Positions 1 through 64,000 of a DNA stretch of 64,000 bases are shown piece after piece. The number at the start of each line of letters is the position of its first letter. The stretch's first letter is position 1. The stretch covers positions 3,410,001-3,474,000 of the forward strand of contig CP043652.1 of NCBI GenBank assembly GCA_014218215.1. Direction: 5' to 3'. Source of the stretch: Geodermatophilaceae bacterium NBWT11. GTDB lineage: Bacteria; Actinomycetota; Actinomycetes; Mycobacteriales; Geodermatophilaceae. The position numbers were made by a program, and so were the translations under genes. The notes below the pieces were generated by a model. That model was not told the origin of the DNA and ran no database searches. It saw nothing but the letters and a program-made list of their open reading frames with translations.

Positions 1-1086
1 GACCTCCTCGATCTGGGTCGGGAAGAGGTTCACCCCGCGCAGGATGATCATGTCGTCGGTGCGGCCGGTGACCTTCTGCATCCGCCGCATCCCGGGCCGG
101 GCGGTGCCGGGCAGCAGCCGGGTGAGGTCCCGGGTGCGGTACCGGATGATCGGCAGCGCCTCCTTGGTGAGGGAGGTGAACAGCAGCTCGCCCTCGCAGC
201 CCTCGGCCAGCGGCTCGACCGTCGTCGGGTCGACGACCTCGGGGTAGAAGTGGTCCTCCCAGACGTGCAGGCCGTCCTTGGTCTCCACGCACTCCTGGCT
301 GATGCCGGGGCCCATGACCTCGCTCAGGCCGTAGACGTCGACCGCGTCGATGTCGAGCCGGTCCTCCATCTCCTGGCGCATCTGCTCGGTCCAGGGCTCG
401 GCGCCGAAGATGCCGATCTGCAGGCTGCTGGAGCGGGGGTCGATGCCCTGCCGCTCGAACTCGTCGACCACGGCGAGCATGTAGCTGGGGGTGACCATGA
501 TGATCCGGGGCTCGAAGTCCCCGATCAGCTGCACCTGCCGCGGGGTCATGCCCCCCGAGACCGGGACGACGGTGCAGCCCAGCGCCTCGGCGCCGTAGTG
601 CGCGCCCAGCCCGCCGGTGAACAGCCCGTAGCCGTAGGCGTTGTGCAGGGTGTCCCCGGGCCGACCGCCGGCGGCCCGGATGCTGCGGGCCATCACGCCG
701 GCCCAGGTGGCGATGTCGCGCTCGGTGTAGCCGACGACGGTGGGCTTGCCGGTCGTGCCGGAGGAGGCGTGCACGCGGCGCACCTGCTCCTGGGGGACGG
801 CGAACATCCCGAACGGGTAGTTCTCCCGCAGGTCGGCCTTGGACGTGGTGGGGAAGCGCGCGAGGTCCTCCAGCGAGCGGCAGTCGTCGGGGTGCACGCC
901 GTGGGCGTCGAAGGCCCGGCGGTAGTGCGGCACGTTCTCGTAGGCGTGCCGCAGGGTCCACTGCAGCCGCTCGAGCTGCAGGGCGCGCAGCTCGTCGACC
1001 CCCATCCGCTCGGCCGGGTCGAGGGTGGCCGGGTCGGGGGCCGTGCCCAGGCGCTTCGCGGTCGGGCTGGTGGTCGGTGCGCTCAC
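1..1086 (-). CDS. paaK: Phenylacetate-CoA ligase, 3' end beyond the window
   Basis: Activates phenylacetate to phenylacetyl-CoA using ATP, the entry step of the aerobic phenylacetate pathway. The readable product (about 362 residues from a GTG at 1086) has the adenylate-forming P-loop SSGTTGKPT near residue 106, a YGLSE motif, and a late RYRTRDL segment typical of PaaK. The C-terminal domain runs off the window start, so the gene is partial by position and not visibly broken. It is divergent from paaA across a 189-bp spacer with two TetR-type operator sequences, so both directions are probably repressed together and relieved by phenylacetyl-CoA, as known for PaaR systems. Assignment is firm from motifs and neighbours. 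Confidence 0.93.
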   Translation of the reverse strand, partial: MSAPTTSPTAKRLGTAPDPATLDPAERMGVDELRALQLERLQWTLRHAYENVPHYRRAFDAHGVHPDDCRSLEDLARFPTTSKADLRENYPFGMFAVPQEQVRRVHASSGTTGKPTVVGYTERDIATWAGVMARSIRAAGGRPGDTLHNAYGYGLFTGGLGAHYGAEALGCTVVPVSGGMTPRQVQLIGDFEPRIIMVTPSYMLAVVDEFERQGIDPRSSSLQIGIFGAEPWTEQMRQEMEDRLDIDAVDVYGLSEVMGPGISQECVETKDGLHVWEDHFYPEVVDPTTVEPLAEGCEGELLFTSLTKEALPIIRYRTRDLTRLLPGTARPGMRRMQKVTGRTDDMIILRGVNLFPTQIEEV

Positions 1087-1142
1087 GAGGGGGCCTTCCC
1101 TGGTACTCCGGCGGCGGTGCGCGGTCACGTGCGACGGACGAT

Positions 1143-1164
1143 TTACCGACCGCCCGGTCAGTAA
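1143..1164. promoter_or_regulatory. TetR-type (PaaR-like) operator, left copy
   Basis: Reads TTACCGACCG-CCC-GGTCAGTAA, an interrupted palindrome matching its own reverse complement at nearly all positions. Its arms are identical to the second copy at 1231-1252. TetR-family PaaR repressors of actinobacterial paa operons bind sites of this kind; the regulator itself is not in the window. Confidence 0.75.
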
Positions 1165-1230
1165 CCAACTACCGCAGGGCGTGGGCTGTCAAGACGGGGT
1201 TGTGGAGCACGTCCACCTGCGGCACACTCA

Positions 1231-1252
1231 TTACCGACCGCTTGGTCAGTAA
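1231..1252. promoter_or_regulatory. TetR-type (PaaR-like) operator, right copy
   Basis: Reads TTACCGACCG-CTT-GGTCAGTAA. Both 9-10 base arms are identical to the copy at 1143-1164, and only the 3-base centre differs, so the match is not chance. It ends 23 bases upstream of the paaA start codon. Confidence 0.78.
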
Positions 1253-1275
1253 ATGACCGCAGGAGGCTCATCCCG

Positions 1276-2256
1276 ATGTCCGCACCGACGCTCGACCGCT
1301 CCGCCGACGCTCCCGTCGCCGCCCCCGTCCTCGACGAGGCCGCGCTGCAGGCGCACTTCGACGCCACGATCGCCGCCGACCACCGGGTCGAGCCGCGCGA
1401 CTGGATGCCCGAGGCCTACCGCAAGGGCCTGGTGCGCCAGATCGCCCAGCACGCGCACTCGGAGATCATCGGGATGCAGCCCGAGGGCGACTGGCTGCTC
1501 GCCGCGCCGTCGCTGCGCCGCAAGGCGGTCCTGCTGGCCAAGGTGCAGGACGAGGCCGGGCACGGGATGTACCTGTACTCCGCGGCCGAGACCCTCGGCG
1601 CCGACCGGGCCGATCTCACCGACATGCTCATCGAGGGTCGGCAGAAGTACAGCTCGATCTTCAACTACCCCACGCTGACCTACGCCGACTGCGGCGTCAT
1701 CGGCTGGCTGGTCGACGGCGCGGCGATCTGCAACCAGGTCCCGCTGTGCCGCAGCAGCTACGGCCCCTACGCGCGCGCGATGATCCGGGTCTGCAAGGAG
1801 GAGTCCTTCCACCAGCGGCAGGGCTACGAGCTGCTGATGACGATGATGCGCGGCACCGACGCCCAGCGCGCCATGGTGCAGGACGCCGTGGACCGCTGGT
1901 GGTGGCCCTCGCTGATGATGTTCGGCCCGCCGGACGACGACAGCCCGAACTCGGCGCAGTCGATGGCCTGGGGCGTCAAGCGGCACAGCAACGACGAACT
2001 GCGCCAGCGCTACGTCGACATGTCCGTCCCGCAGGCCGCGGCCCTGGGCGTGACGCTGCCCGACCCCGAGCTCGCGCTGGACCCCGAGACCGGCCGCTAC
2101 CGGTTCGGCCAGATCGACTGGGCCGAGTTCAAGCAGGTCATCTCCGGCAACGGCCCCTGCAACGAGGAGCGGGTCTCCCGTCGTCGGGCCGCCCGCGACG
2201 ACAACGCCTGGGTGCTCGAGGCGGCGACCGCGTACGCGGACAAGCACGCGTCGTGA
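1276..2256 (+). CDS. paaA: Phenylacetyl-CoA 1,2-epoxidase catalytic subunit
   Basis: Diiron oxygenase subunit that epoxidises the aromatic ring of phenylacetyl-CoA within the PaaABCE complex. The 326-residue length is normal. Carboxylate/His iron ligands are visible in DEAGHGMY near residue 92 and [11 protein letters not shown] near residue 173, the two ExxH motifs of ferritin-like diiron enzymes. The ATG at 1276 follows AGGAGG with good spacing. The stop overlaps the paaB start (GTGA), indicating translational coupling. First gene of paaABCDE and probably under the operator at 1231-1252. Confidence 0.96.
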
Positions 2257-2648
2257 GCGAGCCGACGACCCCGTCGGCCGGTGAGACCACCGCCGAGGGC
2301 GGCCACGGCGCCGTCCCCACCGGGCCGGACATCCCCAGCGGCGCAGAGCCGACCGCGGCCAACACCCGGCGGGACTGGCCGCTGTACGAGGTGTTCGTCC
2401 GGGGCAAGCGCGGGCTGAACCACGTGCACGTCGGCTCGCTGCACGCCCCTGACGACGAGATGGCCGTGCACGCCGCGCGGGACCTGTTCACCCGCCGCAA
2501 CGAGGGCGTGAGCATCTGGGTCGTGCAGGCCAACGACATCACCGCGTCCAGCCCGGACGAGAAGGACCCGATGTTCGCCCCCGCCGGGGACAAGGTCTAC
2601 CGGCACCCGACGTTCTACGAGATCCCGGACGACGTACCGCACATGTGA
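2253..2648 (+). CDS. paaB: Phenylacetyl-CoA epoxidase subunit PaaB
   Basis: Small bridging subunit of the epoxidase. The conserved core ([20 protein letters not shown], later [16 protein letters not shown]) occupies about residues 45-131. The first 40 or so residues are Pro/Thr/Gly-rich, look disordered and are longer than the usual PaaB N-terminus. The GTG at 2253 is chosen because it overlaps the paaA stop; no internal Met/Val start precedes the core as convincingly. The stop TGA lies inside the GTGAAGGACC edge of a hairpin repeat. Confidence 0.92.
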
Positions 2649-2710
2649 AGGACCCCCTCGTCCCCCCACCTCCCTCGTTCCTCGGGAGTCGGGGCCCCTA
2701 CGAGGGGGCC
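2645..2710. repeat. GC-rich intergenic hairpin repeat, copy 1
   Basis: Begins GTGAAGGACC, continues with one stem arm (CCCTCGT), a conserved C-rich inner part beginning CCCCCCAC and ending GGGCCCCT, then the pairing arm ACGAGGG and GGCC. Copies at 13203-13263 and 40415-40475 share edges and inner part but have different stem sequences that still pair. It sits between paaB and paaC, which are otherwise one operon, and may act as a processing or partial termination signal. Confidence 0.75.
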
Positions 2711-2771
2711 GCAGTGCCCGCACCCGTTCCGGGCGCGTGGCCGACTGGCCCATGGAAGAAGGAGCACCGCG

Positions 2772-3683
2772 GTGGCTCACGAAGAGACCGTGTACGACGC
2801 GTTGGACACCGCGCACGGGGGGGAGGGGCAGTGGGCGTTCGGGACCGGGTTCGACGATCCGTTGGCCGGCGTGGACACCACGGTCCCCGACGGGGTCGAC
2901 GCGGCTGACCTGGGTGCCTACTGCCTGATGCTCGGGGACGACGCGCTCGTGCTGTGCCAGCGGCTGACCGAGTGGGCGACCCGGTCGCCCGAGCTGGAGG
3001 AGGAGGTCGCGATCGCCAACTGCGGGCTGGACCTGCTCGGGCAGGCCCGGCTGCTGCTGGCCCGCGCCGGCTCGGCCGGGGTGCTCGGGCGCAGCCGGGA
3101 GCACGCGACCGACTCGATCCCCGACGAGGACGCGCTGGCCTACTTCCGGGACGCCGACGAGTTCGTGCACCACCACCTCGTGGAGGCCGACGGCGGCGAC
3201 TTCGCCCAGACGATGGTCCGGCTGCTCGTGGCCAGCACGTTCCGGCTGGCGCTGTTCGCCCAGCTGCGGGAGTCCCGCGACCCGGTGCTGTCCGCGATCG
3301 CGGCCAAGGGCGTCCCCGAGCTGACCTACCACCGCGACCACGCGGCCCGCTGGGTGCTGCGCCTGGGTGACGGCACCCCGGAGTCCCACCGCCGGGCGCA
3401 GGCCGGGGTGGAGGCCGTCTGGCCGCTGCTGGCCGACCTGTTCACCGCCACCGAGGTGGAGACCCGGCTGACCGCCGCCGGTGTCGCCGTCGACCCCGCC
3501 GGGGTGCGCGAGGAGGTGCGCGGCGTGCTGACCATGGTGCTCGAGCGCGCCACCCTCGCCGTCCCCCCGTGGCCGACCGAACGCCCCAGCCCCGGGCGCG
3601 CCGGGCAGCACACCGCCGAGCTGGCCCCGCTGCTGGCGACCCTGCAGGGCCTGGCCCGCGAGCACCCGGCGGCGACCTGGTGA
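2772..3683 (+). CDS. paaC: Phenylacetyl-CoA epoxidase structural subunit PaaC
   Basis: Ferritin-fold partner of PaaA with a structural role; 303 residues, somewhat longer than the usual 250 or so owing to N- and C-terminal tails. Family features seen: EEEVAIANCGLDLLGQARLLL near residue 77, DEFVHHHLVE and the TYHRDHAARWVLRLGDGT segment near residue 180. The GTG at 2772 follows GAAGGAG. It is 123 bp from paaB because the hairpin repeat intervenes, and its stop overlaps paaD (GTGA). Confidence 0.94.
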   Translation: MAHEETVYDALDTAHGGEGQWAFGTGFDDPLAGVDTTVPDGVDAADLGAYCLMLGDDALVLCQRLTEWATRSPELEEEVAIANCGLDLLGQARLLLARAGSAGVLGRSREHATDSIPDEDALAYFRDADEFVHHHLVEADGGDFAQTMVRLLVASTFRLALFAQLRESRDPVLSAIAAKGVPELTYHRDHAARWVLRLGDGTPESHRRAQAGVEAVWPLLADLFTATEVETRLTAAGVAVDPAGVREEVRGVLTMVLERATLAVPPWPTERPSPGRAGQHTAELAPLLATLQGLAREHPAATW

Positions 3684-4186
3684 GCGCCGTGCTGACCGAC
3701 CCCCGGGACGTCGCCGAGACGGTCACCGACCCCGAGCTCCCGATGCTGACGCTGGCCGACCTCGGCGTGCTGCGCGACGTGCGCACCGCCGAGGACGGCA
3801 CCGTGGTCGTCACCATCACCCCGACCTACTCCGGCTGCCCGGCGATGGGCGTCATGCGCGCGGACCTGGTGCACGCCCTGCACCGGGCCGGGTTCGCCGA
3901 CGTGGACGTCCGCACGGTGCTGTCCCCGCCGTGGAGCACCGACTGGATCAGCGAGGACGGCCGGCGCAAGCTCGCCGAGGGCGGCATCGCCCCGCCCGGG
4001 CACGCCCCCGTCCGCGCCGCCGGGCCCGTGCCCCTGTCGCTGGGCCCCACCCGGCGCACCGCGGCCTGCCCGCTGTGCGGGTCCGCGGACACCGAGGAGC
4101 TCTCGGAGTTCAGCGGCACCGCCTGCAAGGCACTGCGTCGCTGCCGCACCTGCCGCGAGCCGTTCGAGCACGTCAAGGAGATCTGA
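3680..4186 (+). CDS. paaD: Phenylacetate degradation protein PaaD (Fe-S assembly type)
   Basis: A MIP18/DUF59-family protein required for an active epoxidase, probably in maturation of the PaaE iron-sulfur cluster. About 168 residues from the GTG at 3680, which overlaps the paaC stop. The DUF59 core has the GCPAMGVMRADL helix near residue 53. The C-terminus carries a four-Cys knuckle (CPLC near 130, then TACKALRRCRTC near 148-157) typical of PaaD. The stop abuts the paaE GTG directly. Confidence 0.93.
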   Translation: MSAVLTDPRDVAETVTDPELPMLTLADLGVLRDVRTAEDGTVVVTITPTYSGCPAMGVMRADLVHALHRAGFADVDVRTVLSPPWSTDWISEDGRRKLAEGGIAPPGHAPVRAAGPVPLSLGPTRRTAACPLCGSADTEELSEFSGTACKALRRCRTCREPFEHVKEI

Positions 4187-5263
4187 GTGAGCGCCCCCGC
4201 GCGTCGCCGCCCGCAGTTCCACCCGCTGACCGTCGCCCGCGTCGACCAGCTCACCGATGACGCGGTCGCGGTCACCTTCGACGTCCCCGCCGAGCTGGCC
4301 GAGGACTACGCGTTCGCCCCCGGCCAGGCGCTCACCCTGCGCCGGGTCGACGGCGACCGCGACGAGCGCCGGTCGTACTCGATCTGCGCGCCGGTCGGTG
4401 AGGCCCCCCGCGTCGGGGTGCGCGAGGTGCCCGGCGGCTACTTCTCGGCGTGGCTGGTCAACGAGGTGCGCCCCGGCCAGCAGATCGACGTGCTGCCCCC
4501 CAGCGGCACCTTCACCGCCGACCTGTCCACCGCGGCCGACCACGTGTTCGTCGTCGCCGGTTCCGGGGTCACCCCGGTGTTGAGCCTGGCCGGCAGCGTG
4601 CTGAAGGACGACGAGTCCACGGTCACCGTGTTCTACGGCAACCGGCGCACCAACACCGTGATGTTCGCCGACGAGCTGGCGGACATGAAGGACCGCTACG
4701 GCCACCGGCTGCAGCTGGTGCACGTGCTCTCCCGCGAACCGCGCGACGCCGAGGTGACCAGCGGTCGGCTGGACGGCGAGCGGCTGCGCACCCTGGTGGC
4801 CGCGCTGGTCGACGTGCCCGACGTGGAGCACTGGTGGCTGTGCGGGCCGCACGGCATGGTCACCGAGGCCCGGGACCTGCTGGCCGAGCTGGGGGTGCCT
4901 AGGGAACGGGTGCACCAGGAGCTCTTCTTCGTCGACGACGCGCCGCCGGAGCCGGTGCGCCGGGAGGAGAAGGGGGCGGAGGGACCGACCAGCGAGGTCA
5001 CGATCGTGCTGGACGGCCGGTCGACCACGCTGTCCCTGGAGCAGGACGTGCCGGTGCTGGACAGCGCCCAGCGGGTGCGTTCGGACCTGCCGTTCGCCTG
5101 CAAGGGCGGGGTCTGCGGCACCTGTCGGGCGAAGGTCACCGAGGGTGAGGTCGAGATGCGCCGCAACTACGCCCTGGACCCCGACGAGGTCGCCCGGGGC
5201 TACGTGCTCACCTGCCAGACCGTCCCGCTGTCCGACCAGGTCACCGTGGACTTCGACGCCTGA
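4187..5263 (+). CDS. paaE: Phenylacetyl-CoA epoxidase reductase PaaE
   Basis: Delivers electrons from NADPH to the PaaA diiron site. The 358 residues are arranged as an FAD-binding barrel (RSYSICAP near residue 64), a NAD(P) domain (GSGVTPVLSL near 124, WWLCGPHGMV near 215) and a C-terminal plant-type [2Fe-2S] ferredoxin with CKGGVCGTC near 304-312 and a last Cys near 342 (TCQT). All four cluster ligands are present. Last gene of paaABCDE; idi starts 41 bases later on the same strand. Confidence 0.95.
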   Translation: MSAPARRRPQFHPLTVARVDQLTDDAVAVTFDVPAELAEDYAFAPGQALTLRRVDGDRDERRSYSICAPVGEAPRVGVREVPGGYFSAWLVNEVRPGQQIDVLPPSGTFTADLSTAADHVFVVAGSGVTPVLSLAGSVLKDDESTVTVFYGNRRTNTVMFADELADMKDRYGHRLQLVHVLSREPRDAEVTSGRLDGERLRTLVAALVDVPDVEHWWLCGPHGMVTEARDLLAELGVPRERVHQELFFVDDAPPEPVRREEKGAEGPTSEVTIVLDGRSTTLSLEQDVPVLDSAQRVRSDLPFACKGGVCGTCRAKVTEGEVEMRRNYALDPDEVARGYVLTCQTVPLSDQVTVDFDA

Positions 5264-5303
5264 GCGAGCACGTCGCCGGGCAGCGTCGTGGGACGATGGC
5301 GGT

Positions 5304-5837
5304 GTGGCCGAAGAACTCATCGTGCTCGTGGACGACGACGGCCGGCAGGTCGGCACGATGCCCAAGCGGCTCGTGCACCACGGGGAGACCCCTCTGCACC
5401 GCGCCTTCTCGGCCTACCTCTTCGACGAGGCCGGTCGGCTGCTGGTGACCCGCCGGGCCCAGGTCAAGCAGACCTTCCCCGGGATGTGGACCAACACCGT
5501 CTGCGGGCACCCCGGTCCCGGTGAGGACGACGGGGCTGCCATCGCCCGCCGCGCCGACGACGAGCTGGGCCTCACCGTCACCGCCCTGGAGCCGGTGCTC
5601 CCGGGCTACCGGTACCGGGCGGAGTTCGCCGGGGTCGTGGAGAACGAGATCTGCCCGGTGTACGTCGGGGTGTTCCACGGCGACCCGCGCCCGGCCGACG
5701 ACGAGGTCGGCGACTGGGAGCTGCTGTCCTGGTCGGCCTTCCGGGCCCGGCAGGACGTCGAGGGCGACGCCTGGTCCCCGTGGTGCCGGGAGCAGGCCCG
5801 GCTGATCGAGGAGGCCGGGGCCGTCCCCGTCAGCTGA
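5304..5837 (+). CDS. idi: Isopentenyl-diphosphate delta-isomerase, type 1
   Basis: Interconverts isopentenyl and dimethylallyl diphosphate. 177 residues with a Nudix fold: catalytic Cys in TNTVCGHP near residue 66, a Glu in ENEICPVYVGVF near 112, and metal-binding positions in the HRAFSAYLF region. The GTG at 5304 is the first plausible start; the ribosome binding site is weak. It lies 41 bp behind paaE, so readthrough from the paa operon is possible though the functions are unrelated. Its last 8 bases overlap the convergent regulator gene. Confidence 0.93.
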   Translation: MAEELIVLVDDDGRQVGTMPKRLVHHGETPLHRAFSAYLFDEAGRLLVTRRAQVKQTFPGMWTNTVCGHPGPGEDDGAAIARRADDELGLTVTALEPVLPGYRYRAEFAGVVENEICPVYVGVFHGDPRPADDEVGDWELLSWSAFRARQDVEGDAWSPWCREQARLIEEAGAVPVS

Positions 5838-6864
5838 CCCGGTCGGCCGAGCGCAGCCGCGGGTCGATCGACAACCGGACGACGCAGCCCTCGCCGTCGG
5901 CCTCCAGCGGTCCGGTGGTCATCGAGTCCACCGCCCGGCGGGCCAGCCACAGCCCCATCCCGCCGACGGACAGGTCGCCACCGTGGGCCGGGCCGTAGCC
6001 CGTGAGCGGCTCGTCGAAGCCGGGCCCGTGGTCGCTGACCACGCACAGCACCTGCTCCGGGGTCACCCAGAGGCGCACGTCGACGGGCGGGACACCGTGC
6101 TCAGCGGCGTTGGCCACGACCTCGTCGATGGCCAGCACCAGGTCCTCGGCGTCGTCGGCGGGCAGCGGACCGTCGGCGAACAGGCCCTGCAGCGCCCGGC
6201 GGAGCACCCGCATGTCGCTGACGTCCTGGAGGGCGAGGGTGGGCGGGGCGTCCTCGAGCGGGTCGGCCAGATCGACGCGGCCGAGCTCCCGCAGCAGGTC
6301 GGCCGGTTCGCGGTACCCGGCGTTGGCCACCACGCCGTCGACCCGGAGCAGCCGCGGGTGGCAGGAGGACGCGCGGTCGACGTCGTCACCGAGGTCGGCG
6401 TGGTCGAGCAGGCAGACGTGGTCCAGCGCCCGGTCGGCCAGCACGTGGTTCAGCAGCGCCTCGGTCTGCAGCCAGGCGAGGCGGCCGGAGCCGTGCGAGC
6501 TGTCGGTGACCAGCAGCAGACGGGAGCCCGCCGCGGGCGCGTGCTCGTCGATCAGCGCGGTGTAGCCGGCCAGGGCGTCCGACGTCCGCCCGCCGAGCAC
6601 GTCCTCGTCGACCACGGCGACGGACGCACCGGAGGGCAGACGGGCCTGGAGGGCGTCGCGGAGGGCTGCCGAGCAGGCCAGCACGAGCGGGTCACCGGCC
6701 TCGAGCCGGGGGCGGAGGTGGTCGGCCAGCGCCGTGGTCGTCGGGGCGTCGACGGTGCCGAGGCACCCCACGTGGCGGTAACCGACCGAGGGGTCACCCG
6801 ACACGGTGACGTCTCGCCCTTGCAGCACTGTCCGGTCATGCCCGCAGGTGGCGCGCGCAACCAT
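5830..6864 (-). CDS. MEDS-domain / anti-sigma-factor-type ATPase regulator
   Basis: Two-domain cytoplasmic regulator. The N-terminal half (about residues 20-180, beginning YRHVGCLGT) matches the MEDS sensory domain described in methanogens and methylotrophs. The C-terminal half (about 205-340) is an RsbW-like HATPase_c domain with ultimate N-box EVVANAAEHG, G1 box DHGPGFDEP and G2-like GGMGLWLARR. In actinobacteria such proteins act in sigma-factor partner switching. The start is uncertain: ATG 6864 is used, and GTG codons at about 6825 or 6807 are possible. Divergent from the oxidoreductase at 6941. Confidence 0.82.
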   Translation of the reverse strand: MVARATCGHDRTVLQGRDVTVSGDPSVGYRHVGCLGTVDAPTTTALADHLRPRLEAGDPLVLACSAALRDALQARLPSGASVAVVDEDVLGGRTSDALAGYTALIDEHAPAAGSRLLLVTDSSHGSGRLAWLQTEALLNHVLADRALDHVCLLDHADLGDDVDRASSCHPRLLRVDGVVANAGYREPADLLRELGRVDLADPLEDAPPTLALQDVSDMRVLRRALQGLFADGPLPADDAEDLVLAIDEVVANAAEHGVPPVDVRLWVTPEQVLCVVSDHGPGFDEPLTGYGPAHGGDLSVGGMGLWLARRAVDSMTTGPLEADGEGCVVRLSIDPRLRSADRVS

Positions 6865-6940
6865 GGCGTTGGACACCGTTCCGCCGGGCTCCCCCCGCGG
6901 GGTCGGGCATGACCGGACCGTCGGTGGTGTTGCGCCGGCC

Positions 6941-7984
6941 GTGCACGCGGAGGTGGTGGTCGTCGGAGCGGGCCAGGCGGGCCTCTCGGCGGCGTATGCG
7001 CTGCACCGTGCGGGCACCGACTTCGTCGTCCTGGACGCCGACGACGGGCCCGGCGGAGCGTGGCAGCACCGGTGGGCCTCGCTGCGGCTCGAGCGCGCCA
7101 ACGGCATCGCCGACCTGCCCGGGATGGCGCTCACCGGGGACCCGGACGAGCGGGCCTCCGTGGCGATGGCCCGCTACTTCGCGGCCTACGAGGAGCACTA
7201 CTCGCTCCCGGTGCACCGTCCCGTCGCGGTCCGCCGGGTCACACGCACCGACGACGGCTACCGGCTGGAGACGTCGGCAGGGGAGTGGACCGCCCGTGGG
7301 CTGGTCAACGCCACCGGCACCTGGTCCCGCCCGTTCTGGCCCGCCTACCCCGGTCGGGAGACCTTCGGCGGCCGGCAGCTGCACGCCGCGGACTTCCGGA
7401 CGGCGGCGGAGTTCGCCGGGCAGCACGTGGCCGTCGTCGGCGGGGGCATCTCGGCGCTGCAGCTGCTCGTGGAGATCGCCGAGGTCACCACGACCAGCTG
7501 GCTGACCCGTCGTCCCCCCGTCTGGCGGGAGGACGACTTCGACCAGGACGCCGGCCGGGCCGCGGTCGCGATGGTCGCCGAGCGGGTCCGCGCGGGGCTG
7601 CCCCCGGCGAGCGTGGTCAGCGTGACCGGGCTGCCGGTCACCGACGAGGTCCGCCGGGCCCGGGCGCGCGGCGTCCTGGACGCGCTGCCGGTCTTCGACC
7701 GGATGACCCCCGCGGGACTGGCCTGGGACGGTGTCGACGGGTCACCGGCCCGCACGCTGGACGTCGACGTCGTGCTGTGGGCCACCGGCTTCCGGGCCGC
7801 CCTGGAGCACCTGGCGCCCCTGCACCTGCGGGCCCCCGGCGGCGGCATCGCGGTCGAGGGCACCACGGTCGTCGGCGAGCCCCGGCTGCACCTGGTCGGC
7901 TACGGGCCCTCGGCGAGCACGATCGGGGCGAACCGGGCCGGCCGGTCCGCCGTCCGGGAGCTGCTCGCCACGCTGGCGGGCTGA
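6941..7984 (+). CDS. NAD(P)/FAD-dependent oxidoreductase, flavin monooxygenase-like
   Basis: About 347 residues with an FAD Rossmann motif VVVGAGQAGLSAAY close to the N-terminus, WQHRWASLRLE after it, and a second nucleotide motif VAVVGGGISALQLL near residue 165, as in flavin-containing monooxygenases. ATGFR near 280 is the usual family motif. The substrate cannot be deduced. The GTG at 6941 is chosen since the FAD motif begins five codons later; an upstream extension would be atypical. The stop is 1 base from the convergent phytochrome gene end. Confidence 0.8.
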   Translation: MHAEVVVVGAGQAGLSAAYALHRAGTDFVVLDADDGPGGAWQHRWASLRLERANGIADLPGMALTGDPDERASVAMARYFAAYEEHYSLPVHRPVAVRRVTRTDDGYRLETSAGEWTARGLVNATGTWSRPFWPAYPGRETFGGRQLHAADFRTAAEFAGQHVAVVGGGISALQLLVEIAEVTTTSWLTRRPPVWREDDFDQDAGRAAVAMVAERVRAGLPPASVVSVTGLPVTDEVRRARARGVLDALPVFDRMTPAGLAWDGVDGSPARTLDVDVVLWATGFRAALEHLAPLHLRAPGGGIAVEGTTVVGEPRLHLVGYGPSASTIGANRAGRSAVRELLATLAG

Positions 7985-7985
7985 C

Positions 7986-10358
7986 TCAGCGGTCGGGGCG
8001 CGGGCGGTCCTGCTCGTGCAGCCGGACGGCGAGCAGCGCCACGTCGTCCTCCGCGCGGTCGGGCAGCATCCGCTCCAGCAGCAGGTCGACCAGCTCCTCC
8101 ACCGGGGTCTCGCCGTGCCCGGCGATCTCGGTCAGCAACCGGGCGATGCCCTCGTCGAACACCTGGTCCCGGCGCTCGACGAGCCCGTCGGTGTACAGCA
8201 GCACGGTGGATCCGCGCTCGACCACGGCCTCGTGCTCGTGCCGGGTCGTCCCCGGGGCGACCCCGAGCAGCAGGTCGGCCCGGGTGTCGGTGCCCAGCAG
8301 CACGGCGTCCCCGGACGCCGGGAGCACCAGCGGGGGCAGGTGGCCGGCGTTGGACCAGCGGATCCGGCTGACGCCGCGCTCGCGCTCCTCGTCAGTCTGC
8401 TCGAGCCGGGCGACGAGCACCGAGGCCATCGCGGCCACCCGCAGGCCCTCGATCGCCCGGTCCAACCGGCTCAGCACGCCCGCGGGTCCGACCTCGGCGT
8501 CGAAGGCGATCCCACGCAGCAGGCCGCGCAGCTGGCCCATGACCGCCGCGGCCTCCACGTCGTGGCCGACCACGTCGCCGATGACGAGCACGGTCGCCCC
8601 GTCGGGCTGGGTGAACACGTCGTACCAGTCGCCGCCGACCTGGGCCTCGCGGGCGGCGGGCACGTAGCGCACGGCCATCTGCAGGTGGTCGGGCTGCGGG
8701 GGCTCGGACAGCAGACTGCGCTGCAGCGTCTCCGCGGCCCGGGCCACCCGGCGGCTGCGGGCGTACAGCGCCTCGAGCAGGTTGGTGCGCAGCGCGGTGG
8801 CCTCGGTGACCTCCTCGGGGGTCCACGGCTGCGACCGGTCGCGCACGGCCTCCTGCCAGCGGGCGAAGGACTTCCGGGGGGAGATGCGGACGTCCTCGCC
8901 CTCCTGCAGGGTGATCACCTTGGCCCGCGGGTCGCCACCCCAGTCGACGGTGCGCAGGTGCTCGCCCCGGGCCCACAGGACGTACTGCCCGTCCGGCAGC
9001 GGCACGACGAGCGCGCCGCACGCCAGGTGACGGGGCACGTCGAGCTGCGGGGCGACGGCGGGCAGCGCGTCGGAGTGGGCGACGTCGACGTGCTGGTCGG
9101 CGGCCCAACCGGCGATCGCCGCGGCGGTGCCCGGGTCCAGCGGCGCACCGCGCACGGCGGTGCGGCCCTGCAGGTGCACCACGACGGTGTCGGCCTCGAC
9201 CAGGTCGAGCAGGTCGGGGGTGCCCAGCAGCGACTCGGCCAGCGGGCGGTCCTCGTCCAGGGTGGCCGCGGTCAGCCACGCCAGCGTGGACCGGGCCCGC
9301 AGCGCCCGGCGCACCTCCTCCTCGGCGGCGCGGTCGACCAGGCGCAGCGACAGCGTGGAGGCCAGGAACTCCGCGGCCGCGCGGGTGGCGTACGGCGGGG
9401 CGTGCGGTCCGGAGTAGTGGTGGCAGGCGATGAGGCCCCACAGCTTCTCGTCGCGCAGCAGGGAGATCGACATGGACGAGCGCACGCCCATGTTGTGCAG
9501 GTACTCCACGTGCAGCGGGGAGACGCTGCGCAGCGTGGAGTAGGTCAGGTCCAGCGGTTCACCGGTCGCCGGGTGGGCGACCGGGTGCAGGCGGGCCGGG
9601 AGGTAGGAGACGTCGGAGATGAGCCGGATCCAGCTCTTCTCGTACAGCGCCCGGGCCTGCGGCGGGATGTCCGAGGCCGGGTAGTGCAGCCCGAGGAACG
9701 GCTCGAGGTGGCCGGCGGCGGCCTCGGCGACGACCTCGCCGTTGAACTCGGCGTCGTACCGGTAGAGCATCACCCGGTCGAACCCGGTGAGGCTGCGGAC
9801 GGCGGCGACGGTGGTGTCGTAGAGCTCCTGCAGGTCGGTGGCGCGGTTGAGCTCGGCGATGGTCCCGCGGACGGCCTGGTAGGTGTTCGGGAAGCTGAAG
9901 GGGCGCGGGCCGAAGGCGGGCTCGAGCTCGATCACCAGGCTGCTGGCCGGGGCGTCCGCGGCCTCGGGCACCCCGATGGGCGGGCCGGCCTCGCCGTGCA
10001 GGGCGCGGTGCAGGATCGCGTCCACCGGCACGGGGCTGCCGTCGAGGTCCAGGGTCAGCTCGACCGGGTTGCGCTCGCGCAGGTCGCCGAAGGCCGCGGC
10101 CGACCGGGCCACCGCCTGGGCGGGCACGGTGCCCAGCACGTCGGCCAACGGCCGGCCCAGCGCCGCGGTCCAGTCCACCCCGGTGACGTCGGCGAGGTTC
10201 TCCGACACCTGCTCGACGACGAGGTCGGGCTCGCTGACCGCGATCAGCACCCCGCGCGGCTGGATGCTGCCGGGCACGTGGATGGGCTCGCGCTCGCAGT
10301 TGGTGAGGTCGACCGGGGTCTCCGGGTCCAGCCACGGCGACGGGCGCAGATCGGTCAC
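7986..10358 (-). CDS. Bacteriophytochrome fused to a SpoIIE/PP2C phosphatase
   Basis: A 790-residue red/far-red light receptor with a phosphatase output in place of a kinase. Photosensory core: PAS with biliverdin-binding Cys21 in NCEREPIH, GAF with PASDIPPQAR near residue 222, PHY with the tongue motif PRKSF near 495. The output is SpoIIE-like, with GGDWYDVF near 574, GDVVGHD near 590 and EDDVALLAVR at the end, which would dephosphorylate an anti-anti-sigma factor. The GTG start overlaps the heme oxygenase stop (GTGA), coupling apoprotein to chromophore supply. A light input into stress sigma control is inferred. Confidence 0.93.
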   Translation of the reverse strand: MTDLRPSPWLDPETPVDLTNCEREPIHVPGSIQPRGVLIAVSEPDLVVEQVSENLADVTGVDWTAALGRPLADVLGTVPAQAVARSAAAFGDLRERNPVELTLDLDGSPVPVDAILHRALHGEAGPPIGVPEAADAPASSLVIELEPAFGPRPFSFPNTYQAVRGTIAELNRATDLQELYDTTVAAVRSLTGFDRVMLYRYDAEFNGEVVAEAAAGHLEPFLGLHYPASDIPPQARALYEKSWIRLISDVSYLPARLHPVAHPATGEPLDLTYSTLRSVSPLHVEYLHNMGVRSSMSISLLRDEKLWGLIACHHYSGPHAPPYATRAAAEFLASTLSLRLVDRAAEEEVRRALRARSTLAWLTAATLDEDRPLAESLLGTPDLLDLVEADTVVVHLQGRTAVRGAPLDPGTAAAIAGWAADQHVDVAHSDALPAVAPQLDVPRHLACGALVVPLPDGQYVLWARGEHLRTVDWGGDPRAKVITLQEGEDVRISPRKSFARWQEAVRDRSQPWTPEEVTEATALRTNLLEALYARSRRVARAAETLQRSLLSEPPQPDHLQMAVRYVPAAREAQVGGDWYDVFTQPDGATVLVIGDVVGHDVEAAAVMGQLRGLLRGIAFDAEVGPAGVLSRLDRAIEGLRVAAMASVLVARLEQTDEERERGVSRIRWSNAGHLPPLVLPASGDAVLLGTDTRADLLLGVAPGTTRHEHEAVVERGSTVLLYTDGLVERRDQVFDEGIARLLTEIAGHGETPVEELVDLLLERMLPDRAEDDVALLAVRLHEQDRPRPDR

Positions 10359-11008
10359 GCGGGGACACCTCCCGGAGGGGACGACGACGGGACGGCCGGG
10401 TGCGACGCAGGCTGCTCTACGTCGGTGCACCACGCGGCCAGTCCGTGAAAGGTACGGCGTGCGGCTGACACGGCGGTGTCGGCGTCCGGGCCGGATGCGA
10501 GCCGGTCGCGCACGACCCGGCGGAACGCCGCCCACATCGCCCCGGTCCGCTCGCCGTAGGGGGAGAACGCGTGGAGCCGTGCCGCGCCGGCCAGCGTCGG
10601 CAGCGTGGCCAGGTGGGCGTCGATGAACTGCCCGCCCAGCGTCGAGCCCTCCAGCACGTACAGCCGCCCCAGCGCCGTGGCCGTGTCGACGACCGGGTCC
10701 AGCGCCGGCGCGTCGCCCTCCGGGGCCCGGCCCAGGGCGGCCAGGTCGGCGGCGAACAGGTGCGCCCGGCGCCGGGCCGGCCAGTCCAGCGCGGTGGCGG
10801 TGTCCGGGTCGGCGGCCGCCCAGTCGTCCAGGCCGGCCTCGGCGGCGACCCAGAACCCGTGCATCCGGTCCAGCACGTGCCCCAGCCGGGCCGCGTCGAG
10901 AGCCGGGTCGAGCAGGTCGAGGGAGTCCTCGAGCTGCTGGTGCTCGGTGGCGGTGCCGGTGCGCAGGGCCAGCATCACGTCGACGCCCGCCGTCCCGTTC
11001 CGTGCCAC
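10355..11008 (-). CDS. bphO: Biliverdin-producing heme oxygenase
   Basis: Opens heme to biliverdin, the bacteriophytochrome chromophore. 217 residues; the proximal His is likely in TATEHQQLE near residue 22 and the flexible distal helix in EGSTLGGQFI near 125. Starts at GTG 11008, or a few codons later at an ATG near MLALRTGTATEH. Its stop overlaps the phytochrome start, and it lies 12 bases downstream of the PucR-like gene, so the three may share a transcript. Confidence 0.9.
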   Translation of the reverse strand: MARNGTAGVDVMLALRTGTATEHQQLEDSLDLLDPALDAARLGHVLDRMHGFWVAAEAGLDDWAAADPDTATALDWPARRRAHLFAADLAALGRAPEGDAPALDPVVDTATALGRLYVLEGSTLGGQFIDAHLATLPTLAGAARLHAFSPYGERTGAMWAAFRRVVRDRLASGPDADTAVSAARRTFHGLAAWCTDVEQPASHPAVPSSSPPGGVPA

Positions 11009-11020
11009 GACCAGCAGACC

Positions 11021-12172
11021 CTAGGGCACCACCGGCGCCGGGCGGTCCGCTCGCGCCGGGTCCGCCGCGGGGGCGCCCAGCCGGGCCGCCCGGACGGCGA
11101 GGTGCAGCGCCAGCCGGTCGGCCCCATCGGCGAGGTCCAGCCCGGTCAGCTCCGCGATCCGGCCCAGCCGGTAGTACAGCGTCTGCCGGTGCACGGTCAG
11201 CAGGGCGGCTGCGCGCTGCGGGGAGGCGGCGGCGTCCAGCCAGACGTCGGCGGTGCGGCTGAGCACCGGGTCGGCCAGCAGCGCGGCGAAGGCCGGGTCC
11301 GGGCCGTCGAGCCGGACCACCTGCCGCCACGCCCCGAGCTCCGACCAGGAGGCGACCGGAGCCAGCCGCGGCTCCACCGCCGCCACCCGCGCGGCGTCCC
11401 GGGCCTCCTGCCACTGCACGGTCAGCGCGCTGCAGCCCAGGCGCGCGGTCGCGACACCGGCCGTGCTGCCCGCCGGCAGGTCACGCAGCGCAGCCGCGGT
11501 CAGTGCCCCGGCGGGCCGTGCGTCGGCGGTGCCCGGCAACGGCAGGAGCACCGCGACCCACCGGCCGGTCACGACGCCGACGGCGCCGGCCCCCGGGGGC
11601 GTCCAGCCCGGCAGGAGCGGGCCGGCCGGGCGGAGCGCCACGACGGTGACCGGGGTGTCCGGGCCCAGCGCCACCCCCAGGGCTGCCGCGGCCGGTGCGT
11701 CGCCGGTGAGGGCGGTGCGCAGGGTCGCGGGCAGGTCGTCGGCGCCCGGGCGGGTCGCCGCGAGCAGCGCGCCGGCCCGGGCGGCCAGCGCCATCGCCGC
11801 GGCCAGGGCGGGGGAGTCGGCGTCGGTGGTGTCGGTGCGGCCCTCGTCGAGCAGCCACAGCCAGCCGTGCAGCCGGCCGTGGTGCCGGACCGGCAGGCAG
11901 AGCCGGGTGAGGATCCCGGCGACCGGGTCGGCCGGGGTGCGCAGCGGTGCCGTGGCCGCGGCGATGCCGAAGTCGGTGAACCAGCGCCGGGTGGCCTCGG
12001 GCGAGCCGCGGGTCAGGATCGACCGGGTGCGGACGGCGTCCAGGGCCGTGCCGGCGGTGTCCTCCCCCTGGGCGCAGAAGGCCAGCAGGGTGAAGTCCGG
12101 GTCCTCCAGCGTCGCGGGCGCGCCCAGCAGCCTCGACACCTCGTCAACGAGGTCCTGGAGGTCGTCCCGCAT
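11021..12172 (-). CDS. PucR-family transcriptional regulator, probable proline-utilisation regulator
   Basis: 383 residues. The C-terminal PucR helix-turn-helix (about residues 320-365) reads AALLTVHRQTLYYRLGRIAELTGLDL, diagnostic of the family. The middle has the GGDEF-like CdaR fold and the N-terminus a sensory region starting MRDDLQDLVDEVSRLLGAPATLEDPDF. It is divergent from pruB-pruA, the arrangement seen for PruR-type activators of proline catabolism, so it probably controls them. The ATG at 12172 is chosen as the first codon of the conserved N-terminus. Confidence 0.88.
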   Translation of the reverse strand: MRDDLQDLVDEVSRLLGAPATLEDPDFTLLAFCAQGEDTAGTALDAVRTRSILTRGSPEATRRWFTDFGIAAATAPLRTPADPVAGILTRLCLPVRHHGRLHGWLWLLDEGRTDTTDADSPALAAAMALAARAGALLAATRPGADDLPATLRTALTGDAPAAAALGVALGPDTPVTVVALRPAGPLLPGWTPPGAGAVGVVTGRWVAVLLPLPGTADARPAGALTAAALRDLPAGSTAGVATARLGCSALTVQWQEARDAARVAAVEPRLAPVASWSELGAWRQVVRLDGPDPAFAALLADPVLSRTADVWLDAAASPQRAAALLTVHRQTLYYRLGRIAELTGLDLADGADRLALHLAVRAARLGAPAADPARADRPAPVVP

Positions 12173-12271
12173 CAGACGATCGTACGAAGGAGTCCGGACG
12201 TCTGTCGCTGGTGCCCGCGCGGTCCGCGCTCCTAGCGTCGTCGGCACACCACCCCGCCCCCGGAGGTCACC
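12173..12271. promoter_or_regulatory. Divergent pucR / pruB promoter region
   Basis: 99-bp spacer. An inverted repeat CAGACG (12173-12178) / CGTCTG (12199-12204) brackets a smaller palindromic CGATCGTACGA stretch and is a candidate regulator site. A TAGCGT -10-like hexamer at 12233-12238 points toward pruB, with the ribosome binding site GGAGGT at 12262-12267. All called by eye. Confidence 0.5.
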
Positions 12272-13198
12272 GTGCTCGGTCAGGCCCTGCTCGCCGCGTC
12301 CCGCCGTCCGGCCCTGCGCAGGGCCGTCGTCGGCACCCCGGTGACCCGCCGCGTCGTCGACCGCTTCGTGGCCGGGGAGACCCTCCCCGACGCCCTCGCC
12401 GCCGTGGAGTCACTCCGCGCCGAGGGCCTCGCGGTGACCCTGGACCACCTCGGGGAGGACGTCACCGACCGCGCCGAGGCCACCCGTTCGCGGGACGCCT
12501 ACCTCGCCCTGCTCGACGGCCTGGCCCCGCTGCGGCTGGGGCGGGCGGCCGAGGTGTCGGTGAAGCTGTCGGCCTTCGGGCAGGCGCTGCCCGGCGGACA
12601 CGACGTGGCCCTGGAGCTGGTCCGCCCGGTCGTCGAGGCCGCCACCGCGATCGGCACGACGGTCACGCTGGACATGGAGGACCACCGCACCGTGGACTCC
12701 ACGCTGGCCGTGCTCGCCGAGCTGCGCCGCGACCACCCCGGCACCGGCGCGGTGCTGCAGGCCGCGCTGCACCGCACCGAGGACGACGCCCGCGCGCTCG
12801 CCGTCGCCGGCTCCCGGGTGCGGTTGGTCAAGGGTGCCTACGCCGAGCCGGCCGCCGTCGCGCACACCGAGAAGGCCGACGTCGACGCCGCCTACCGGCG
12901 CTGTCTCACCACGCTCTACCGGGGCGACGGGTACCCGATGGCCGGCACCCACGACCCCGCGATGATCGCCCTCGCGCTGGAGCTGGTGGCCGAGACCGGC
13001 CGCGCCGCCGACAGCCACGAGTTCCAACTGCTGTACGGCATCCGCACCGGCGAGCAGCAGCGGCTGGCCCACGAGGGGCACACCGTGCGGGCCTACGTGC
13101 CCTACGGCGCCGACTGGTACGGCTACTTCATGCGCCGGCTGGCCGAGCGCCCTGCCAACGTCCAGTTCTTCGTCCGATCCCTGCTCACCCGATCCTGA
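12272..13198 (+). CDS. pruB: Proline dehydrogenase
   Basis: Oxidises L-proline to pyrroline-5-carboxylate with FAD, passing electrons to quinone. 308 residues, the stand-alone (monofunctional) length. Barrel motifs include VSVKLSAFG near residue 90, TLDMEDHRTVD near 130, LVKGAYAEP near 186 and the C-terminal YVPYGADWYGYFMRRLAERP, whose Arg pair binds the proline carboxylate. GTG 12272 follows GGAGGT. Paired with pruA 100 bp downstream; a hairpin repeat lies between them. Confidence 0.95.
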   Translation: MLGQALLAASRRPALRRAVVGTPVTRRVVDRFVAGETLPDALAAVESLRAEGLAVTLDHLGEDVTDRAEATRSRDAYLALLDGLAPLRLGRAAEVSVKLSAFGQALPGGHDVALELVRPVVEAATAIGTTVTLDMEDHRTVDSTLAVLAELRRDHPGTGAVLQAALHRTEDDARALAVAGSRVRLVKGAYAEPAAVAHTEKADVDAAYRRCLTTLYRGDGYPMAGTHDPAMIALALELVAETGRAADSHEFQLLYGIRTGEQQRLAHEGHTVRAYVPYGADWYGYFMRRLAERPANVQFFVRSLLTRS

Positions 13199-13202
13199 GG
13201 AA

Positions 13203-13263
13203 GGGAAGGACCCCCCTTCCCCCCACGACTCGCACGCTCGCCGCGGGCCCCTGAAGGGCGGCC
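13203..13263. repeat. GC-rich intergenic hairpin repeat, copy 2
   Basis: Starts GGGAAGGACC, with stem arm CCCCTT, a conserved inner stretch (CCCCCCAC, two CTCG boxes, GCGGGCCCCT) and pairing arm AAGGG before GGCC. It lies between pruB and pruA. See the copies at 2645-2710 and 40415-40475. Confidence 0.75.
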
Positions 13264-13298
13264 GCGCCACCACTCGATCCCAAGGAGCTGCTTCTCCC

Positions 13299-14924
<1,626 letters not shown>

Positions 14925-15087
14925 GTCGGCCTCCGGCCTCCAACCGCGGCCAGGAGCCGTGCCCCGGCTGCGCTGAGCGTGGTTGGTCCCGCCTCGGGGA
15001 GGGGACCTCGTTCCTCGGCCCCGCCCGTCGGCGGGACGGGGACGAGTCCTTCCTCGGGGAGGGGCTCGTGCCTCGCCCCTCCCGTCG
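14925..15087. repeat. Intergenic spacer with imperfect tandem GC-rich repeats
   Basis: 163 bp between the convergent pruA and gluconokinase genes. CCTCGGGGAGGGG occurs twice (about 14992-15004 and 15052-15064), each followed within a few bases by CTCGT and CCTCG, so a unit of about 60 bp is imperfectly repeated. CCGTCGGCGGG lies between them and CCAACC / GGTTGG pair further left. Probably termination and hairpin DNA; no gene seen. Confidence 0.5.
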
Positions 15088-15642
15088 TCAGGACGTGCCG
15101 CGCTCCTCGGCGAGCTCGCGGAGGAGGGTCTGGACGGTCTCCTCGATGGAGCCCTCGCCGTCGTAGCGGTGGCCGGGCTCGTCGTCGGTCAGGGGCTCGA
15201 GGGTGGCGAGCTGGCTCTCCAGCAGCGATCCGGGCATGTAGTGGCCGGTCCGCGTGCGCAGCCGCTCGACGAGGACCTCCTCGCGGGTGTCCACGTGGGC
15301 GAACCAGACCGAGTCGTGGCCCTCGCGGAGCAGGTCGCGGTACTCGTGCTTGAGCGCCGAACAGGTGATGACCATGCTCCGGCCCGCCGCCTCGTGCTCC
15401 CCGATGGCGGCGGCCACCGCGCGCAGCCACGGCCAGCGGTCCTCGTCGGTCAACGGGGTGCCCGAGCGCATCTTCGCGACGTTGGCCTCGGGGTGCAGGT
15501 CGTCGCCCTCGACGAACTCCCAGCCCAGCCGCTGGGCGATCTGCTCGCCGACCGTCGACTTCCCGGTCCCCGACACCCCCATCACGACGACGGTGGTGGA
15601 CGGCGGGAGGGCGGCGTCGGGCATCTCCTGAGTCTGCGGCAT
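15088..15642 (-). CDS. gntK: Gluconokinase
   Basis: Phosphorylates gluconate to 6-phosphogluconate for the pentose phosphate route. 184 residues with Walker A GVSGTGKST near residue 22, FVEGDDLHP near 43, CSALKHEYRDLLR near 95 and GHYMPGSLLESQ near 132, all characteristic of the GntK/IdnK family. It begins at ATG 15642. Divergent from an MFS transporter gene 14 bp away, whose substrate could be related but is unproven. Confidence 0.94.
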   Translation of the reverse strand: MPQTQEMPDAALPPSTTVVVMGVSGTGKSTVGEQIAQRLGWEFVEGDDLHPEANVAKMRSGTPLTDEDRWPWLRAVAAAIGEHEAAGRSMVITCSALKHEYRDLLREGHDSVWFAHVDTREEVLVERLRTRTGHYMPGSLLESQLATLEPLTDDEPGHRYDGEGSIEETVQTLLRELAEERGTS

Positions 15643-15656
15643 GCTCGACGACGCCG

Positions 15657-16814
15657 ATGGACGGGGGAGCAGAGCAGCAGACGGGCCCGGTGTGGCGTCT
15701 GCCCGCCGTCCGCGCCCTGCTGGCTGCCTCCGTGCTCGGCTTCACCAGCTACGCCGTCACCCTCTCCGCGCTGCCCTCCTACGCCGTCCAGGGCGGCGCG
15801 GGGGTCGGTGGGGCCGGGCTGGTCACCACCGTCTTCCTCGCCGCGACGGTGCTCACCCAGCTCGTCGTGCCCCGGCTGGTCGCCCGCTTCGGCCTCGGCC
15901 CGGTGCTGGCCGGTGGACTGCTCTCCCTGGGCGCTCCCGCGCCGCTGTACCTGCTCGGCGACGGTCTGGTCTGGCTGTCGGTCGTCTCCGGGGTGCGCGG
16001 CACCGGCTTCGGGGTGATCACCGTGCTCGGCGCCACGATCGCGGCGAGGGCGGTGCCGGTGGCCCGCCGCGGGGAGTCCCTCGGCCTGTACGGCCTCGCC
16101 CTCGGGCTGCCCACCCTGGCCGCGGTGCCCGGTGGGGTGGCGCTCGTCCTGTCCGGGCACCTGCTCGTCGTCGTCGCGCTGGCCACCCTGCCCGTGCTCG
16201 GCCTGCTCGCCGTCCCCGCCCTGGTCCGCGCGGTCCCGGCCGCGGTCACCGCCCCCTCGGGTGACCCCACCGGCCCGGCCGCACGGGCCGCTGCGCCACC
16301 GGCGCTGGTGCTCCTCGTGGTCACCCTCGCCGGCGCCGGGCTGGTCACGTTCCTGCCGATCGCCCGCCCGGACGGGCTCATCGCCACGCTCGCGCTGCTG
16401 CTGTTCGGCATCACCGGCGCGCTGTCCCGCTGGGGCGGGGGAGTGCTGGCCGACCGGGTCGGCACCCGGGTGCTGCTCCCGGCGTCGCTGCTGGTCGGTG
16501 TGGCCGGCCTGGTGGTGCTGGCCCTCGGTCTGGACGTCGACGCGCTGGTGCTCCTCGGCGCGACGGTGTTCGGGCTCTCCTACGGCGGGGTGCAGAACAC
16601 CTCGCTGGTCGTCGCGATGGCCCGGGCCGGGGAGCGGGGGACGACGACGGCCAGCGCGGTCTGGAACGCCTCGTTCGACGCCGGCACCGGGGTGGGCGCC
16701 CTCGTCGTGGGGGTCGTCGCCGCGGCGGTCGGGCTGGACCTCGCCTACGCCGTCCTCGCCGCGCTGCTGGTGCTCGTCCTGCCGTTGGCCGTGCGGGTCA
16801 CCCGGCCGGGCTGA
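15657..16814 (+). CDS. MFS transporter
   Basis: 385-residue integral membrane protein with about 12 hydrophobic segments, a cytoplasmic loop near residues 195-215 and MFS-type RxGxR loop remnants (RGESLGLYG near 140, RWGGGVLADRVGTRVLLP near 262). No substrate signature recognised. ATG 15657 is used; GTG 15690 would also leave the first membrane segment whole. It may be a drug/metabolite exporter by topology; the adjacent gluconokinase gives only weak context. Confidence 0.85.
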   Translation: MDGGAEQQTGPVWRLPAVRALLAASVLGFTSYAVTLSALPSYAVQGGAGVGGAGLVTTVFLAATVLTQLVVPRLVARFGLGPVLAGGLLSLGAPAPLYLLGDGLVWLSVVSGVRGTGFGVITVLGATIAARAVPVARRGESLGLYGLALGLPTLAAVPGGVALVLSGHLLVVVALATLPVLGLLAVPALVRAVPAAVTAPSGDPTGPAARAAAPPALVLLVVTLAGAGLVTFLPIARPDGLIATLALLLFGITGALSRWGGGVLADRVGTRVLLPASLLVGVAGLVVLALGLDVDALVLLGATVFGLSYGGVQNTSLVVAMARAGERGTTTASAVWNASFDAGTGVGALVVGVVAAAVGLDLAYAVLAALLVLVLPLAVRVTRPG

Positions 16815-16820
16815 GCCGCG

Positions 16821-17168
16821 TCAGGCGGTCCCGGCGGCCCGGGCGGCCGTGTTCGCCTGCATCTGCCGGACGAACACCGCCTCCGCGGCCGAGGCGGCCA
16901 GCCAGGTGCGCAGCGCCTCCGGGTCGCGGCGGGCGCTGTCGCGCAGCGCGCTGATCCGCATGTGCCGGCCGGTGGCCTGGGCCCGCTGGGCGGGGGAGAG
17001 CTCGCGGGCGCCACCGCGGGAGACCGCGGTGAACGCAGCTCCCAGGTAGGTCATCGCCGGCAGGTCGACGGCCTCGTCGAGCACCCGCTGGGCGCCCTCG
17101 GTGTCCCCGGCCGCGGCGAGTGCGAGGTGCTCCTCGGCGCGTCGGTGGCCTTCTGCTGCGGTGCTCAT
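16821..17168 (-). CDS. Hypothetical small helical protein
   Basis: 115 residues, Ala/Arg/Glu-rich, with predicted helices throughout (EEHLALAAAGDTEGAQRVLDEAVDL and similar). No signal peptide, membrane segment or recognised domain; a 4-helix or TPR-like fold is possible. It has a strong GGAGGAG ribosome binding site just ahead of ATG 17168, which supports it being real. Convergent with the MFS gene and just downstream of tRNA-Lys on the same strand. Confidence 0.7.
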   Translation of the reverse strand: MSTAAEGHRRAEEHLALAAAGDTEGAQRVLDEAVDLPAMTYLGAAFTAVSRGGARELSPAQRAQATGRHMRISALRDSARRDPEALRTWLAASAAEAVFVRQMQANTAARAAGTA

Positions 17169-17237
17169 CCGGTCTCCTCCGTCGGCCTGCCCCGAACGCA
17201 GAACGGCCCCGCCGAAGCGGGGCCGGACTGGGGTGGG

Positions 17238-17310
<73 letters not shown>

Positions 17311-17488
17311 GGCGTCGCGGTGGTGCAGCGACTCCGAAGACACTACACCGGCCCCAGGGGTCACGGCACCGTGGGGTCGGACACGCGGTGACAGTGACTT
17401 GTCAGCATCGGCGTGGACACTGGTGAGCGGCGTGTGGTCGGTACCGGGAACGCCCCGGGTGCCCGACCGGCGCCGGCTGGGGGCAGGG

Positions 17489-18721
17489 GTGCGTGCACGA
17501 CAGCGGTGGGCCGCGGTGGCGGTGGCCGGGGGGCTGATGCTGGTGGCCGGGTGCACCGGGGGCTCGTCGTCCTCGGGGCAGGCCGACGGGAGCAGCGCCC
17601 CCACGAGCGACGCGCCGGCCGCGCAGCTGGCGGTCTCGCCGACCGACGGCACCGCCGACGTCTCCCCGACCACGCCGGTGCAGCTCGCGGTGATCGACGG
17701 GGCGATCGGCGAGGTCACCGTGACCGACGCTGCCGGCACCGTCGTCCCCGGCGCTGTCGCGGAGGCCCCGGCCGACCCCGCGGCGCCGACGACGGCAGCC
17801 CCGGGCGCCACCACCTCGGTGTGGACGCCGACCGACCCGCTCGCCTACGGCACGACCTACACCGTCGACGCGACCGCGACCAACGCCGACGACGCGGAGA
17901 CCGACGCCTCGACGACGTTCTCCACCGTCACCCCGGCCTCGGTCACCACCCCCTCGATCGGCCCGCTGGACGGCACCACCGTCGGCGTCGGCATGCCGAT
18001 CCGGGTGTTCTTCGACCAGCCGGTCACCGACCAGGCCGCCGTGGAGAGCCACCTGCTGGTCACCAGCTCGACCCCGACCGACGGCCGGTGGAACTGGGTC
18101 AGCAGCAGCGAGGTGCACTTCCGCCCCTCCACCTACTGGCCGGCGAACACCACGGTGACGCTGGACGCCGACCTGTACGGCGTGGACACCGGCGACGGCA
18201 TCTGGGGCGAGAAGGACCGCACGGTCACCTTCACCGTGGGCGAGAAGCACGTCTCGGTCGCCGACGCCGGCACGCACACCCTCACCGTCTACGACAGCGA
18301 CCAGGTCGTGCAGACCTACCCGATGAGCGCGGGCAGCTCGGAGAACCCGACCCGCAACGGCGCACACGTCGTGCTGGAGAAGTACGAGGACATCACGATG
18401 GACTCCTCCACCTTCGGCCTGGCCGTGGACGCCGCCGGCGGTTACCGCACCGACGTGCAGTACGCCACGCGCATCTCCAACAACGGGGAGTTCGTGCACG
18501 CCGCCCCGTGGTCGGTGGGCCAGCAGGGGTCCAGCAACGTCTCGCACGGCTGCATCAACCTGTCCACCGACCGCGCGCAGTGGTTCTACGACTTCAGCCA
18601 GCCCGGCGACGTCGTCGAGGTGGTCAACTCCATCGGCCCGACCCTGGGCCCGGTGGACGGCGACATCTACGACTGGGCCATCCCGTGGGACCAGTGGGTG
18701 GCCGGCAGCGCGCTGAGCTGA
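17489..18721 (+). CDS. L,D-transpeptidase lipoprotein (YkuD, Ig-like domains)
   Basis: Cell-wall enzyme that makes 3-3 peptidoglycan cross-links. From GTG 17489 a 22-residue lipoprotein signal ends in LVAGC. A Ser/Thr/Ala-rich linker, two Ig-like domains (about residues 50-240) and a YkuD catalytic domain follow. The catalytic motif SHGCINLS has Cys near residue 353 and a partner His in FVHAAPWS about 25 residues before. The layout matches mycobacterial Ldt proteins. In-frame starts exist upstream (TTG 17399, GTG 17420), but 17489 gives a standard lipoprotein n-region. Confidence 0.92.
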   Translation: MRARQRWAAVAVAGGLMLVAGCTGGSSSSGQADGSSAPTSDAPAAQLAVSPTDGTADVSPTTPVQLAVIDGAIGEVTVTDAAGTVVPGAVAEAPADPAAPTTAAPGATTSVWTPTDPLAYGTTYTVDATATNADDAETDASTTFSTVTPASVTTPSIGPLDGTTVGVGMPIRVFFDQPVTDQAAVESHLLVTSSTPTDGRWNWVSSSEVHFRPSTYWPANTTVTLDADLYGVDTGDGIWGEKDRTVTFTVGEKHVSVADAGTHTLTVYDSDQVVQTYPMSAGSSENPTRNGAHVVLEKYEDITMDSSTFGLAVDAAGGYRTDVQYATRISNNGEFVHAAPWSVGQQGSSNVSHGCINLSTDRAQWFYDFSQPGDVVEVVNSIGPTLGPVDGDIYDWAIPWDQWVAGSALS

Positions 18722-18741
18722 CCCGCACCAGCCGCGGAACG

Positions 18742-18780
18742 ACGAGAGGCCGTGACCCGAACCGGGTCACGGCCTCTCGT
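18742..18780. terminator. Perfect 18-bp stem-loop between L,D-transpeptidase and tRNA-His
   Basis: Arms 18742-18759 and 18763-18780 are exact reverse complements with a 3-base AAC loop; the right arm ends GGCCTCTCGT. It lies 21 bases past the transpeptidase stop and 7 bases beyond the tRNA-His 3' end on the opposite strand, so it can end transcripts from both sides. There is no T-tract, as is usual in high-GC actinobacteria. Confidence 0.85.
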
Positions 18781-18786
18781 GCGTGG

Positions 18787-18860
18787 GGTGAGTGACGGGA
18801 CTTGAACCCGCGACATCCAGGATCACAACCTGGCGCTCTACCAGCTGAGCTACACCCACC
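18787..18860 (-). tRNA. tRNA-His (GTG)
   Basis: 74-nt cloverleaf counting the encoded extra G at position -1, a tRNA-His hallmark, opposite discriminator C73. Acceptor GTGGGTG pairs with CACTCAC with one G-U. Anticodon stem-loop CCAGG-TTGTGAT-CCTGG gives anticodon GTG. CCA is not encoded. Confidence 0.95.
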
Positions 18861-18901
18861 GTGCGGCCCGCGAACGGGCCTCGTGAAGGGTACCGGAGCA
18901 C

Positions 18902-19558
18902 TCAGCCCTGCGGTGCGGGGGCCTGTCCGTCGGCCAGCAGCTGGGCGTAGCGGTCGACCACCAGGGCCGACCCGGCCTGGGCCTGCTCGCTGGTCGGGCC
19001 CGGCGCCGGCACGAAGGCGACCTCGCGGTAGTAGGCCAGCTCGCGGATGGACTCCAGGATGTCGGCCAGCGCCCGGTGCGCCAGGCCCTTGGGCGGCTGG
19101 CTGAAGTACACCCGGGGGAACCAGCGGCGGGCCAGCTCCTTGATCGAGGAGACGTCGATCATCCGGTAGTGCAGGTGGTCGTCCAGCTCGGGCATGTCCC
19201 GGGCCAGGAAGCCGCGGTCGGTGCCGATCGAGTTGCCGCACAGCGGGGCGGTCCGCCGGTCGGGCACGAAGCGCTTCACGTAGGCCAGCACCAGCTGCTC
19301 GGCCTCGGCCATCGTCACCGTGGAGGCGCGCACGGCCTCGGTCAGCCCGGAGGTCGCGTGCATCTTGGTGACCACCTCGCCCATGCCGGCCAGGACGTCG
19401 TCGTCGGCGTGGATGATCACGTCCAGGCCGTCGTCGAGGACGTTCAGGTCGGAGTCGGTGACCACGACCGCCACCTCGATGAGCGCGTCGGAGCCGATGT
19501 CCAGCCCGGTCATCTCGCAGTCGATCCAGACCAGGTTCCGTGTTCCGCTGTCCGCCAC
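18902..19558 (-). CDS. orn: Oligoribonuclease
   Basis: 3'-5' exoribonuclease that degrades 2-5 nt RNAs, including pGpG from c-di-GMP turnover. 218 residues with DEDDh exonuclease motifs: [12 protein letters not shown] near residue 10, [11 protein letters not shown] near 108, and the C-terminal [14 protein letters not shown] near 163 with catalytic His and Asp. GTG 19558 gives the standard N-terminus. It is the last step of the same c-di-GMP pathway as the GGDEF-EAL protein at 42-44 kb. Confidence 0.95.
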
Positions 19559-19632
19559 GACCGGCGACAGTACGCACCGGAGGCCCCCCGCGCCGATACG
19601 CTCCGGGCTCGCCACCGGCCGAGGAGCTGCCC

Positions 19633-20838
19633 GTGTCCGCCGACACCCGCACGACCCAGACGACGGTGACGCCCGCACCGGCCTCGCCCCGCGCCGTTCT
19701 GCGCCACCCGGTCCGCGCGGTGCGGTGGCTGTGGGCCTACGCGATGACCCCCGGCGCCCCGGGGCGGGCCACCAGCCAGACCGAGCTGCGCTGGCTGTAC
19801 GGCGGCTGGCTGCTCGCCTTCGCGCTCAAGATGCTCGGCTCGAGCTGGGACGTCTCCTGGCACTTCCGGTGGCTGCGCGACGACCTCGCCCCGCCGCACC
19901 TGCTCAACTCCGCGGGCACCGTGCTGGTGGTCGGCCTGGTGGTCGTGCACAGCTACAGCGGACGGGGCGTGGACCGGCGGGCGCTGCGCTGGATGCAGGC
20001 CGGCACCGCGGTCTTCCTGCTGGCCGTCCCGATCGACATCGTCAACCACCGGGTCAACGGCCTGGACATCACCAGCTGGAGCCCCAGCCACGTGCTGCTC
20101 TACCTGGGGACGGCGGTCATGCTCGCCGGCGCCGCCCGGGGGTGGTGGCTGTACGCCGCGCCCGGGCGGGCCCGGCTGTGGGTGGGCCTGGGCCTGTGGT
20201 TCTTCGCGCTGGAGAACGTGCTGTTCCCCAACCAGCACCAGGAGTACGGCGTGCTCTCCCTGGCCGCCTACCGGGCCGGGAACACCACCGCCGAGCCCCA
20301 GCTGCTGGACTTCGCCGCCGCCCAGGGCTCCTCCCCGGCGGACTTCATGCTCCCGGTGCCGCCGTGGGTGCACCCGGCCTGGCTGGTCTGCGTCGGCCTG
20401 CTGACCCTCGTCGTCGCCCGCCGGGTGGTCCGGTGGCGCTGGACGGCGACGCTGCTGACCGCGGCCTACCTGGGCTACCGCGCCGTGGTCTGGGGGCTGC
20501 TCGTCGCCACCGGCTTCCCGCCCTCGGTCCTGCCGGTGATGCTGCTGGTGGGCGCGGTGCTGGTCGACTGCGCGGTGACCTGGCGGGTGCCCGGCTGGAT
20601 CGCCGGGGTCCCGGTGGCCGCCGCGGTGTTCCTCGCCGCCTTCCTGCAGGAGTTCTGGGCGGTCGTCCCGCCCTGGGAGTGGTCGGTCGCGCCGGTGGTC
20701 TGCCTGGGCTTCGCGGTCCTCTGGACGGCGGTCGACCGGACCGCGGGCAGCCGGGCCTGGGCGCGGTGGCGGCGACCGGTCGGCACCCCGCCGGAGCGGG
20801 CCCGTGTGACGGTGCCGGGCGGCGCGTCCCGGGGCTGA
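19633..20838 (+). CDS. Unrecognised polytopic membrane protein
   Basis: 401 residues with about ten hydrophobic segments (first near residues 45-65, last near 350-370). Charged or His-containing motifs lie at membrane edges: [15 protein letters not shown] near 70, [11 protein letters not shown] near 135 and [10 protein letters not shown] near 152. I do not recognise the family; the repeated Trp/His/Asp positions could indicate metal or heme binding but this is speculation. GTG 19633 is chosen because GAGGAG sits 8 bases upstream. It stands alone between orn and the next membrane protein. Confidence 0.75.
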
Positions 20839-20985
20839 GTGCCCGGCGCGGGGGAGCCCGTGTCGTACCGTCGGGGTCGACCGCGGCCGCCGTGCCGCTC
20901 TGCCGACCGGTGCTGCGAGCCGGTCGACGTGGCTCCCCGCCAGCCCGCCAGGGGCCACCCCCGACGTGCGTGACGAGGAGGCCCG

Positions 20986-22818
20986 GTGCTCACCCTGACC
21001 CCCTCGGGTCTGGAGACCCAGGCCGAGCTCTCCTTCTTCCGGGAGCTGACCGGTTGGGACACCGGCGGTGCCGTGCGCGGTGCCGTGGTGGCCTCGCTGC
21101 CGCTGACCGACGGCGCGATGAACCGCCGGGTCTCCGACGCCGTGGTGTTCGTCCCCGAGGGCCTGGCCGTCATCCGGGTGGTGGAGGTGGTCCGCCAGTC
21201 CGGCGTGGTCACCGCGCTGCCCGAGGGCGCCTGGACGATCGGGCCCGGTGCCGGCCCCGGCGACGTGCTGCGGCTGGCCGGGGGCGGTTCGACCACCCTC
21301 GACGGGCTCATGCGGGCCGGCATGGAGGCCGCCGTCCGGCTGCGCAAGGTGGGCCTGGAGCCCGGCCGGATCGCCCGCCTGACGGTGCTGTCCGGGGACC
21401 TGCACGGGCTGCTGCCGGCCGACGGCGACCTCGGCGAGGGCGACCAGGTCGCGCTGCTGGACCCGCGCTCCCTGCTGCTCGGCATCGCGCGGGCCAGCCG
21501 GTACGCCGGCACCGACAACCCCCGGCTGTGGACGACGGCCGACGTGCGGGCCGCGCTGGAGGCCCTCGGGGTCGGCGGGCGCAGCCCCTCGGTCGAGGAG
21601 CTCAACGGCGAGGGGTTCCCGTACTCGCCCTACGTGCTGCGCCGCCGGGAGCTGCTCGCCCCGGCCACGCTGGCCCAGCCCGCCGTCCGGACGGCTGCCC
21701 CGACGGCCTCGCCGCACACCGCCGGCCCGACCGACCACCGCCCGACCGACCTGCCGGCCACCGGGCCGGGGTCCTCCGGTGCGCCGGTCGGCAGCCCGGA
21801 CGGCCCCCTCGTCGACCCGGCTGCCGCGGCCGCGCTCGCCGCCGCCGCGGTGGCCGACCAGGAGAGCCGGGAGTCCGCCGCCCGGGCCGGGGTCCCGCTC
21901 GCCTCGGCCCAGGACCCGCTGCCCGAGCAGCTGCGTCGGCCCACCCGGGACACCGTCGCCCTCGCCGACCGGGACGAGGCGCCGCCGGTCCAGGAGACCC
22001 AGCAGATCCGGCCCGTCGCCCCGGAGCAGCGCCCGGCCCGGGACGAGAGCGGTGGCATCGGCGGGCTGTTCCCCGGTGGCCCCCCGGTGGCCACCCCGCC
22101 CCGGCCGACCGCCGCGCACGGGTCGGAGTCCCCGCCCCCGTGGTCCCCGCCGGTCGCCCTGGACGAGGAGTCCGGCCCCGGCCGCCGGCGCGGTCTGCTC
22201 GTCGTGCTCGCCGCGCTCGCCCTGGTCGTCGTGCTCGGGGTGGGGGGCTTCCTGCTCACCCAGGGCGGCGACGACAGCGACGGCGGCACCGACCCGGCCG
22301 CGCAGACCACCTCGGTGGCCCCCACCTCGACCGCGCCGCCCACCCCCGAGGGGCTGCCGGTCGGCAGCACCCAGCAGGTGGGGGACACGACCTACACGCT
22401 GCAGGCCTTCGCCTACGACGACTCCTGCGCCGACCACTCCTACGGCGCGGCTGCCGGGTTCTTCGGCACCTCCGACTGCGCGGGCCTGGTGCGGTCGCTG
22501 TGGTCGGCCGAGGCCGACGGGCAGTCCGCCGTCGTCTCGGTCGCGCGGGTGACCATGCCCGACCCGTCCCGCGCCCAGGCCCTGCTGGCCCTCACCGACA
22601 CCTCGGGCACCGGCAACATCAGCGACCTGCTGCGCGAGGGCGTGCGCTACGCCGGCGGCCCGGACGGGCTCTCCGGCGCGGCGTACGAGAGCGCGGTGAC
22701 CGACGACGTCGCCACCATCGTGGAGAGCTCGTGGACCGACCCCGCTGCCGCGGGCACCCCGGAGGGCCTGGACGGCCTCGCCCTCGGGGGTATCGAGCTG
22801 GACGCCCAGGCGACCTGA
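20986..22818 (+). CDS. Single-pass membrane protein with NERD-like N-terminal region
   Basis: 610 residues in three parts. Residues 1-215 are a soluble domain whose start (ETQAELSFFREL, then RRVSDAVVFVPEGLAVI) resembles the NERD nuclease-related fold, but the usual catalytic ExK-type pair is not evident. Residues 215-400 are Pro/Ala/Thr-rich and disordered. A hydrophobic helix lies near 405-427, followed by a Thr/Pro linker and an outer domain of about 160 residues with two Cys (SCADHSYG, TSDCAG) that may form a disulfide. GTG 20986 follows GAGGAG. No firm function; possibly a sensor or envelope factor. Confidence 0.72.
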   Translation: MLTLTPSGLETQAELSFFRELTGWDTGGAVRGAVVASLPLTDGAMNRRVSDAVVFVPEGLAVIRVVEVVRQSGVVTALPEGAWTIGPGAGPGDVLRLAGGGSTTLDGLMRAGMEAAVRLRKVGLEPGRIARLTVLSGDLHGLLPADGDLGEGDQVALLDPRSLLLGIARASRYAGTDNPRLWTTADVRAALEALGVGGRSPSVEELNGEGFPYSPYVLRRRELLAPATLAQPAVRTAAPTASPHTAGPTDHRPTDLPATGPGSSGAPVGSPDGPLVDPAAAAALAAAAVADQESRESAARAGVPLASAQDPLPEQLRRPTRDTVALADRDEAPPVQETQQIRPVAPEQRPARDESGGIGGLFPGGPPVATPPRPTAAHGSESPPPWSPPVALDEESGPGRRRGLLVVLAALALVVVLGVGGFLLTQGGDDSDGGTDPAAQTTSVAPTSTAPPTPEGLPVGSTQQVGDTTYTLQAFAYDDSCADHSYGAAAGFFGTSDCAGLVRSLWSAEADGQSAVVSVARVTMPDPSRAQALLALTDTSGTGNISDLLREGVRYAGGPDGLSGAAYESAVTDDVATIVESSWTDPAAAGTPEGLDGLALGGIELDAQAT

Positions 22819-22821
22819 GGC

Positions 22822-23415
22822 TCAGACGGTCGCGGCGGCCCGGGCCATCGCGGTCAGCAGGGCCGCCATGGCCGGCCGGGACAACCGGCCCGCGCTGTGC
22901 GGGGTGGAGTTGATCAACCCGAACACCGCGTGCGCCCGCGCCCGGCAGTCGGCGGTGGCGGCGGCCGGGTCGCGCCGGCCGAGGACGGCGACCCACTCCT
23001 CGACGTAGCGGCGCTGCAGCCGGCGGACCTTCGCGGCGTCGGACTCCTCGAGGGCGCCGAGGTCACGGTCCTGCACGGTGATCAGCGCCGGGTTGTCCAG
23101 GGCGAAGTCGACGTGGAAGGCGATCAGCGCGTCCAGCTGGGCCTCGGGGTCGTCCCCGGCCCCGGCGACGACGGTGGCCCCACCGGCCTGCAGCCGCTCG
23201 CTGATCCGCACCAGCATCTCGGCCAGCATCGCGTCCTTGCTCGCGAAGTGCCGGTAGATGGCCGGGCCGGTCACGCCGACGGCGGCCCCGACGTCGTCCA
23301 CCCCGACGCTGCGCGAGCCGCGCTCGGCGAACAGCTGGGCGGCGGCGCGCAGGATCTGCTCGCGGCGCGAGGGCCGCCCGGCGTCGACGTGCAGCGCACT
23401 GTCCTGCTCGGCCAT
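22822..23415 (-). CDS. TetR-family regulator, probable repressor of the acyl-CoA carboxylase locus
   Basis: About 197 residues. The N-terminal helix-turn-helix (about 10-58) has REQILRAAAQLFAERG, GVDDVGAAVGVTGPAIYRHFASKDAML. The C-terminal ligand domain is typical of regulators of acyl-CoA metabolism (RYVEEWVAVLGRRDPAAATADCRARAHAVFGLINSTPHS). Divergent from the carboxyltransferase gene over a 68-bp spacer with a strong double palindrome, so it probably represses that operon and itself and responds to an acyl-CoA. ATG 23415 is used; GTG 23421 is possible. Confidence 0.88.
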   Translation of the reverse strand: MAEQDSALHVDAGRPSRREQILRAAAQLFAERGSRSVGVDDVGAAVGVTGPAIYRHFASKDAMLAEMLVRISERLQAGGATVVAGAGDDPEAQLDALIAFHVDFALDNPALITVQDRDLGALEESDAAKVRRLQRRYVEEWVAVLGRRDPAAATADCRARAHAVFGLINSTPHSAGRLSRPAMAALLTAMARAAATV

Positions 23416-23423
23416 GCCCACAG

Positions 23424-23474
23424 GTTAACCGCTGTTCACCCCGGGGGTGGTCACGGACGTGAACCACGGTTAAC
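23424..23474. promoter_or_regulatory. Double operator between the TetR gene and accD-type gene
   Basis: Two 16-bp elements in inverted orientation: GTTAACCGCTGTTCAC (23424-23439) and GTGAACCACGGTTAAC (23459-23474), which are reverse complements at 14 of 16 positions. Each also fits a palindrome of the form GTTAA-N6-TTAAC with one mismatch, the kind of site I recall for acyl-CoA-responsive TetR repressors in Streptomyces. The right copy ends 9 bases before the GTG at 23484. Confidence 0.75.
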
Positions 23475-23483
23475 ATCGACGCC

Positions 23484-25097
23484 GTGGATGCACCGGTGCT
23501 CGCCAGCGCCCCGCCCGCCGACCCCGAGGCCCCCGCCCGCAACGCGGCGGCCCACCGGGCCCTGGCCGACGACCTCGCCGCGGCCCTCGCGCAGGTCGCC
23601 GAGGGGGGAGGGGAGCGCGCCCGCGCCAAGCACGTGGCCCGCGGCAAGCTGCTGCCCCGCGACCGGGTGGACGCCCTGCTCGACCCCGGCAGCCCGTTCC
23701 TGGAGCTCTCGCCGCTGGCCGCACACGGCCTCTACGACGGTGCCGCCCCCGGGGCCGGGATCGTCACCGGGGTCGGCCGGGTGTCTGGTCGCGAGGTGGT
23801 CGTGGTGGCCAACGACGCCACCGTCAAGGGCGGCACGTACTACCCGATGACGGTGAAGAAGCACCTGCGGGCGCAGGAGATCGCGCTGCAGAACCACCTG
23901 CCGTGCGTCTACCTGGTCGACTCCGGCGGGGCGTTCCTGCCGCTGCAGGACGAGGTCTTCCCCGACCGCGAGCACTTCGGCCGGATCTTCTACAACCAGG
24001 CCCAGATGTCCCGCCGCGGGATCCCCCAGATCGCCTCGGTGATGGGCTCGTGCACCGCCGGCGGGGCCTACGTGCCGGCGATGAGCGACGAGGCGGTCAT
24101 CGTCCGCGACCAGGGCACGATCTTCCTGGGCGGCCCGCCGCTGGTGAAGGCCGCGACCGGCGAGGTGGTCACCGCCGAGGACCTGGGCGGGGGAGACCTG
24201 CACAGCCGGGTCAGCGGGGTCACCGACCACCTGGCCGACGACGACGCGCATGCCCTGCAGATCGTCCGGCAGATCGTCGGCACGCTCGGCCCGGTCACGC
24301 CCCCGCCGTGGGACGTCGAACCCGTCGAGGAGCCCGCCTTCCCGGCGGAGTCGCTCTACGACGTCGTCCCCCCGGACAGCCGCACGCCCTACGACGTCCG
24401 CGAGGTCATCGCCCGGCTGGTCGACGGCAGCCGGTTCCACGAGTTCAAGGCCCTCTACGGGCAGACCCTGGTCACCGGCTTCGCCCGGATCCACGGCCAC
24501 CCGGTGGGCATCGTGGCCAACAACGGCATCCTGTTCGGGGAGTCCGCGGTCAAGGGCGCGCACTTCATCGAGCTGTGCGACAAGCGGAAGGTCCCGCTGC
24601 TGTTCTTGCAGAACATCAGCGGCTTCATGGTCGGCCGCGACTACGAGGCCGGCGGCATCGCCAAGCACGGCGCCAAGATGGTCACCGCGGTCGCCTGCGC
24701 CCGGGTGCCCAAGCTGACCGTGGTCATCGGCGGCTCCTTCGGGGCCGGGAACTACTCGATGTGCGGTCGGGCCTACTCCCCGCGCTTCCTGTGGACCTGG
24801 CCCAACGCCCGGATCTCGGTGATGGGCGGGGAGCAGGCCGCCAGCGTGCTCGCCACCGTCCGCCGTGACGGGCTGGAGTCCCGCGGGGAGGGGTGGTCGG
24901 CCGAGGACGAGGAGGCCTTCAAGGCCCCGGTCCGCGAGCAGTACGAGGCGCAGGGGCACCCGTACCACGCCACCGCCCGGCTCTGGGACGACGGCGTGAT
25001 CGACCCCGCCGACACCCGGACCGTGCTGGGCCTCGCGCTGTCGGCGGTCTCCCACGCCCCCCTCGAGGAGGTGGGTTATGGCGTCTTCCGGATGTGA
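23484..25097 (+). CDS. Acyl-CoA carboxylase carboxyltransferase (beta) subunit, methylcrotonyl/propionyl type
   Basis: Transfers carboxyl from carboxybiotin to an acyl-CoA. 537 residues with two crotonase-like halves: [27 protein letters not shown] near residue 150 and [13 protein letters not shown] near 190 (acyl-CoA oxyanion hole), then [20 protein letters not shown] near 350 and [22 protein letters not shown] near 415. The GGAFLP...[11 protein letters not shown] pattern is that of methylcrotonyl-CoA carboxylase-type subunits (AccD1/LiuB), suggesting leucine degradation. Partner biotin subunit at 25950 and acyl-CoA dehydrogenase at 27949. Confidence 0.92.
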
Positions 25098-25098
25098 C

Positions 25099-25626
25099 CT
25101 AGACGCCCGCGGCGCGCGGTGCGGTCGGGTCGACGCCCTCGCCGGCGGCGGCCTCGCGCTGCACGTAGTCCTCGATCTGCTCGACGTCGTGCGCGCTCCG
25201 CTTGGCCACGGCCAGCAGGTCGCTCATCTTGCTGACCTCCTCGACCTGCTCCTTGATGAACCACTGCATGAACTGGTCGGAGGCGAAGTCGAACTGCTCG
25301 CGGGCGATCCGGGTCAGCTCGTTGATCTGCTGGGTGACCCGCTTCTCCTGCTCCAGGGCCAGCGCGATCGGCGCGACCACGTCGGAGAAGTCGTTGATCG
25401 GGGCCGGCAGCGCCGGGATGCGCACCTCGGCGTCGGCGTCGAGCAGGTAGCGCACCATCATCATCGCGTGGCTGCGCTCCTCGGCGGCCTGGTCGAAGAA
25501 CAGCTGCGCGGTCTGCTGCATCGTCTGCTGGTCGTAGTAGACGGCGCAGGCCACGTACTGCTGGTGCGCGGCGAACTCGTGGCCGATCTGCTGGTTGAGC
25601 TGGGCGATGAAGGCCTCGGCTGCCAC
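25099..25626 (-). CDS. Ferritin
   Basis: Iron-storage protein; 175 residues with a four-helix ferritin core. Ferroxidase-type residues are visible in EFAAHQQYVA near residue 17, EERSHAMMMVRYLLD near 48-55 and an EQEKRVTQQINEL helix near 92. It lacks the methionine heme ligand pattern of bacterioferritin, so non-heme ferritin (Ftn/BfrB type) is preferred. Start GTG 25626. It is inverted between the two acyl-CoA carboxylase genes, and a DtxR/IdeR-box-like sequence lies about 76-94 bp upstream, fitting iron control. Confidence 0.9.
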   Translation of the reverse strand: MAAEAFIAQLNQQIGHEFAAHQQYVACAVYYDQQTMQQTAQLFFDQAAEERSHAMMMVRYLLDADAEVRIPALPAPINDFSDVVAPIALALEQEKRVTQQINELTRIAREQFDFASDQFMQWFIKEQVEEVSKMSDLLAVAKRSAHDVEQIEDYVQREAAAGEGVDPTAPRAAGV

Positions 25627-25701
25627 GGGGGCTCCTCTGTCGGTGCGGCGGACGTCGCGACGACCGTACCGGGCACCGCCGACGGCCCCTGGACGCCGGA
25701 G

Positions 25702-25720
25702 GTAGGCATGGCTAACCTCA
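25702..25720. promoter_or_regulatory. Candidate DtxR/IdeR iron box
   Basis: This 19-mer agrees with the known IdeR consensus at 14 of 19 positions, with the right half nearly exact (GGCTAACCTCA vs GGCTAACCTAA). It lies between the divergent ferritin and Cys-rich genes, upstream of the ferritin promoter region (where IdeR activates in mycobacteria) and over a TAACCT -10-like element for the rightward gene (where it would repress). Confidence 0.5.
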
Positions 25721-25724
25721 CCGT

Positions 25725-25904
25725 GTGTCCTCCAAGGCCAAGCAGCGCATGCCGAAGAAGAAGTGCTGTGTCGACAAGCCGCGCTGCGGCCGCTGTCCGC
25801 TGCGGATGCTCGCCGAGGGGACGCTCCCCGCGGGCTACACGGTCAAGAAGCGCCAGCTGGTCAAGGTGGGCAAGGCCGACGCGATCCTCCGCAAGGCGGC
25901 CTGA
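25725..25904 (+). CDS. Small basic Cys-rich protein (59 aa)
   Basis: Encodes 59 residues, VSSKAKQRMPKKKCCVDKPR then CGRCPLRML and a Lys-rich tail. Four Cys arranged CC-x5-CxxC near residues 14-24 suggest a metal (zinc or Fe-S) knuckle, and about a quarter of residues are Lys/Arg. Similar short KKKCC...CxRCP proteins are common but uncharacterised in actinobacteria, to my recollection. GTG 25725 has no ribosome binding site, but TAACCT at 25713-25718 is correctly spaced for a leaderless transcript. The stop is 46 bases before the biotin carboxylase gene. Confidence 0.72.
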   Translation: MSSKAKQRMPKKKCCVDKPRCGRCPLRMLAEGTLPAGYTVKKRQLVKVGKADAILRKAA

Positions 25905-25949
25905 GCCCGCACTGCCCGCGTCGTCCGGCCCCGAGTCGGGAGACGCGTG

Positions 25950-27947
<1,998 letters not shown>

Positions 27948-27948
27948 G

Positions 27949-29109
27949 ATGGCACTGGACTACCGGCTGGACACCGAGACCGAGGCGCTGCGGACGATGG
28001 TCCGCGAGTTCGCCAACGAGGTCGTGCGCCCGCAGATCGGGGCCTTCTACGAGGCCGACGAGTTCCCCACCGCGATCGTGCGGCAGATGGGCGAGCTCGG
28101 GCTGTTCGGGCTGCCCTTCCCGGAGGAGTACGGCGGCTCCGGGGGCGACTACTTCACCCTCTGCGTGGCGCTGGAGGAGCTGGCCCGGGTCGACTCCTCG
28201 GTGGCGATCACGCTGGAGGCCGGGGTGTCGCTGGGCGCCATGCCGCTGTTCCGGTTCGGCACCGAGGAGCAGAAGAAGGAGTGGCTGCCGAGGCTCTGCG
28301 CCGGTGAGGCGCTGGGTGCCTTCGGGCTCACCGAGGCAGGCGGCGGCTCCGACGCCGGCTCCACCCGCACCACCGCCCGGCTCGAGGACGGCCACTGGGT
28401 GGTCAACGGGTCCAAGTCCTTCATCACCAACTCCGGCACCGAGCTCACCGAGCTGGTCACCGTCACCGCGGTCACCGGCACCCGGCCCGACGGCGGCAAG
28501 GAGATCTCGGCGATCCTCGTCCCGTCCGGCACGCCGGGGTTCGTCGTCGGACAGCGGTACTCCAAGGTCGGCTGGAACGCCTCCGACACCCGCGAGCTGT
28601 CCTTCACCGACGTCCGGGTGCCCGAGGAGAACCTGGTCGGCGAGCGGGGCCGCGGCTACGCCCAGTTCCTGCAGATCCTCGACGAGGGCCGGATCGCGAT
28701 CGCCGCGCTGGCCGTCGGGCTGTGCCAGGGCTGCGTGGACGAGAGCGTGAAGTACGCCGGCGAGCGCGAGGCGTTCGGGCAGGCGATCGGCAAGAACCAG
28801 GCGGTCGCGTTCATGATCGCCGACATGGAGGTGCGGGCGTCGACCGCCCGGCTGGCCTACTACCGGGCCGCGGAGAAGATGCTGCGCGGCGAGCCGTTCA
28901 AGCGCGAGGCCGCCATCGCCAAGCTCTACAGCTCGGAGATGGCCATGGAGAACGCCCGGTACGCCACCCAGGTGCACGGCGGCTACGGCTTCATGAACGA
29001 GTTCCCGGTCGGCCGGTTCTACCGCGACGCCAAGATCCTGGAGATCGGCGAGGGCACCAGCGAGGTCCAGCGGATGCTCATCGCCCGCTCCCTCGGCGTC
29101 GGCGCCTGA
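27949..29109 (+). CDS. Acyl-CoA dehydrogenase (short/branched-chain type)
   Basis: FAD enzyme introducing an alpha-beta double bond; 386 residues, standard length. Signatures: AFGLTEAGGGSDAGSTRTTA near residue 125 (FAD contact), RAYTQFLQILDEGR-like RGYAQFLQILDEGRIAIAAL near 235, and CCHGG-like QVHGGYGFMNEFPVGRFYRDAKILEIGEGTSEVQR near 340, with the catalytic Glu expected in ILEIGEGTSE. With the carboxylase subunits it probably forms an isovaleryl-CoA/leucine or branched-acyl pathway. Start ATG 27949. Confidence 0.93.
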   Translation: MALDYRLDTETEALRTMVREFANEVVRPQIGAFYEADEFPTAIVRQMGELGLFGLPFPEEYGGSGGDYFTLCVALEELARVDSSVAITLEAGVSLGAMPLFRFGTEEQKKEWLPRLCAGEALGAFGLTEAGGGSDAGSTRTTARLEDGHWVVNGSKSFITNSGTELTELVTVTAVTGTRPDGGKEISAILVPSGTPGFVVGQRYSKVGWNASDTRELSFTDVRVPEENLVGERGRGYAQFLQILDEGRIAIAALAVGLCQGCVDESVKYAGEREAFGQAIGKNQAVAFMIADMEVRASTARLAYYRAAEKMLRGEPFKREAAIAKLYSSEMAMENARYATQVHGGYGFMNEFPVGRFYRDAKILEIGEGTSEVQRMLIARSLGVGA

Positions 29110-29129
29110 CCCCGCCCGCCCGCAGCGTG

Positions 29130-29146
29130 GATCAGGTGACCTGATC
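29130..29146. repeat. 17-bp perfect palindrome downstream of the acyl-CoA dehydrogenase
   Basis: GATCAGGTGACCTGATC, arms of 8 around a central G. It lies 20 bases past the dehydrogenase stop and just ahead of the terminator hairpin. Could be a regulator site or part of the termination region; neither is shown. Confidence 0.5.
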
Positions 29147-29153
29147 GAAGCCT

Positions 29154-29185
29154 GGCCGCCCCCACCAACGCTGGTGAGGGCGGCC
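29154..29185. terminator. Bidirectional terminator hairpin
   Basis: Arms 29154-29167 and 29172-29185 (TGGTGAGGGCGGCC) pair at 13 of 14 positions around an ACGC loop. It sits between the convergent acyl-CoA dehydrogenase and quinone-oxidoreductase genes. No T-tract. Confidence 0.8.
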
Positions 29186-29208
29186 GGTCGTTCGTGAGGG
29201 CGGCGCGC

Positions 29209-30219
29209 TCAGGCGGTGACGTCGATGAGCACCTTGCCGACGACGGCGTCCTGCACCGCCTGGTGCGCGGCGGGGGTCTCGGCCAGCGGGTGGGTGTGCA
29301 GCGGCAGCCCGGCGTCCTCGCCCACCCGGATCGCCCCGGCGGCCAGCGCGGCGGTGATGTCGGTGACCGCCTGGGCCTTCGCCTCGGCCGGGGCCGTGTA
29401 GACCATCACGAACTGGAACCGGGTGTTGAGCGCCATGAACGCCCGGGTGGGGGCGCTGAACTCCGGGCCGCCGTCGTCGGCGTAGACCGCGATCGAGGCG
29501 TGCTGAGCGACGACCTTCGTGTCGAGCTCGGCGTTGGCCCGGATGGACACCTCGACCACGGCCTGCACGCCGTCGGGGGCGATCTCGCGCACCCGGGCGG
29601 CGACGTCCTCCTGCCGGTAGTCCACGACGTGCTCGGCGCCCGCGGCGCGGGCCAGCGCAGCCTTCTCCGGCGAGCTGACGGTGGTGATGACGGTGGCCCG
29701 GGCCCAGCGGGCGAGCTGGATCGCCGCGTTGCCCACCGCGCCGGCCCCGCCCTGCACCAGCACGGCCACCCCGGCCAGCGACCCGGGAGCCAGGTGGCGG
29801 GGCAGGTGCTCGGCCACGGTCAGGCACCGGTGCGCGGTCATGAACGGGATGCCCAGTGCGGCACCGAGCTCGAAGGAGTGCTCGCCGAGCGGTACGGCCT
29901 GCTCCTCGCGGACGACGGTCTGCTCGGCCGCGGTCCCGGTCGGGCGTTGCCAGGCGGCCTCCCAGACCCAGACCCGCTCGCCGACCCGGTCGGGGGACAC
30001 GCCCGCACCGACGGCGTCGATCGTGCCGGCGCCGTCCTGGTTCGGGGTCTTCCCGGCCTCGCCGGGGTCGGCGGTGCTGCGGGACTTCCAGTCGGTCGGG
30101 TTGACCCCGGAGAACGCCAGCCGCACCCGCACCTCCCCGGGCCCCGGCTCCGGGGTGGGTCGGTCGGTCAGCTGCAGGACGTCGGGGCCACCGGTCTCGG
30201 TGTAGGTGATCGCTCGCAC
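29209..30219 (-). CDS. NADPH:quinone oxidoreductase family (MDR) protein
   Basis: 336 residues, zinc-independent medium-chain reductase: FSGVNPTDWKSR near residue 36, the GERVWVW segment, and NADPH Rossmann VLVQGGAGAVGNAAIQLARW near 150. The structural and catalytic zinc ligands of alcohol dehydrogenases are absent, as expected for quinone reductases. Starts at GTG 30219. It is 9 bases downstream of the DUF885 gene on the same strand, so probably cotranscribed with it. Confidence 0.88.
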   Translation of the reverse strand: MRAITYTETGGPDVLQLTDRPTPEPGPGEVRVRLAFSGVNPTDWKSRSTADPGEAGKTPNQDGAGTIDAVGAGVSPDRVGERVWVWEAAWQRPTGTAAEQTVVREEQAVPLGEHSFELGAALGIPFMTAHRCLTVAEHLPRHLAPGSLAGVAVLVQGGAGAVGNAAIQLARWARATVITTVSSPEKAALARAAGAEHVVDYRQEDVAARVREIAPDGVQAVVEVSIRANAELDTKVVAQHASIAVYADDGGPEFSAPTRAFMALNTRFQFVMVYTAPAEAKAQAVTDITAALAAGAIRVGEDAGLPLHTHPLAETPAAHQAVQDAVVGKVLIDVTA

Positions 30220-30228
30220 GGGACCTGC

Positions 30229-31905
30229 CTACAGCCGGTCGAGCTCGTCGGCCAGCTGACCCAGTCCCAGCGGGCCGAGGTCCAGCACGGCCTGGTGCCA
30301 GGCCTTGAGGTCGAAGGCGTCCCCGTGGCGGGCGCGGGCCTGCTCGCGGCAGGTCAGGAAGACCCGCTCGCCGACCTTGTAGACCGGCGCCTGGCCCGGC
30401 CAGCCCAGGTAGCGGTGCAGCTCGTCGACCAGCATCTGGTCCTCCATGGAGACGTGGTCGCGGAGGAACTGCAGCGCGACGTCGTAGCCCCACCGGTCGG
30501 CGGTGATGCCGTGGCCAGGGGGGATCGGCAGGTCCAGGTGCACCCCGATGTCCAGGACCACCCGCGCGGCGCGCAGCTCCTGGGCGTCGAGCATGCCCAG
30601 CCGGTCACCGGGGTCGTCGAGGAAGCCGAGCTCGCCCATGAGGCGCTCGGCGTAGAGCGCCCACCCCTCGCCGTGCGCGGAGCAGAAGAAGAGCACCCGC
30701 TGCCACCGGTTGAGCAGCGCGGAGTTGTAGACCGCCTGCCCGATCTGCAGGTGGTGCCCGGGCACGCCCTCGTGGAAGACCGTGGTCGTCTCCCGCCAGG
30801 TGGTCATGTCCTCCACGCCTTCGGGCAGCGACCACCACATGCGTCCCGGTCGGCTGAAGTCCTCGGTGGGGCTGGAGTAGTAGACGCCGCCGCCGGCGGT
30901 CGGGGTCAGTCGGCCCTCGATCACCCGTACGGGCTCGGGGACGTCGACGTGCACCCCGTGCAGGGCGGTGATCGCCGCGTCCGCCGTGTCCTGCAGCCAC
31001 TGCTGGAGGGCCGCGCGGCCGCGGACCTGGCGGGCCGGGTCGGCGTCGAGCACCTCGACCGCGCCGGCGAACCCCCGCCCGGGCGCGATCGACTCGGCGA
31101 CCGCCGCCTTCTCCGCCACGATCCGGGCCAGCTCCTGCCAGCCCCAGGCGTAGGTCTCCTCCAGGTCCAGCGCGGTGCCGGTGAAGTACCGGGACTCCAT
31201 CTCGTAGCGCTCACGGCCCACCCCGTCGCGCTCCGGGGCCAGGGGCAGCAGCTCGCGCTCGACGTGCTCGGCGAAGCGCAGGAACGCGTCGTGCGCGCCC
31301 TCGACCGCGCGGTCGAGCTCGGCGCGCAAGGTGGCGGGGGCCGGGGCGGTGAAGGTGGTGAAGAAGCCCGGGACGTGCGGGGTGCCGGCCCAGGTGCGGG
31401 CCAGGGCGGCGGTGAGCCGGACCTGCCGGGCGGCGGTGACCTTCCCGTCGGCCGCGGCGGCGTCCAGACCCTCGAGGTACTGCTCCATAGCGGCGGGGAG
31501 GGCGGTCAGCCGGCGGGTGACCACGGCCCAGTCCTCGTCGGTGTCCACGGGCATCACGTCGAAGGTCTGCCGGAAGTCCTGCAGCGGGCACTCCATGCTG
31601 TTCAGGCTCGCCGCGGCCCACCCGGAGTCCAGCAGGGCCAGCTCGGAGGACAGCTGCTCGACCATCGCGGTGCGGGCCACGGCGTCCCGGTGGTCGACCG
31701 GCTCGCAGGCGCGCACCTGCTCGATCGTCGTCCGCAGCAGGTCGGCCAGCGCGGCCCGGCCCGCGGGGGAGTGGTCGCTCCACCGGTCGTCGTGCCCGGG
31801 GACGCCGATGTACGTGGCGACCTCGGGGACGGCGGCGGCGTACGCGTCGACGAAGGAGTCGGCGACGGCGTCGAGTGCGGACGGGGGTCGGGCGGGAGCG
31901 CTCAC
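30229..31905 (-). CDS. DUF885-family protein (putative metallopeptidase)
   Basis: 558 residues from GTG 31905 (GTG 31914 is an alternative). The DUF885 hallmark TVFHEGVPGHHLQIGQ occurs near residue 378, giving a metal-binding HExxxxHH; a downstream Glu (HGEGWALYAERLM near 410) completes the gluzincin-like set. The family is predicted to be secreted or cytoplasmic peptidases, mostly uncharacterised; no signal peptide is seen here, so cytoplasmic is likely. Confidence 0.88.
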   Translation of the reverse strand: MSAPARPPSALDAVADSFVDAYAAAVPEVATYIGVPGHDDRWSDHSPAGRAALADLLRTTIEQVRACEPVDHRDAVARTAMVEQLSSELALLDSGWAAASLNSMECPLQDFRQTFDVMPVDTDEDWAVVTRRLTALPAAMEQYLEGLDAAAADGKVTAARQVRLTAALARTWAGTPHVPGFFTTFTAPAPATLRAELDRAVEGAHDAFLRFAEHVERELLPLAPERDGVGRERYEMESRYFTGTALDLEETYAWGWQELARIVAEKAAVAESIAPGRGFAGAVEVLDADPARQVRGRAALQQWLQDTADAAITALHGVHVDVPEPVRVIEGRLTPTAGGGVYYSSPTEDFSRPGRMWWSLPEGVEDMTTWRETTTVFHEGVPGHHLQIGQAVYNSALLNRWQRVLFFCSAHGEGWALYAERLMGELGFLDDPGDRLGMLDAQELRAARVVLDIGVHLDLPIPPGHGITADRWGYDVALQFLRDHVSMEDQMLVDELHRYLGWPGQAPVYKVGERVFLTCREQARARHGDAFDLKAWHQAVLDLGPLGLGQLADELDRL

Positions 31906-31959
31906 GCCCCGCACGCTATAGAGCCCGGCCGGCCCGTGGGGGGCCGGCCGGGCGACCGC

Positions 31960-33459
31960 TCAGACCTGGAAGCCGCGCTGGCGGCGGACCAGCTTCTTGA
32001 GCATGAAGACGGTCTGCAGCACCGTCAGCAGGTAGAGCACCGGCCAGCCGATGGAGAGGATCGCAGACTGCAGCTGCACGCTCTGCTGGCTCCAGGCGAA
32101 GATCAGCACCGCGAAGGTGACGACGGCGCAGATCAGCGGCATGACGTAGGCCGAACCGCGACCACGCTCGGCGGCGGCCTGGGCGGCCCAGTTGTCCTTG
32201 TCCGAGCGGGCGAAGAACTGCGTCCACGCGGTGAGGAAGTGCCCCATCCGCAGCCACATGTAGGCCTCGGCGGGCACCACGAGCAGGGCGTAGAAGATGT
32301 CCGACCCGCTCTTGTCGTGCATGGAGGCCGCGATCCGCAGGTTCAGGCAGGTCGCCACGACCGGCGGGATCAGCCAGATCGGGTTGAACACGAAGGCGTC
32401 GATGCTCAGGGCCGCGGCCAGCAGCAGGAGGAAGGCCATCCGGCTGAAGATGTTGAAGACCATCGCCAGGTTCTCGTACCAGCGCAGCCGCAGGTTCGGG
32501 TGCATGGGCTGGCCCTTGGTGTCCCCGCGCTGGCCGGGCCACAGCAGGTCGATGCCGCCGTAGTTCCACTTCACCTGCTGGCCGTGCAGCGACCGGAGGG
32601 TCTCCATCGGCCCCACGTTCGCCCGGGCGCGGGCGCTGATCTTGGTGCTGTACCCGGCGTCCTTGATCTGCAGGGAGAGCTTGGAGTCCTCGACCTCGGA
32701 GTCGCGCACCCAGGGGGCGGCCTGGTGGTTGAGGTACATGACCTGCTCGAGGGCGCGCACGCTGAACAGCGAGCACTGCCCGCCGAGCACGGCCATGTTC
32801 CGGCCACGGACCAGGTTGTCCATGTTGAAGCCGGCGAACTGGGCGCGCTGCCCGGCGACCAGGAACCGCGCCATCGGGCCCTTCACGGTGGACTTGTCGA
32901 AGGAGTAGATGGCCGACAGACCGCCGATGCGCTGGTCGGTCACCATCTCCTTCTCCATCCACTCGACGCAGAAGCGGTCGAGGGTGGTGTCGCCGTCCAC
33001 GCCGAGGATGTAGTCGTGGCCGCGGCTGACGTAGTAGCCGAAGTTCAGCGCGCCGACCTTCTTGTCCGGGTTGACCCCGATGTCGTGCACGTGCACGACG
33101 GTCGAGTAGGTCTGGCCCTTGACGGTGCGCTCGTGCTCGCCGACGAACTCCGCGGCGATCTCGCCGGTGTCGTCGTCGGTGTTGTTGATGACGACGTGGA
33201 TCGTGTCCGGCGGCCGGGTCTGGGACAGGATCGAGGTCAGGACGGCGTGGATCGTCGACTGCTCGTTGTAGGCCGGGATGACGCAGGCGATGGTCGCGTG
33301 CCGGCGGGAGGCCATCCCGCGGCGGTCGGCGAACTGCTCGGGCACCAGGGTCGACACGTCGGGGACGTCGGCCCCTCCGCTGCGGGCCAGCAGGGTGACC
33401 CGGTCGGTGGACCGGCGCATGCCGCGCGTGGTCACGTCGGGGACGGCGATCTCGGTCAC
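31960..33459 (-). CDS. Membrane glycosyltransferase, family 2
   Basis: 499 residues. The GT2 catalytic domain begins IACVIPAYNEQSTIHAVLTSIL near residue 60, with D-x-D in LGVDGDTTLD near 153 and an acceptor/base motif SEVEDSKLSLQI near 256. The C-terminal third has about four membrane segments (AFLLLLAAALSIDAF onward). This is the layout of processive or lipid-linked polysaccharide synthases, but no RxxRW-type motif is clear. The GTG at 33459 overlaps the stop of the lipoprotein gene ahead of it (GTGA), so the two are probably coupled and may act on one surface polymer. Confidence 0.87.
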   Translation of the reverse strand: MTEIAVPDVTTRGMRRSTDRVTLLARSGGADVPDVSTLVPEQFADRRGMASRRHATIACVIPAYNEQSTIHAVLTSILSQTRPPDTIHVVINNTDDDTGEIAAEFVGEHERTVKGQTYSTVVHVHDIGVNPDKKVGALNFGYYVSRGHDYILGVDGDTTLDRFCVEWMEKEMVTDQRIGGLSAIYSFDKSTVKGPMARFLVAGQRAQFAGFNMDNLVRGRNMAVLGGQCSLFSVRALEQVMYLNHQAAPWVRDSEVEDSKLSLQIKDAGYSTKISARARANVGPMETLRSLHGQQVKWNYGGIDLLWPGQRGDTKGQPMHPNLRLRWYENLAMVFNIFSRMAFLLLLAAALSIDAFVFNPIWLIPPVVATCLNLRIAASMHDKSGSDIFYALLVVPAEAYMWLRMGHFLTAWTQFFARSDKDNWAAQAAAERGRGSAYVMPLICAVVTFAVLIFAWSQQSVQLQSAILSIGWPVLYLLTVLQTVFMLKKLVRRQRGFQV

Positions 33460-34175
33460 GGGGTCTCCTGCTCGGCTGCAGTGGTGGTGAGGGGGAGGAC
33501 GAGGGTGTCCATCACGGTCTGGCGGAAGTAGCGCTCGGAACCCGGCTCGGTCTCCACGAGCAGGTCGAACTGCAGGGACACCGACAGCGACGTCGCCGCG
33601 GAGTCCGAGGGCGGCAGGGTCAGCACCGTGCCGTAGGTGTAGGGCGCGGAGATGACGAACTCCCCGAGGTCCTCGTCGACCTGGGTGCGGGTGACCCCGT
33701 CGTCCAGCACGGCGGCGAAGCGGGTGACCAGCACCAGGACCTCGTCGTCGGAGCCGCCCTCGAGGTGCGCGGACAGCTGCAGGGTCTTCGGGTCGCCGGC
33801 GGTCCAGTCGACGGCCGTCTGGTCGGTCCACCAGTCCACGACGAGGTCGCGGTCACCGGCGGGCACCACGTGGGTGGTCGAGCCGACGTCGAGCTCGCCC
33901 GGCGGGCGGACGGGGGTGGCGGCGGCCTCCAGGGCGGCGGCCTCGGCTGCCGCGGCGTCGACCTCGGCGGCGTCGGCCGTCGGCGTGGCGGTGGCCGTGG
34001 GGGAGGCGGTCGCGCGGGGTGTGGCCGCGGGCGTGCTGTCGGACATCGGGGGGCTCATGCTGACGTCGGGCAGCTGGCAGGCGCTGAGCGCGCCTGCGGT
34101 CAGCAGCACGACGCCGGCGCGCACCAGCACCGGGCCGAGTCGGGTCGGTCGGGTGCGACCGGCACGTGGGATCAC
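33456..34175 (-). CDS. Secreted lipoprotein of unknown function
   Basis: 239 residues: an Arg-rich n-region, a hydrophobic stretch and lipobox LSAC at about residues 30-33, then an Ala/Thr/Pro-rich linker to about 90 and a beta-rich globular domain of about 150 residues without Cys. No family recognised. Overlaps the glycosyltransferase gene by 4 bases, so a role in the same envelope or polysaccharide process is inferred. Start GTG 34175. Confidence 0.8.
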   Translation of the reverse strand: MIPRAGRTRPTRLGPVLVRAGVVLLTAGALSACQLPDVSMSPPMSDSTPAATPRATASPTATATPTADAAEVDAAAAEAAALEAAATPVRPPGELDVGSTTHVVPAGDRDLVVDWWTDQTAVDWTAGDPKTLQLSAHLEGGSDDEVLVLVTRFAAVLDDGVTRTQVDEDLGEFVISAPYTYGTVLTLPPSDSAATSLSVSLQFDLLVETEPGSERYFRQTVMDTLVLPLTTTAAEQETP

Positions 34176-34438
34176 GGGACGTCCTCTTCGGTCGCGACGC
34201 GGGTGCGTCGCTCGGAGATGAGCGACGGGGGCGACGGCGACCCCTGCTCCACCTGCGGTAGCAGGCGTTCAGTGAGCAGGGTGTGACACAGCGTGAGACG
34301 GCGTCAACGGTGCTGGAGCGACTCCAGCCTTTGGGGGGAGGTTGCCGGCCCAGGTGCACCCGCGGGCGTCACGGTGACCGCCGCCGACGGCGCCGGGCGC
34401 TCACGCCCGGTGACCGCGCCGGGCGCAGACGTGTGGCG

Positions 34439-34867
34439 TCAGTCCCCCGCAGGGGGCTCGACGGCGATGAGCCCGGGCAGGTTGACCACGATCGCGTCCT
34501 GGCTGCTGCGGGCGATGACGACCACGGCCTCCTCGCCGGTCGGGTTCTCCTCCCGGTGCGGCACGAAGGGCGGCACGAACACGTAGTCCCCGGGCGAGGT
34601 CTCGAGCCGGACCTCGGCGCCGTCCCGGGCGAAGACGAACACCGGGTGGCCGACCGCGACGTAGATCGAGGTCTCGGAGTCCCCGTGGTGGTGGTCCCCG
34701 GAGTTCGTGTGCGGCGCGACGTGCGTCTGGCCCATCCACAGCCGCTGTGAGCCGACGGTGCGCGCCGACACCGCCTCGCGGCGGCGCATGCCGCCGGTCT
34801 GGCCGGTGTCCTCGGACAGCTCGGTGGCCCGCACGTGCCGCAGCGGCTGGTGCCAGGGATCGGTCAT
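34439..34867 (-). CDS. Cupin-domain protein
   Basis: 142 residues with a single cupin barrel: metal-binding motif 1 near residues 51-66 (HTNSGDHHHGDSETSIYV) and motif 2 near 91-104 (GDYVFVPPFVPHREEN). It lies 17 bases behind fbiC in the same direction, so probably in that transcript. Function unknown; cupins here range from dioxygenases to sensors. Confidence 0.85.
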   Translation of the reverse strand: MTDPWHQPLRHVRATELSEDTGQTGGMRRREAVSARTVGSQRLWMGQTHVAPHTNSGDHHHGDSETSIYVAVGHPVFVFARDGAEVRLETSPGDYVFVPPFVPHREENPTGEEAVVVIARSSQDAIVVNLPGLIAVEPPAGD

Positions 34868-34884
34868 CGCGGGTCTCCGGGGGC

Positions 34885-37485
34885 TCAGGCGGGGGTGATC
34901 TGCAGGGTCAGCGCACGGCGGCCGGCGTCGCTGCGGGCGGTGGCCAGCCGCTCGGCCGACGGGGCGCCGTACTCGGTGGTGCGCTGGCGGGCCGGGCGGC
35001 CGATCGCGGCGGCCATCGCCTCCAGCTCGGCGATGGTCTTCAGCGACCCGTTCTCGCTGCCGGCCATCCGGCTGATGGTCTCCTCCATCAGCGTCCCGCC
35101 GAGGTCGTTGGCCCCGCCCTGCAGCACGGCGTGCGTGCCGGCCTCGGCGAGCTTGACCCAGGAGGTCTGCACGTTGTCGATCCGGCCGTGCAGCAGCAGC
35201 CGGGCGACCGCGTGCACCGCCCGGTTCTCCCGCATCGTCGGGCCCGGGCGGGCGACCCCGGCCAGGTAGATGGGGGAGTTGTGGTGCACGAACGGGAGCA
35301 GCACGAACTCCCGGAACCCGCCGGTGCGGTCCTGCAGCGCGGCCAGCGTGCGCAGGTGCGCGACCCAGTGCGCGGGGGTGTCGACGTGGCCGTACATCAT
35401 CGTGGAGGTCGAGGGCAGGCCCACCGAGTGGGCGGTCTCCACGATCTCCAGCCAGGTCGCGCTGGGCAGCTTGCCCTTGGTCAGCACCCAGCGGACCTCG
35501 TCGTCGAGGATCTCCGCCGCCGTCCCCGGGATCGAGTCCAGCCCGGCCTCCTTGGCCGCCAGCAGGAACTCCCGGAACGACAGCCCGGTGCGGGCGGCGC
35601 CGTTGACGATCTCCATGGGGGAGAAGGCGTGCAGGTGGATGCCCGGCTGGCGGCGCTTCACCTCCCGGGCGAGGTCGAGGTAGGCGGTGCCGGGCAGGTC
35701 GGGGTGGATCCCGCCCTGCATGCAGATCTCGGTCGCCCCGCCGGCCCAGGCCTCGTCCACCCGGTCGCCGACCTGCTCCAGGGACAGCGTGTAGGCGTCG
35801 GCGTCGGTGCGCCGCTGGGCGAACGCGCAGAACCGGCAGCCGGTGTAGCAGACGTTGGTGAAGTTGATGTTGCGGTTCACGACGTAGGTGACGTCGTCGC
35901 CGTTGACGTCCCGGCGCACGGCGTCGGCCAGCGCGGTCAGCGCCTCCAGGTCGTCGCCGTCGGCCCCGAGCAGGGTGAGGTACTCGGCGTCGGTGAGCCC
36001 GGCCGGGTCGAGCTCGGCGCGGCCCAGGGCGGCGTGCACCGCGGGGTCACCGACCCGCAGCGCGGAGGACGACCCGTCGCGGGCGGCGGTCGTGCGGTCG
36101 CGCAGCTCGGACCAGTCGCCGTAGACGGCGTCGAAGTCGCTGCGCCGGTCCCCGGTCCGCCCGGTGGTGTCGATCTCGGTGTGCAGGTCGACCCGGCCGG
36201 TCCCGCCCCAGGCCTCGTCGGGCTCCTGCCAGGGCAGCCCGACGGGCAGTCGGCCCTCCACGGCCAGCCCGTCCGGGCCGGCGAGCGCGGCGACGTGCGG
36301 GCGCACCCGCGGGTCCAGCCAGGGCTCGGGGGAGCCCACGTAGGGCGGCTGAGCAGCCAGCCGCTCGCGCAGGGTGAACCCGGCCTCGGCGGTGAGGGTG
36401 GCGAGGGTGTCGATGTGCGGCCAGGGGCGCTCGGGGTTGACGTGGTCCGGCGTCAGCGGGGAGACCCCGCCCCAGTCGTCGACCCCGGCCCGCAGCAGCA
36501 GGCCCAGCTCGGCGGGGTCGGTCAGGTTCGGCGGCGCCTGCACCCGGTGCTTGGGGCCCAGCAGCAGGCGGGTGACGGCGACCGCGGCCACGTACTCCTG
36601 CAGCGCCAGGTCCTCGGTGGCGGCCATCGCGGTCCGCCGCTTGGCCCGGAAGTTCTGCACGATCGTCTCCTGCACGTGCCCGTGCCTCTGCGCCGAGGCC
36701 CGGATCTCCAGCACCGCGTCGACCCGCTCGGCCGGGGTCTCCCCGATGCCCAGCAGGACGCCGGTGGTGAAGGGGACGGCGGAGCGGCCGGCGTCCTCCA
36801 GCACCCGCAGTCGGACGGCGGGGTCCTTGTCCGGGGAGCCGAAGTGCGGGCCGCCGGGCTCGGTGAACAACCGGGTCGCGGTGGTCTCCAGCATCATGCC
36901 CATCGAGGCCGACACCGGCTTGAGCCGCTGGACCTCCTCCCACGACAGCACCCCGGGGTTCAGGTGCGGCAGCAGGCCGGTCTCCTCCAGCACCCGGACC
37001 GCCATCGCCCGCAGGTAGCCCAGCGTGGAGTCGTAGCCGTGCTCCTCCAGCCACTGCGCCGCGACCGGCCAGCGGTCCTCCGGGCGGTCGCCGAGGGTGA
37101 ACAACGCCTCCTTGCAGCCCAGCGCGGCGCCGGCCCGGGCGACGTCGAGCACCTCGTCGGGGGACAGGAACGGCGCCTTGCCCTCGGCCCGCAGCTGCCC
37201 CGGGGTGGTGACGAACGTGCAGTAGTGGCAGCGGTCGCGGCACAGGTGGGTCAGCGGGATGAACACCTTGCGGCTGTAGGTGACCACCCCGGGGCGCCCG
37301 GCCGAGGCCAGGCCGGCGTCGCGGACCCGGGAGGCGGCGGTGAGCAGCCGGTCCAGCGGCTCGCCCTCGGCCAGCCCGCGGGCGTGCAGCAGGGTCTCGG
37401 CCTCGACGGCGTCCAGGGTCGCGCCCCGTTCGGCGCGGACGACGGCGCGGCGGACGGCGGACTCGGAGAACGGGGAGTCGGTCAT
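34885..37485 (-). CDS. fbiC: FO synthase (bifunctional CofG/CofH), F420 biosynthesis
   Basis: Joins tyrosine and a diaminouracil to make the deazaflavin FO, precursor of coenzyme F420. 866 residues, the normal fused length. Two radical-SAM halves are seen: CofG with CRDRCHYC near residue 81 and CofH with CYTGCRFC near 545, each the CxxxCxxC cluster motif. ATG 37485 gives MTDSPFSES; longer in-frame extensions are unlikely. Follows a flavin reductase gene and precedes the cupin gene. Confidence 0.95.
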
Positions 37486-37522
37486 CGCCCCTGAAGTTAG
37501 ACCTCCGGTACGACACCCGGTG

Positions 37523-38035
37523 TCACGAGCGGCGGAACGACCGCCCCGCACCGTCGGTCCACCGGCCGCGCAGCCGCAGCAGCGGGTCGCGGGTCTCCTC
37601 CAGCACCGGCACGCCGACCACCTCGAGGACGGCGAGGGTGTGGTCCCCGGCCGGCACGAGCTGGGCGACCCGGCAGTCCAGCGCGGTCACCGCGTCGTCC
37701 AGGACGATCCCACCGCTGTGCTCCGCGCGCTGCCACGGCACGGTCTCCAGCAGGTGCCGGGCGCTGGGCCGACCGGCGGAGGCGAACCGGCTGGCCAGGA
37801 TCTCGTGCTGGACGCCGAGCACGTTCAGCGCGCACGAGCCGACGCTCTCCAGCACCTCGTGGGGGTAGCCGTCGGTGGTCAGGGCGACCGCGACCAGCGG
37901 GGGGTCCGCCGAGACGCTCATCGCCGAGGTCACCGTCGTCCCCACGTCGTCGATGTCGTCCCGCACGCACATCAGCACCACGCCGGCGGCGTACTGCCGC
38001 ATCGCGGCGGCGAACTCGGACCCCTCGACCGGCAT
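37523..38035 (-). CDS. Flavin reductase family protein
   Basis: 170 residues of the FMN-binding split-barrel (HpaC-like) family: [32 protein letters not shown] near residue 34, and [16 protein letters not shown] near 74. Supplies reduced flavin to a partner or acts as a flavin-dependent reductase. It lies 37 bases upstream of fbiC in the same direction, so it may be the first gene of that transcript. Divergent from the oxidoreductase at 38069. Start ATG 38035. Confidence 0.88.
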
Positions 38036-38068
38036 GCGGCCAGTCGACCACACCCGGAGACTGGAGCG

Positions 38069-39487
38069 GTGACTGCAGACCAGACCTTCGACGTGATCGT
38101 GATCGGCGCCGGCTCGACCGGTGAGAACGTGGCGGACGCCGTCGTCAAGGGCGGCCTGAGCGCCGCGATCGTGGAGAGCGAGCTCATCGGGGGCGAGTGC
38201 TCGTACTGGGCCTGCATGCCGAGCAAGGCGCTGCTGCGCGGCACCGAGGTGCTCGACGAGGCCCGCGCGGTCTCCGGTGCCGCCGCGGCCGTGACCGGTG
38301 ACCAGGACGTCGCCGCCACCCTCGAGCGCCGCAACTCCTTCACCAGCAACTGGGACGACTCGAGCCAGGCCGAGTGGGTCACCGGCGCCGGCATCACCCT
38401 GGTCCGCGGCGCCGGCCGGCTCGACGGGGAGAAGACCGTCGTGGTCACGGCCGCGGACGGCACGACCACGACGCTCACCGCCCGGCACTCGGTCGCGGTG
38501 TGCACCGGCTCGGACGCCGCCGTCCCGCCGCTGGAGGGCATCGAGGACGTCGAGGTCTGGACCGCCCGCGAGGCCACCAGCGCCCAGCAGGCCCCCGGTC
38601 GGTTGGTGATCCTGGGCGGCGGGGTGGTCGGGGTGGAGATGGCCACCGCGTGGTCGGCGCTGGGCTCGCAGGTCACCCTGCTCCAGCGCGGCGGGCGGCT
38701 GCTGGCCGGGCAGGAGCCCGAGGCCGGGGAGGCCGTCGCCGAGTCGCTGCGCGGCCGCGGGGTCGACGTGCAGCTGAACACCTCGGTGTCCGCCGTGCGC
38801 AAGGACGGCGACGACGTGGTCGTGGTGACCAGCGCCGGCGAGGTGCGCGGGGACGAGTTCCTCGTCGCCGCCGGCCGGAAGGCCCGCACCGAGGACATCG
38901 GCCTGGACACCGTCGGGCTGAGCGCGGGGGAGTACCTGGACGTGGACGACACCCTGCGGGTGCGCGGGGTCGACTGGCTGTACGGCGTCGGCGACGTCAA
39001 CGGCCGGCGGCTCCTCACCCACATGGGCAAGTACCAGGCCCGCCAGGCCGGCGCCGCGATCGTCGCGCGGGCGACCGGGGAGCAGGTGTCGATGGCCGAC
39101 TGGTCGCCGTTCGTGGCCACCGCCGACGCCGCCGCCACCCCGCAGGTCACCTTCTCCGTCCCGCAGGTCGCCTCGGTCGGGCTCACCGCGGCGCAGGCGG
39201 AGGAGCAGGGCCTGGCGCACACCGTCGTCCGGTACGAGCTCGGGAACGTCGCCGGTTCCGCGCTGTTCGCCGACGGCTACAGCGGCAAGGCCGTCGCCGT
39301 GGTCGACACCGACCGGCAGGTGCTGGTCGGGCTGACGTTCGTGGGCCCCGGGGTCTCGGAGATGCTGCAGGCGGCCACCATCGCGGTCGTCGGCGAGGTG
39401 CCGATCAGCCGGCTGTGGCACGCGGTCCCGGCCTACCCGACGATGAACGAGGTCTGGCTGCGGCTGCTCGAGACTCTGAAGGGCTGA
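38069..39487 (+). CDS. FAD/NAD(P) pyridine nucleotide-disulfide oxidoreductase (Lpd/mercuric reductase-like)
   Basis: 472 residues. FAD motif IVIGAGSTGENVADAVVKGG near residue 10, redox-active pair in GGECSYWACMPSKALLRG near 42-47 (CxxxxC), NAD(P) motif ILGGGVVGVEMATAW near 180, and a C-terminal dimer region with HAVPAYPTMNEVW near 450, whose His-Pro is shared by the family. Exact substrate (dihydrolipoamide, mycothiol disulfide, metal ion) is not certain. GTG 38069 is used, just ahead of the FAD motif. Confidence 0.9.
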   Translation: MTADQTFDVIVIGAGSTGENVADAVVKGGLSAAIVESELIGGECSYWACMPSKALLRGTEVLDEARAVSGAAAAVTGDQDVAATLERRNSFTSNWDDSSQAEWVTGAGITLVRGAGRLDGEKTVVVTAADGTTTTLTARHSVAVCTGSDAAVPPLEGIEDVEVWTAREATSAQQAPGRLVILGGGVVGVEMATAWSALGSQVTLLQRGGRLLAGQEPEAGEAVAESLRGRGVDVQLNTSVSAVRKDGDDVVVVTSAGEVRGDEFLVAAGRKARTEDIGLDTVGLSAGEYLDVDDTLRVRGVDWLYGVGDVNGRRLLTHMGKYQARQAGAAIVARATGEQVSMADWSPFVATADAAATPQVTFSVPQVASVGLTAAQAEEQGLAHTVVRYELGNVAGSALFADGYSGKAVAVVDTDRQVLVGLTFVGPGVSEMLQAATIAVVGEVPISRLWHAVPAYPTMNEVWLRLLETLKG

Positions 39488-39491
39488 CCGG

Positions 39492-40418
39492 GTGCACGCC
39501 TCCGGGCGGATCGGTCTGGTGCTCCACCCGCGGCGGGACTGCTCGACCGCGGCCCGCCAGGTGGCGGCCTGGACGTCGACGCACGACGTCGACCTGGTCG
39601 CCGCCGAGCCCGACGTGGCCCGGCTGGGCGTCGAGGGCGTCCGGCCGGTCGCGCTGGCCGAGCTCGCCGAGGAGTGCGACGGCCTGATCGCCCTCGGCGG
39701 GGACGGCACCCTGCTGGGCGCGATGCGGCTGGTCGTCGACCGGCCGGTGCCGGTGCTCGGGGTCAACCTGGGCCGGCTGGGGTTCCTGGCCGAGGTGGAG
39801 GGCCGCGAGCTCGACGACGCGCTGGCGGCGATGGCGGCCGGCCGGTCGACCACCGAGTCGCGCACCTGCCTGGTGGTCCGCGGGCCCGGGTGGGAGACCG
39901 TGGCGTTCAACGACGTGGTGCTCGCCCGGGTGCCCGGGGAGGGCCTGGTCGAGGGCGACCTGGCGGTGAGCGGTCGGCGGTACGGGCACTACCGCTGCGA
40001 CGGGTTGATCATCGCCACCCCGATGGGCTCGACCGCCTACAACTACGCCGCCGGCGGGCCGGTGATGAGCCCGGGCGCCGAGGGCATCCTGGTCACCCCG
40101 TCGGCGCCGATGAACGGGATCAGCCGGTCGCTGGTGCTCGGTCCGGGGGAGCCGCTGCGGGTGACGTTGACCGCCGGACGCCCGGCGGTCGAGGTGGACG
40201 GGCTGCTGGCCGGCCGGGTCGCCCCCGGCGACGTGCTGGAGGTGACCAGCCGGGCCGAGGCCGGCCGGCTGGTGCGCATCGACGACTCGGTGGCCGCCGA
40301 CCGCAGCCGGGTGAAGCTGTCGCTGCTGGACCTGCCGCTGCTCCCGGAGGAGCTGCTGGAGCTGGTGCCCGAGGAGCTGCGCCGCCGGCACCCCGGCGGC
40401 GCGTCCACCCCCGGGTGA
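39492..40418 (+). CDS. nadK: NAD kinase
   Basis: Makes NADP+ from NAD+ and ATP or polyphosphate. 308 residues with the GGDGTLLGAMRLV motif near residue 68, NLGRLGFLAEVE near 92 and the GLIIATPMGSTAYNYAAGGPVMSP motif near 170-190. GTG 39492 lies 4 bases beyond the oxidoreductase stop, so the two are in one operon. The stop TGA lies within the edge of hairpin repeat copy 3. Confidence 0.94.
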   Translation: MHASGRIGLVLHPRRDCSTAARQVAAWTSTHDVDLVAAEPDVARLGVEGVRPVALAELAEECDGLIALGGDGTLLGAMRLVVDRPVPVLGVNLGRLGFLAEVEGRELDDALAAMAAGRSTTESRTCLVVRGPGWETVAFNDVVLARVPGEGLVEGDLAVSGRRYGHYRCDGLIIATPMGSTAYNYAAGGPVMSPGAEGILVTPSAPMNGISRSLVLGPGEPLRVTLTAGRPAVEVDGLLAGRVAPGDVLEVTSRAEAGRLVRIDDSVAADRSRVKLSLLDLPLLPEELLELVPEELRRRHPGGASTPG

Positions 40419-40475
40419 AGGACCACGCCGCCCCCCACCCCTCGCAGGCTCGCGGCGGGCCCCTGCGGCGTGGCC
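40415..40475. repeat. GC-rich intergenic hairpin repeat, copy 3
   Basis: Begins GTGAAGGACC with stem arm ACGCCG, inner CCCCCCACCCCTCGCAGGCT and GCGGGCCCCT, pairing arm CGGCGT and GGCC. Same architecture as copies at 2645 and 13203 with a wholly different stem sequence that still pairs. It provides the nadK stop codon and lies between convergent nadK and the transglutaminase gene. Confidence 0.78.
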
Positions 40476-40492
40476 GAGAGGTCCCTACGGGG

Positions 40493-41278
40493 CTATGACA
40501 TCGCGAACGGCTCGTCGGAGGGTGCCGGGAGCTGGCCGTCGACGGTGGCGGTGACCGTCATCCGGCCCAGCGTGGCGCGGCCGCCGAACAGCGACAGGAA
40601 CGCGGTGTCCGCGGCGTCGCGGCCGTGGCAGATCCGCACCAGGGACGACGTGGGCGCCAGCCGGGTGGGGTCCACGGTCCTCCAGACGCCGTCGACGTCG
40701 GCCTCGACCACCGCGTGGAAGTCCATCGGCGCCAGGCCCGGGGCGTAGACGGCGACCAGCCGGGCGGGCACCTCGAGGGCCCGCAGCAGCATCACGGTCA
40801 GGTGGGTGTAGTCCCGGCAGACGCCGGAGCCGGCGAGCAGGGTGTCGATAGCGGTGTCCACCGGACGGCTGGCCCCGGCGACGTAGACCAGCCGGTTGCC
40901 CACCCAGGAGGCGACCTGCCCGACCAGCTCGGCCCGGTCGACCGTCTGGTCGAACTCGGTGGAGGCGAACCCCTCGATCTGGTCGGAGGGGCAGTAGCGG
41001 GAGGGGCGGAGGTACTCGGCCCGGTCGGCCGGGGTGACCTCGCGGGCGGGACCGCCGGACTCCACCGAGGCCGAGTAGGCGATCGTCGTCTCCCCGGCCG
41101 CCAGCTCCAGCTCGTGCACGCGGGCCCCGAGCACCTGGGTCTCGATCGCCGTCCGGGCCGTGCCGGCCGAGACGATGGTCAGCTCCTCGGTGGTGGGGGT
41201 CGCCACCGCCACCTGGAGGAAGGCCGTCGCCGGGACGGGGGCGGAGATCGTGAGGGTGCAGGCGACGTCGGTGCGCAT
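40493..41278 (-). CDS. Transglutaminase-like family protein
   Basis: 261 residues. N-terminal beta domain, then a papain-like transglutaminase fold with catalytic Cys in GSGVCRDYTHLTVMLLRAL near residue 150, His in MDFHAVVEA near 187 and Asp in TVDPTR near 202. The family includes proteases and peptide-modifying enzymes; the substrate is unknown. Start ATG 41278. It is divergent from the SGNH hydrolase, 90 bases apart. Confidence 0.9.
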   Translation of the reverse strand: MRTDVACTLTISAPVPATAFLQVAVATPTTEELTIVSAGTARTAIETQVLGARVHELELAAGETTIAYSASVESGGPAREVTPADRAEYLRPSRYCPSDQIEGFASTEFDQTVDRAELVGQVASWVGNRLVYVAGASRPVDTAIDTLLAGSGVCRDYTHLTVMLLRALEVPARLVAVYAPGLAPMDFHAVVEADVDGVWRTVDPTRLAPTSSLVRICHGRDAADTAFLSLFGGRATLGRMTVTATVDGQLPAPSDEPFAMS

Positions 41279-41368
41279 GGGGGCAGATGATCCCGGTCCC
41301 GGGGCCCGGGCGACGAACCCGCCCGGGTGTGTGTTCGGCCACCGTGGCACTCCGGCGATGATGGGCAC

Positions 41369-42139
41369 GTGCGCGACGAGTGGCAGCGGTACGTGGCGGT
41401 CGGGGACTCCTTCACCGAGGGCGTCGGTGACCCCGGCGACCGGCCCGACGAGTTCCGTGGCTGGGCCGACCGGCTGGCCCAGCACCTGGCGACCGCGCAG
41501 GGCGAGATCGACTACGCCAACCTCGCCGTCCGCGGCCGGCTGCTGGCCCAGGTGCTCGACGACCAGCTGCCCGAGGCGCTCGCCGCAGCACCGGACCTGG
41601 TGAGCATCGTGGCCGGTGGCAACGACCTGCTCCGGCCCGGCGCCGACCCCGACGCGCTGGCCGCGCTGATGGACGAGGCGGTGGCCGAGGTCCGCTCCAC
41701 CGGTGCCGACGTGCTGCTGGCCACCGGGGTCGACCCCCGGCAGACCCCGCTGATCGGGCGCACCCGTGGTCGCTCGGCGACCTACAACGCACACCTGTGG
41801 TCCATCGCCCGCCGGCACGGCGCCGTGGTGCTCGACCAGTGGGGCGCGGTCTGGGTGCAGGACGCCCGCATGTGGGACGTCGACCGGCTGCACCTGAACA
41901 CCGAGGGCCACCGGCGCACCGCGCTGGCCGCGGCCGCCGTGCTCGGGCTGGAGGTCGAGGACGACTGGGCGACCCCGCTGCGTCCGGCCGACCCGCTGCC
42001 CCGCCGCGAACGGGTGGCTGCCGAGGCCGCCTGGGTGCGCTCGTTCGTGGTGCCGTGGGTCGGCCGACGGGTGCGCGGCCGGTCCTCCGGGGACGGCCGG
42101 AGCGCCAAGCGCCCCGAGCTGACCACGGTCACCGGCTGA
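41369..42139 (+). CDS. SGNH/GDSL-family hydrolase
   Basis: 256 residues: block I VAVGDSFTEGVGD near residue 10 (nucleophile Ser), block III AGGNDLL near 80 and block V DVDRLHLNTEGH near 170 (catalytic Asp/His). An esterase or acyl hydrolase with no signal peptide; cytoplasmic by appearance. The C-terminal 40 residues are Arg-rich. GTG 41369 is the first in-frame start that places block I at the usual N-terminal position. Confidence 0.92.
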   Translation: MRDEWQRYVAVGDSFTEGVGDPGDRPDEFRGWADRLAQHLATAQGEIDYANLAVRGRLLAQVLDDQLPEALAAAPDLVSIVAGGNDLLRPGADPDALAALMDEAVAEVRSTGADVLLATGVDPRQTPLIGRTRGRSATYNAHLWSIARRHGAVVLDQWGAVWVQDARMWDVDRLHLNTEGHRRTALAAAAVLGLEVEDDWATPLRPADPLPRRERVAAEAAWVRSFVVPWVGRRVRGRSSGDGRSAKRPELTTVTG

Positions 42140-42151
42140 CCGGCGCGCCCC

Positions 42152-43894
42152 TCAGGCGGGGGTGGGTGCCGGCAGCGGGGCCGGCCGGCCGAACGCGTAG
42201 CCCTGGGCCATCAGGCAGCCGTGCTCGCGCAGCCAGGTCGCCTGATCGGCGTCCTCGATGCCCTCGGCGATGACCTCCAGGCCCATGCCCTGCCCCAGCT
42301 GCAGCAGGCCCTGCACGAGCGCCGCGGTCGAGGGCTCGGTGACCACGTCGGCCACGAAGGACCGGTCGATCTTCACCGTGTGGATCGGCAACCGGTGCAG
42401 CGCGGTGATCGCGGAGTAGCCGGTGCCGAAGTCGTCCAGGGCCAGGGTGACGCCGCTGGCGGTCACCTCCGACACCGAACGCAGGGTGGCCTCGGCGGCG
42501 AACAGCGCGGTCGACTCGGTGATCTCCAGCTCGAGCCGGCCCGGCTCCAGGCCCGACTCCTCCAGCGAGGCCGCGACCAGCTCGGAGAAGCCGGGCTCGG
42601 CCAGGTGCCGGGAGGAGATGTTGACGTGCACCCGCAGGCTGGGCTCCCAGCCGGCGGCGTCCCCGCAGGCCTGCTTGAGCACCCAGGCGCCGAGCTTGGA
42701 GGTCAGCCGGTTGTTCTCCGCGGCGTCCAGGAACGCACCCGGCGGGAGCAGCCCGCGGGTGGGGTGCTGCCAGCGGATCAGCGCCTCGTAGCCCAGCAGC
42801 CGCTCGTCGCTCAGGGCCACGATCGGTTGGTAGAACAGCCGCAGCTCCCCGGCGTCCACGGCGTGCCGCAGGTCGGTCTCCAGCTGGAGCTGGTCGACGT
42901 CCCCGCCGCTGAGCGCCTCGTCGTGCACGACGACCCGGCCCCGGCCGCCGTTCTCCTTGGCCCGGGTGAGCGCGCCGTGCGCCTGGCGCAGCAGCGCGTC
43001 GGGGGCGGCGTCGGAGCCCAGCGTCAGCCCCATGCTCGCCGACAGCACGATCTCCCGGTCGTTCACGTGGAACGGGTCGTCGAGCACCCGCATCAGCCGG
43101 TCGGCCAGGGTGCGCAGCGCCTCGACGTCGTCGACGTCCTCGGCCAGGATCAGGAACTCGTCGGCCCCGAGCCGGACGGCGGTGTCCTCCACCCGGGTCG
43201 ACCAGCGCAGCCGGTCGGCGACCTGGCAGAGCAGCTGGTCGCCGGCCTCGTGACCCAGGGAGTCGTTGACCGACTTGAACCGGTCGAGGTCGAGGTAGAC
43301 CAGCCCGACCGGGCCGCCGCGGCGACGGGACAGGTTCAGCGCGTGCTGCAGCCGGTCGGTGAGCGAGCGGCGGTTGGGCAGCCCGGTCAGCGGGTCGGTG
43401 AGCGCCCGGCGGACCAGGTCCTCCTCGGCACGTCGCCGGTCGGTGACGTCGACCAGGGAGAGGACGACGAACTGCGGGTCGCCGTTGGTGCGGCGGACCA
43501 GCTCGCGGGCCTGCTGCACCCAGAGCGTGCTGCCGTCGGCGCGCTGCAGCCGGCGCTCGCCGACCACCTCGAGGTGCGGGTCCAGGGCCGGCTCGCCGGC
43601 GGTGTGCGGCGGTGCGAGGTCCTCGACCGGGATGTCGTCGGGGTGGGCGAGCAGGTCCAGGTGCCGGCCGACGAGCTCGTCGGCGGTGCGGCCGGTCAGC
43701 GCGCACAGCGCCGGGTTGACCACCTGCAGGTGGCCGTCGAGGCCGACGACGGCCTTGCCGATCGGGGCGGAGAGGAACAGCGCGCGGAACAGCTGGCCGC
43801 GGTCGGCCAGCAGGGCGTCCACGGCCCGCGGCCCGCTGGGGGATCCCGGCGGGGTGGGCGGGGCGGAGAGACTCACCCGGACAGCCTCACCCAT
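42152..43894 (-). CDS. PAS-GGDEF-EAL protein (c-di-GMP metabolism)
   Basis: 580 residues. PAS (about 30-150), GGDEF (about 170-330) and EAL (about 335-580). The EAL domain is complete: YEALIRW near 367, NISSRHL, EITES, DDFGTGYS near 489 and EGIED, so phosphodiesterase activity is expected. The GGDEF signature reads GADEF near 243, with one glycine replaced. The cyclase may be weak, inactive or retuned, and the protein probably acts mainly as a phosphodiesterase. No membrane segment; the PAS may bind a flavin, heme or nothing. Start ATG 43894. Confidence 0.9.
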   Translation of the reverse strand: MGEAVRVSLSAPPTPPGSPSGPRAVDALLADRGQLFRALFLSAPIGKAVVGLDGHLQVVNPALCALTGRTADELVGRHLDLLAHPDDIPVEDLAPPHTAGEPALDPHLEVVGERRLQRADGSTLWVQQARELVRRTNGDPQFVVLSLVDVTDRRRAEEDLVRRALTDPLTGLPNRRSLTDRLQHALNLSRRRGGPVGLVYLDLDRFKSVNDSLGHEAGDQLLCQVADRLRWSTRVEDTAVRLGADEFLILAEDVDDVEALRTLADRLMRVLDDPFHVNDREIVLSASMGLTLGSDAAPDALLRQAHGALTRAKENGGRGRVVVHDEALSGGDVDQLQLETDLRHAVDAGELRLFYQPIVALSDERLLGYEALIRWQHPTRGLLPPGAFLDAAENNRLTSKLGAWVLKQACGDAAGWEPSLRVHVNISSRHLAEPGFSELVAASLEESGLEPGRLELEITESTALFAAEATLRSVSEVTASGVTLALDDFGTGYSAITALHRLPIHTVKIDRSFVADVVTEPSTAALVQGLLQLGQGMGLEVIAEGIEDADQATWLREHGCLMAQGYAFGRPAPLPAPTPA

Positions 43895-44067
43895 GCACCC
43901 GCAGTAACCGCGCAACTGAACCGGGAGCGTCGTGGTCGAGTCGTGACACCGCGTCACGGCTGGCGGGGTGCGGTGGCCGGTGGGGCGGCTGTGGTGCGGC
44001 TGTGGCGCGGTCCACCCGTCCACGCCCGTGTTGACGGCGCCCGGCGGGCCCGGCGACGATCCCGGGC

Positions 44068-44829
44068 ATGGGCATCCTCGACCGCTTCCGTCTCGACGAC
44101 CGCGTCGCCGTCGTCACCGGCGCCTCCTCCGGGCTGGGCGTCCGGTTCGCCACCGCGCTGGCCGAGGCCGGCGCCGACGTCGTCCTGGCCGGCCGCCGCG
44201 CCGACCGGCTGGAGGAGACCGCCGTCGACGTGCGGGCCACCGGGCGCCGCGCCCTCGTCGTCCCCACCGACGTGGCGGACCCCGACGCCTGCACGGCGCT
44301 GGTCGCCGCCGCGACCGCGGAGTTCGGCCGGCTCGACGTGCTGGTCAACAACGCCGGCGTCGGGACCGCCGTGCCGGCCACCCGGGAGACCCCCGAGCAG
44401 TTCCGCGCCGTGCTCGACGTGAACCTGATGGGCGCCTACTGGATGGCCCAGGCCTGCGGGCGGGTCATGCAGCCCGGTGCGGCGATCGTGAACATCAGCA
44501 GCGTCATCGGCCTGCACCCCCAGCCGCTGCCGCAGGCGGCCTACGCCTCCAGCAAGGCCGGGCTGATCGGCCTGACCCGCGACCTGGCCGCGCAGTGGTC
44601 GGGCCGCAAGGGCATCCGGGTCAACGCGGTGGCGCCGGGCTTCTTCGAGTCCGAGATGGGGGAGTCCTACGCCGAGGGGTACGTCGAGCGGCAGCTGGAG
44701 CGGATCGTGCTGGGCCGGCAGGGGCGGCTCGACGAGCTCGCCGCGACCGTCGTGTGGCTGGCCGGGGAGGGCGCCGGCTACGTCACCGGGCAGACCGTCG
44801 TGGTGGACGGCGGCTACACGATCGGCTGA
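44068..44829 (+). CDS. Short-chain dehydrogenase/reductase
   Basis: 253 residues, classical SDR: cofactor motif TGASSGLG near residue 18, NNAGVG near 95, catalytic Ser in NISSVIG near 145, YASSK near 162 and the C-terminal TGQTVVVDGGYTIG. Likely an NAD(P)-dependent 3-oxoacyl or carbonyl reductase with unknown substrate. It starts 173 bases from the GGDEF-EAL start and precedes the Old Yellow Enzyme gene by 64 bases. Confidence 0.93.
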   Translation: MGILDRFRLDDRVAVVTGASSGLGVRFATALAEAGADVVLAGRRADRLEETAVDVRATGRRALVVPTDVADPDACTALVAAATAEFGRLDVLVNNAGVGTAVPATRETPEQFRAVLDVNLMGAYWMAQACGRVMQPGAAIVNISSVIGLHPQPLPQAAYASSKAGLIGLTRDLAAQWSGRKGIRVNAVAPGFFESEMGESYAEGYVERQLERIVLGRQGRLDELAATVVWLAGEGAGYVTGQTVVVDGGYTIG

Positions 44830-44893
44830 GGTGTGACCGGGCTGACGGCACCGGGACGGAATGGTCCCGGTGCCGCGGCGGCTGACCGGTCAC

Positions 44894-45976
44894 ATGGACC
44901 TGTTCTCCCCCGTGCAGCTCGGTGACCTCGAGCTCGCCAACCGCATCGCCATGGCCCCGCTGACCCGGATGCGCTCGGGCGCCGACGGCGTGCCGGGCGA
45001 CATCGTCGTCGAGCACTACGCCCAGCGCGCCAGTGCCGGCCTGATCGTCACCGAGGGCACGTACCCCAGCCACGAGTCGCGGGGCTACCCCGGCCAGCCC
45101 GGCATCGTCACCGACGAGCAGGCCGCCGGCTGGGCCCGCGTCGCCGACGCCGTGCACGCCGCCGGCGGCACCGTGGTCATGCAGCTGATGAACGCCGGCC
45201 GCGTCTCGCACACCGACATCACCGGCACCGACCGGATCGTCGCCCCCTCGGCCATCGCCATCGACGGGGAGGTGCACACCGCCGACGGCAAGAAGCCCTA
45301 CCCGGTGCCGCACGCGCTGACCACCGAGGAGGCCCTCGCGGTCAAGGCCGAGTTCGTCGCCGCCGCCCGCCGCGCCGTCGACGCCGGTCTGGACGGGGTC
45401 GAGGTGCACGGCGCCAACGGCTACCTGCTGCACGAGTTCCTCGCCGCGGACACCAACCTGCGCACCGACGTCTACGGCGGCAGCCCGGAGGCCCGGGCCC
45501 GCTTCGTCGTCGAGGTCGTCACCGAGGTGGCCGCCGAGATCGGCGCCGGTCGCGTGGGCCTGCGGATCTCCCCGTCGCACGGCGTGCAGGGCGTGGTCGA
45601 GCCCGACGCCGCCGACGTGCACGAGACCTACGGGATCCTCGTCGACGCGCTGGCCCCGCTGGGCCTAGCCTACCTGTCGGTGCTGCACGCCGAGCCCGCC
45701 GGCGAGCTGGTGCAGGACCTGCGCACCCGCTTCGGCGGCCCGCTCATGGCCAACACCGGCTTCGCCTCGCCGACCGCCCGCGAGGAGGCCATCGGCTTCG
45801 TCGAGTCCGGGCAGGCCGAGGTCGTGGCCGTGGGCCGCGCCCTCATCGCCAACCCGGACCTGGTGCAGCGCTGGGTCGGCGGGCACGAGGAGAACGAGCC
45901 CGACTCGTCCACGTTCTACGGCGGCGGCGCCGAGGGCTACACCGACTACCCGGCCCTGCACACCGCCGGCGTCTGA
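44894..45976 (+). CDS. Old Yellow Enzyme-family alkene reductase
   Basis: FMN/NADPH enoate reductase of 360 residues. LFSPVQLGDLELANRIAMAPLTRMRSG at the N-terminus, QLMNAGRVSH near 100, VHGANGYLLHEFLA near 180 (His/Asn catalytic pair) and VGRALIANPDLVQRW near 320. ATG 44894 places the FMN barrel start correctly. Followed by a terminator hairpin at 45992. With the SDR and the luciferase-like gene it forms a cluster of flavin/nicotinamide reductases. Confidence 0.93.
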   Translation: MDLFSPVQLGDLELANRIAMAPLTRMRSGADGVPGDIVVEHYAQRASAGLIVTEGTYPSHESRGYPGQPGIVTDEQAAGWARVADAVHAAGGTVVMQLMNAGRVSHTDITGTDRIVAPSAIAIDGEVHTADGKKPYPVPHALTTEEALAVKAEFVAAARRAVDAGLDGVEVHGANGYLLHEFLAADTNLRTDVYGGSPEARARFVVEVVTEVAAEIGAGRVGLRISPSHGVQGVVEPDAADVHETYGILVDALAPLGLAYLSVLHAEPAGELVQDLRTRFGGPLMANTGFASPTAREEAIGFVESGQAEVVAVGRALIANPDLVQRWVGGHEENEPDSSTFYGGGAEGYTDYPALHTAGV

Positions 45977-45991
45977 CCTCTCGCACGTCCC

Positions 45992-46026
45992 CTCGGGCCC
46001 GATCGCACACCGCGGTCGGGCCCGAG
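45992..46026. terminator. Terminator hairpin after the Old Yellow Enzyme gene
   Basis: CTCGGGCCCGA (45992-46002) pairs with TCGGGCCCGAG (46016-46026), extended inward by four more pairs including one G-U, leaving a loop of about five bases. It lies 15 bases past the stop. Confidence 0.85.
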
Positions 46027-46051
46027 CTGGTGCTGGAACAGGTCGTAGTGG

Positions 46052-46063
46052 TTGAGTGTTCAA
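46052..46063. promoter_or_regulatory. Candidate operator ahead of the luciferase-like gene
   Basis: TTGAGTGTTCAA, a 4+4 bp palindrome (TTGA/TCAA) in an AT-richer patch, 24 bases before the ATG at 46088 and upstream of the GAGGAGG ribosome binding site. Such sites are bound by MarR/HxlR regulators of redox enzymes, but none is encoded nearby. Confidence 0.35.
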
Positions 46064-46087
46064 GTGAGTGACCGAGGAGGTCTCGAC

Positions 46088-47113
46088 ATGGACAAGAAGA
46101 TCGGTTTCCTGAGCTTCGGGAACTGGAACCCGGGCCGTGGCTCGCAGGTGCGCACCGGGCGCGACGCCCTCGTGCAGAGCGTCGAGCTCGCCGTCGCCGC
46201 CGAGGAGCTCGGCCTGGACGGCGCCTACTACCGGGTGCACCACTTCGCCCGGCAGCTGGCCGCCCCGTTCCCGCTGCTCGCCGCGGTCGCCGCGCGCACC
46301 AGCCGGATCGAGATCGGCACCGGCGTCATCGACATGCGCTACGAGAACCCGCTGTACATGGCCGAGGAGGCCGCGATCAGCGACCTGCTCAGCGACGGCC
46401 GGCTCCAGCTCGGCATCAGCCGGGGGTCACCGAAGACGGCGCTGCGCGGGGCGGAGTCCTTCGGGTACTCCTTCGCCGGCGACGCCGAGGGCGGTGACCT
46501 CGCGCGGGCGCACACCGAGGTGTTCCGGGCCGCCCTGGCCGGTGCCGGGGTGGCCGACGCCAACCCCGCGATGACCGGCGGGGTCAGCGGCAAGCTCGCG
46601 ATCCAGCCGCAGGCCCCGGGCCTGGGCGACCGCATCTGGTGGGGTGCCGGCACGCGCGACACCGGCGTGTGGACCGCCCGGCAGGGCATGAACCTGATGA
46701 GCTCCACGCTGCTCAGCGAGGACACCGGCATCCCGTTCGACGAGTTGCAGGCCGAGCAGATCGAGCGCTACCGGGCCGCCTGGGCCGAGGCCGGCTGGGA
46801 GCGCGAGCCGCGCGTCTCGGTCAGCCGCAGCGTGATGCCCGTGGTCACCGACGAGGACCGGATGTACTTCGGCGACCGCAGCGGCGAGGACCAGGTCGGC
46901 CTGCTCGGGGGCGTGCGCTCCCGCTTCGGCAAGACCTACGCCGGCCCCCCGGACCAGCTGGCCGAGGAGCTGAGCAAGGACGCCGCGGTGCGCGAGGCCG
47001 ACACCCTGCTGCTCACCGTGCCGAACATGCTGGGCGTGGACTACAACACCCGGCTGCTGGAGACCGTCGTCCGCGAGGTCGCCCCGGCGATCGGGTGGAC
47101 CCCGAAGCGCTGA
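46088..47113 (+). CDS. Luciferase-like (LLM class) flavin-dependent oxidoreductase
   Basis: 341 residues with the bacterial luciferase-like barrel: ELAVAAEELGLDGAYYRVHHFARQLAAPFPLLAAVAARTSRIEIGTGV near residue 30-80 and LLSDGRLQLGISRGSPK near 110. FMN or F420 could be the cofactor, and fbiC in this window shows F420 is made. ATG 46088 follows a strong GAGGAGG. A single-gene transcript is likely, bounded by the terminator upstream and a convergent gene downstream. Confidence 0.9.
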   Translation: MDKKIGFLSFGNWNPGRGSQVRTGRDALVQSVELAVAAEELGLDGAYYRVHHFARQLAAPFPLLAAVAARTSRIEIGTGVIDMRYENPLYMAEEAAISDLLSDGRLQLGISRGSPKTALRGAESFGYSFAGDAEGGDLARAHTEVFRAALAGAGVADANPAMTGGVSGKLAIQPQAPGLGDRIWWGAGTRDTGVWTARQGMNLMSSTLLSEDTGIPFDELQAEQIERYRAAWAEAGWEREPRVSVSRSVMPVVTDEDRMYFGDRSGEDQVGLLGGVRSRFGKTYAGPPDQLAEELSKDAAVREADTLLLTVPNMLGVDYNTRLLETVVREVAPAIGWTPKR

Positions 47114-47128
47114 GTCGCCCCGCTGGTC

Positions 47129-47722
47129 TCACCCGGCCAGGTGCTCCCACCGCCAGCCGTCGTCCTGCCGCGTGTAGCGCAGGCGGCGGCTGGCGGTGTC
47201 CGCGCCCCCGGCCCAGAAGGTGAGCTCCACCGGCTGCAGCCGGTAGCCCACCCAGGACGGCGCCGGGGCCGATCCCGCGTCGGTGGGGACGTCGGCGGCC
47301 CACCCGCTGCGCCGCCCGGCGAGGTCGAGCCGGGCCAGCTCGTGGGTGTTCAGCCAGGCCAGCCGGCGCAGGTGGTCCGAGCGGGCCGCCCACGCCCGGG
47401 CCTCGTCGGGGTCCGGCACCACCTCGCCACGCAGCACGAGCTGCCGGGTGAACCCCGGCCAGGTCGCCGTCATCGCCGCGCGGGGTGCGGCCGCCAGCTG
47501 CTCCACCTTGCGGCTGGGGCGGGCGGTGTGGAAGGCGAACCCGGTCGTGTCGAACGCGGTCAGCAGCACGGTCCGGGCGTCGGGGACGCCGTCGGTGCCC
47601 AGCGTGGACAACACGACCTGCGGCCGGTCGGGCTCGTCGTCGCCGGGCAGCCAGCTGCGGGCGACGTCCATGGGGTCCGGAGGCGGCCGGCCGTCGGCGT
47701 GCAGGTCGAACGGCCGGGTCAC
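47129..47722 (-). CDS. Pyridoxamine 5'-phosphate oxidase-family flavoprotein
   Basis: 197 residues, split-barrel FMN fold of the PNPOx family: VVLSTLGTDGVPDARTVLLTAFDTTGFAFHT near residues 35-65, TRQLVLRGEVVPDP near 90, and a C-terminal VELTFWAGGADTASRRLRYTR that resembles PdxH dimer residues. It may be PdxH itself or a related oxidase. The GTG at 47722 overlaps the stop of the FAD oxidase gene ahead of it. Confidence 0.85.
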   Translation of the reverse strand: MTRPFDLHADGRPPPDPMDVARSWLPGDDEPDRPQVVLSTLGTDGVPDARTVLLTAFDTTGFAFHTARPSRKVEQLAAAPRAAMTATWPGFTRQLVLRGEVVPDPDEARAWAARSDHLRRLAWLNTHELARLDLAGRRSGWAADVPTDAGSAPAPSWVGYRLQPVELTFWAGGADTASRRLRYTRQDDGWRWEHLAG

Positions 47723-49059
47723 CGCACCGCGCCCTTGGTGGGACCGCCGTACTCCGGGTTGAGCTTGCCGGGGTTGAGCAGTCCGCGCGGGTCGGTGCGC
47801 TTCGCGGTCTCGACCGTGCGCTGGAGCTGGAAGTCCACGTTCCACTGGTGCGGGTCGTGCACCCCGACGCCGAGCTCGTTCAGCGCCAGGATGCCGGCGG
47901 CGACCTGCTCGGGGCTGCGGTAGACCCCGGCGAGCATGCCGATCGGCCCGGAGTTGCCGATCTCGCAGTGCAGCTGGCCGCCCTCGTAGACGGCCTCCAC
48001 CTCGGCGAGCCGGTCGATCAGCGCCGCCCCGCCCACCTCGAGGTGGAAGTAGACGCCGGGCGCGCTCTTCTGCAGCCACTCGATGGGGTGGTTGTAGCTG
48101 AGCACGCTGATCGCCAGCGGCACCTGCGGTCCCTCGCGGACGTCCTCGAGCCGCCCACCGGCGGCCTCGACCAGCTCGGTCGCCCGGGCCACGGTGCTCG
48201 CCTCGGCGATCACCCGGACGCTGGCCCGGCCCGCCGGGTACGCCGGGTCCTCGGGCAGGGCGGCGGTGATCACCGGGTTGTCCGCCGAGACCAGCCGCGG
48301 GGTCGGGGTCATCGCGCCCAGGTCGCGGAGCACCGACTGGGCCGAGGGGAAGTCCGGGAAGCTGGCGTAGACCCCGCGCCACTCCTGCAGCGGCTCCAGC
48401 CGCACGGTGGCCCGGGCGATCACCCCGGCGGTGCCGTAGTTGTGCACGTACTGCTGGGCCTCGTCGCCCTCGACGTGGTGCAGCTCGGGGGAGCCGTCGG
48501 CGTGCACCACGTCCAGCGCCGCCACGAAACCGGCGTCGTTGGTGCCGTGCACGATGCTGCCGGTGCCGCCCGACCCGCCGGCGAGGAAGCCGCCGAGCGA
48601 GGACTGCACCGTCGAGGGGTACATCCACAGCTGCTGACCGGTCGCCTGGGCGGCCCGCTCGCAGGTCACCATCGGTGCCCCGGCCTCGGCGGTCAGCCAG
48701 CCCTCGCCCACCTCGACGACCGCCCGGGCCCGGGACAGGTCGAGCACCAGCCCGCCGGACATCGGGATGCCCTGCCCGTAGTTGCCGGTGCCCTTGCCCC
48801 GCGGGGTGACCGGGACGCCGTGCCGGACGGCGGCGGCCACGGCCTGCCCGATCTGGGCGGCGTCGGTCGGGAACGCGACCACGTCGGCGACCCCGAGCGG
48901 CAGCAGCTCGCTGATGATCGGGCTCATCCGGGCGCCGTCGACCGAGGCGCGCTCGCGGGCCCGCAGCTCGGTGCTCACGTTGCGCTCGCCCAGCAGGTCG
49001 GTGAGCTCGGCCTCCAGGGCGGCGACGGCGGCAGGGCGCGTGGTGTCGGTGAGGGTCAC
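47719..49059 (-). CDS. FAD-binding oxidoreductase (glycolate oxidase/D-lactate dehydrogenase-like)
   Basis: 446 residues of the PCMH/VAO-type: FAD-binding VAFPTDAAQIGQAVAAAVRHGVPVTPRGKGTGNYGQ near residue 63, GGFLAGGSGGTGS near 155, and a C-terminal cap ending DPRGLLNPGKLNPEYGG. There is no second iron-sulfur subunit, so a direct oxidase or dehydrogenase for a 2-hydroxy acid or similar. Divergent from the reductase at 49151. Start GTG 49059. Confidence 0.88.
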   Translation of the reverse strand: MTLTDTTRPAAVAALEAELTDLLGERNVSTELRARERASVDGARMSPIISELLPLGVADVVAFPTDAAQIGQAVAAAVRHGVPVTPRGKGTGNYGQGIPMSGGLVLDLSRARAVVEVGEGWLTAEAGAPMVTCERAAQATGQQLWMYPSTVQSSLGGFLAGGSGGTGSIVHGTNDAGFVAALDVVHADGSPELHHVEGDEAQQYVHNYGTAGVIARATVRLEPLQEWRGVYASFPDFPSAQSVLRDLGAMTPTPRLVSADNPVITAALPEDPAYPAGRASVRVIAEASTVARATELVEAAGGRLEDVREGPQVPLAISVLSYNHPIEWLQKSAPGVYFHLEVGGAALIDRLAEVEAVYEGGQLHCEIGNSGPIGMLAGVYRSPEQVAAGILALNELGVGVHDPHQWNVDFQLQRTVETAKRTDPRGLLNPGKLNPEYGGPTKGAVR

Positions 49060-49150
49060 ACCGAGGATGGAAACGCGCGGCGGTTACGTCCGTGTGACCT
49101 CTTCGGGTCATCGGTGACCCGGGGGCTCCCGGGGTGCTTCCATCCGGCGC
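49060..49150. promoter_or_regulatory. Divergent promoter region with nested inverted repeats
   Basis: 91-bp spacer between the FAD oxidase and the VanB-type reductase. The outer pair GGATGGAA (49065-49072) and TTCCATCC (49138-49145) are exact reverse complements, each 5 bases from its gene's start. An inner TGACC-TCTTCG-GGTCA (49095-49110) resembles a GntR half-site pair, and a further GGTGACCC is close by. Candidate shared operator. Confidence 0.5.
49095..49110. promoter_or_regulatory. Candidate GntR-type operator
   Basis: TGACC and GGTCA around a 6-base centre, in the middle of the divergent spacer between the FAD oxidase and the VanB-type reductase genes. No GntR gene is in the window. 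Confidence 0.35.
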
Positions 49151-50116
49151 GTGAGCTTCTTCTCCGACGTCGAACGCGACCTCGTCGTGGCCGACCGCAC
49201 GCTGCTGGCCGACGGCGTGGTGGCCCTGGACCTCCGGTCGCACAACGGCCGCGACCTGCCCGCCTGGACCCCCGGTTCGCACCTGGACGTGCTGCTGCGC
49301 CCCGGCCTGGAACGGCAGTACTCGCTGTGCAGCGACCCCGCCGACCGCTCCCACTGGCGCATCGCGGTGCTCCGCGAGGCCGACGGCGGCGGCGGGTCGC
49401 TGGCCCTGCACGACGAGGTGGCGGTGGGCGACCGGCTGCGCATCCGCGGGCCGCGCAACCACTTCGCCTTCGAGGTCACCCCCGGCACCCGCTACCGGTT
49501 CGTCGCCGGCGGCATCGGCATCACCCCGCTGCTCGCGATGGTCACCGCGGCCGAGGCGGCGGGGGCCGACTGGGAGCTGGACTACGCCGGGCGGTCCCGG
49601 TCCTCGATGGCCTTCGCCGACGAGCTGGTCACCGCGCACCCCGACCGGGTCCGGCTGCACGCGGCCGACGAGGGCTCCCGGCTGGTCGTGGACACCCTGC
49701 TGGAGACCCCGCCGGCCGACACCGCCGTCTACGTGTGCGGCCCGACGAAGCTGCTGGACGCCGTCGAGGCCGCCGGTGCGGAGTGGCCGGCCGGCACGCT
49801 GCACGTCGAGCGGTTCGAGGCCAAGGAGTTCGGCGCCCCGGTGTGGCCCGGTGCCTTCGAGGTGGAGCTGGCGCTGACGGGGGAGACGGTGACGGTGGAG
49901 CCGGGCACCTCGGTGCTGGACGCCGTGGCCGGGGCGGGCGCCGTGGTGCTGTCCTCCTGCCGGGTGGGCACCTGCGGCACCTGCGAGACCCCGGTGCTGG
50001 AGGGCGCGGTCGAGCACCGCGACTCGGTGCTCAGCCCCGGCGAGCAGGCCGAGGACACGATGATGATGGTCTGCGTGTCCCGGGCGGCCGGCCCGCGCCT
50101 GGTGCTGGACCTCTGA
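49151..50116 (+). CDS. VanB-type (phthalate dioxygenase reductase) ferredoxin reductase
   Basis: 321 residues: flavin-binding domain with RQYSLCSDP near residue 57, NAD domain with FVAGGIGITPLLAMV near 118 and YVCGPTKLLDAV near 195, and C-terminal [2Fe-2S] ferredoxin with SSCRVGTCGTCETPV near 275. This is the electron supply of a two-component Rieske oxygenase; the only Rieske oxygenase in the window is at 59491-60567, 10 kb away in the same locus, so pairing is likely. Its stop overlaps the likely CTG start of the next gene. Confidence 0.9.
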   Translation: MSFFSDVERDLVVADRTLLADGVVALDLRSHNGRDLPAWTPGSHLDVLLRPGLERQYSLCSDPADRSHWRIAVLREADGGGGSLALHDEVAVGDRLRIRGPRNHFAFEVTPGTRYRFVAGGIGITPLLAMVTAAEAAGADWELDYAGRSRSSMAFADELVTAHPDRVRLHAADEGSRLVVDTLLETPPADTAVYVCGPTKLLDAVEAAGAEWPAGTLHVERFEAKEFGAPVWPGAFEVELALTGETVTVEPGTSVLDAVAGAGAVVLSSCRVGTCGTCETPVLEGAVEHRDSVLSPGEQAEDTMMMVCVSRAAGPRLVLDL

Positions 50117-51123
50117 GCGCGCCCGCGGGCGCCCCGGCCTGCCCGAAGGCGATGACCTTCGGGCCCTGCGGCGGGGTCACCGACGACGGCGGCTGCGAGG
50201 TGGGGCACGGGCCGTGCGCCTTCCTGCCCGTGCCGACCGTCCGGTGGCCCGGGGCGGCCCGGCCCCGCACCGGACCCGAACCGCACCTGCTCGCCCTCAT
50301 GCGCCAACGGCCGGTGGTGGTCGCCGACCTCCCCGCCGTCGCGCTCGACCGGGACTCCCTGGAGCGGGCCGCCGACCGGGTCGTCGGCCACGTCGACGCG
50401 GTGCTGCTCGGGGACCACGGGGCTGCCCGGGTGCAGTTCTCCCCGACCTACCGGGCCTCGCTCGTGCAGGCCCGCGGCCTGCCGGTGTGGCAGGGGCTGA
50501 ACTGCCGGGACCGCAACCGGGTGGCCCTGGAGGGCGAGCTCGCCGGGCTGGCCGACCTGGGCGTGGGCGCCGTGCACTGCGTGACCGGCGACCACACCGC
50601 GACCGGTGACCGGCCCGACGCCCAGCCGGTCTTCGACCTGGACTCCACCCAGCTGGCCGCCGCCGCCCGGGCCGCCGGGGTGCTGGTGTCGGTGGGGGAG
50701 ACCCCGCACGGACCACCGGCCGAGCGCCGACCGCACCGGCTGGTGGAGAAGGTGCGGGCCGGTGCCGACGTCTGCTTCGTCAACCACGCCGGCTCGGTCG
50801 AGGCACTGCGCTCCTTCGTCGAGCGGGCCACCGACGCCGGCGCCGACGTCCCCTTCGTGGCCTGCGTCGCGGTGGCGCTGGACCCCGGCTCGGCCGACCA
50901 GCTGCGCCGGTTCACCAGCCTCCGGCTGCCCGCGGGCCACCTGGCCGGCATCGAGTCCGCCCGCGACCCCCGCCGGGCCGGCATCGCCGCGGCCATCGCG
51001 CTCGCCGAGTCCTACCTGTCGGTCCCGGGGGTGCGCGGCGTCGACCTGTCCGGCGTCCCCACGCCCGGCGCCGAACTGACCACCGCCACGGCCCTGGCCG
51101 AGATCGGACGCGCTCTCACGTGA
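50113..51123 (+). CDS. Methylenetetrahydrofolate reductase-like protein with N-terminal Cys motif
   Basis: About 336 residues. It begins with CPKAMTFGPCGGVTDDGGCE (residues about 10-29), the end signature of the MTHFR C-terminal zinc-binding domain of corrinoid-system reductases. A TIM-barrel like MetF follows (GLNCRDRNRVALEGEL near 137, VHCVTGDHT near 155, PVFDLDSTQL near 177). The only start that keeps the Cys motif is CTG 50113, overlapping the previous stop as CTGA; the first canonical start, ATG 50152, would cut into it. Probably moves a one-carbon unit between oxidation states on folate. Confidence 0.75.
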   Translation: MSAPAGAPACPKAMTFGPCGGVTDDGGCEVGHGPCAFLPVPTVRWPGAARPRTGPEPHLLALMRQRPVVVADLPAVALDRDSLERAADRVVGHVDAVLLGDHGAARVQFSPTYRASLVQARGLPVWQGLNCRDRNRVALEGELAGLADLGVGAVHCVTGDHTATGDRPDAQPVFDLDSTQLAAAARAAGVLVSVGETPHGPPAERRPHRLVEKVRAGADVCFVNHAGSVEALRSFVERATDAGADVPFVACVAVALDPGSADQLRRFTSLRLPAGHLAGIESARDPRRAGIAAAIALAESYLSVPGVRGVDLSGVPTPGAELTTATALAEIGRALT

Positions 51124-52361
51124 CTCTCCTGCTCCAGTCGGTCACCGACCTCGACGGTCGGTTCCTCGACGTCCGGATCGACGGGGCCACCGTCGCCGAC
51201 GTCGCCCCCGCCGGCACGCTGGCCCCCCGGCCGGACGACGAGGTGCACGACCTCGCCGGGCACCACCTGCTGCCCGCCCCGGCCGAGCCGCACGCGCACC
51301 TGGACAAGGCGCTGACCAGCCACCGAGCGCCCAACGCCACCGGCGACCTGGCCGGGGCGATCGTCGCCATCCGGCAGATCAGCGAGGGCTTCACCCACGG
51401 GGACCTCGTCGACCGGGCCACCCGGGCGGCGTACGAGTACCTGGCCAACGGGACGACGGCGATCCGCACGCACGCCGACGTCGGGGCGCACGCGGGCACC
51501 CGGCACGCCCGTGCGCTCGTCGAGGTCCGCGAGGCCCTGGCCGGGCTCGTCGACGTGCAGGTGGTGGCCCTGGCCAGCGCGCCGTGGGCGCCGGGGGAGG
51601 CCGAGCTCAACGCCCGGCTGCTCGAGGAGGCCGTCGACCTGGGCGTGGACCTGGTCGGCGGGGCACCGCACATGTGGGCCGACCGGGCGGCCGGGCTCGA
51701 CCTGTCCTTCGGGGTCGCGCAGCGCCGCGGGCTGCCGCTGGACCTGCACACCGACGAGACGCTGGACCCCACCGCGCAGGGCCTGCTGCACCTGGCCCAG
51801 CGGGTGCGGTCCACCGGGTTCGCCCACGGCGCCACGGCCAGCCACTGCGTCTCCCTGGGCGTGCACCCGCTCGACGTCGCGCGGGCCACCGCCGCCGAGG
51901 TCGCCGCGGCCGGGGTCGGCGTCGTCGCGCTGCCGCAGACCAACCTGTACCTGCAGGGCCGGGACGCACCGGTGGCGACCCCGCGCGGGCTGACCGCCGT
52001 CCGCGCGCTGCTCGAGGCCGGGGCCACGGTCGGTGCCGGCGGGGACAACCTGCGCGACCCGTTCAACCCGATGGGCCGGGCCGACGCCACCGAGGCCGCC
52101 TCGCTGCTGGTCACCTCCGGTCACCTGTCCACCCGGGAGGCGTGGGACGCGGTGTCGGCCGGGGCCCGCCGGTGCATGGGGCTGCCCGTGCCGGCGGTCG
52201 CGGTCGGGGCCGCGGCGGAGTTCGTGGCGATCGCCGCGGAGAGCCTGGACGCCGCCGTCGCCGGCGCCGGCACCGCCCGGGTCGTGCTGTCCCGTGGCCG
52301 GGTCGTGGCCAGCACGCAGGTGCAGCGCGTGGTCACGGGGCGTGCCGTGTCCCAGTCGTGA
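51120..52361 (+). CDS. Cytosine deaminase-family amidohydrolase
   Basis: 413 residues with metal ligands EPHAHLDKAL near residue 57, LDLHTDET near 210, HGATASHCVSLG near 241 and GGDNLRDPFNPMG near 304, so an active metal site is expected. Family members deaminate or hydrolyse cytosine, creatinine, s-triazines or pterins; the substrate here is unknown. The GTG at 51120 overlaps the stop of the preceding gene (GTGA), so it is coupled to it, and the ABC transporter follows. Confidence 0.85.
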   Translation: MTLLLQSVTDLDGRFLDVRIDGATVADVAPAGTLAPRPDDEVHDLAGHHLLPAPAEPHAHLDKALTSHRAPNATGDLAGAIVAIRQISEGFTHGDLVDRATRAAYEYLANGTTAIRTHADVGAHAGTRHARALVEVREALAGLVDVQVVALASAPWAPGEAELNARLLEEAVDLGVDLVGGAPHMWADRAAGLDLSFGVAQRRGLPLDLHTDETLDPTAQGLLHLAQRVRSTGFAHGATASHCVSLGVHPLDVARATAAEVAAAGVGVVALPQTNLYLQGRDAPVATPRGLTAVRALLEAGATVGAGGDNLRDPFNPMGRADATEAASLLVTSGHLSTREAWDAVSAGARRCMGLPVPAVAVGAAAEFVAIAAESLDAAVAGAGTARVVLSRGRVVASTQVQRVVTGRAVSQS

Positions 52362-52478
52362 CGAACCGGTCGGCTGCGTTCACCGATGGCACACGCAGGC
52401 GAAACAGACCCACCGGAAGGTGACGTCGTCGGCCGGACACCCGGTCGAGCCACCGACACCGAGCCCCCGGAGGTGCCC

Positions 52479-53267
52479 GTGAGCGCACCCGCGCCCACCC
52501 TGTCGTCCGCCCGCCCCGCGACGGGCCAGCCCGGTGACCTGGTGCTGCGGTTCCGCGACGTCGCCAAGGCCTTCCCCGACGGCACCGTCGCGCTGGAGGG
52601 CGTCGACCTCGACGTCCGCCGCGGCGACTTCGTCACCGTCGTCGGCCCCTCGGGCTGCGGGAAGTCGACGCTGCTGCGGATCGCGTCGGGGCTGTCCCCG
52701 GCCACCGCCGGCACCTCCCAGGTCGACGCCGAGCGGATCGGGTACGTCTTCCAGGACGCCACGCTGCTGCCCTGGCGCAGCGTGAAGAAGAACGTGGAGC
52801 TGCTCGCCGAGCTGCACGGGATGAGCAAGACCGCCACGAACCAGGCCGCCATGGACGCCATCGAGCTGGTCGGCCTGCGCGGGCACGAGAAGAAGCTCCC
52901 GCGGGCGCTGTCGGGCGGCATGAAGATGCGCGCCTCGCTGGCCCGCTCGCTGACCCTGGACCCCGACCTCTTCCTCTTCGACGAGCCCTTCGGTGCCCTG
53001 GACGAGATCACCCGCGAACGCCTCAACGACGAGCTGATCCGGCTCTTCGCGGCCAAGGGCTTCGGCGCGCTGTTCATCACCCACTCGGTCAGCGAGGCCG
53101 TCTACATGTCGACCAAGGTGCTGGTCATGTCCGGCCGGCCGGGCCACATCGTGGAGTCCTTCGACGTCCCGTTCGGCCCCGAGCGCACCCCCGAGCTGCG
53201 CTTCACCCCGGAGTTCGCCGCGCTGGCCGGCGAGGTCTCCCACGCCCTCCGCGAGGGCCACTCGTGA
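52479..53267 (+). CDS. NitT/TauT-type ABC transporter, ATP-binding subunit
   Basis: 262 residues. Walker A GPSGCGKST near residue 58, Q-loop YVFQDATLLPW near 90, signature LSGGMKMRASLARSL near 143, Walker B LFLFDEPFGALDE near 165 and an H-loop (FITHSVSEAVY) near 198. GTG 52479 is chosen because GGAGGTG precedes it; ATG 52386 would add 31 Pro/Glu-rich residues. Overlaps the permease start by 4 bases. Confidence 0.92.
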   Translation: MSAPAPTLSSARPATGQPGDLVLRFRDVAKAFPDGTVALEGVDLDVRRGDFVTVVGPSGCGKSTLLRIASGLSPATAGTSQVDAERIGYVFQDATLLPWRSVKKNVELLAELHGMSKTATNQAAMDAIELVGLRGHEKKLPRALSGGMKMRASLARSLTLDPDLFLFDEPFGALDEITRERLNDELIRLFAAKGFGALFITHSVSEAVYMSTKVLVMSGRPGHIVESFDVPFGPERTPELRFTPEFAALAGEVSHALREGHS

Positions 53268-54187
53268 CCACCACCGCGCACCCTGCCGAGGAGACCCTCG
53301 TGACCACCACGGTCGACACCCCGCCCGCCGCGCCGACCGCGGACCCGGTGCTCACCGGCGCCGGCACCGCGCCCCTGGTCAAGCGCCGCGGCAAGGGCCG
53401 CAAGCGGGTCACCGACTCCCTGCTGCCGATCGCGGTCTTCCTGGGCCTGATAGCCGTCTGGTACGCCATCACCTACCTGGTGCTGGACCCCAACCGGCGC
53501 TTCCTCATGCCCGCCCCGCACACGATCGTCACCGACGCCCTGTTCGACGGCCCGACGATGGACAAGATCCTCCCGGCGCTGGGCCGGTCGATCGTGGTGA
53601 CCTTCACCGGCCTGGCGATCGCGATCGTCATCGGCATGGTCTGGGCGATCGCCATGAGCCAGAGCCGGCCGATCGAGCGTTCGCTGTTCCCCTACGCGGT
53701 CGCCCTGCAGTGCATCCCGATCCTCGCCCTGGTGCCGCTGATCGGGTTCTGGTTCGGCTACGACTTCCCGTCCCGGGTGATCGTCTGCGTGATGATCGCG
53801 CTGTTCCCGATCGTGTCGAACACGCTGTTCGGCATCCAGTCGGTGGACCGCGGCATGCACGAGCTGTTCACCCTGCACAACGCCAGCCGGACGACGCGGC
53901 TGCTCAAGCTGGAGCTCCCGGCCGCCATGCCGGCCATCTTCGCCGGCTTCCGGATCTCCGCCGGGCTGTCGGTGGTGGGCGCGATCGTGGGCGACCTGTT
54001 CTTCAAGCAGGGCGACCCCGGGCTGGGGATCCTGCTGGACAACTTCCGCGCCCGGCTCCAGGGCCAGGAGCTCTTCCTCACGATCATCATCACCGCGGCC
54101 CTCGGGTTCGCCGTCTTCGGCCTCTTCGGCTGGCTGGCCAAGGTCGCCGTCGGGCGCTGGTACGACCAGTCCCGCGACGCCGGCTGA
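53264..54187 (+). CDS. NitT/TauT-type ABC transporter, permease
   Basis: 307 residues; a 45-residue basic/Pro-rich cytoplasmic start, then six membrane segments with the permease EAA loop LELPAAMPAIFAGFRISAGLSVVGAIVGDLFF near residue 220. The GTG at 53264 overlaps the ATPase stop. Members of the family import nitrate, taurine, sulfonates, pyrimidine precursors and similar small compounds; the ligand is not predictable. Confidence 0.92.
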   Translation: MTTTAHPAEETLVTTTVDTPPAAPTADPVLTGAGTAPLVKRRGKGRKRVTDSLLPIAVFLGLIAVWYAITYLVLDPNRRFLMPAPHTIVTDALFDGPTMDKILPALGRSIVVTFTGLAIAIVIGMVWAIAMSQSRPIERSLFPYAVALQCIPILALVPLIGFWFGYDFPSRVIVCVMIALFPIVSNTLFGIQSVDRGMHELFTLHNASRTTRLLKLELPAAMPAIFAGFRISAGLSVVGAIVGDLFFKQGDPGLGILLDNFRARLQGQELFLTIIITAALGFAVFGLFGWLAKVAVGRWYDQSRDAG

Positions 54188-54358
54188 CGCACCCCCCTCC
54201 ACGCCCGACCCGGAGCCACCCCCGGTGGCCCCGGTGGTCGGTGCTGTCCAGCACCACCCGCACCACCCCCGCACCACCGGGTCCGCGCACCGCCGCCGGC
54301 CCCGACACGACCCCCCGATCCTGAGGGGCCGTGCCTCTCCCCACCCCTAGGAGCACGT

Positions 54359-55531
54359 GTGCGCATCACCCGGACCACGTCGGCCCTCGCGGCCACGACC
54401 GTGCTGGCCCTCTCCCTCGCCGCGTGCGGCGGTGGCGACAGCGACACCGCCTCGGCCGGCCCCTCGGGCGAGGTCGGCGCCAACGACCTCTCCGACGTCT
54501 GCCCGGCCAACGTCGTCGTCCAGACCGACTGGAACCCCGAGGCCGAGCACGGGGGCCTCTACGAGTCCCTCGGTGACGACTACGTGGTCGACGCCGGCAG
54601 CAAGATCGTCAGCGGCACCCTCATCGACTCCGAGGGCGAGAGCACCGGCGTCACCCTGGAGATCCGGGCCGGCGGCCCCGCCATCGGCTTCCAGACCGTG
54701 ACGGCGCAGATGTACACCGACACCGACATCAACCTGGGCTACATCGCCACCGACGAGGCCATCCAGCTCTCGGACACCCAGCCCACCACCGCGGTGCTGG
54801 CCCCGCTGGAGATCTCCCCGACCATGATCATGTGGGACCCGGAGACCTACCCCGACGTCACCTCCATCGAGGACCTCGGTGCCGCCGGCACCACGGTGCG
54901 CTACTTCGAGGGCTCGGCCTACATGGCCTACCTCACCGGTGCCGGCATCCTGAACGCCGACCAGGTCGACGGCTCCTACGACGGCACCCCGGCCGGCTTC
55001 GTCGCCGCCGCCGGTGAGGTCGCCCAGCAGGGCTTCGCCTCCGCCGAGCCCTACGTCTACGAGAACGAGGTCGAGGCCTGGGGCCGGGCGGTGGACTACC
55101 AGCTCGTCTACGACGCCGGTTTCCAGCCCTACCAGTCCTCCATCTCGGTCCGCTCGGACGACCTGGACGGCATGAGCGACTGCCTCTCCGAGCTCGTCCC
55201 GCTCATGCAGCAGGCCGACGTGGACTACCTCGAGGACCCGGCTCGGGTGAACGACATCATCTTCGACCTGGTGGAGCAGTACGACACCGGCTGGGTCTAC
55301 ACCCAGGGCGTGGCCGACTACTCGGTGGAGACGCAGAAGGAGCTCGGTCTGGTCGGCAATGGCCCGGACGACACCCACGGCAACTTCGACACCGACCGCG
55401 TGGACACCCTGATCGAGCAGACGACGCCGATCTTCACCGAGCAGGGCACGCCCCCGCTGGACGGCATCACCGCCGACGACCTCGTCACCAACGAGTTCAT
55501 CGACGACTCCATCGGCGTCCCCGCCAGCTGA
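54359..55531 (+). CDS. ABC transporter substrate-binding lipoprotein
   Basis: 390 residues: signal peptide with lipobox LSLAAC ending at Cys about 22, then an NMT1/THI5/SsuA-like two-lobe fold (VVVQTDWNPEAEHGGLYESLG near 51, GYIATDEAIQLSDTQPTTAVLAP near 125, STKYFEGSAYM-like VRYFEGSAYM near 180). Precedes an amidase by 117 bases. Two acidic patches and Trp/Tyr residues at lobe edges suggest a polar heterocyclic ligand, but this is a guess. GTG 54359 follows AGGAG. Confidence 0.9.
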   Translation: MRITRTTSALAATTVLALSLAACGGGDSDTASAGPSGEVGANDLSDVCPANVVVQTDWNPEAEHGGLYESLGDDYVVDAGSKIVSGTLIDSEGESTGVTLEIRAGGPAIGFQTVTAQMYTDTDINLGYIATDEAIQLSDTQPTTAVLAPLEISPTMIMWDPETYPDVTSIEDLGAAGTTVRYFEGSAYMAYLTGAGILNADQVDGSYDGTPAGFVAAAGEVAQQGFASAEPYVYENEVEAWGRAVDYQLVYDAGFQPYQSSISVRSDDLDGMSDCLSELVPLMQQADVDYLEDPARVNDIIFDLVEQYDTGWVYTQGVADYSVETQKELGLVGNGPDDTHGNFDTDRVDTLIEQTTPIFTEQGTPPLDGITADDLVTNEFIDDSIGVPAS

Positions 55532-55547
55532 CCCCCCCCCGGACGAC

Positions 55548-55588
55548 AAGCGCCCTTCTCGTCAGCCCCGCTGACGAGAAGGGCGCTT
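55548..55588. terminator. Perfect 19-bp stem-loop with nested repeats
   Basis: Arms 55548-55566 and 55570-55588 pair without mismatch around a 3-base CCC loop. The right arm plus following bases also forms its own hairpin, ACGAGAAG (55574-55581) with CTTCTCGT (55586-55593), so alternative folds exist. It lies 17 bases past the substrate-binding protein stop and 60 bases before the amidase; probably a terminator or attenuator. Confidence 0.85.
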
Positions 55589-55648
55589 CTCGTCGGGTAC
55601 GGCCCCGCCAGCGACCGGTCACGACCCGGGAGCCCCCCGGAGACAGGA

Positions 55649-57085
55649 GTGAGCGTGCAGACCGATGCGGCCGTCCTCGGCGACATCGACGTGGACACCC
55701 TCGCCGACGGGACGACGATGCTGGCCGCCCTGGCGGCCGGCGAGGTGTCCGCGGTCGAGCTGGTCCGGGCGCACCTGGACCGGATCGCCGGGCCGGGGGC
55801 CGCGCTGAACGCCGTCGTCGTGGTCGACGCCGACGGCGCGCTGGCCGCGGCCGCCCGGATCGACGCCGACCGGGCCGCCGGCCGGCCGCTGGGCCCGCTG
55901 GCCGGGTTGCCGATCACGGTCAAGGACTCCGTCGACGCGCTCGGGTTGCCCACCTCGCACGGCCGGGCCGAGGACCGGCGGGTCGCGGCCTCCGACGCCC
56001 CGAGCGTGCGGCGGCTGCGGGACGCCGGGTGCGTGGTCCTCGGCAAGACCAACGTGCCGGTGTGGCTGGCCAGCATGCACAGCGAGAACGAGCTGTTCGG
56101 CGCCACGTTCAACCCGTGGGACCTCGCGCGGTCCAGCGGCGGGTCCAGCGGTGGGTCCTCGGCCGCGGTGGCCGCCGGGCTGGCGGTGGCCGACCTGGGT
56201 AGCGACCTGGCCGGGTCGCTGCGGGTTCCGGCGGCCTGGTGCGGGCTCTTCGGGCACCGGCCCAGCAACGGCGCGGTGTCCAAGCTGGGCAACATGCCCT
56301 GGCCCGACGGCGGGCTGCTCGAGCCGATGGTGTCCGCGATCGGGCCGTTCGCCCGGTCGGCGGCGGACACCGAGCTGTTCAGCGAGGTGCTGTTCGGGGC
56401 CGAGGGGCTCGACGCGGTGGGCTGGCAGCTGCGGCTGCCCCCGGCCCGGGTCACCGACCTGGCCGGCACCCGGGTCGCGGTCTGGACCGAGGACCCCGTG
56501 CTGCCCGTCGACCCCGAGGTGCGGACGGCGGTCCGCGCCTTCGCCGACCGGCTGGCCGACGCCGGCGCCCGGGTCACCGAGCTGACCGCGCCCCCGGTGA
56601 GCGGGGCCGAGGACCTCGCGCTGTACCACCGGTTGCAGGCGGCCGAGGTGGTGCACGGCTTCTCGGCGCAGGACCTCGCCGACGCCCCCGCGCAGTACCA
56701 CCAGTCGGTGTGGGCGGCGCTGCGCGACCTGGAGTCCGCGCGAGCGGCGACCGCGCGGTGGGCGCAGGTGTTCGGCGGGGTCGACGTCGTCCTGTGCCCG
56801 GCGGTGTCCCGCGCCGCCACGGCCTACACCGCCGACCGGAAGGCCCCGGAGTCCGTCGAGGTCGACGGCCGCACGCTGCCGATCGACACCGTCTGCGACT
56901 GGGCGCGGATGTCCAGCCTGGGCCGGCTGCCGGCCACCGTCGTCCCGCTCGGACCTGGCGCCGACAGCGGCCTGCCCGTCGGGGCGCAGCTGCTGGGCGC
57001 CTATCTGGAGGACCGCACCCCGCTGGCCGTCGCCCGCCTGGCCGAGGAGGCGGGGCTGGTCAGCTTCGAAAGTCCGCCTTCCTGA
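55649..57085 (+). CDS. Amidase-signature amidase
   Basis: 478 residues. Catalytic triad visible: Lys in LPITVKDSVD near residue 92, cis-Ser in the SSGGSSGGSSAAVAAG stretch near 170, and nucleophile Ser in DLGSDLAGSLRVPA near 191. Closest to aryl-acylamidase or urethanase-type amidases; releases ammonia or an amine. Its last 26 bases overlap the end of the convergent formamidase gene. Probably belongs to the locus it sits in; GTG 55649. Confidence 0.88.
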   Translation: MSVQTDAAVLGDIDVDTLADGTTMLAALAAGEVSAVELVRAHLDRIAGPGAALNAVVVVDADGALAAAARIDADRAAGRPLGPLAGLPITVKDSVDALGLPTSHGRAEDRRVAASDAPSVRRLRDAGCVVLGKTNVPVWLASMHSENELFGATFNPWDLARSSGGSSGGSSAAVAAGLAVADLGSDLAGSLRVPAAWCGLFGHRPSNGAVSKLGNMPWPDGGLLEPMVSAIGPFARSAADTELFSEVLFGAEGLDAVGWQLRLPPARVTDLAGTRVAVWTEDPVLPVDPEVRTAVRAFADRLADAGARVTELTAPPVSGAEDLALYHRLQAAEVVHGFSAQDLADAPAQYHQSVWAALRDLESARAATARWAQVFGGVDVVLCPAVSRAATAYTADRKAPESVEVDGRTLPIDTVCDWARMSSLGRLPATVVPLGPGADSGLPVGAQLLGAYLEDRTPLAVARLAEEAGLVSFESPPS

Positions 57086-58130
57086 TGGTGGCGTGCACGC
57101 CCTTGACCACGTCGACGACCTGGCTGATCCGGAAGTCCGTGGCCGCCGAGAGGTAGGCGTAGGCCAGGGAGGCGTCCATCCCGAAGGCGGCCTGCAGCAG
57201 TGCGACGGCGGCGCGGACGCAGTCGGCCACCGCCGCGTCGAGGTCCTTGTCCAGCCCGGTGGGCACCAGGAACTCAGCCGTCTCCGCGAGCGGACCGGCG
57301 AGCTCGCCGAACCGGGCGAGGGCGTCCTCCCGCGGCACCACGTCGAACCGGACGGTGGCCCGCAGGCTGGCCTCCATGGCAGTGAGGGACACCTCGCCGT
57401 CGCCCTGGGCGAAGTGCGGGTCGCCCACGTAGGCCAGTGCCCCGTCGACCTGCACCGGGAGGTACAGCGTGCTGCCGGTCGTCAGCAGGGCGATGTCCAG
57501 GTTCCCGCCGTGCCGCCCCGGCGGGACCGAGTGCGGCCGATCAGGGCCGGGGACGGCGACGCCCATGATCCCCAGGAACGGGCGCAGCGGGAACCGCACC
57601 GTGGGCGGCGCGCCGGGGGTGAGCGGCAGCAGCCCGTGGCCGCCGTCCGCGGACACCGCGGCGAACGCGCTGAACACCGGGGCGCCGCCCAACGGGTGCT
57701 CCCCGGCCAGCGCGCCCTTGCCGTGCCGGTTGGAGATGACGCCGTAGGGCACCCGCGGCGTCGTGTCGAGCACGGTCATCGCCAGCAGGTCGCCGACCCG
57801 GGCGCCGTGCACCGCGACCGGGCGGCTCACCACGTGCGGGCCGTCGACGCCGAACGCGTGCGGGTGCGCGCTCGCGGCCAGGGCCACGGCGTCCTCGAGC
57901 ACCTCGGTCACCCCGTGCCGGCCGAAGAACGCGGCCGGGTCGCGGCCCTGGTCCTCCAGGACACCCTCGTGGCTGACCGTGTCCAGGGTGACCGCCGTCC
58001 CGGGCTCGACGGTGAGCACCGGCTCGTCCGCCGCGCACGGCAGCCTGCCCCAGAGGACGTGCTCGGGGGTCGAGGGCAGGTAGGTGTCGGCCGCGATCGG
58101 CCCGCGCCCGGGCTGGAGGACCGCCGTCAC
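57060..58130 (-). CDS. Acetamidase/formamidase family protein
   Basis: 356 residues of the FmdA/AmdA fold: VEPGTAVTLDTVSHEGV near residue 43, ARVGDLLAMTVLD near 111, PPGRHGGNLDI near 211 and VGDPHFAQGDGEVS near 240. Members cleave formamide or acetamide to acid and ammonia. The GTG at 58130 overlaps the stop of the upstream amidohydrolase; the end overlaps the convergent amidase by 26 bases. Fits a role in the last amide step. Confidence 0.88.
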   Translation of the reverse strand: MTAVLQPGRGPIAADTYLPSTPEHVLWGRLPCAADEPVLTVEPGTAVTLDTVSHEGVLEDQGRDPAAFFGRHGVTEVLEDAVALAASAHPHAFGVDGPHVVSRPVAVHGARVGDLLAMTVLDTTPRVPYGVISNRHGKGALAGEHPLGGAPVFSAFAAVSADGGHGLLPLTPGAPPTVRFPLRPFLGIMGVAVPGPDRPHSVPPGRHGGNLDIALLTTGSTLYLPVQVDGALAYVGDPHFAQGDGEVSLTAMEASLRATVRFDVVPREDALARFGELAGPLAETAEFLVPTGLDKDLDAAVADCVRAAVALLQAAFGMDASLAYAYLSAATDFRISQVVDVVKGVHATIRKADFRS

Positions 58131-59491
58131 CGGGCCGCGACCTCCGCGGCCAGCCGGGCCATCCGCTCGTGCACCTGGTCGACCACCTCGTCGGCCTGCG
58201 GGTCGGTCAGCTCCGCGCCGTCGGCGACCATGCGCCCGCCCACCCAGACCGAACGCAGGTTGCGCAGCGAGCAGGCCAGCACGTAGGTGCCGACGGCGTC
58301 CCAGACCGGCCCGGTGTCGGGCCTGCGCGGGTCGACGACGCAGAAGTCGGCGAACCGGCCCACCCGCAGCGAGCCGACGTCGCCGTCCAGGCCCAGGGCC
58401 TCGGCACCGCCGCGGGTGTGCATCATCAGCACGTCGGCGACCGGGGCGGCCATCGGGTCCTTGTACTGCGCGCGGAGCATCGCGATGCCGGTGCGCATGT
58501 TGTTCCACGGGTCGGCGACGTCGGTGCAGGACTGGTCGTCCAGACCCATGCCGACCCGCATCCCGGCCGCCCGCAGCTCCGGGATCGACGCCACCCCGCT
58601 GGCCAGGCGGCCGTTGCTCATCGGCTGCCAGCTCATCCCGCACCCACCGGCCGCGGCGGCGGCGATGATCTCTGGCGTCGTCTGGATGAAGTGCCCGAAC
58701 ACCAGCTGCGGGGTCAGCGCCCCGGCCTCGGCGTACCAGGCGAACTTGGACCGCTGCAGGTCCAGCATCTCGGCGGTCTCCAGGAAGTGCGCCTGGTTGA
58801 CCAGCCCGTACCGCCGCATCACCTCGACCTCCAGGGCCGCGGTGTCCGGGGTCGGCGCCCACTGCACGGCGCCGCTGACCGCGACGCCCAGCAGCAGCGA
58901 GGGATCGGCGCCGGCCGTGGCCGCGACGGTGTCCTCGACGTGCGCCAGGGCGTCGGCCCGAGGGACGTCGCCCTGGGCCAGCATCACCGAGTGCAGGCTG
59001 CGCAGCCCGGCGTCCAGCTTCGCGCGCAGCTGCGCCTCCTGGCGGGCCACCGAGGGGATCCGGTCGCCGAAGCTGGCGATCGTCTTGTCGAACTGCAGCC
59101 CGCCGTCGGTGAAGTCGTAGGCGGTGGTGATCCCGTTGCGCAGGAAGTCCTGGGCGCCGTGCCGGGTGGACCAGTACATGTCCTCCGGGGTGGCCGGCAT
59201 GACGTAGCGCAGCATCGCCTCGATCCAGCCGTACAGCGTCTCGTCCATGCCCAGCCCGCGGCTGCCCGAGGTGAACAGGTGGCTGTGCGCGCTGACGAAC
59301 CCCGGTCCGATCAGGGTGCCGGTGGCGTCGAGCACCTCGTCGGCGGCGGCGAGCTGCTCCGGGGTCGGCGTCCCCGGCTCGACGTCGGTGAGCCGGCCGT
59401 CGGCGCCGACGGCGAACCAGCCGACGAACGGCGCCGGGCGGTCGGGGTCGACGGTGAGCAGGGTGGCGCCGTGCACGAGCAGGGTGGTCAT
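58127..59491 (-). CDS. TRZ/ATZ-family amidohydrolase
   Basis: 454 residues. All family ligands present: SAHSHLF near residue 70, VNQAHFLETAE near 222, VFGHFIQT near 259 and GMGLDDQSC near 314, so an active hydrolase is expected. The closest branches are chlorohydrolases and 5-methylthioadenosine/guanine-type deaminases. ATG 59491 shares its base A with the Rieske gene's stop (TGATG), showing tight coupling. Confidence 0.87.
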   Translation of the reverse strand: MTTLLVHGATLLTVDPDRPAPFVGWFAVGADGRLTDVEPGTPTPEQLAAADEVLDATGTLIGPGFVSAHSHLFTSGSRGLGMDETLYGWIEAMLRYVMPATPEDMYWSTRHGAQDFLRNGITTAYDFTDGGLQFDKTIASFGDRIPSVARQEAQLRAKLDAGLRSLHSVMLAQGDVPRADALAHVEDTVAATAGADPSLLLGVAVSGAVQWAPTPDTAALEVEVMRRYGLVNQAHFLETAEMLDLQRSKFAWYAEAGALTPQLVFGHFIQTTPEIIAAAAAGGCGMSWQPMSNGRLASGVASIPELRAAGMRVGMGLDDQSCTDVADPWNNMRTGIAMLRAQYKDPMAAPVADVLMMHTRGGAEALGLDGDVGSLRVGRFADFCVVDPRRPDTGPVWDAVGTYVLACSLRNLRSVWVGGRMVADGAELTDPQADEVVDQVHERMARLAAEVAAR

Positions 59492-60567
59492 CAGGAGGCC
59501 TCCGGGGTCCACTGGCCGGTGACCAGTTCGGTGTACATGCGGCGCAGCAGCAGGCTGTTCTTGTCCGCCTTGGCGTGGGCGTTGAGGTGCTGGGCCAGCG
59601 GGAACGCGTCGGGCAGCCGGTCCAGCAGGTCCTTGTCCTCCAGCTCCACCTGGTGGTCGAAGGCGCGGATGTCGGCGGCCGGGCGGTCGGCCTCGGTGTC
59701 GGTGCGCAGCACCACCTGGTGGATCACGCAGCTGCGGTCGTCGACCGGGGTGATCGCCTTGAGCATCACGTGGCCCAGGCCGTCGGGGTAGCGGATGAGC
59801 AGGTGCATGAAGAACGGCAGGTGCACCTGGCTCCAGGTGTGCCGCACGGTGGAACCGGTCTCCCCGGGGCGGCCCTCGACCGGGACGTCGGTCCAGGTGA
59901 CGAGCCCGTACGGCGTCCGCTCGACGTTCTGGTCGGTCAGCTCGGGGTTGTCCGGGTTGCCGAAGGAGTTCCGGTGGACGAAGGCCACGTGCCCGGGGTC
60001 GATGTTGTTCTCCACCAGGTGCATGGCCGTGCAGTCGAAGTCCCAGGAGCCCTCGGGCACCTGGCGCCAGGCGGGGTCGTCCCACTCGGCCACGTGCGGG
60101 ACGTCGGCGATCGGGCCGCCCTCGTCCGCGCCGGCCAGGCAGACCCACACCAGCCCGTAGCGCTCGGTGCTGGCGACCATGGTCAGCCCGGACTTCGTGG
60201 GGTGCGGGGAGTCGGGGAACTGCGGGATCCGCCGGGTCGTGCCGTCGGCGTCCCACTCCCAGCCGTGGTAGGCGCAGACCAGGCGGCAGTCGGTCACCCA
60301 GCCCATCGACAGCGGGGCGTCGCGGTGCGCGCAGCGGTCGTGCGCGACGCTGACCGGTCCGTCGGGGTCGGGCCGCCAGACGACGAGGTCGGTGCCGAGC
60401 ACCCGGCGGTGCAGCGGGGCGGCGCCCCGTCGGCCGGGCTCGGGCTCGGTGCGCACGTCCTCGACGGCGCACACCACGTACCAGAACCGTCGGAAGACGG
60501 GGTGCTCGGAGAGCACGAGGTGGTCGGGTCCGGCGTGCCGGGTGGTGCGCTCCTGCAGTGCGGTCAT
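59491..60567 (-). CDS. Rieske non-heme iron oxygenase, VanA/pheophorbide oxygenase-like
   Basis: 358 residues. Rieske cluster ligands CAHRDAPL near residue 77 and CAYHGW near 94-97 (CxH...CxxH), then the mononuclear iron site VENNIDPGHVAFVH near 168-178 and a C-terminal Asp region. The DCTAMHLVENNIDPGHVAF segment is that of VanA-type demethylases. Electrons probably come from the reductase at 49151. It would demethylate or hydroxylate a small ring compound. First gene in the run Rieske, amidohydrolase, formamidase. Confidence 0.9.
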   Translation of the reverse strand: MTALQERTTRHAGPDHLVLSEHPVFRRFWYVVCAVEDVRTEPEPGRRGAAPLHRRVLGTDLVVWRPDPDGPVSVAHDRCAHRDAPLSMGWVTDCRLVCAYHGWEWDADGTTRRIPQFPDSPHPTKSGLTMVASTERYGLVWVCLAGADEGGPIADVPHVAEWDDPAWRQVPEGSWDFDCTAMHLVENNIDPGHVAFVHRNSFGNPDNPELTDQNVERTPYGLVTWTDVPVEGRPGETGSTVRHTWSQVHLPFFMHLLIRYPDGLGHVMLKAITPVDDRSCVIHQVVLRTDTEADRPAADIRAFDHQVELEDKDLLDRLPDAFPLAQHLNAHAKADKNSLLLRRMYTELVTGQWTPEAS

Positions 60568-60654
60568 GGGTCGTCGTCCTGGTCTCGCACGGGCCGCTCG
60601 CGCCGTTCGCGCGGCCCCGGGGGCACGCTGCCCGCCGCGGGTTGCGGTGCCGTT

Positions 60655-62220
60655 TCAGCCCCGTTGCACGTCCGCGAGGACGACGGCCGCGGCATTGCGG
60701 CCCGAGGCGCCCCACACGCCGGCGCCGGGGAAGGTGCCCGCGCCGGTGAGGTAGAGCCCGCGCACCGGGGTGGCGTACCGGGTGAGCTCGGGGTCCCGGC
60801 CGACGAGGGCGGCCAGCGGCCCGCCGGAGAAGGACGGCGCCCACCCCCGCGGCATGCCCAGGTCGCGCTCGTAGTCCTCGGGGGTGACCACCCGCCAGCG
60901 CCGCACACCGGCGGCGAACCCCGGGCCCACCTGGGCGGCCAGCAGGTCCAGCCACCGCTGCGGCTCGGCCGACGCGGCCCAGCCGCCGGGTACGGCGTAC
61001 GGCGTCCAGAGCACCTCGAGGGAGAGCACGTGGTCGGCACCGACGCGCATGGTCGGGTCGAGCACGGAGGGCGTGTTGACCAGCGCCATCGGCCGGGCAG
61101 CGACGGCACCGCTCGGCAGGGCGGCGTGCGCGGCCTCGACGGCGGCCAGGGACGGCGCCAGCGTCGTCGTCGGCACGTGTGGGTCGAACGGGCCGACCCG
61201 CTCCTGCAGGTCGTGGACCTGGGGGAACGCCGGGAGCGTGCCCACGACGGCGTCGAGCTTGGACTCGTAGCCGTCGGGCTGAGCCCGGTCGGTCCACCGC
61301 GCGACCATCGCCTCGGCCCCGGACGGCGGCTGCGGACCGAGCCAGTCGACGACGGTGGTGCGCGGGTCGATCGAGCTGACGACGACGTCGGCCGGGACCT
61401 CCTCGCCGCTGTCCAGCAGCACCCCGCGCACCCGCGGACCCTCCGCCAGCACGCGGACGACCCGGGCGCCGGTCCGGACGACGCCGCCGGCGGCCTCCAG
61501 CGCACCGCGCAGCGCCGTCGGCAGCGCACCGGAGCCGCCGACCGGGCGGCCGATCCCGACCAGGTGCCGCATCGCGATCCCGGTGGCACCCAGTCCGGTG
61601 CCCGGGGTCGACGGCGCGACGCCCCAGACCGCGGGCCCGGTGGTGAACGCGCCGGCCACCAGGAACTCGTCGGTGAGGTAGCGGCCGAGCACGTCGGCCA
61701 CGCTGCGCCGGGACCAGTCCAGCAGCCGGGGGAGCGCGAGCGCCTTGCGGTCGGCCAGCTTCCGCAGCACCCGGCCGGGGGTGGGCGGGGTGGAGGTGAG
61801 CTCGACCAGCAGCCGGGCCACCGGGGTGGCGTCGGCCAGGTAGCGCCGGTAGCCGGCGACCTGGGTGGGGTGGGTGACCGCGAGGGCGTCCAGGGTGCGC
61901 TCGGCATCCCGGAACTGCACGAACGCCGGGCCCGCGGCGTCGTCCCAGCCCACGTGCAGGGCCTGCGGGTCGACGTCGAGGTAGGCCAGGCCGTGCGCGG
62001 CGAGGTCCAGCTCGTCGGCGATGGTCGTCGTCCGGACCATCGTGTGGTCGCAGTTGCAGGTGTTGACCCGGGCGCCGTCCAGCGCGTCGACGGTCGCCGC
62101 GCAGCCGCCGGTCTCGGAACCGGCCTCCAGCACGGTGACCGCCAGCCCGGCCCGGGCCAGGTACGCCGCGCAGACCAGCCCGTTGTGACCGCCGCCGACC
62201 ACCACCACCACCGTCGTCAT
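60655..62220 (-). CDS. FAD-dependent oxidoreductase, phytoene desaturase-like
   Basis: 521 residues with FAD motif VVVVGGGHNGLVCAAYLARAG near residue 5-25 and the GGxxxT...H segment of the amine oxidase/phytoene desaturase superfamily (GGCAATVDALDG near 40). C-terminal GLYLTGAGTFPGAGVWGASGRNAA near 488 is the family FAD-contact tail. The start ATG 62220 is 105 bases below the longest reading frame and is preferred because it precedes the FAD motif directly. Likely oxidises a heterocycle or acts in the same transcript as the Rieske gene. Confidence 0.85.
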   Translation of the reverse strand: MTTVVVVVGGGHNGLVCAAYLARAGLAVTVLEAGSETGGCAATVDALDGARVNTCNCDHTMVRTTTIADELDLAAHGLAYLDVDPQALHVGWDDAAGPAFVQFRDAERTLDALAVTHPTQVAGYRRYLADATPVARLLVELTSTPPTPGRVLRKLADRKALALPRLLDWSRRSVADVLGRYLTDEFLVAGAFTTGPAVWGVAPSTPGTGLGATGIAMRHLVGIGRPVGGSGALPTALRGALEAAGGVVRTGARVVRVLAEGPRVRGVLLDSGEEVPADVVVSSIDPRTTVVDWLGPQPPSGAEAMVARWTDRAQPDGYESKLDAVVGTLPAFPQVHDLQERVGPFDPHVPTTTLAPSLAAVEAAHAALPSGAVAARPMALVNTPSVLDPTMRVGADHVLSLEVLWTPYAVPGGWAASAEPQRWLDLLAAQVGPGFAAGVRRWRVVTPEDYERDLGMPRGWAPSFSGGPLAALVGRDPELTRYATPVRGLYLTGAGTFPGAGVWGASGRNAAAVVLADVQRG

Positions 62221-62285
62221 GACCGCACTGTCGCCCGCGACCGTGACGGAGGCGTTACGGCCGACGCTCGTCCTCCGCCACCACC

Positions 62286-62325
62286 GTGCGTCCTCCTCCA
62301 CCGACGTCGGTGGAGGAGGACGCAC
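62286..62325. repeat. Perfect 40-bp palindrome, likely terminator
   Basis: Two 20-base arms with no mismatch and no loop, meeting at ACGT (the left arm ends CTCCTCCACCGAC). It lies 18 bases past the stop of the amidohydrolase and 65 bases before the FAD oxidoreductase start, on their coding strand. Extra pairs flank it (62280-62283 with 62328-62331). Folds as a long hairpin in RNA. Confidence 0.9.
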
Positions 62326-62343
62326 GATGGTCGTCGGAGCTGA

Positions 62344-63642
62344 TCAACGCCGGCGGGCGGTGAGCAGGGTGGTGAGCTCGCGGACGACGTCGGACTCGTC
62401 GCGGGCGACCAGCCGGCCGTCCCGGACCACCACCCGGCCACCCACCACCACGTGCCTGGGCCGTCGGCCGGGGGAGGCCCACAGCAGTCCGGCGACGGGG
62501 TCGGCCACCCCGGCATCGGCGACCCCGGTCACGTCCCAGCAGACGAGGTCGGCCCGGGCGCCCACCTCGAGGCGGCCCAGGTCGGGTCGGCCCAGCCCGT
62601 CGGCCGAGCCGCTGGTGGCCCAGCCCAGGACCTCGCGGGCGCTCACCGGCCGGCCGACCAGCGGGGCGACCTGCATCGCCAACCGGGCGTCGGCGAGCAG
62701 GTGCCCGGCGTCGTTGGACCCGCCGCCGCTGGTGCCCAGCCCGACCGTCACTCCGGCGTCGGCCAGCGCGGCGACCGGGGCGATGCCCCAGCCCATCGGC
62801 AGGTCGCAGCCGGGCGCGTGGGTGGCGGTGACGCCCGTCGCGGCCAGCCGGGCGACCTCGGCGTCGGTGACCTCGCACAGGTGGGCCAGCGTGACGTCGG
62901 GGGCCAGCCAGCCCCACTCGTCCAGCAGCTGCAGGGGCCGCCGGCCGTACCGCTCGACCGCGATCGCCACGTCGACCTGCTCGTTCGCCTGGGTGCGCCG
63001 GCGCAGCCCGCGAGCGGCAGCGACCTCGGCCATCAGCCGGAAGGTCTCGGGGGAGTCCGAGTGCACGCCGGCCGGGCCCACGGCGACCTGGACGACGCCG
63101 TCCTCGGTCACGCCGTCGCCCCCGACCCCGGAGTGCGGCACCAGGGCCGCGGCGATCGCGTCGGCCGAGGCGGCGGCGGTCTCGGCGTCGTCCCGTGCGC
63201 TGCCGCGGACGAACGCCACCCGGGCGCCGAGCTCACGGGCCGCCGTCGCGGTGGCCGAGGCGATGCCCACCCCGCCGTCGGTGAGCGTGGGCCAGGTCAG
63301 GTGGTGGTCGGCGACCGTGGTCACCCCGCACAGGAGGGCCTCGGCGAGCCCGGCCGACGCGGCGGCGTGCGCCAGCTCGGCGTCCACCCCGACCGCGGCG
63401 TAGGCCGCCGCCATCGTCGGCAGCCACTGCGCCATCGGCACACCCCGGGTGGCCGGCAGCGTGCGGAAGGCGGTCTGCAGCAGGTGGTGGTGGGCGTTGA
63501 CCAGACCCGGGGTGACGACGCAGCCGGTCGCGTCGAGCACCTCGCCCCCGGACGTCGCCCCGAACCGGCCGTCGTCCCCGCAGGTGAGGTCCCCGGTCCC
63601 GTCCTGCCCCAGCACGGCCACGGCTCCTCGCACGGTCAGCAT
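62344..63642 (-). CDS. 8-oxoguanine deaminase-like amidohydrolase lacking expected ligands
   Basis: 432 residues. N-terminal PGLVNAHHHLLQTAFRTLPATRG near residue 50 matches the 8-oxoguanine/isoxanthopterin/hydroxyatrazine deaminase branch, and VTLAHLCEVTDAEVARL near 245 keeps one metal His. But the usual HTHLAE stretch reads RTQANE near 215, and the usual catalytic Asp (VDGSASND) reads TSGGGSND near 300. Two core metal/catalytic residues therefore appear replaced, so activity is doubtful or changed. Reading frame is intact. ATG 63642. Confidence 0.8.
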   Translation of the reverse strand: MLTVRGAVAVLGQDGTGDLTCGDDGRFGATSGGEVLDATGCVVTPGLVNAHHHLLQTAFRTLPATRGVPMAQWLPTMAAAYAAVGVDAELAHAAASAGLAEALLCGVTTVADHHLTWPTLTDGGVGIASATATAARELGARVAFVRGSARDDAETAAASADAIAAALVPHSGVGGDGVTEDGVVQVAVGPAGVHSDSPETFRLMAEVAAARGLRRRTQANEQVDVAIAVERYGRRPLQLLDEWGWLAPDVTLAHLCEVTDAEVARLAATGVTATHAPGCDLPMGWGIAPVAALADAGVTVGLGTSGGGSNDAGHLLADARLAMQVAPLVGRPVSAREVLGWATSGSADGLGRPDLGRLEVGARADLVCWDVTGVADAGVADPVAGLLWASPGRRPRHVVVGGRVVVRDGRLVARDESDVVRELTTLLTARRR

Positions 63643-63734
63643 GCGGCGACCCTGGCAGCCCCGTGTTCCGCCCAGGTGACAGCTGGAACGCCGCCGTCAC
63701 CGGCGCGCAACGACCCGCCCCTAGCGTCCGCCGG
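63643..63734. promoter_or_regulatory. Divergent promoter region, amidohydrolase / creatininase-family
   Basis: 92-bp spacer. GTTCC (63665-63669) and GGAAC (63685-63689) form an inverted repeat around a CAGGTGACAGCTG core, a possible operator. A TAGCGT -10-like hexamer at 63722-63727 sits 7 bases before the GTG at 63735, fitting a leaderless transcript. Confidence 0.4.
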
Positions 63735-64000
63735 GTGACCGTCCGACTGCTCACCGAGCTCTCCGCCCCCGCCATCGCCGACGCGCTCGGCCCGGACTCG
63801 GTGCTCGTGCTGCCGACCGGTGCCATCGAGCAGCACGGCCCGCACCTGCCGGTCGCGACCGACCTCATCACCGCGCAGAGCATGGCCGAGCTGGCCGTCG
63901 CGGAGTTCGGCGAGGAGCTCGACCTGTGGCTGCTGCCGCCGCTGGCCTACACCAAGAGCAACGAGCACCACTGGAGCTGCGGCACGTTCTGGCTCTCCGC
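63735..64000 (+). CDS. Creatininase-family amidohydrolase, truncated by the window end
   Basis: 88 residues readable. The motif PTGAIEQHGPHLPVATDLITAQ near residues 27-48 carries the metal-binding Glu and His of the creatininase family, with NEHHWSCGTFWLS near 76 a likely second binding stretch. The family includes creatinine amidohydrolase and formamide-releasing hydrolases of flavin and pterin pathways. Divergent from the amidohydrolase at 63642 and presumably in the same locus. GTG 63735 is chosen; the gene continues past the window. Confidence 0.8.
   Translation, partial: MTVRLLTELSAPAIADALGPDSVLVLPTGAIEQHGPHLPVATDLITAQSMAELAVAEFGEELDLWLLPPLAYTKSNEHHWSCGTFWLS

What the first reader, a model, noticed from the sequence alone, without database searches (positions are those of the whole stretch)
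49151..64000. Undescribed-looking catabolic locus: ABC import, Rieske demethylase, folate enzyme and five hydrolases
About 15 kb encodes a NitT/TauT importer, a Rieske oxygenase with a separate VanB-type reductase, an MTHFR-like enzyme, three cytosine-deaminase/TRZ-type amidohydrolases, an amidase, a formamidase, a flavin oxidoreductase and a creatininase-family protein. Together they suit uptake and stepwise breakdown of a methylated N-heterocycle, with the methyl carbon going to folate and nitrogen released as ammonia. I know of no described pathway with this exact set.
Basis: inference. Interest (0 to 1): 0.85.

Follow-up and report, generated by a model that had tools for sequence, protein, structure and literature searches.

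The report
Candidate folate-ring breakdown gene cluster
A soil actinobacterium carries a conserved set of about nineteen genes that most likely imports and dismantles a folate- or pterin-like vitamin ring as a nitrogen source, a kind of pathway that is still poorly mapped in bacteria.

Summary
It is a real unit. A genome of another family has a compact version. A six-gene core (creatininase-like, three ABC parts, cytosine-deaminase-like hydrolase, FAD oxidase) recurs in 6 of 6 proteobacterial plasmid contexts read, of 134 matching records.

"Rieske demethylase feeding folate" is not supported. The MTHFR-like and reductase genes occur without this Rieske in many genomes, and the Rieske scores nearer the xanthine hydroxylase HpxD (159 bits) than NdmA (122). 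In 35 genomes the Rieske and one xanthine-dehydrogenase type never co-occur (14 versus 11; phylogeny-confounded).

The parts
47129..47722 (-). PNPOx-like flavin protein (197 aa)
   Evidence: Pfam PNPOx_N and PNP_phzG_C; 4-base overlap with the FAD oxidase; kept beside it in G113
47719..49059 (-).
49151..50116 (+). PDR/VanB-type reductase (321 aa)
   Evidence: Pfam Fer2, NAD_binding_1, FAD_binding_6; 40% to HpxE, 55-60% to two paralogs in the same genome
50113..51123 (+). MTHFR-like protein with N-terminal MetV-type Cys motif (up to 336 aa; start uncertain, CTG at 50113 or ATG at 50152)
   Evidence: Pfam MTHFR 37 bits; DUF5981 21.7 bits, under its cut-off of 23; alignment of 13 sequences
51120..52361 (+). 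cytosine-deaminase/AtzC-like amidohydrolase AH1 (413 aa), core gene
   Evidence: NCBIfam PRK07583 222 bits, under its cut-off of 403; PDB cytosine deaminase 128 bits; 33 sequences aligned
52386..53267 (+). ABC ATPase, core gene (start 52386 or 52542)
53264..54187 (+). ABC permease, core gene
   Evidence: Pfam BPD_transp_1
54359..55531 (+). substrate-binding lipoprotein of a diverged NMT1/THI5-like family, core gene
   Evidence: 21 sequences aligned; no Pfam match over cut-off, no solved relative; Rhizobium counterpart, 25% identical, is PF09084
55649..57085 (+). amidase AMI1 (478 aa); at 50% identity or more seen only in five sister Klenkia loci
   Evidence: Pfam Amidase
57060..58130 (-). acetamidase/formamidase family protein (356 aa)
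   Evidence: Pfam FmdA_AmdA 115 bits
58127..59491 (-). amidohydrolase AH2 (454 aa)
   Evidence: Pfam Amidohydro_1; closest solved 3hpa
59491..60567 (-). Rieske oxygenase (358 aa), catalytic motifs intact by eye
   Evidence: Pfam Rieske and VanA_C; HpxD 33%, 159 bits
60655..62220 (-). CrtI/CrtO-like FAD oxidoreductase (521 aa)
   Evidence: NCBIfam CrtO 205 bits, under its cut-off of 1000
62344..63642 (-). TRZ/8-oxoguanine-deaminase-like amidohydrolase AH3 (432 aa), with unusual metal-site residues
   Evidence: NCBIfam PRK08203 269 bits and PRK12393 219 bits, both under their cut-offs; TrzN 233 bits; 16 sequences aligned
63735..64000 (+). creatininase-family protein, core gene; runs on to 64514 (L009:735-1514). 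Beyond the window follow SDR (64511-65266), RutB/BiuH-like hydrolase (65263-66003), cupin (66012-66449) and HpxZ/AtzH-amidase fusion (66446-68017)

Best explanation
The locus (47129 to about 68017) is a catabolic island for a folate- or pterin-type ring, a 2-amino-4-oxo pteridine with the same pyrimidine half as guanine. Proposed flow, all steps inferred: the ABC system takes up the compound; AH1 (and AH3/AH2) remove the exocyclic amine or a later amine; the Rieske enzyme, or in other lineages a molybdenum hydroxylase, adds oxygen to the ring; the FAD oxidase (6v42-like flavin oxygenase) oxidises it; the creatininase-like enzyme opens a cyclic amide; the RutB/BiuH-like hydrolase, cupin, HpxZ-amidase fusion, amidase and formamidase cut the ureide and formamide leftovers to ammonia and small acids. 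The MTHFR-like protein, coupled to the reductase and AH1, would act on a folate form (for instance 5-methyl- or dihydro-forms that need a redox change before breakdown) rather than as a sink for a demethylated carbon. Shown: gene content, coupling, conservation, co-occurrence and the fold match. Inferred: substrate, order and every reaction.
Against: The folate link of 6v42 is only an entry title; identity is 28%; its paper, organism and gene context were not seen. The MTHFR-like gene misses the canonical MTHFR model badly (19.8 bits, cut-off 293.7) and is absent at E<=1e-25 from 8 of the 22 FAD oxidase genomes, G158, G220 and G228 among them. No M20-type p-aminobenzoyl-glutamate hydrolase is among the locus genes. 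In Microbacteriaceae the MTHFR-like gene lies beside plain purine genes (36 of 48 loci in all), which fits purines as well. All six core families also fit other amino-oxo heterocycles.
Confidence: 0.5

Rival explanations
1. It is a purine locus: imports guanine-, isoguanine- or oxidised-purine-type bases, deaminates them, hydroxylates them with a molybdenum-free HpxD-like Rieske (or a xanthine dehydrogenase in other lineages), and breaks the products to ureides.
For: 36 of 48 loci with the MTHFR-like gene have xanthine dehydrogenase, uricase, allantoinase, allantoate amidohydrolase, PucG or OHCU decarboxylase relatives on the held flank. Rieske nearer HpxD than NdmA by bits. Rieske and XDH ortholog never together in 35 genomes. 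Proteobacterial xanthine-riboswitch operons carry the same gene types: tauA/NMT1, Rieske, PDR, DIOX_N, PRK12393 (PMC7373994, section 5); two of three sister Klenkia loci also hold a DIOX_N-type oxygenase. HpxZ-amidase fusion and a weak cupin match point to ureides. Three of 20 genomes searched, all with core genes, lack a uricase.
Against: G113 and the own genome keep a uricase elsewhere, and G113 a full XDH-uricase-allantoinase cluster. No purine gene on the flanks of the eight Klenkia, Goekera and Modestobacter loci. It gives no role to the MTHFR-like gene or the folate-type FAD oxidase. XDH/Rieske exclusion follows phylogeny.
Confidence: 0.28
2. One reading: an N-methylated heterocycle is demethylated by the Rieske, its methyl carbon captured by folate through the MTHFR-like enzyme.
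For: NdmA/NdmB are in the Rieske's wider family (122 and 92 bits). A MTHFR-like gene is in the locus. 6 of the 8 Rieske genomes among 296 have a MTHFR-like gene.
Against: MTHFR-like and reductase genes are kept without the Rieske. Where the Rieske is missing a Mo hydroxylase ortholog is often found instead (11 of 21 genomes). No formaldehyde-handling family among the locus genes. The MTHFR-like gene is tied to AH1 and the FAD oxidase instead.
Confidence: 0.1
3. An s-triazine, pyrimidine/hydantoin or creatinine-type pathway using look-alike hydrolases.
For: AH1 resembles AtzC and cytosine deaminase, AH3 TrzN, the isochorismatase-like gene RutB and biuret hydrolase. An AtzD-family gene exists 1.2 Mb away.
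Against: No cyanuric acid hydrolase, hydantoinase or sarcosine oxidase family among the locus genes. The creatininase-like protein is far below the creatininase model (98.6 bits, cut-off 235).
Confidence: 0.12

Closest known systems
6v42 flavin oxygenase (PDB title: involved in folate catabolism)
   Different: 28% identity; paper, organism and gene context not seen, so the rest of that pathway could not be compared
Klebsiella hpx purine genes (HpxD/HpxE and neighbours)
   Same: Rieske 33% and reductase 40% identical; HpxZ-type domain in the amidase fusion, 70 bits, under its cut-off of 135
   Different: No HpxO, HIU hydrolase, OHCU decarboxylase or nucleobase symporter among the locus genes; reductase and Rieske are not neighbours
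Proteobacterial xanthine-riboswitch (NMT1 motif) operons, PMC7373994
   Same: tauA/NMT1 transporter, Rieske, PDR reductase, PRK12393-like amidohydrolase, DIOX_N oxygenase (the last in sister Klenkia)
   Different: No riboswitch found; FAD oxidase, creatininase-like and MTHFR-like genes not named in the section read (section 5)
Caffeine N-demethylation ndmABCDE, PMC4408171 (passages)
   Same: Rieske of the wider family with a separate reductase
   Different: No NdmC, no NdmE, no reductase with extra Rieske cluster, no frmAB in the locus
Lumichrome (riboflavin) lum pathway, PMC12746152 (outline and passages)
   Same: Rieske, Mo hydroxylase-type step (in relatives) and several amidases for an N-heterocycle
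   Different: No P450, thiamin-dependent decarboxylase or catechol dioxygenase in the locus

Membership tests
Folate catabolism by a 6v42-type enzyme | flavin oxygenase homologous to 6v42 | tested here: met
Folate catabolism by a 6v42-type enzyme | activity on a folate or pterin | not testable with these tools
   needs enzyme assays
Folate catabolism by a 6v42-type enzyme | same gene neighbours as the solved enzyme | not tested
   its organism was not found
Six-gene core module (creatininase-like, SBP, ATPase, permease, AH1, FAD oxidase) | all six homologous and clustered | tested here: met
   6 of 6 proteobacterial contexts read, of 134 records; SBP only 22-25% identical
Klebsiella HpxDE xanthine hydroxylase | HpxD-type Rieske | tested here: inconclusive
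   33% over 315 aa, 159 bits; also 32-34% to two other Rieske proteins
Klebsiella HpxDE xanthine hydroxylase | hpxO, permease, uraD and uraH neighbours (as in L061) | tested here: not met
   none among the genes of 47129-68017
Caffeine N-demethylase (ndm) | NdmA/NdmB-type Rieske | tested here: inconclusive
   122 and 92 bits, below HpxD's 159 (another target set)
Caffeine N-demethylase (ndm) | reductase with an extra Rieske cluster, NdmC, NdmE, frmAB | tested here: not met
   reductase has no Rieske domain; none of the others among the locus genes
Canonical MTHFR | curated MTHFR model | tested here: not met
   TIGR00676 19.8 bits, cut-off 293.7
Xanthine-riboswitch regulon | NMT1-motif RNA upstream | tested here: not met
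   window, L009, L089 and L166 searched; only tRNAs at gathering score
Creatininase | curated creatininase model | tested here: not met
   98.6 bits, cut-off 235
s-Triazine pathway (atz) | cyanuric acid hydrolase with the cluster | tested here: not met
   the one PF09663 gene of the genome lies at 2254824, 1.2 Mb away

The most novel reading that the evidence does not exclude
A near-complete bacterial folate-breakdown island in which a MetV-MetF-like protein with its own 2Fe-2S reductase works as a catabolic enzyme on folate itself, and in which a Rieske oxygenase and a molybdenum hydroxylase are interchangeable ring-oxygenating steps; the six-gene core would be one shared vitamin- and base-salvaging module of actinobacteria and proteobacteria.
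Probability: 0.2. Interest if true: 0.8.

Novelty: new variant of a known kind. Interest (0 to 1): 0.6.

Why it matters
Folates and pterins are everywhere in soil and on leaves, yet I know of no full bacterial breakdown route with assigned genes (recalled; no such paper in the searches). If this island is one, it gives candidate genes for uptake, deamination, oxygenation and hydrolysis, explains a widespread 'cytosine deaminase / creatininase / FAD oxidase / NMT1 transporter' module now annotated only by domain names, and adds a second role for MTHFR-like proteins. If it is a purine island instead, it still shows a molybdenum-free oxygenase set in actinobacteria.

Tried and rejected
Rieske as demethylase feeding MTHFR: dropped on distribution. 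Rieske as plain replacement for xanthine dehydrogenase on xanthine: weakened, because the own genome and G113 keep a uricase, G113 with its own XDH cluster. Creatinine route: the creatininase-like protein is far from the creatininase model and no hydantoinase or sarcosine oxidase family is in the locus. s-Triazine: no cyanuric acid hydrolase in the locus, though one exists elsewhere in the genome. Lumichrome: lacks P450, decarboxylase and catechol dioxygenase. Riboswitch: none. Plasmid searches at strict cut-offs found nothing for FAD oxidase (1e-60), AH1 (1e-50) and AH3 (1e-60); the looser FAD oxidase search was the one that helped. The MTHFR-like gene gave one weak plasmid hit. Catalytic-residue check of the MTHFR-like protein: the Pfam match starts at profile position 51, so the N-terminal acid could not be tested; an Asp (position 72 of the protein as aligned) invariant in 13 of 13 sequences lies about where I recall the catalytic Glu. 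SBP and MTHFR-like structures: never run.
Full report
What is there. The window is positions 3410001-3474000 of a 4.59 Mb single-contig genome whose nearest named relatives are Klenkia species (MTHFR-like protein 81-95% identical in six Klenkia records). The unit is wider than 49151-64000. To the left, a PNPOx-like gene (47129) and an FAD oxidase gene (47719-49059) overlap each other and are conserved with the set; of the genes further left, OYE and LLM orthologs are seen in three of the six Klenkia loci (L013, L014, L016). To the right, outside the window, follow the rest of the creatininase gene, an SDR, a RutB/biuret-hydrolase-like gene, a cupin and an AtzH/HpxZ-amidase fusion, ending at about 68017; this right half is kept in all three sister Klenkia loci read there. 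Nine of the 18 neighbouring pairs overlap by 1-4 bases on the same strand.

Is it one unit? Yes, in layers. G113, a genome of another family of the class, holds creatininase-like, AH3-Rieske-AH2, SBP-permease-ATPase-AH1-MTHFR-reductase and FAD oxidase-PNPOx in about 13 kb. In four f20 genomes the order MTHFR-AH1-ATPase-permease-SBP-FAD oxidase is contiguous (4 of 4 read). In Microbacteriaceae, Cellulomonas and G231, G285 and G158 much of the set recurs without the Rieske. In Modestobacter it is split: reductase-FAD oxidase-PNPOx and the Rieske lie apart from the MTHFR-like gene's neighbours. Beyond actinobacteria, an FAD oxidase search of plasmids matched 134 records at E<=1e-20 (20 listed). 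I read six contexts (Rhizobium, Comamonadaceae, Alloyangia, Roseateles, Klebsiella, Palleronia), and all six hold homologs of creatininase-like, ATPase, permease, SBP, AH1 and FAD oxidase, plus an annotated RidA protein. Klebsiella also has the reductase (39%), and Rhizobium a Mo hydroxylase with XdhC.

Co-occurrence in a class sample of 296 genomes (cut-offs differ by query: Rieske 1e-50, MTHFR-like 1e-25, FAD oxidase 1e-70, AH3 1e-90). FAD oxidase 22, MTHFR-like 27, Rieske 8, AH3 5. All 8 Rieske genomes and all 5 AH3 genomes are among the 22 FAD oxidase genomes; FAD oxidase and MTHFR-like share 14. Naive hypergeometric values are 2e-10, 1e-6 and 1e-11; the samples are not independent, since family f20 alone gives 14 of the 22. 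Rieske and MTHFR-like share 6 (8e-6); Rieske and AH3 share 2 (0.006). So the Rieske goes with the FAD oxidase more than with AH3, and the MTHFR-like gene does not depend on the Rieske.

Rieske or molybdenum enzyme. I set out 35 genomes that hold the FAD oxidase or the MTHFR-AH1-ABC set (not every one had its context read) and were searched for both the Rieske and the Microbacteriaceae-type XDH. Rieske only: 14. XDH ortholog (at least 55%) only: 11. Both: 0. Neither: 10. Seven further genomes searched for the Rieske (G006, G007, G009, G010, G014, G015, G016) are left out because XDH was not searched there; none has a full-length Rieske match. Fisher p is 9e-4, ignoring phylogeny, and the split follows lineages. 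Other Mo hydroxylases (mostly 29-38% identical) occur in nearly all of these genomes, so the exclusion concerns this XDH type only. I read it as a hint that both enzymes add oxygen to a ring, which a Mo hydroxylase does, while I know of none that N-demethylates (general knowledge).

The Rieske itself. Motifs are intact by eye. Scores: HpxD 159 bits and a Variovorax Rieske 165 (its neighbours look by eye like an NMT1-type SBP and a deaminase); SxtDIOX 132, NdmA 122, NdmB 92. The two sets were scored against different databases, but bit scores compare. It is in the family of these enzymes and an ortholog of none. The reductase is 40% identical to HpxE, but two paralogs in the same genome at 55-60% lie beside another Rieske and, by eye, a P450, so identity alone does not name its partner.

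Results against this reading. 36 of the 48 MTHFR-like loci lie within reach of purine genes. The 12 without are eight Klenkia, Goekera and Modestobacter loci, Cellulomonas (L024), two short or partial loci (L026, L051) and a weak Hydrogenophaga match (L060). The canonical MTHFR model is missed by far. Eight of the 22 FAD oxidase genomes have no MTHFR-like gene at E<=1e-25; in two of them, G228 and G220, the core is there all the same. No p-aminobenzoyl-glutamate hydrolase family is in the locus. Uricase is missing at E<=1e-5 from 3 of 20 genomes (Cellulomonas and two Microbacterium), which could mean that the island replaces the uric acid route there.

Known systems. The set resembles the gene types of xanthine-riboswitch operons (PMC7373994, section 5 read): tauA/NMT1 transporter, Rieske, PDR, DIOX_N, PRK12393. 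Two of three sister Klenkia loci have a DIOX_N-type oxygenase between AH3 and the CrtI-like gene, 31-33% identical to one about 4 kb from hpxE in Klebsiella (Pfam for one of the two). No riboswitch is present in the four sources searched. PMC12625717 (passages) places biuret-hydrolase-like, GatA-like amidase and creatininase-like genes among purine-breakdown products in nitrifiers. Caffeine (PMC4408171, passages) and lumichrome (PMC12746152, outline and passages) pathways have parts that are missing here. HpxY as an oxalurate amidohydrolase is named in PMC12625717; the isoxanthopterin deaminase reading of 2paj is recalled.

Verdict. Real, coherent, conserved and probably a vitamin- or base-ring breakdown island. 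The methyl-to-folate mechanism is not supported; folate or pterin as the substrate itself is more likely (0.5), purine next (0.28). Novelty: a new variant of a known kind, because a solved relative is already tied by title to folate catabolism and the core is widespread.

Noticed in passing
62344-63642 (AH3) and its aligned orthologs: Where TRZ-type hydrolases usually have a metal-binding His and Asp (recalled), AH3 has Gln (RRRTQANE) and Ser (GTSGGGSND), kept in 95% or more of 16 aligned sequences. It may be mechanistically unusual.
   Followed up: partly
50113-50152: The MTHFR-like frame has no nearby ATG/GTG/TTG start that keeps the conserved CPK motif; a CTG overlaps the reductase stop.
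   Followed up: partly
L012 about 8945-10051; L173, L174, L175: A sister group of MTHFR-like proteins (42-46% identical) lies beside a SAM-dependent methyltransferase-like gene in 3 of 3 other genomes read and, by eye, in the own genome (Pfam for one).
   Followed up: partly
G000:C1:2242191-2255903 (L107 and beyond): Mo hydroxylase, nucleobase permease (by eye), CoA-ligase/FdrA-like and AllG genes, then an AtzD/barbiturase-family gene: perhaps a second nitrogen-heterocycle island in the same genome.
   Followed up: no
L090:14798-15820, L092:4622-5605: An IPNS-like 2-oxoglutarate oxygenase lies in two of three sister Klenkia loci and is absent from the window.
   Followed up: partly
46088-47113; L179:19013-20023: The LLM flavin monooxygenase just left of the locus is 60% identical to one a few kb from the core module in Alloyangia.
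   Followed up: no
L176: A Rhodococcus plasmid has the formamidase-like gene (69%) and an amidase like the fusion (43%) beside a monooxygenase I recognise as RutA-like (from memory), so this tail may also serve other ring pathways.
   Followed up: partly
L009:5858-5930: A tRNA gene lies about 0.8 kb right of the last locus gene, a possible insertion edge.
   Followed up: no
L108 (G113): The G113 purine cluster also holds an AH1 paralog next to a different Rieske (404 aa).
   Followed up: no
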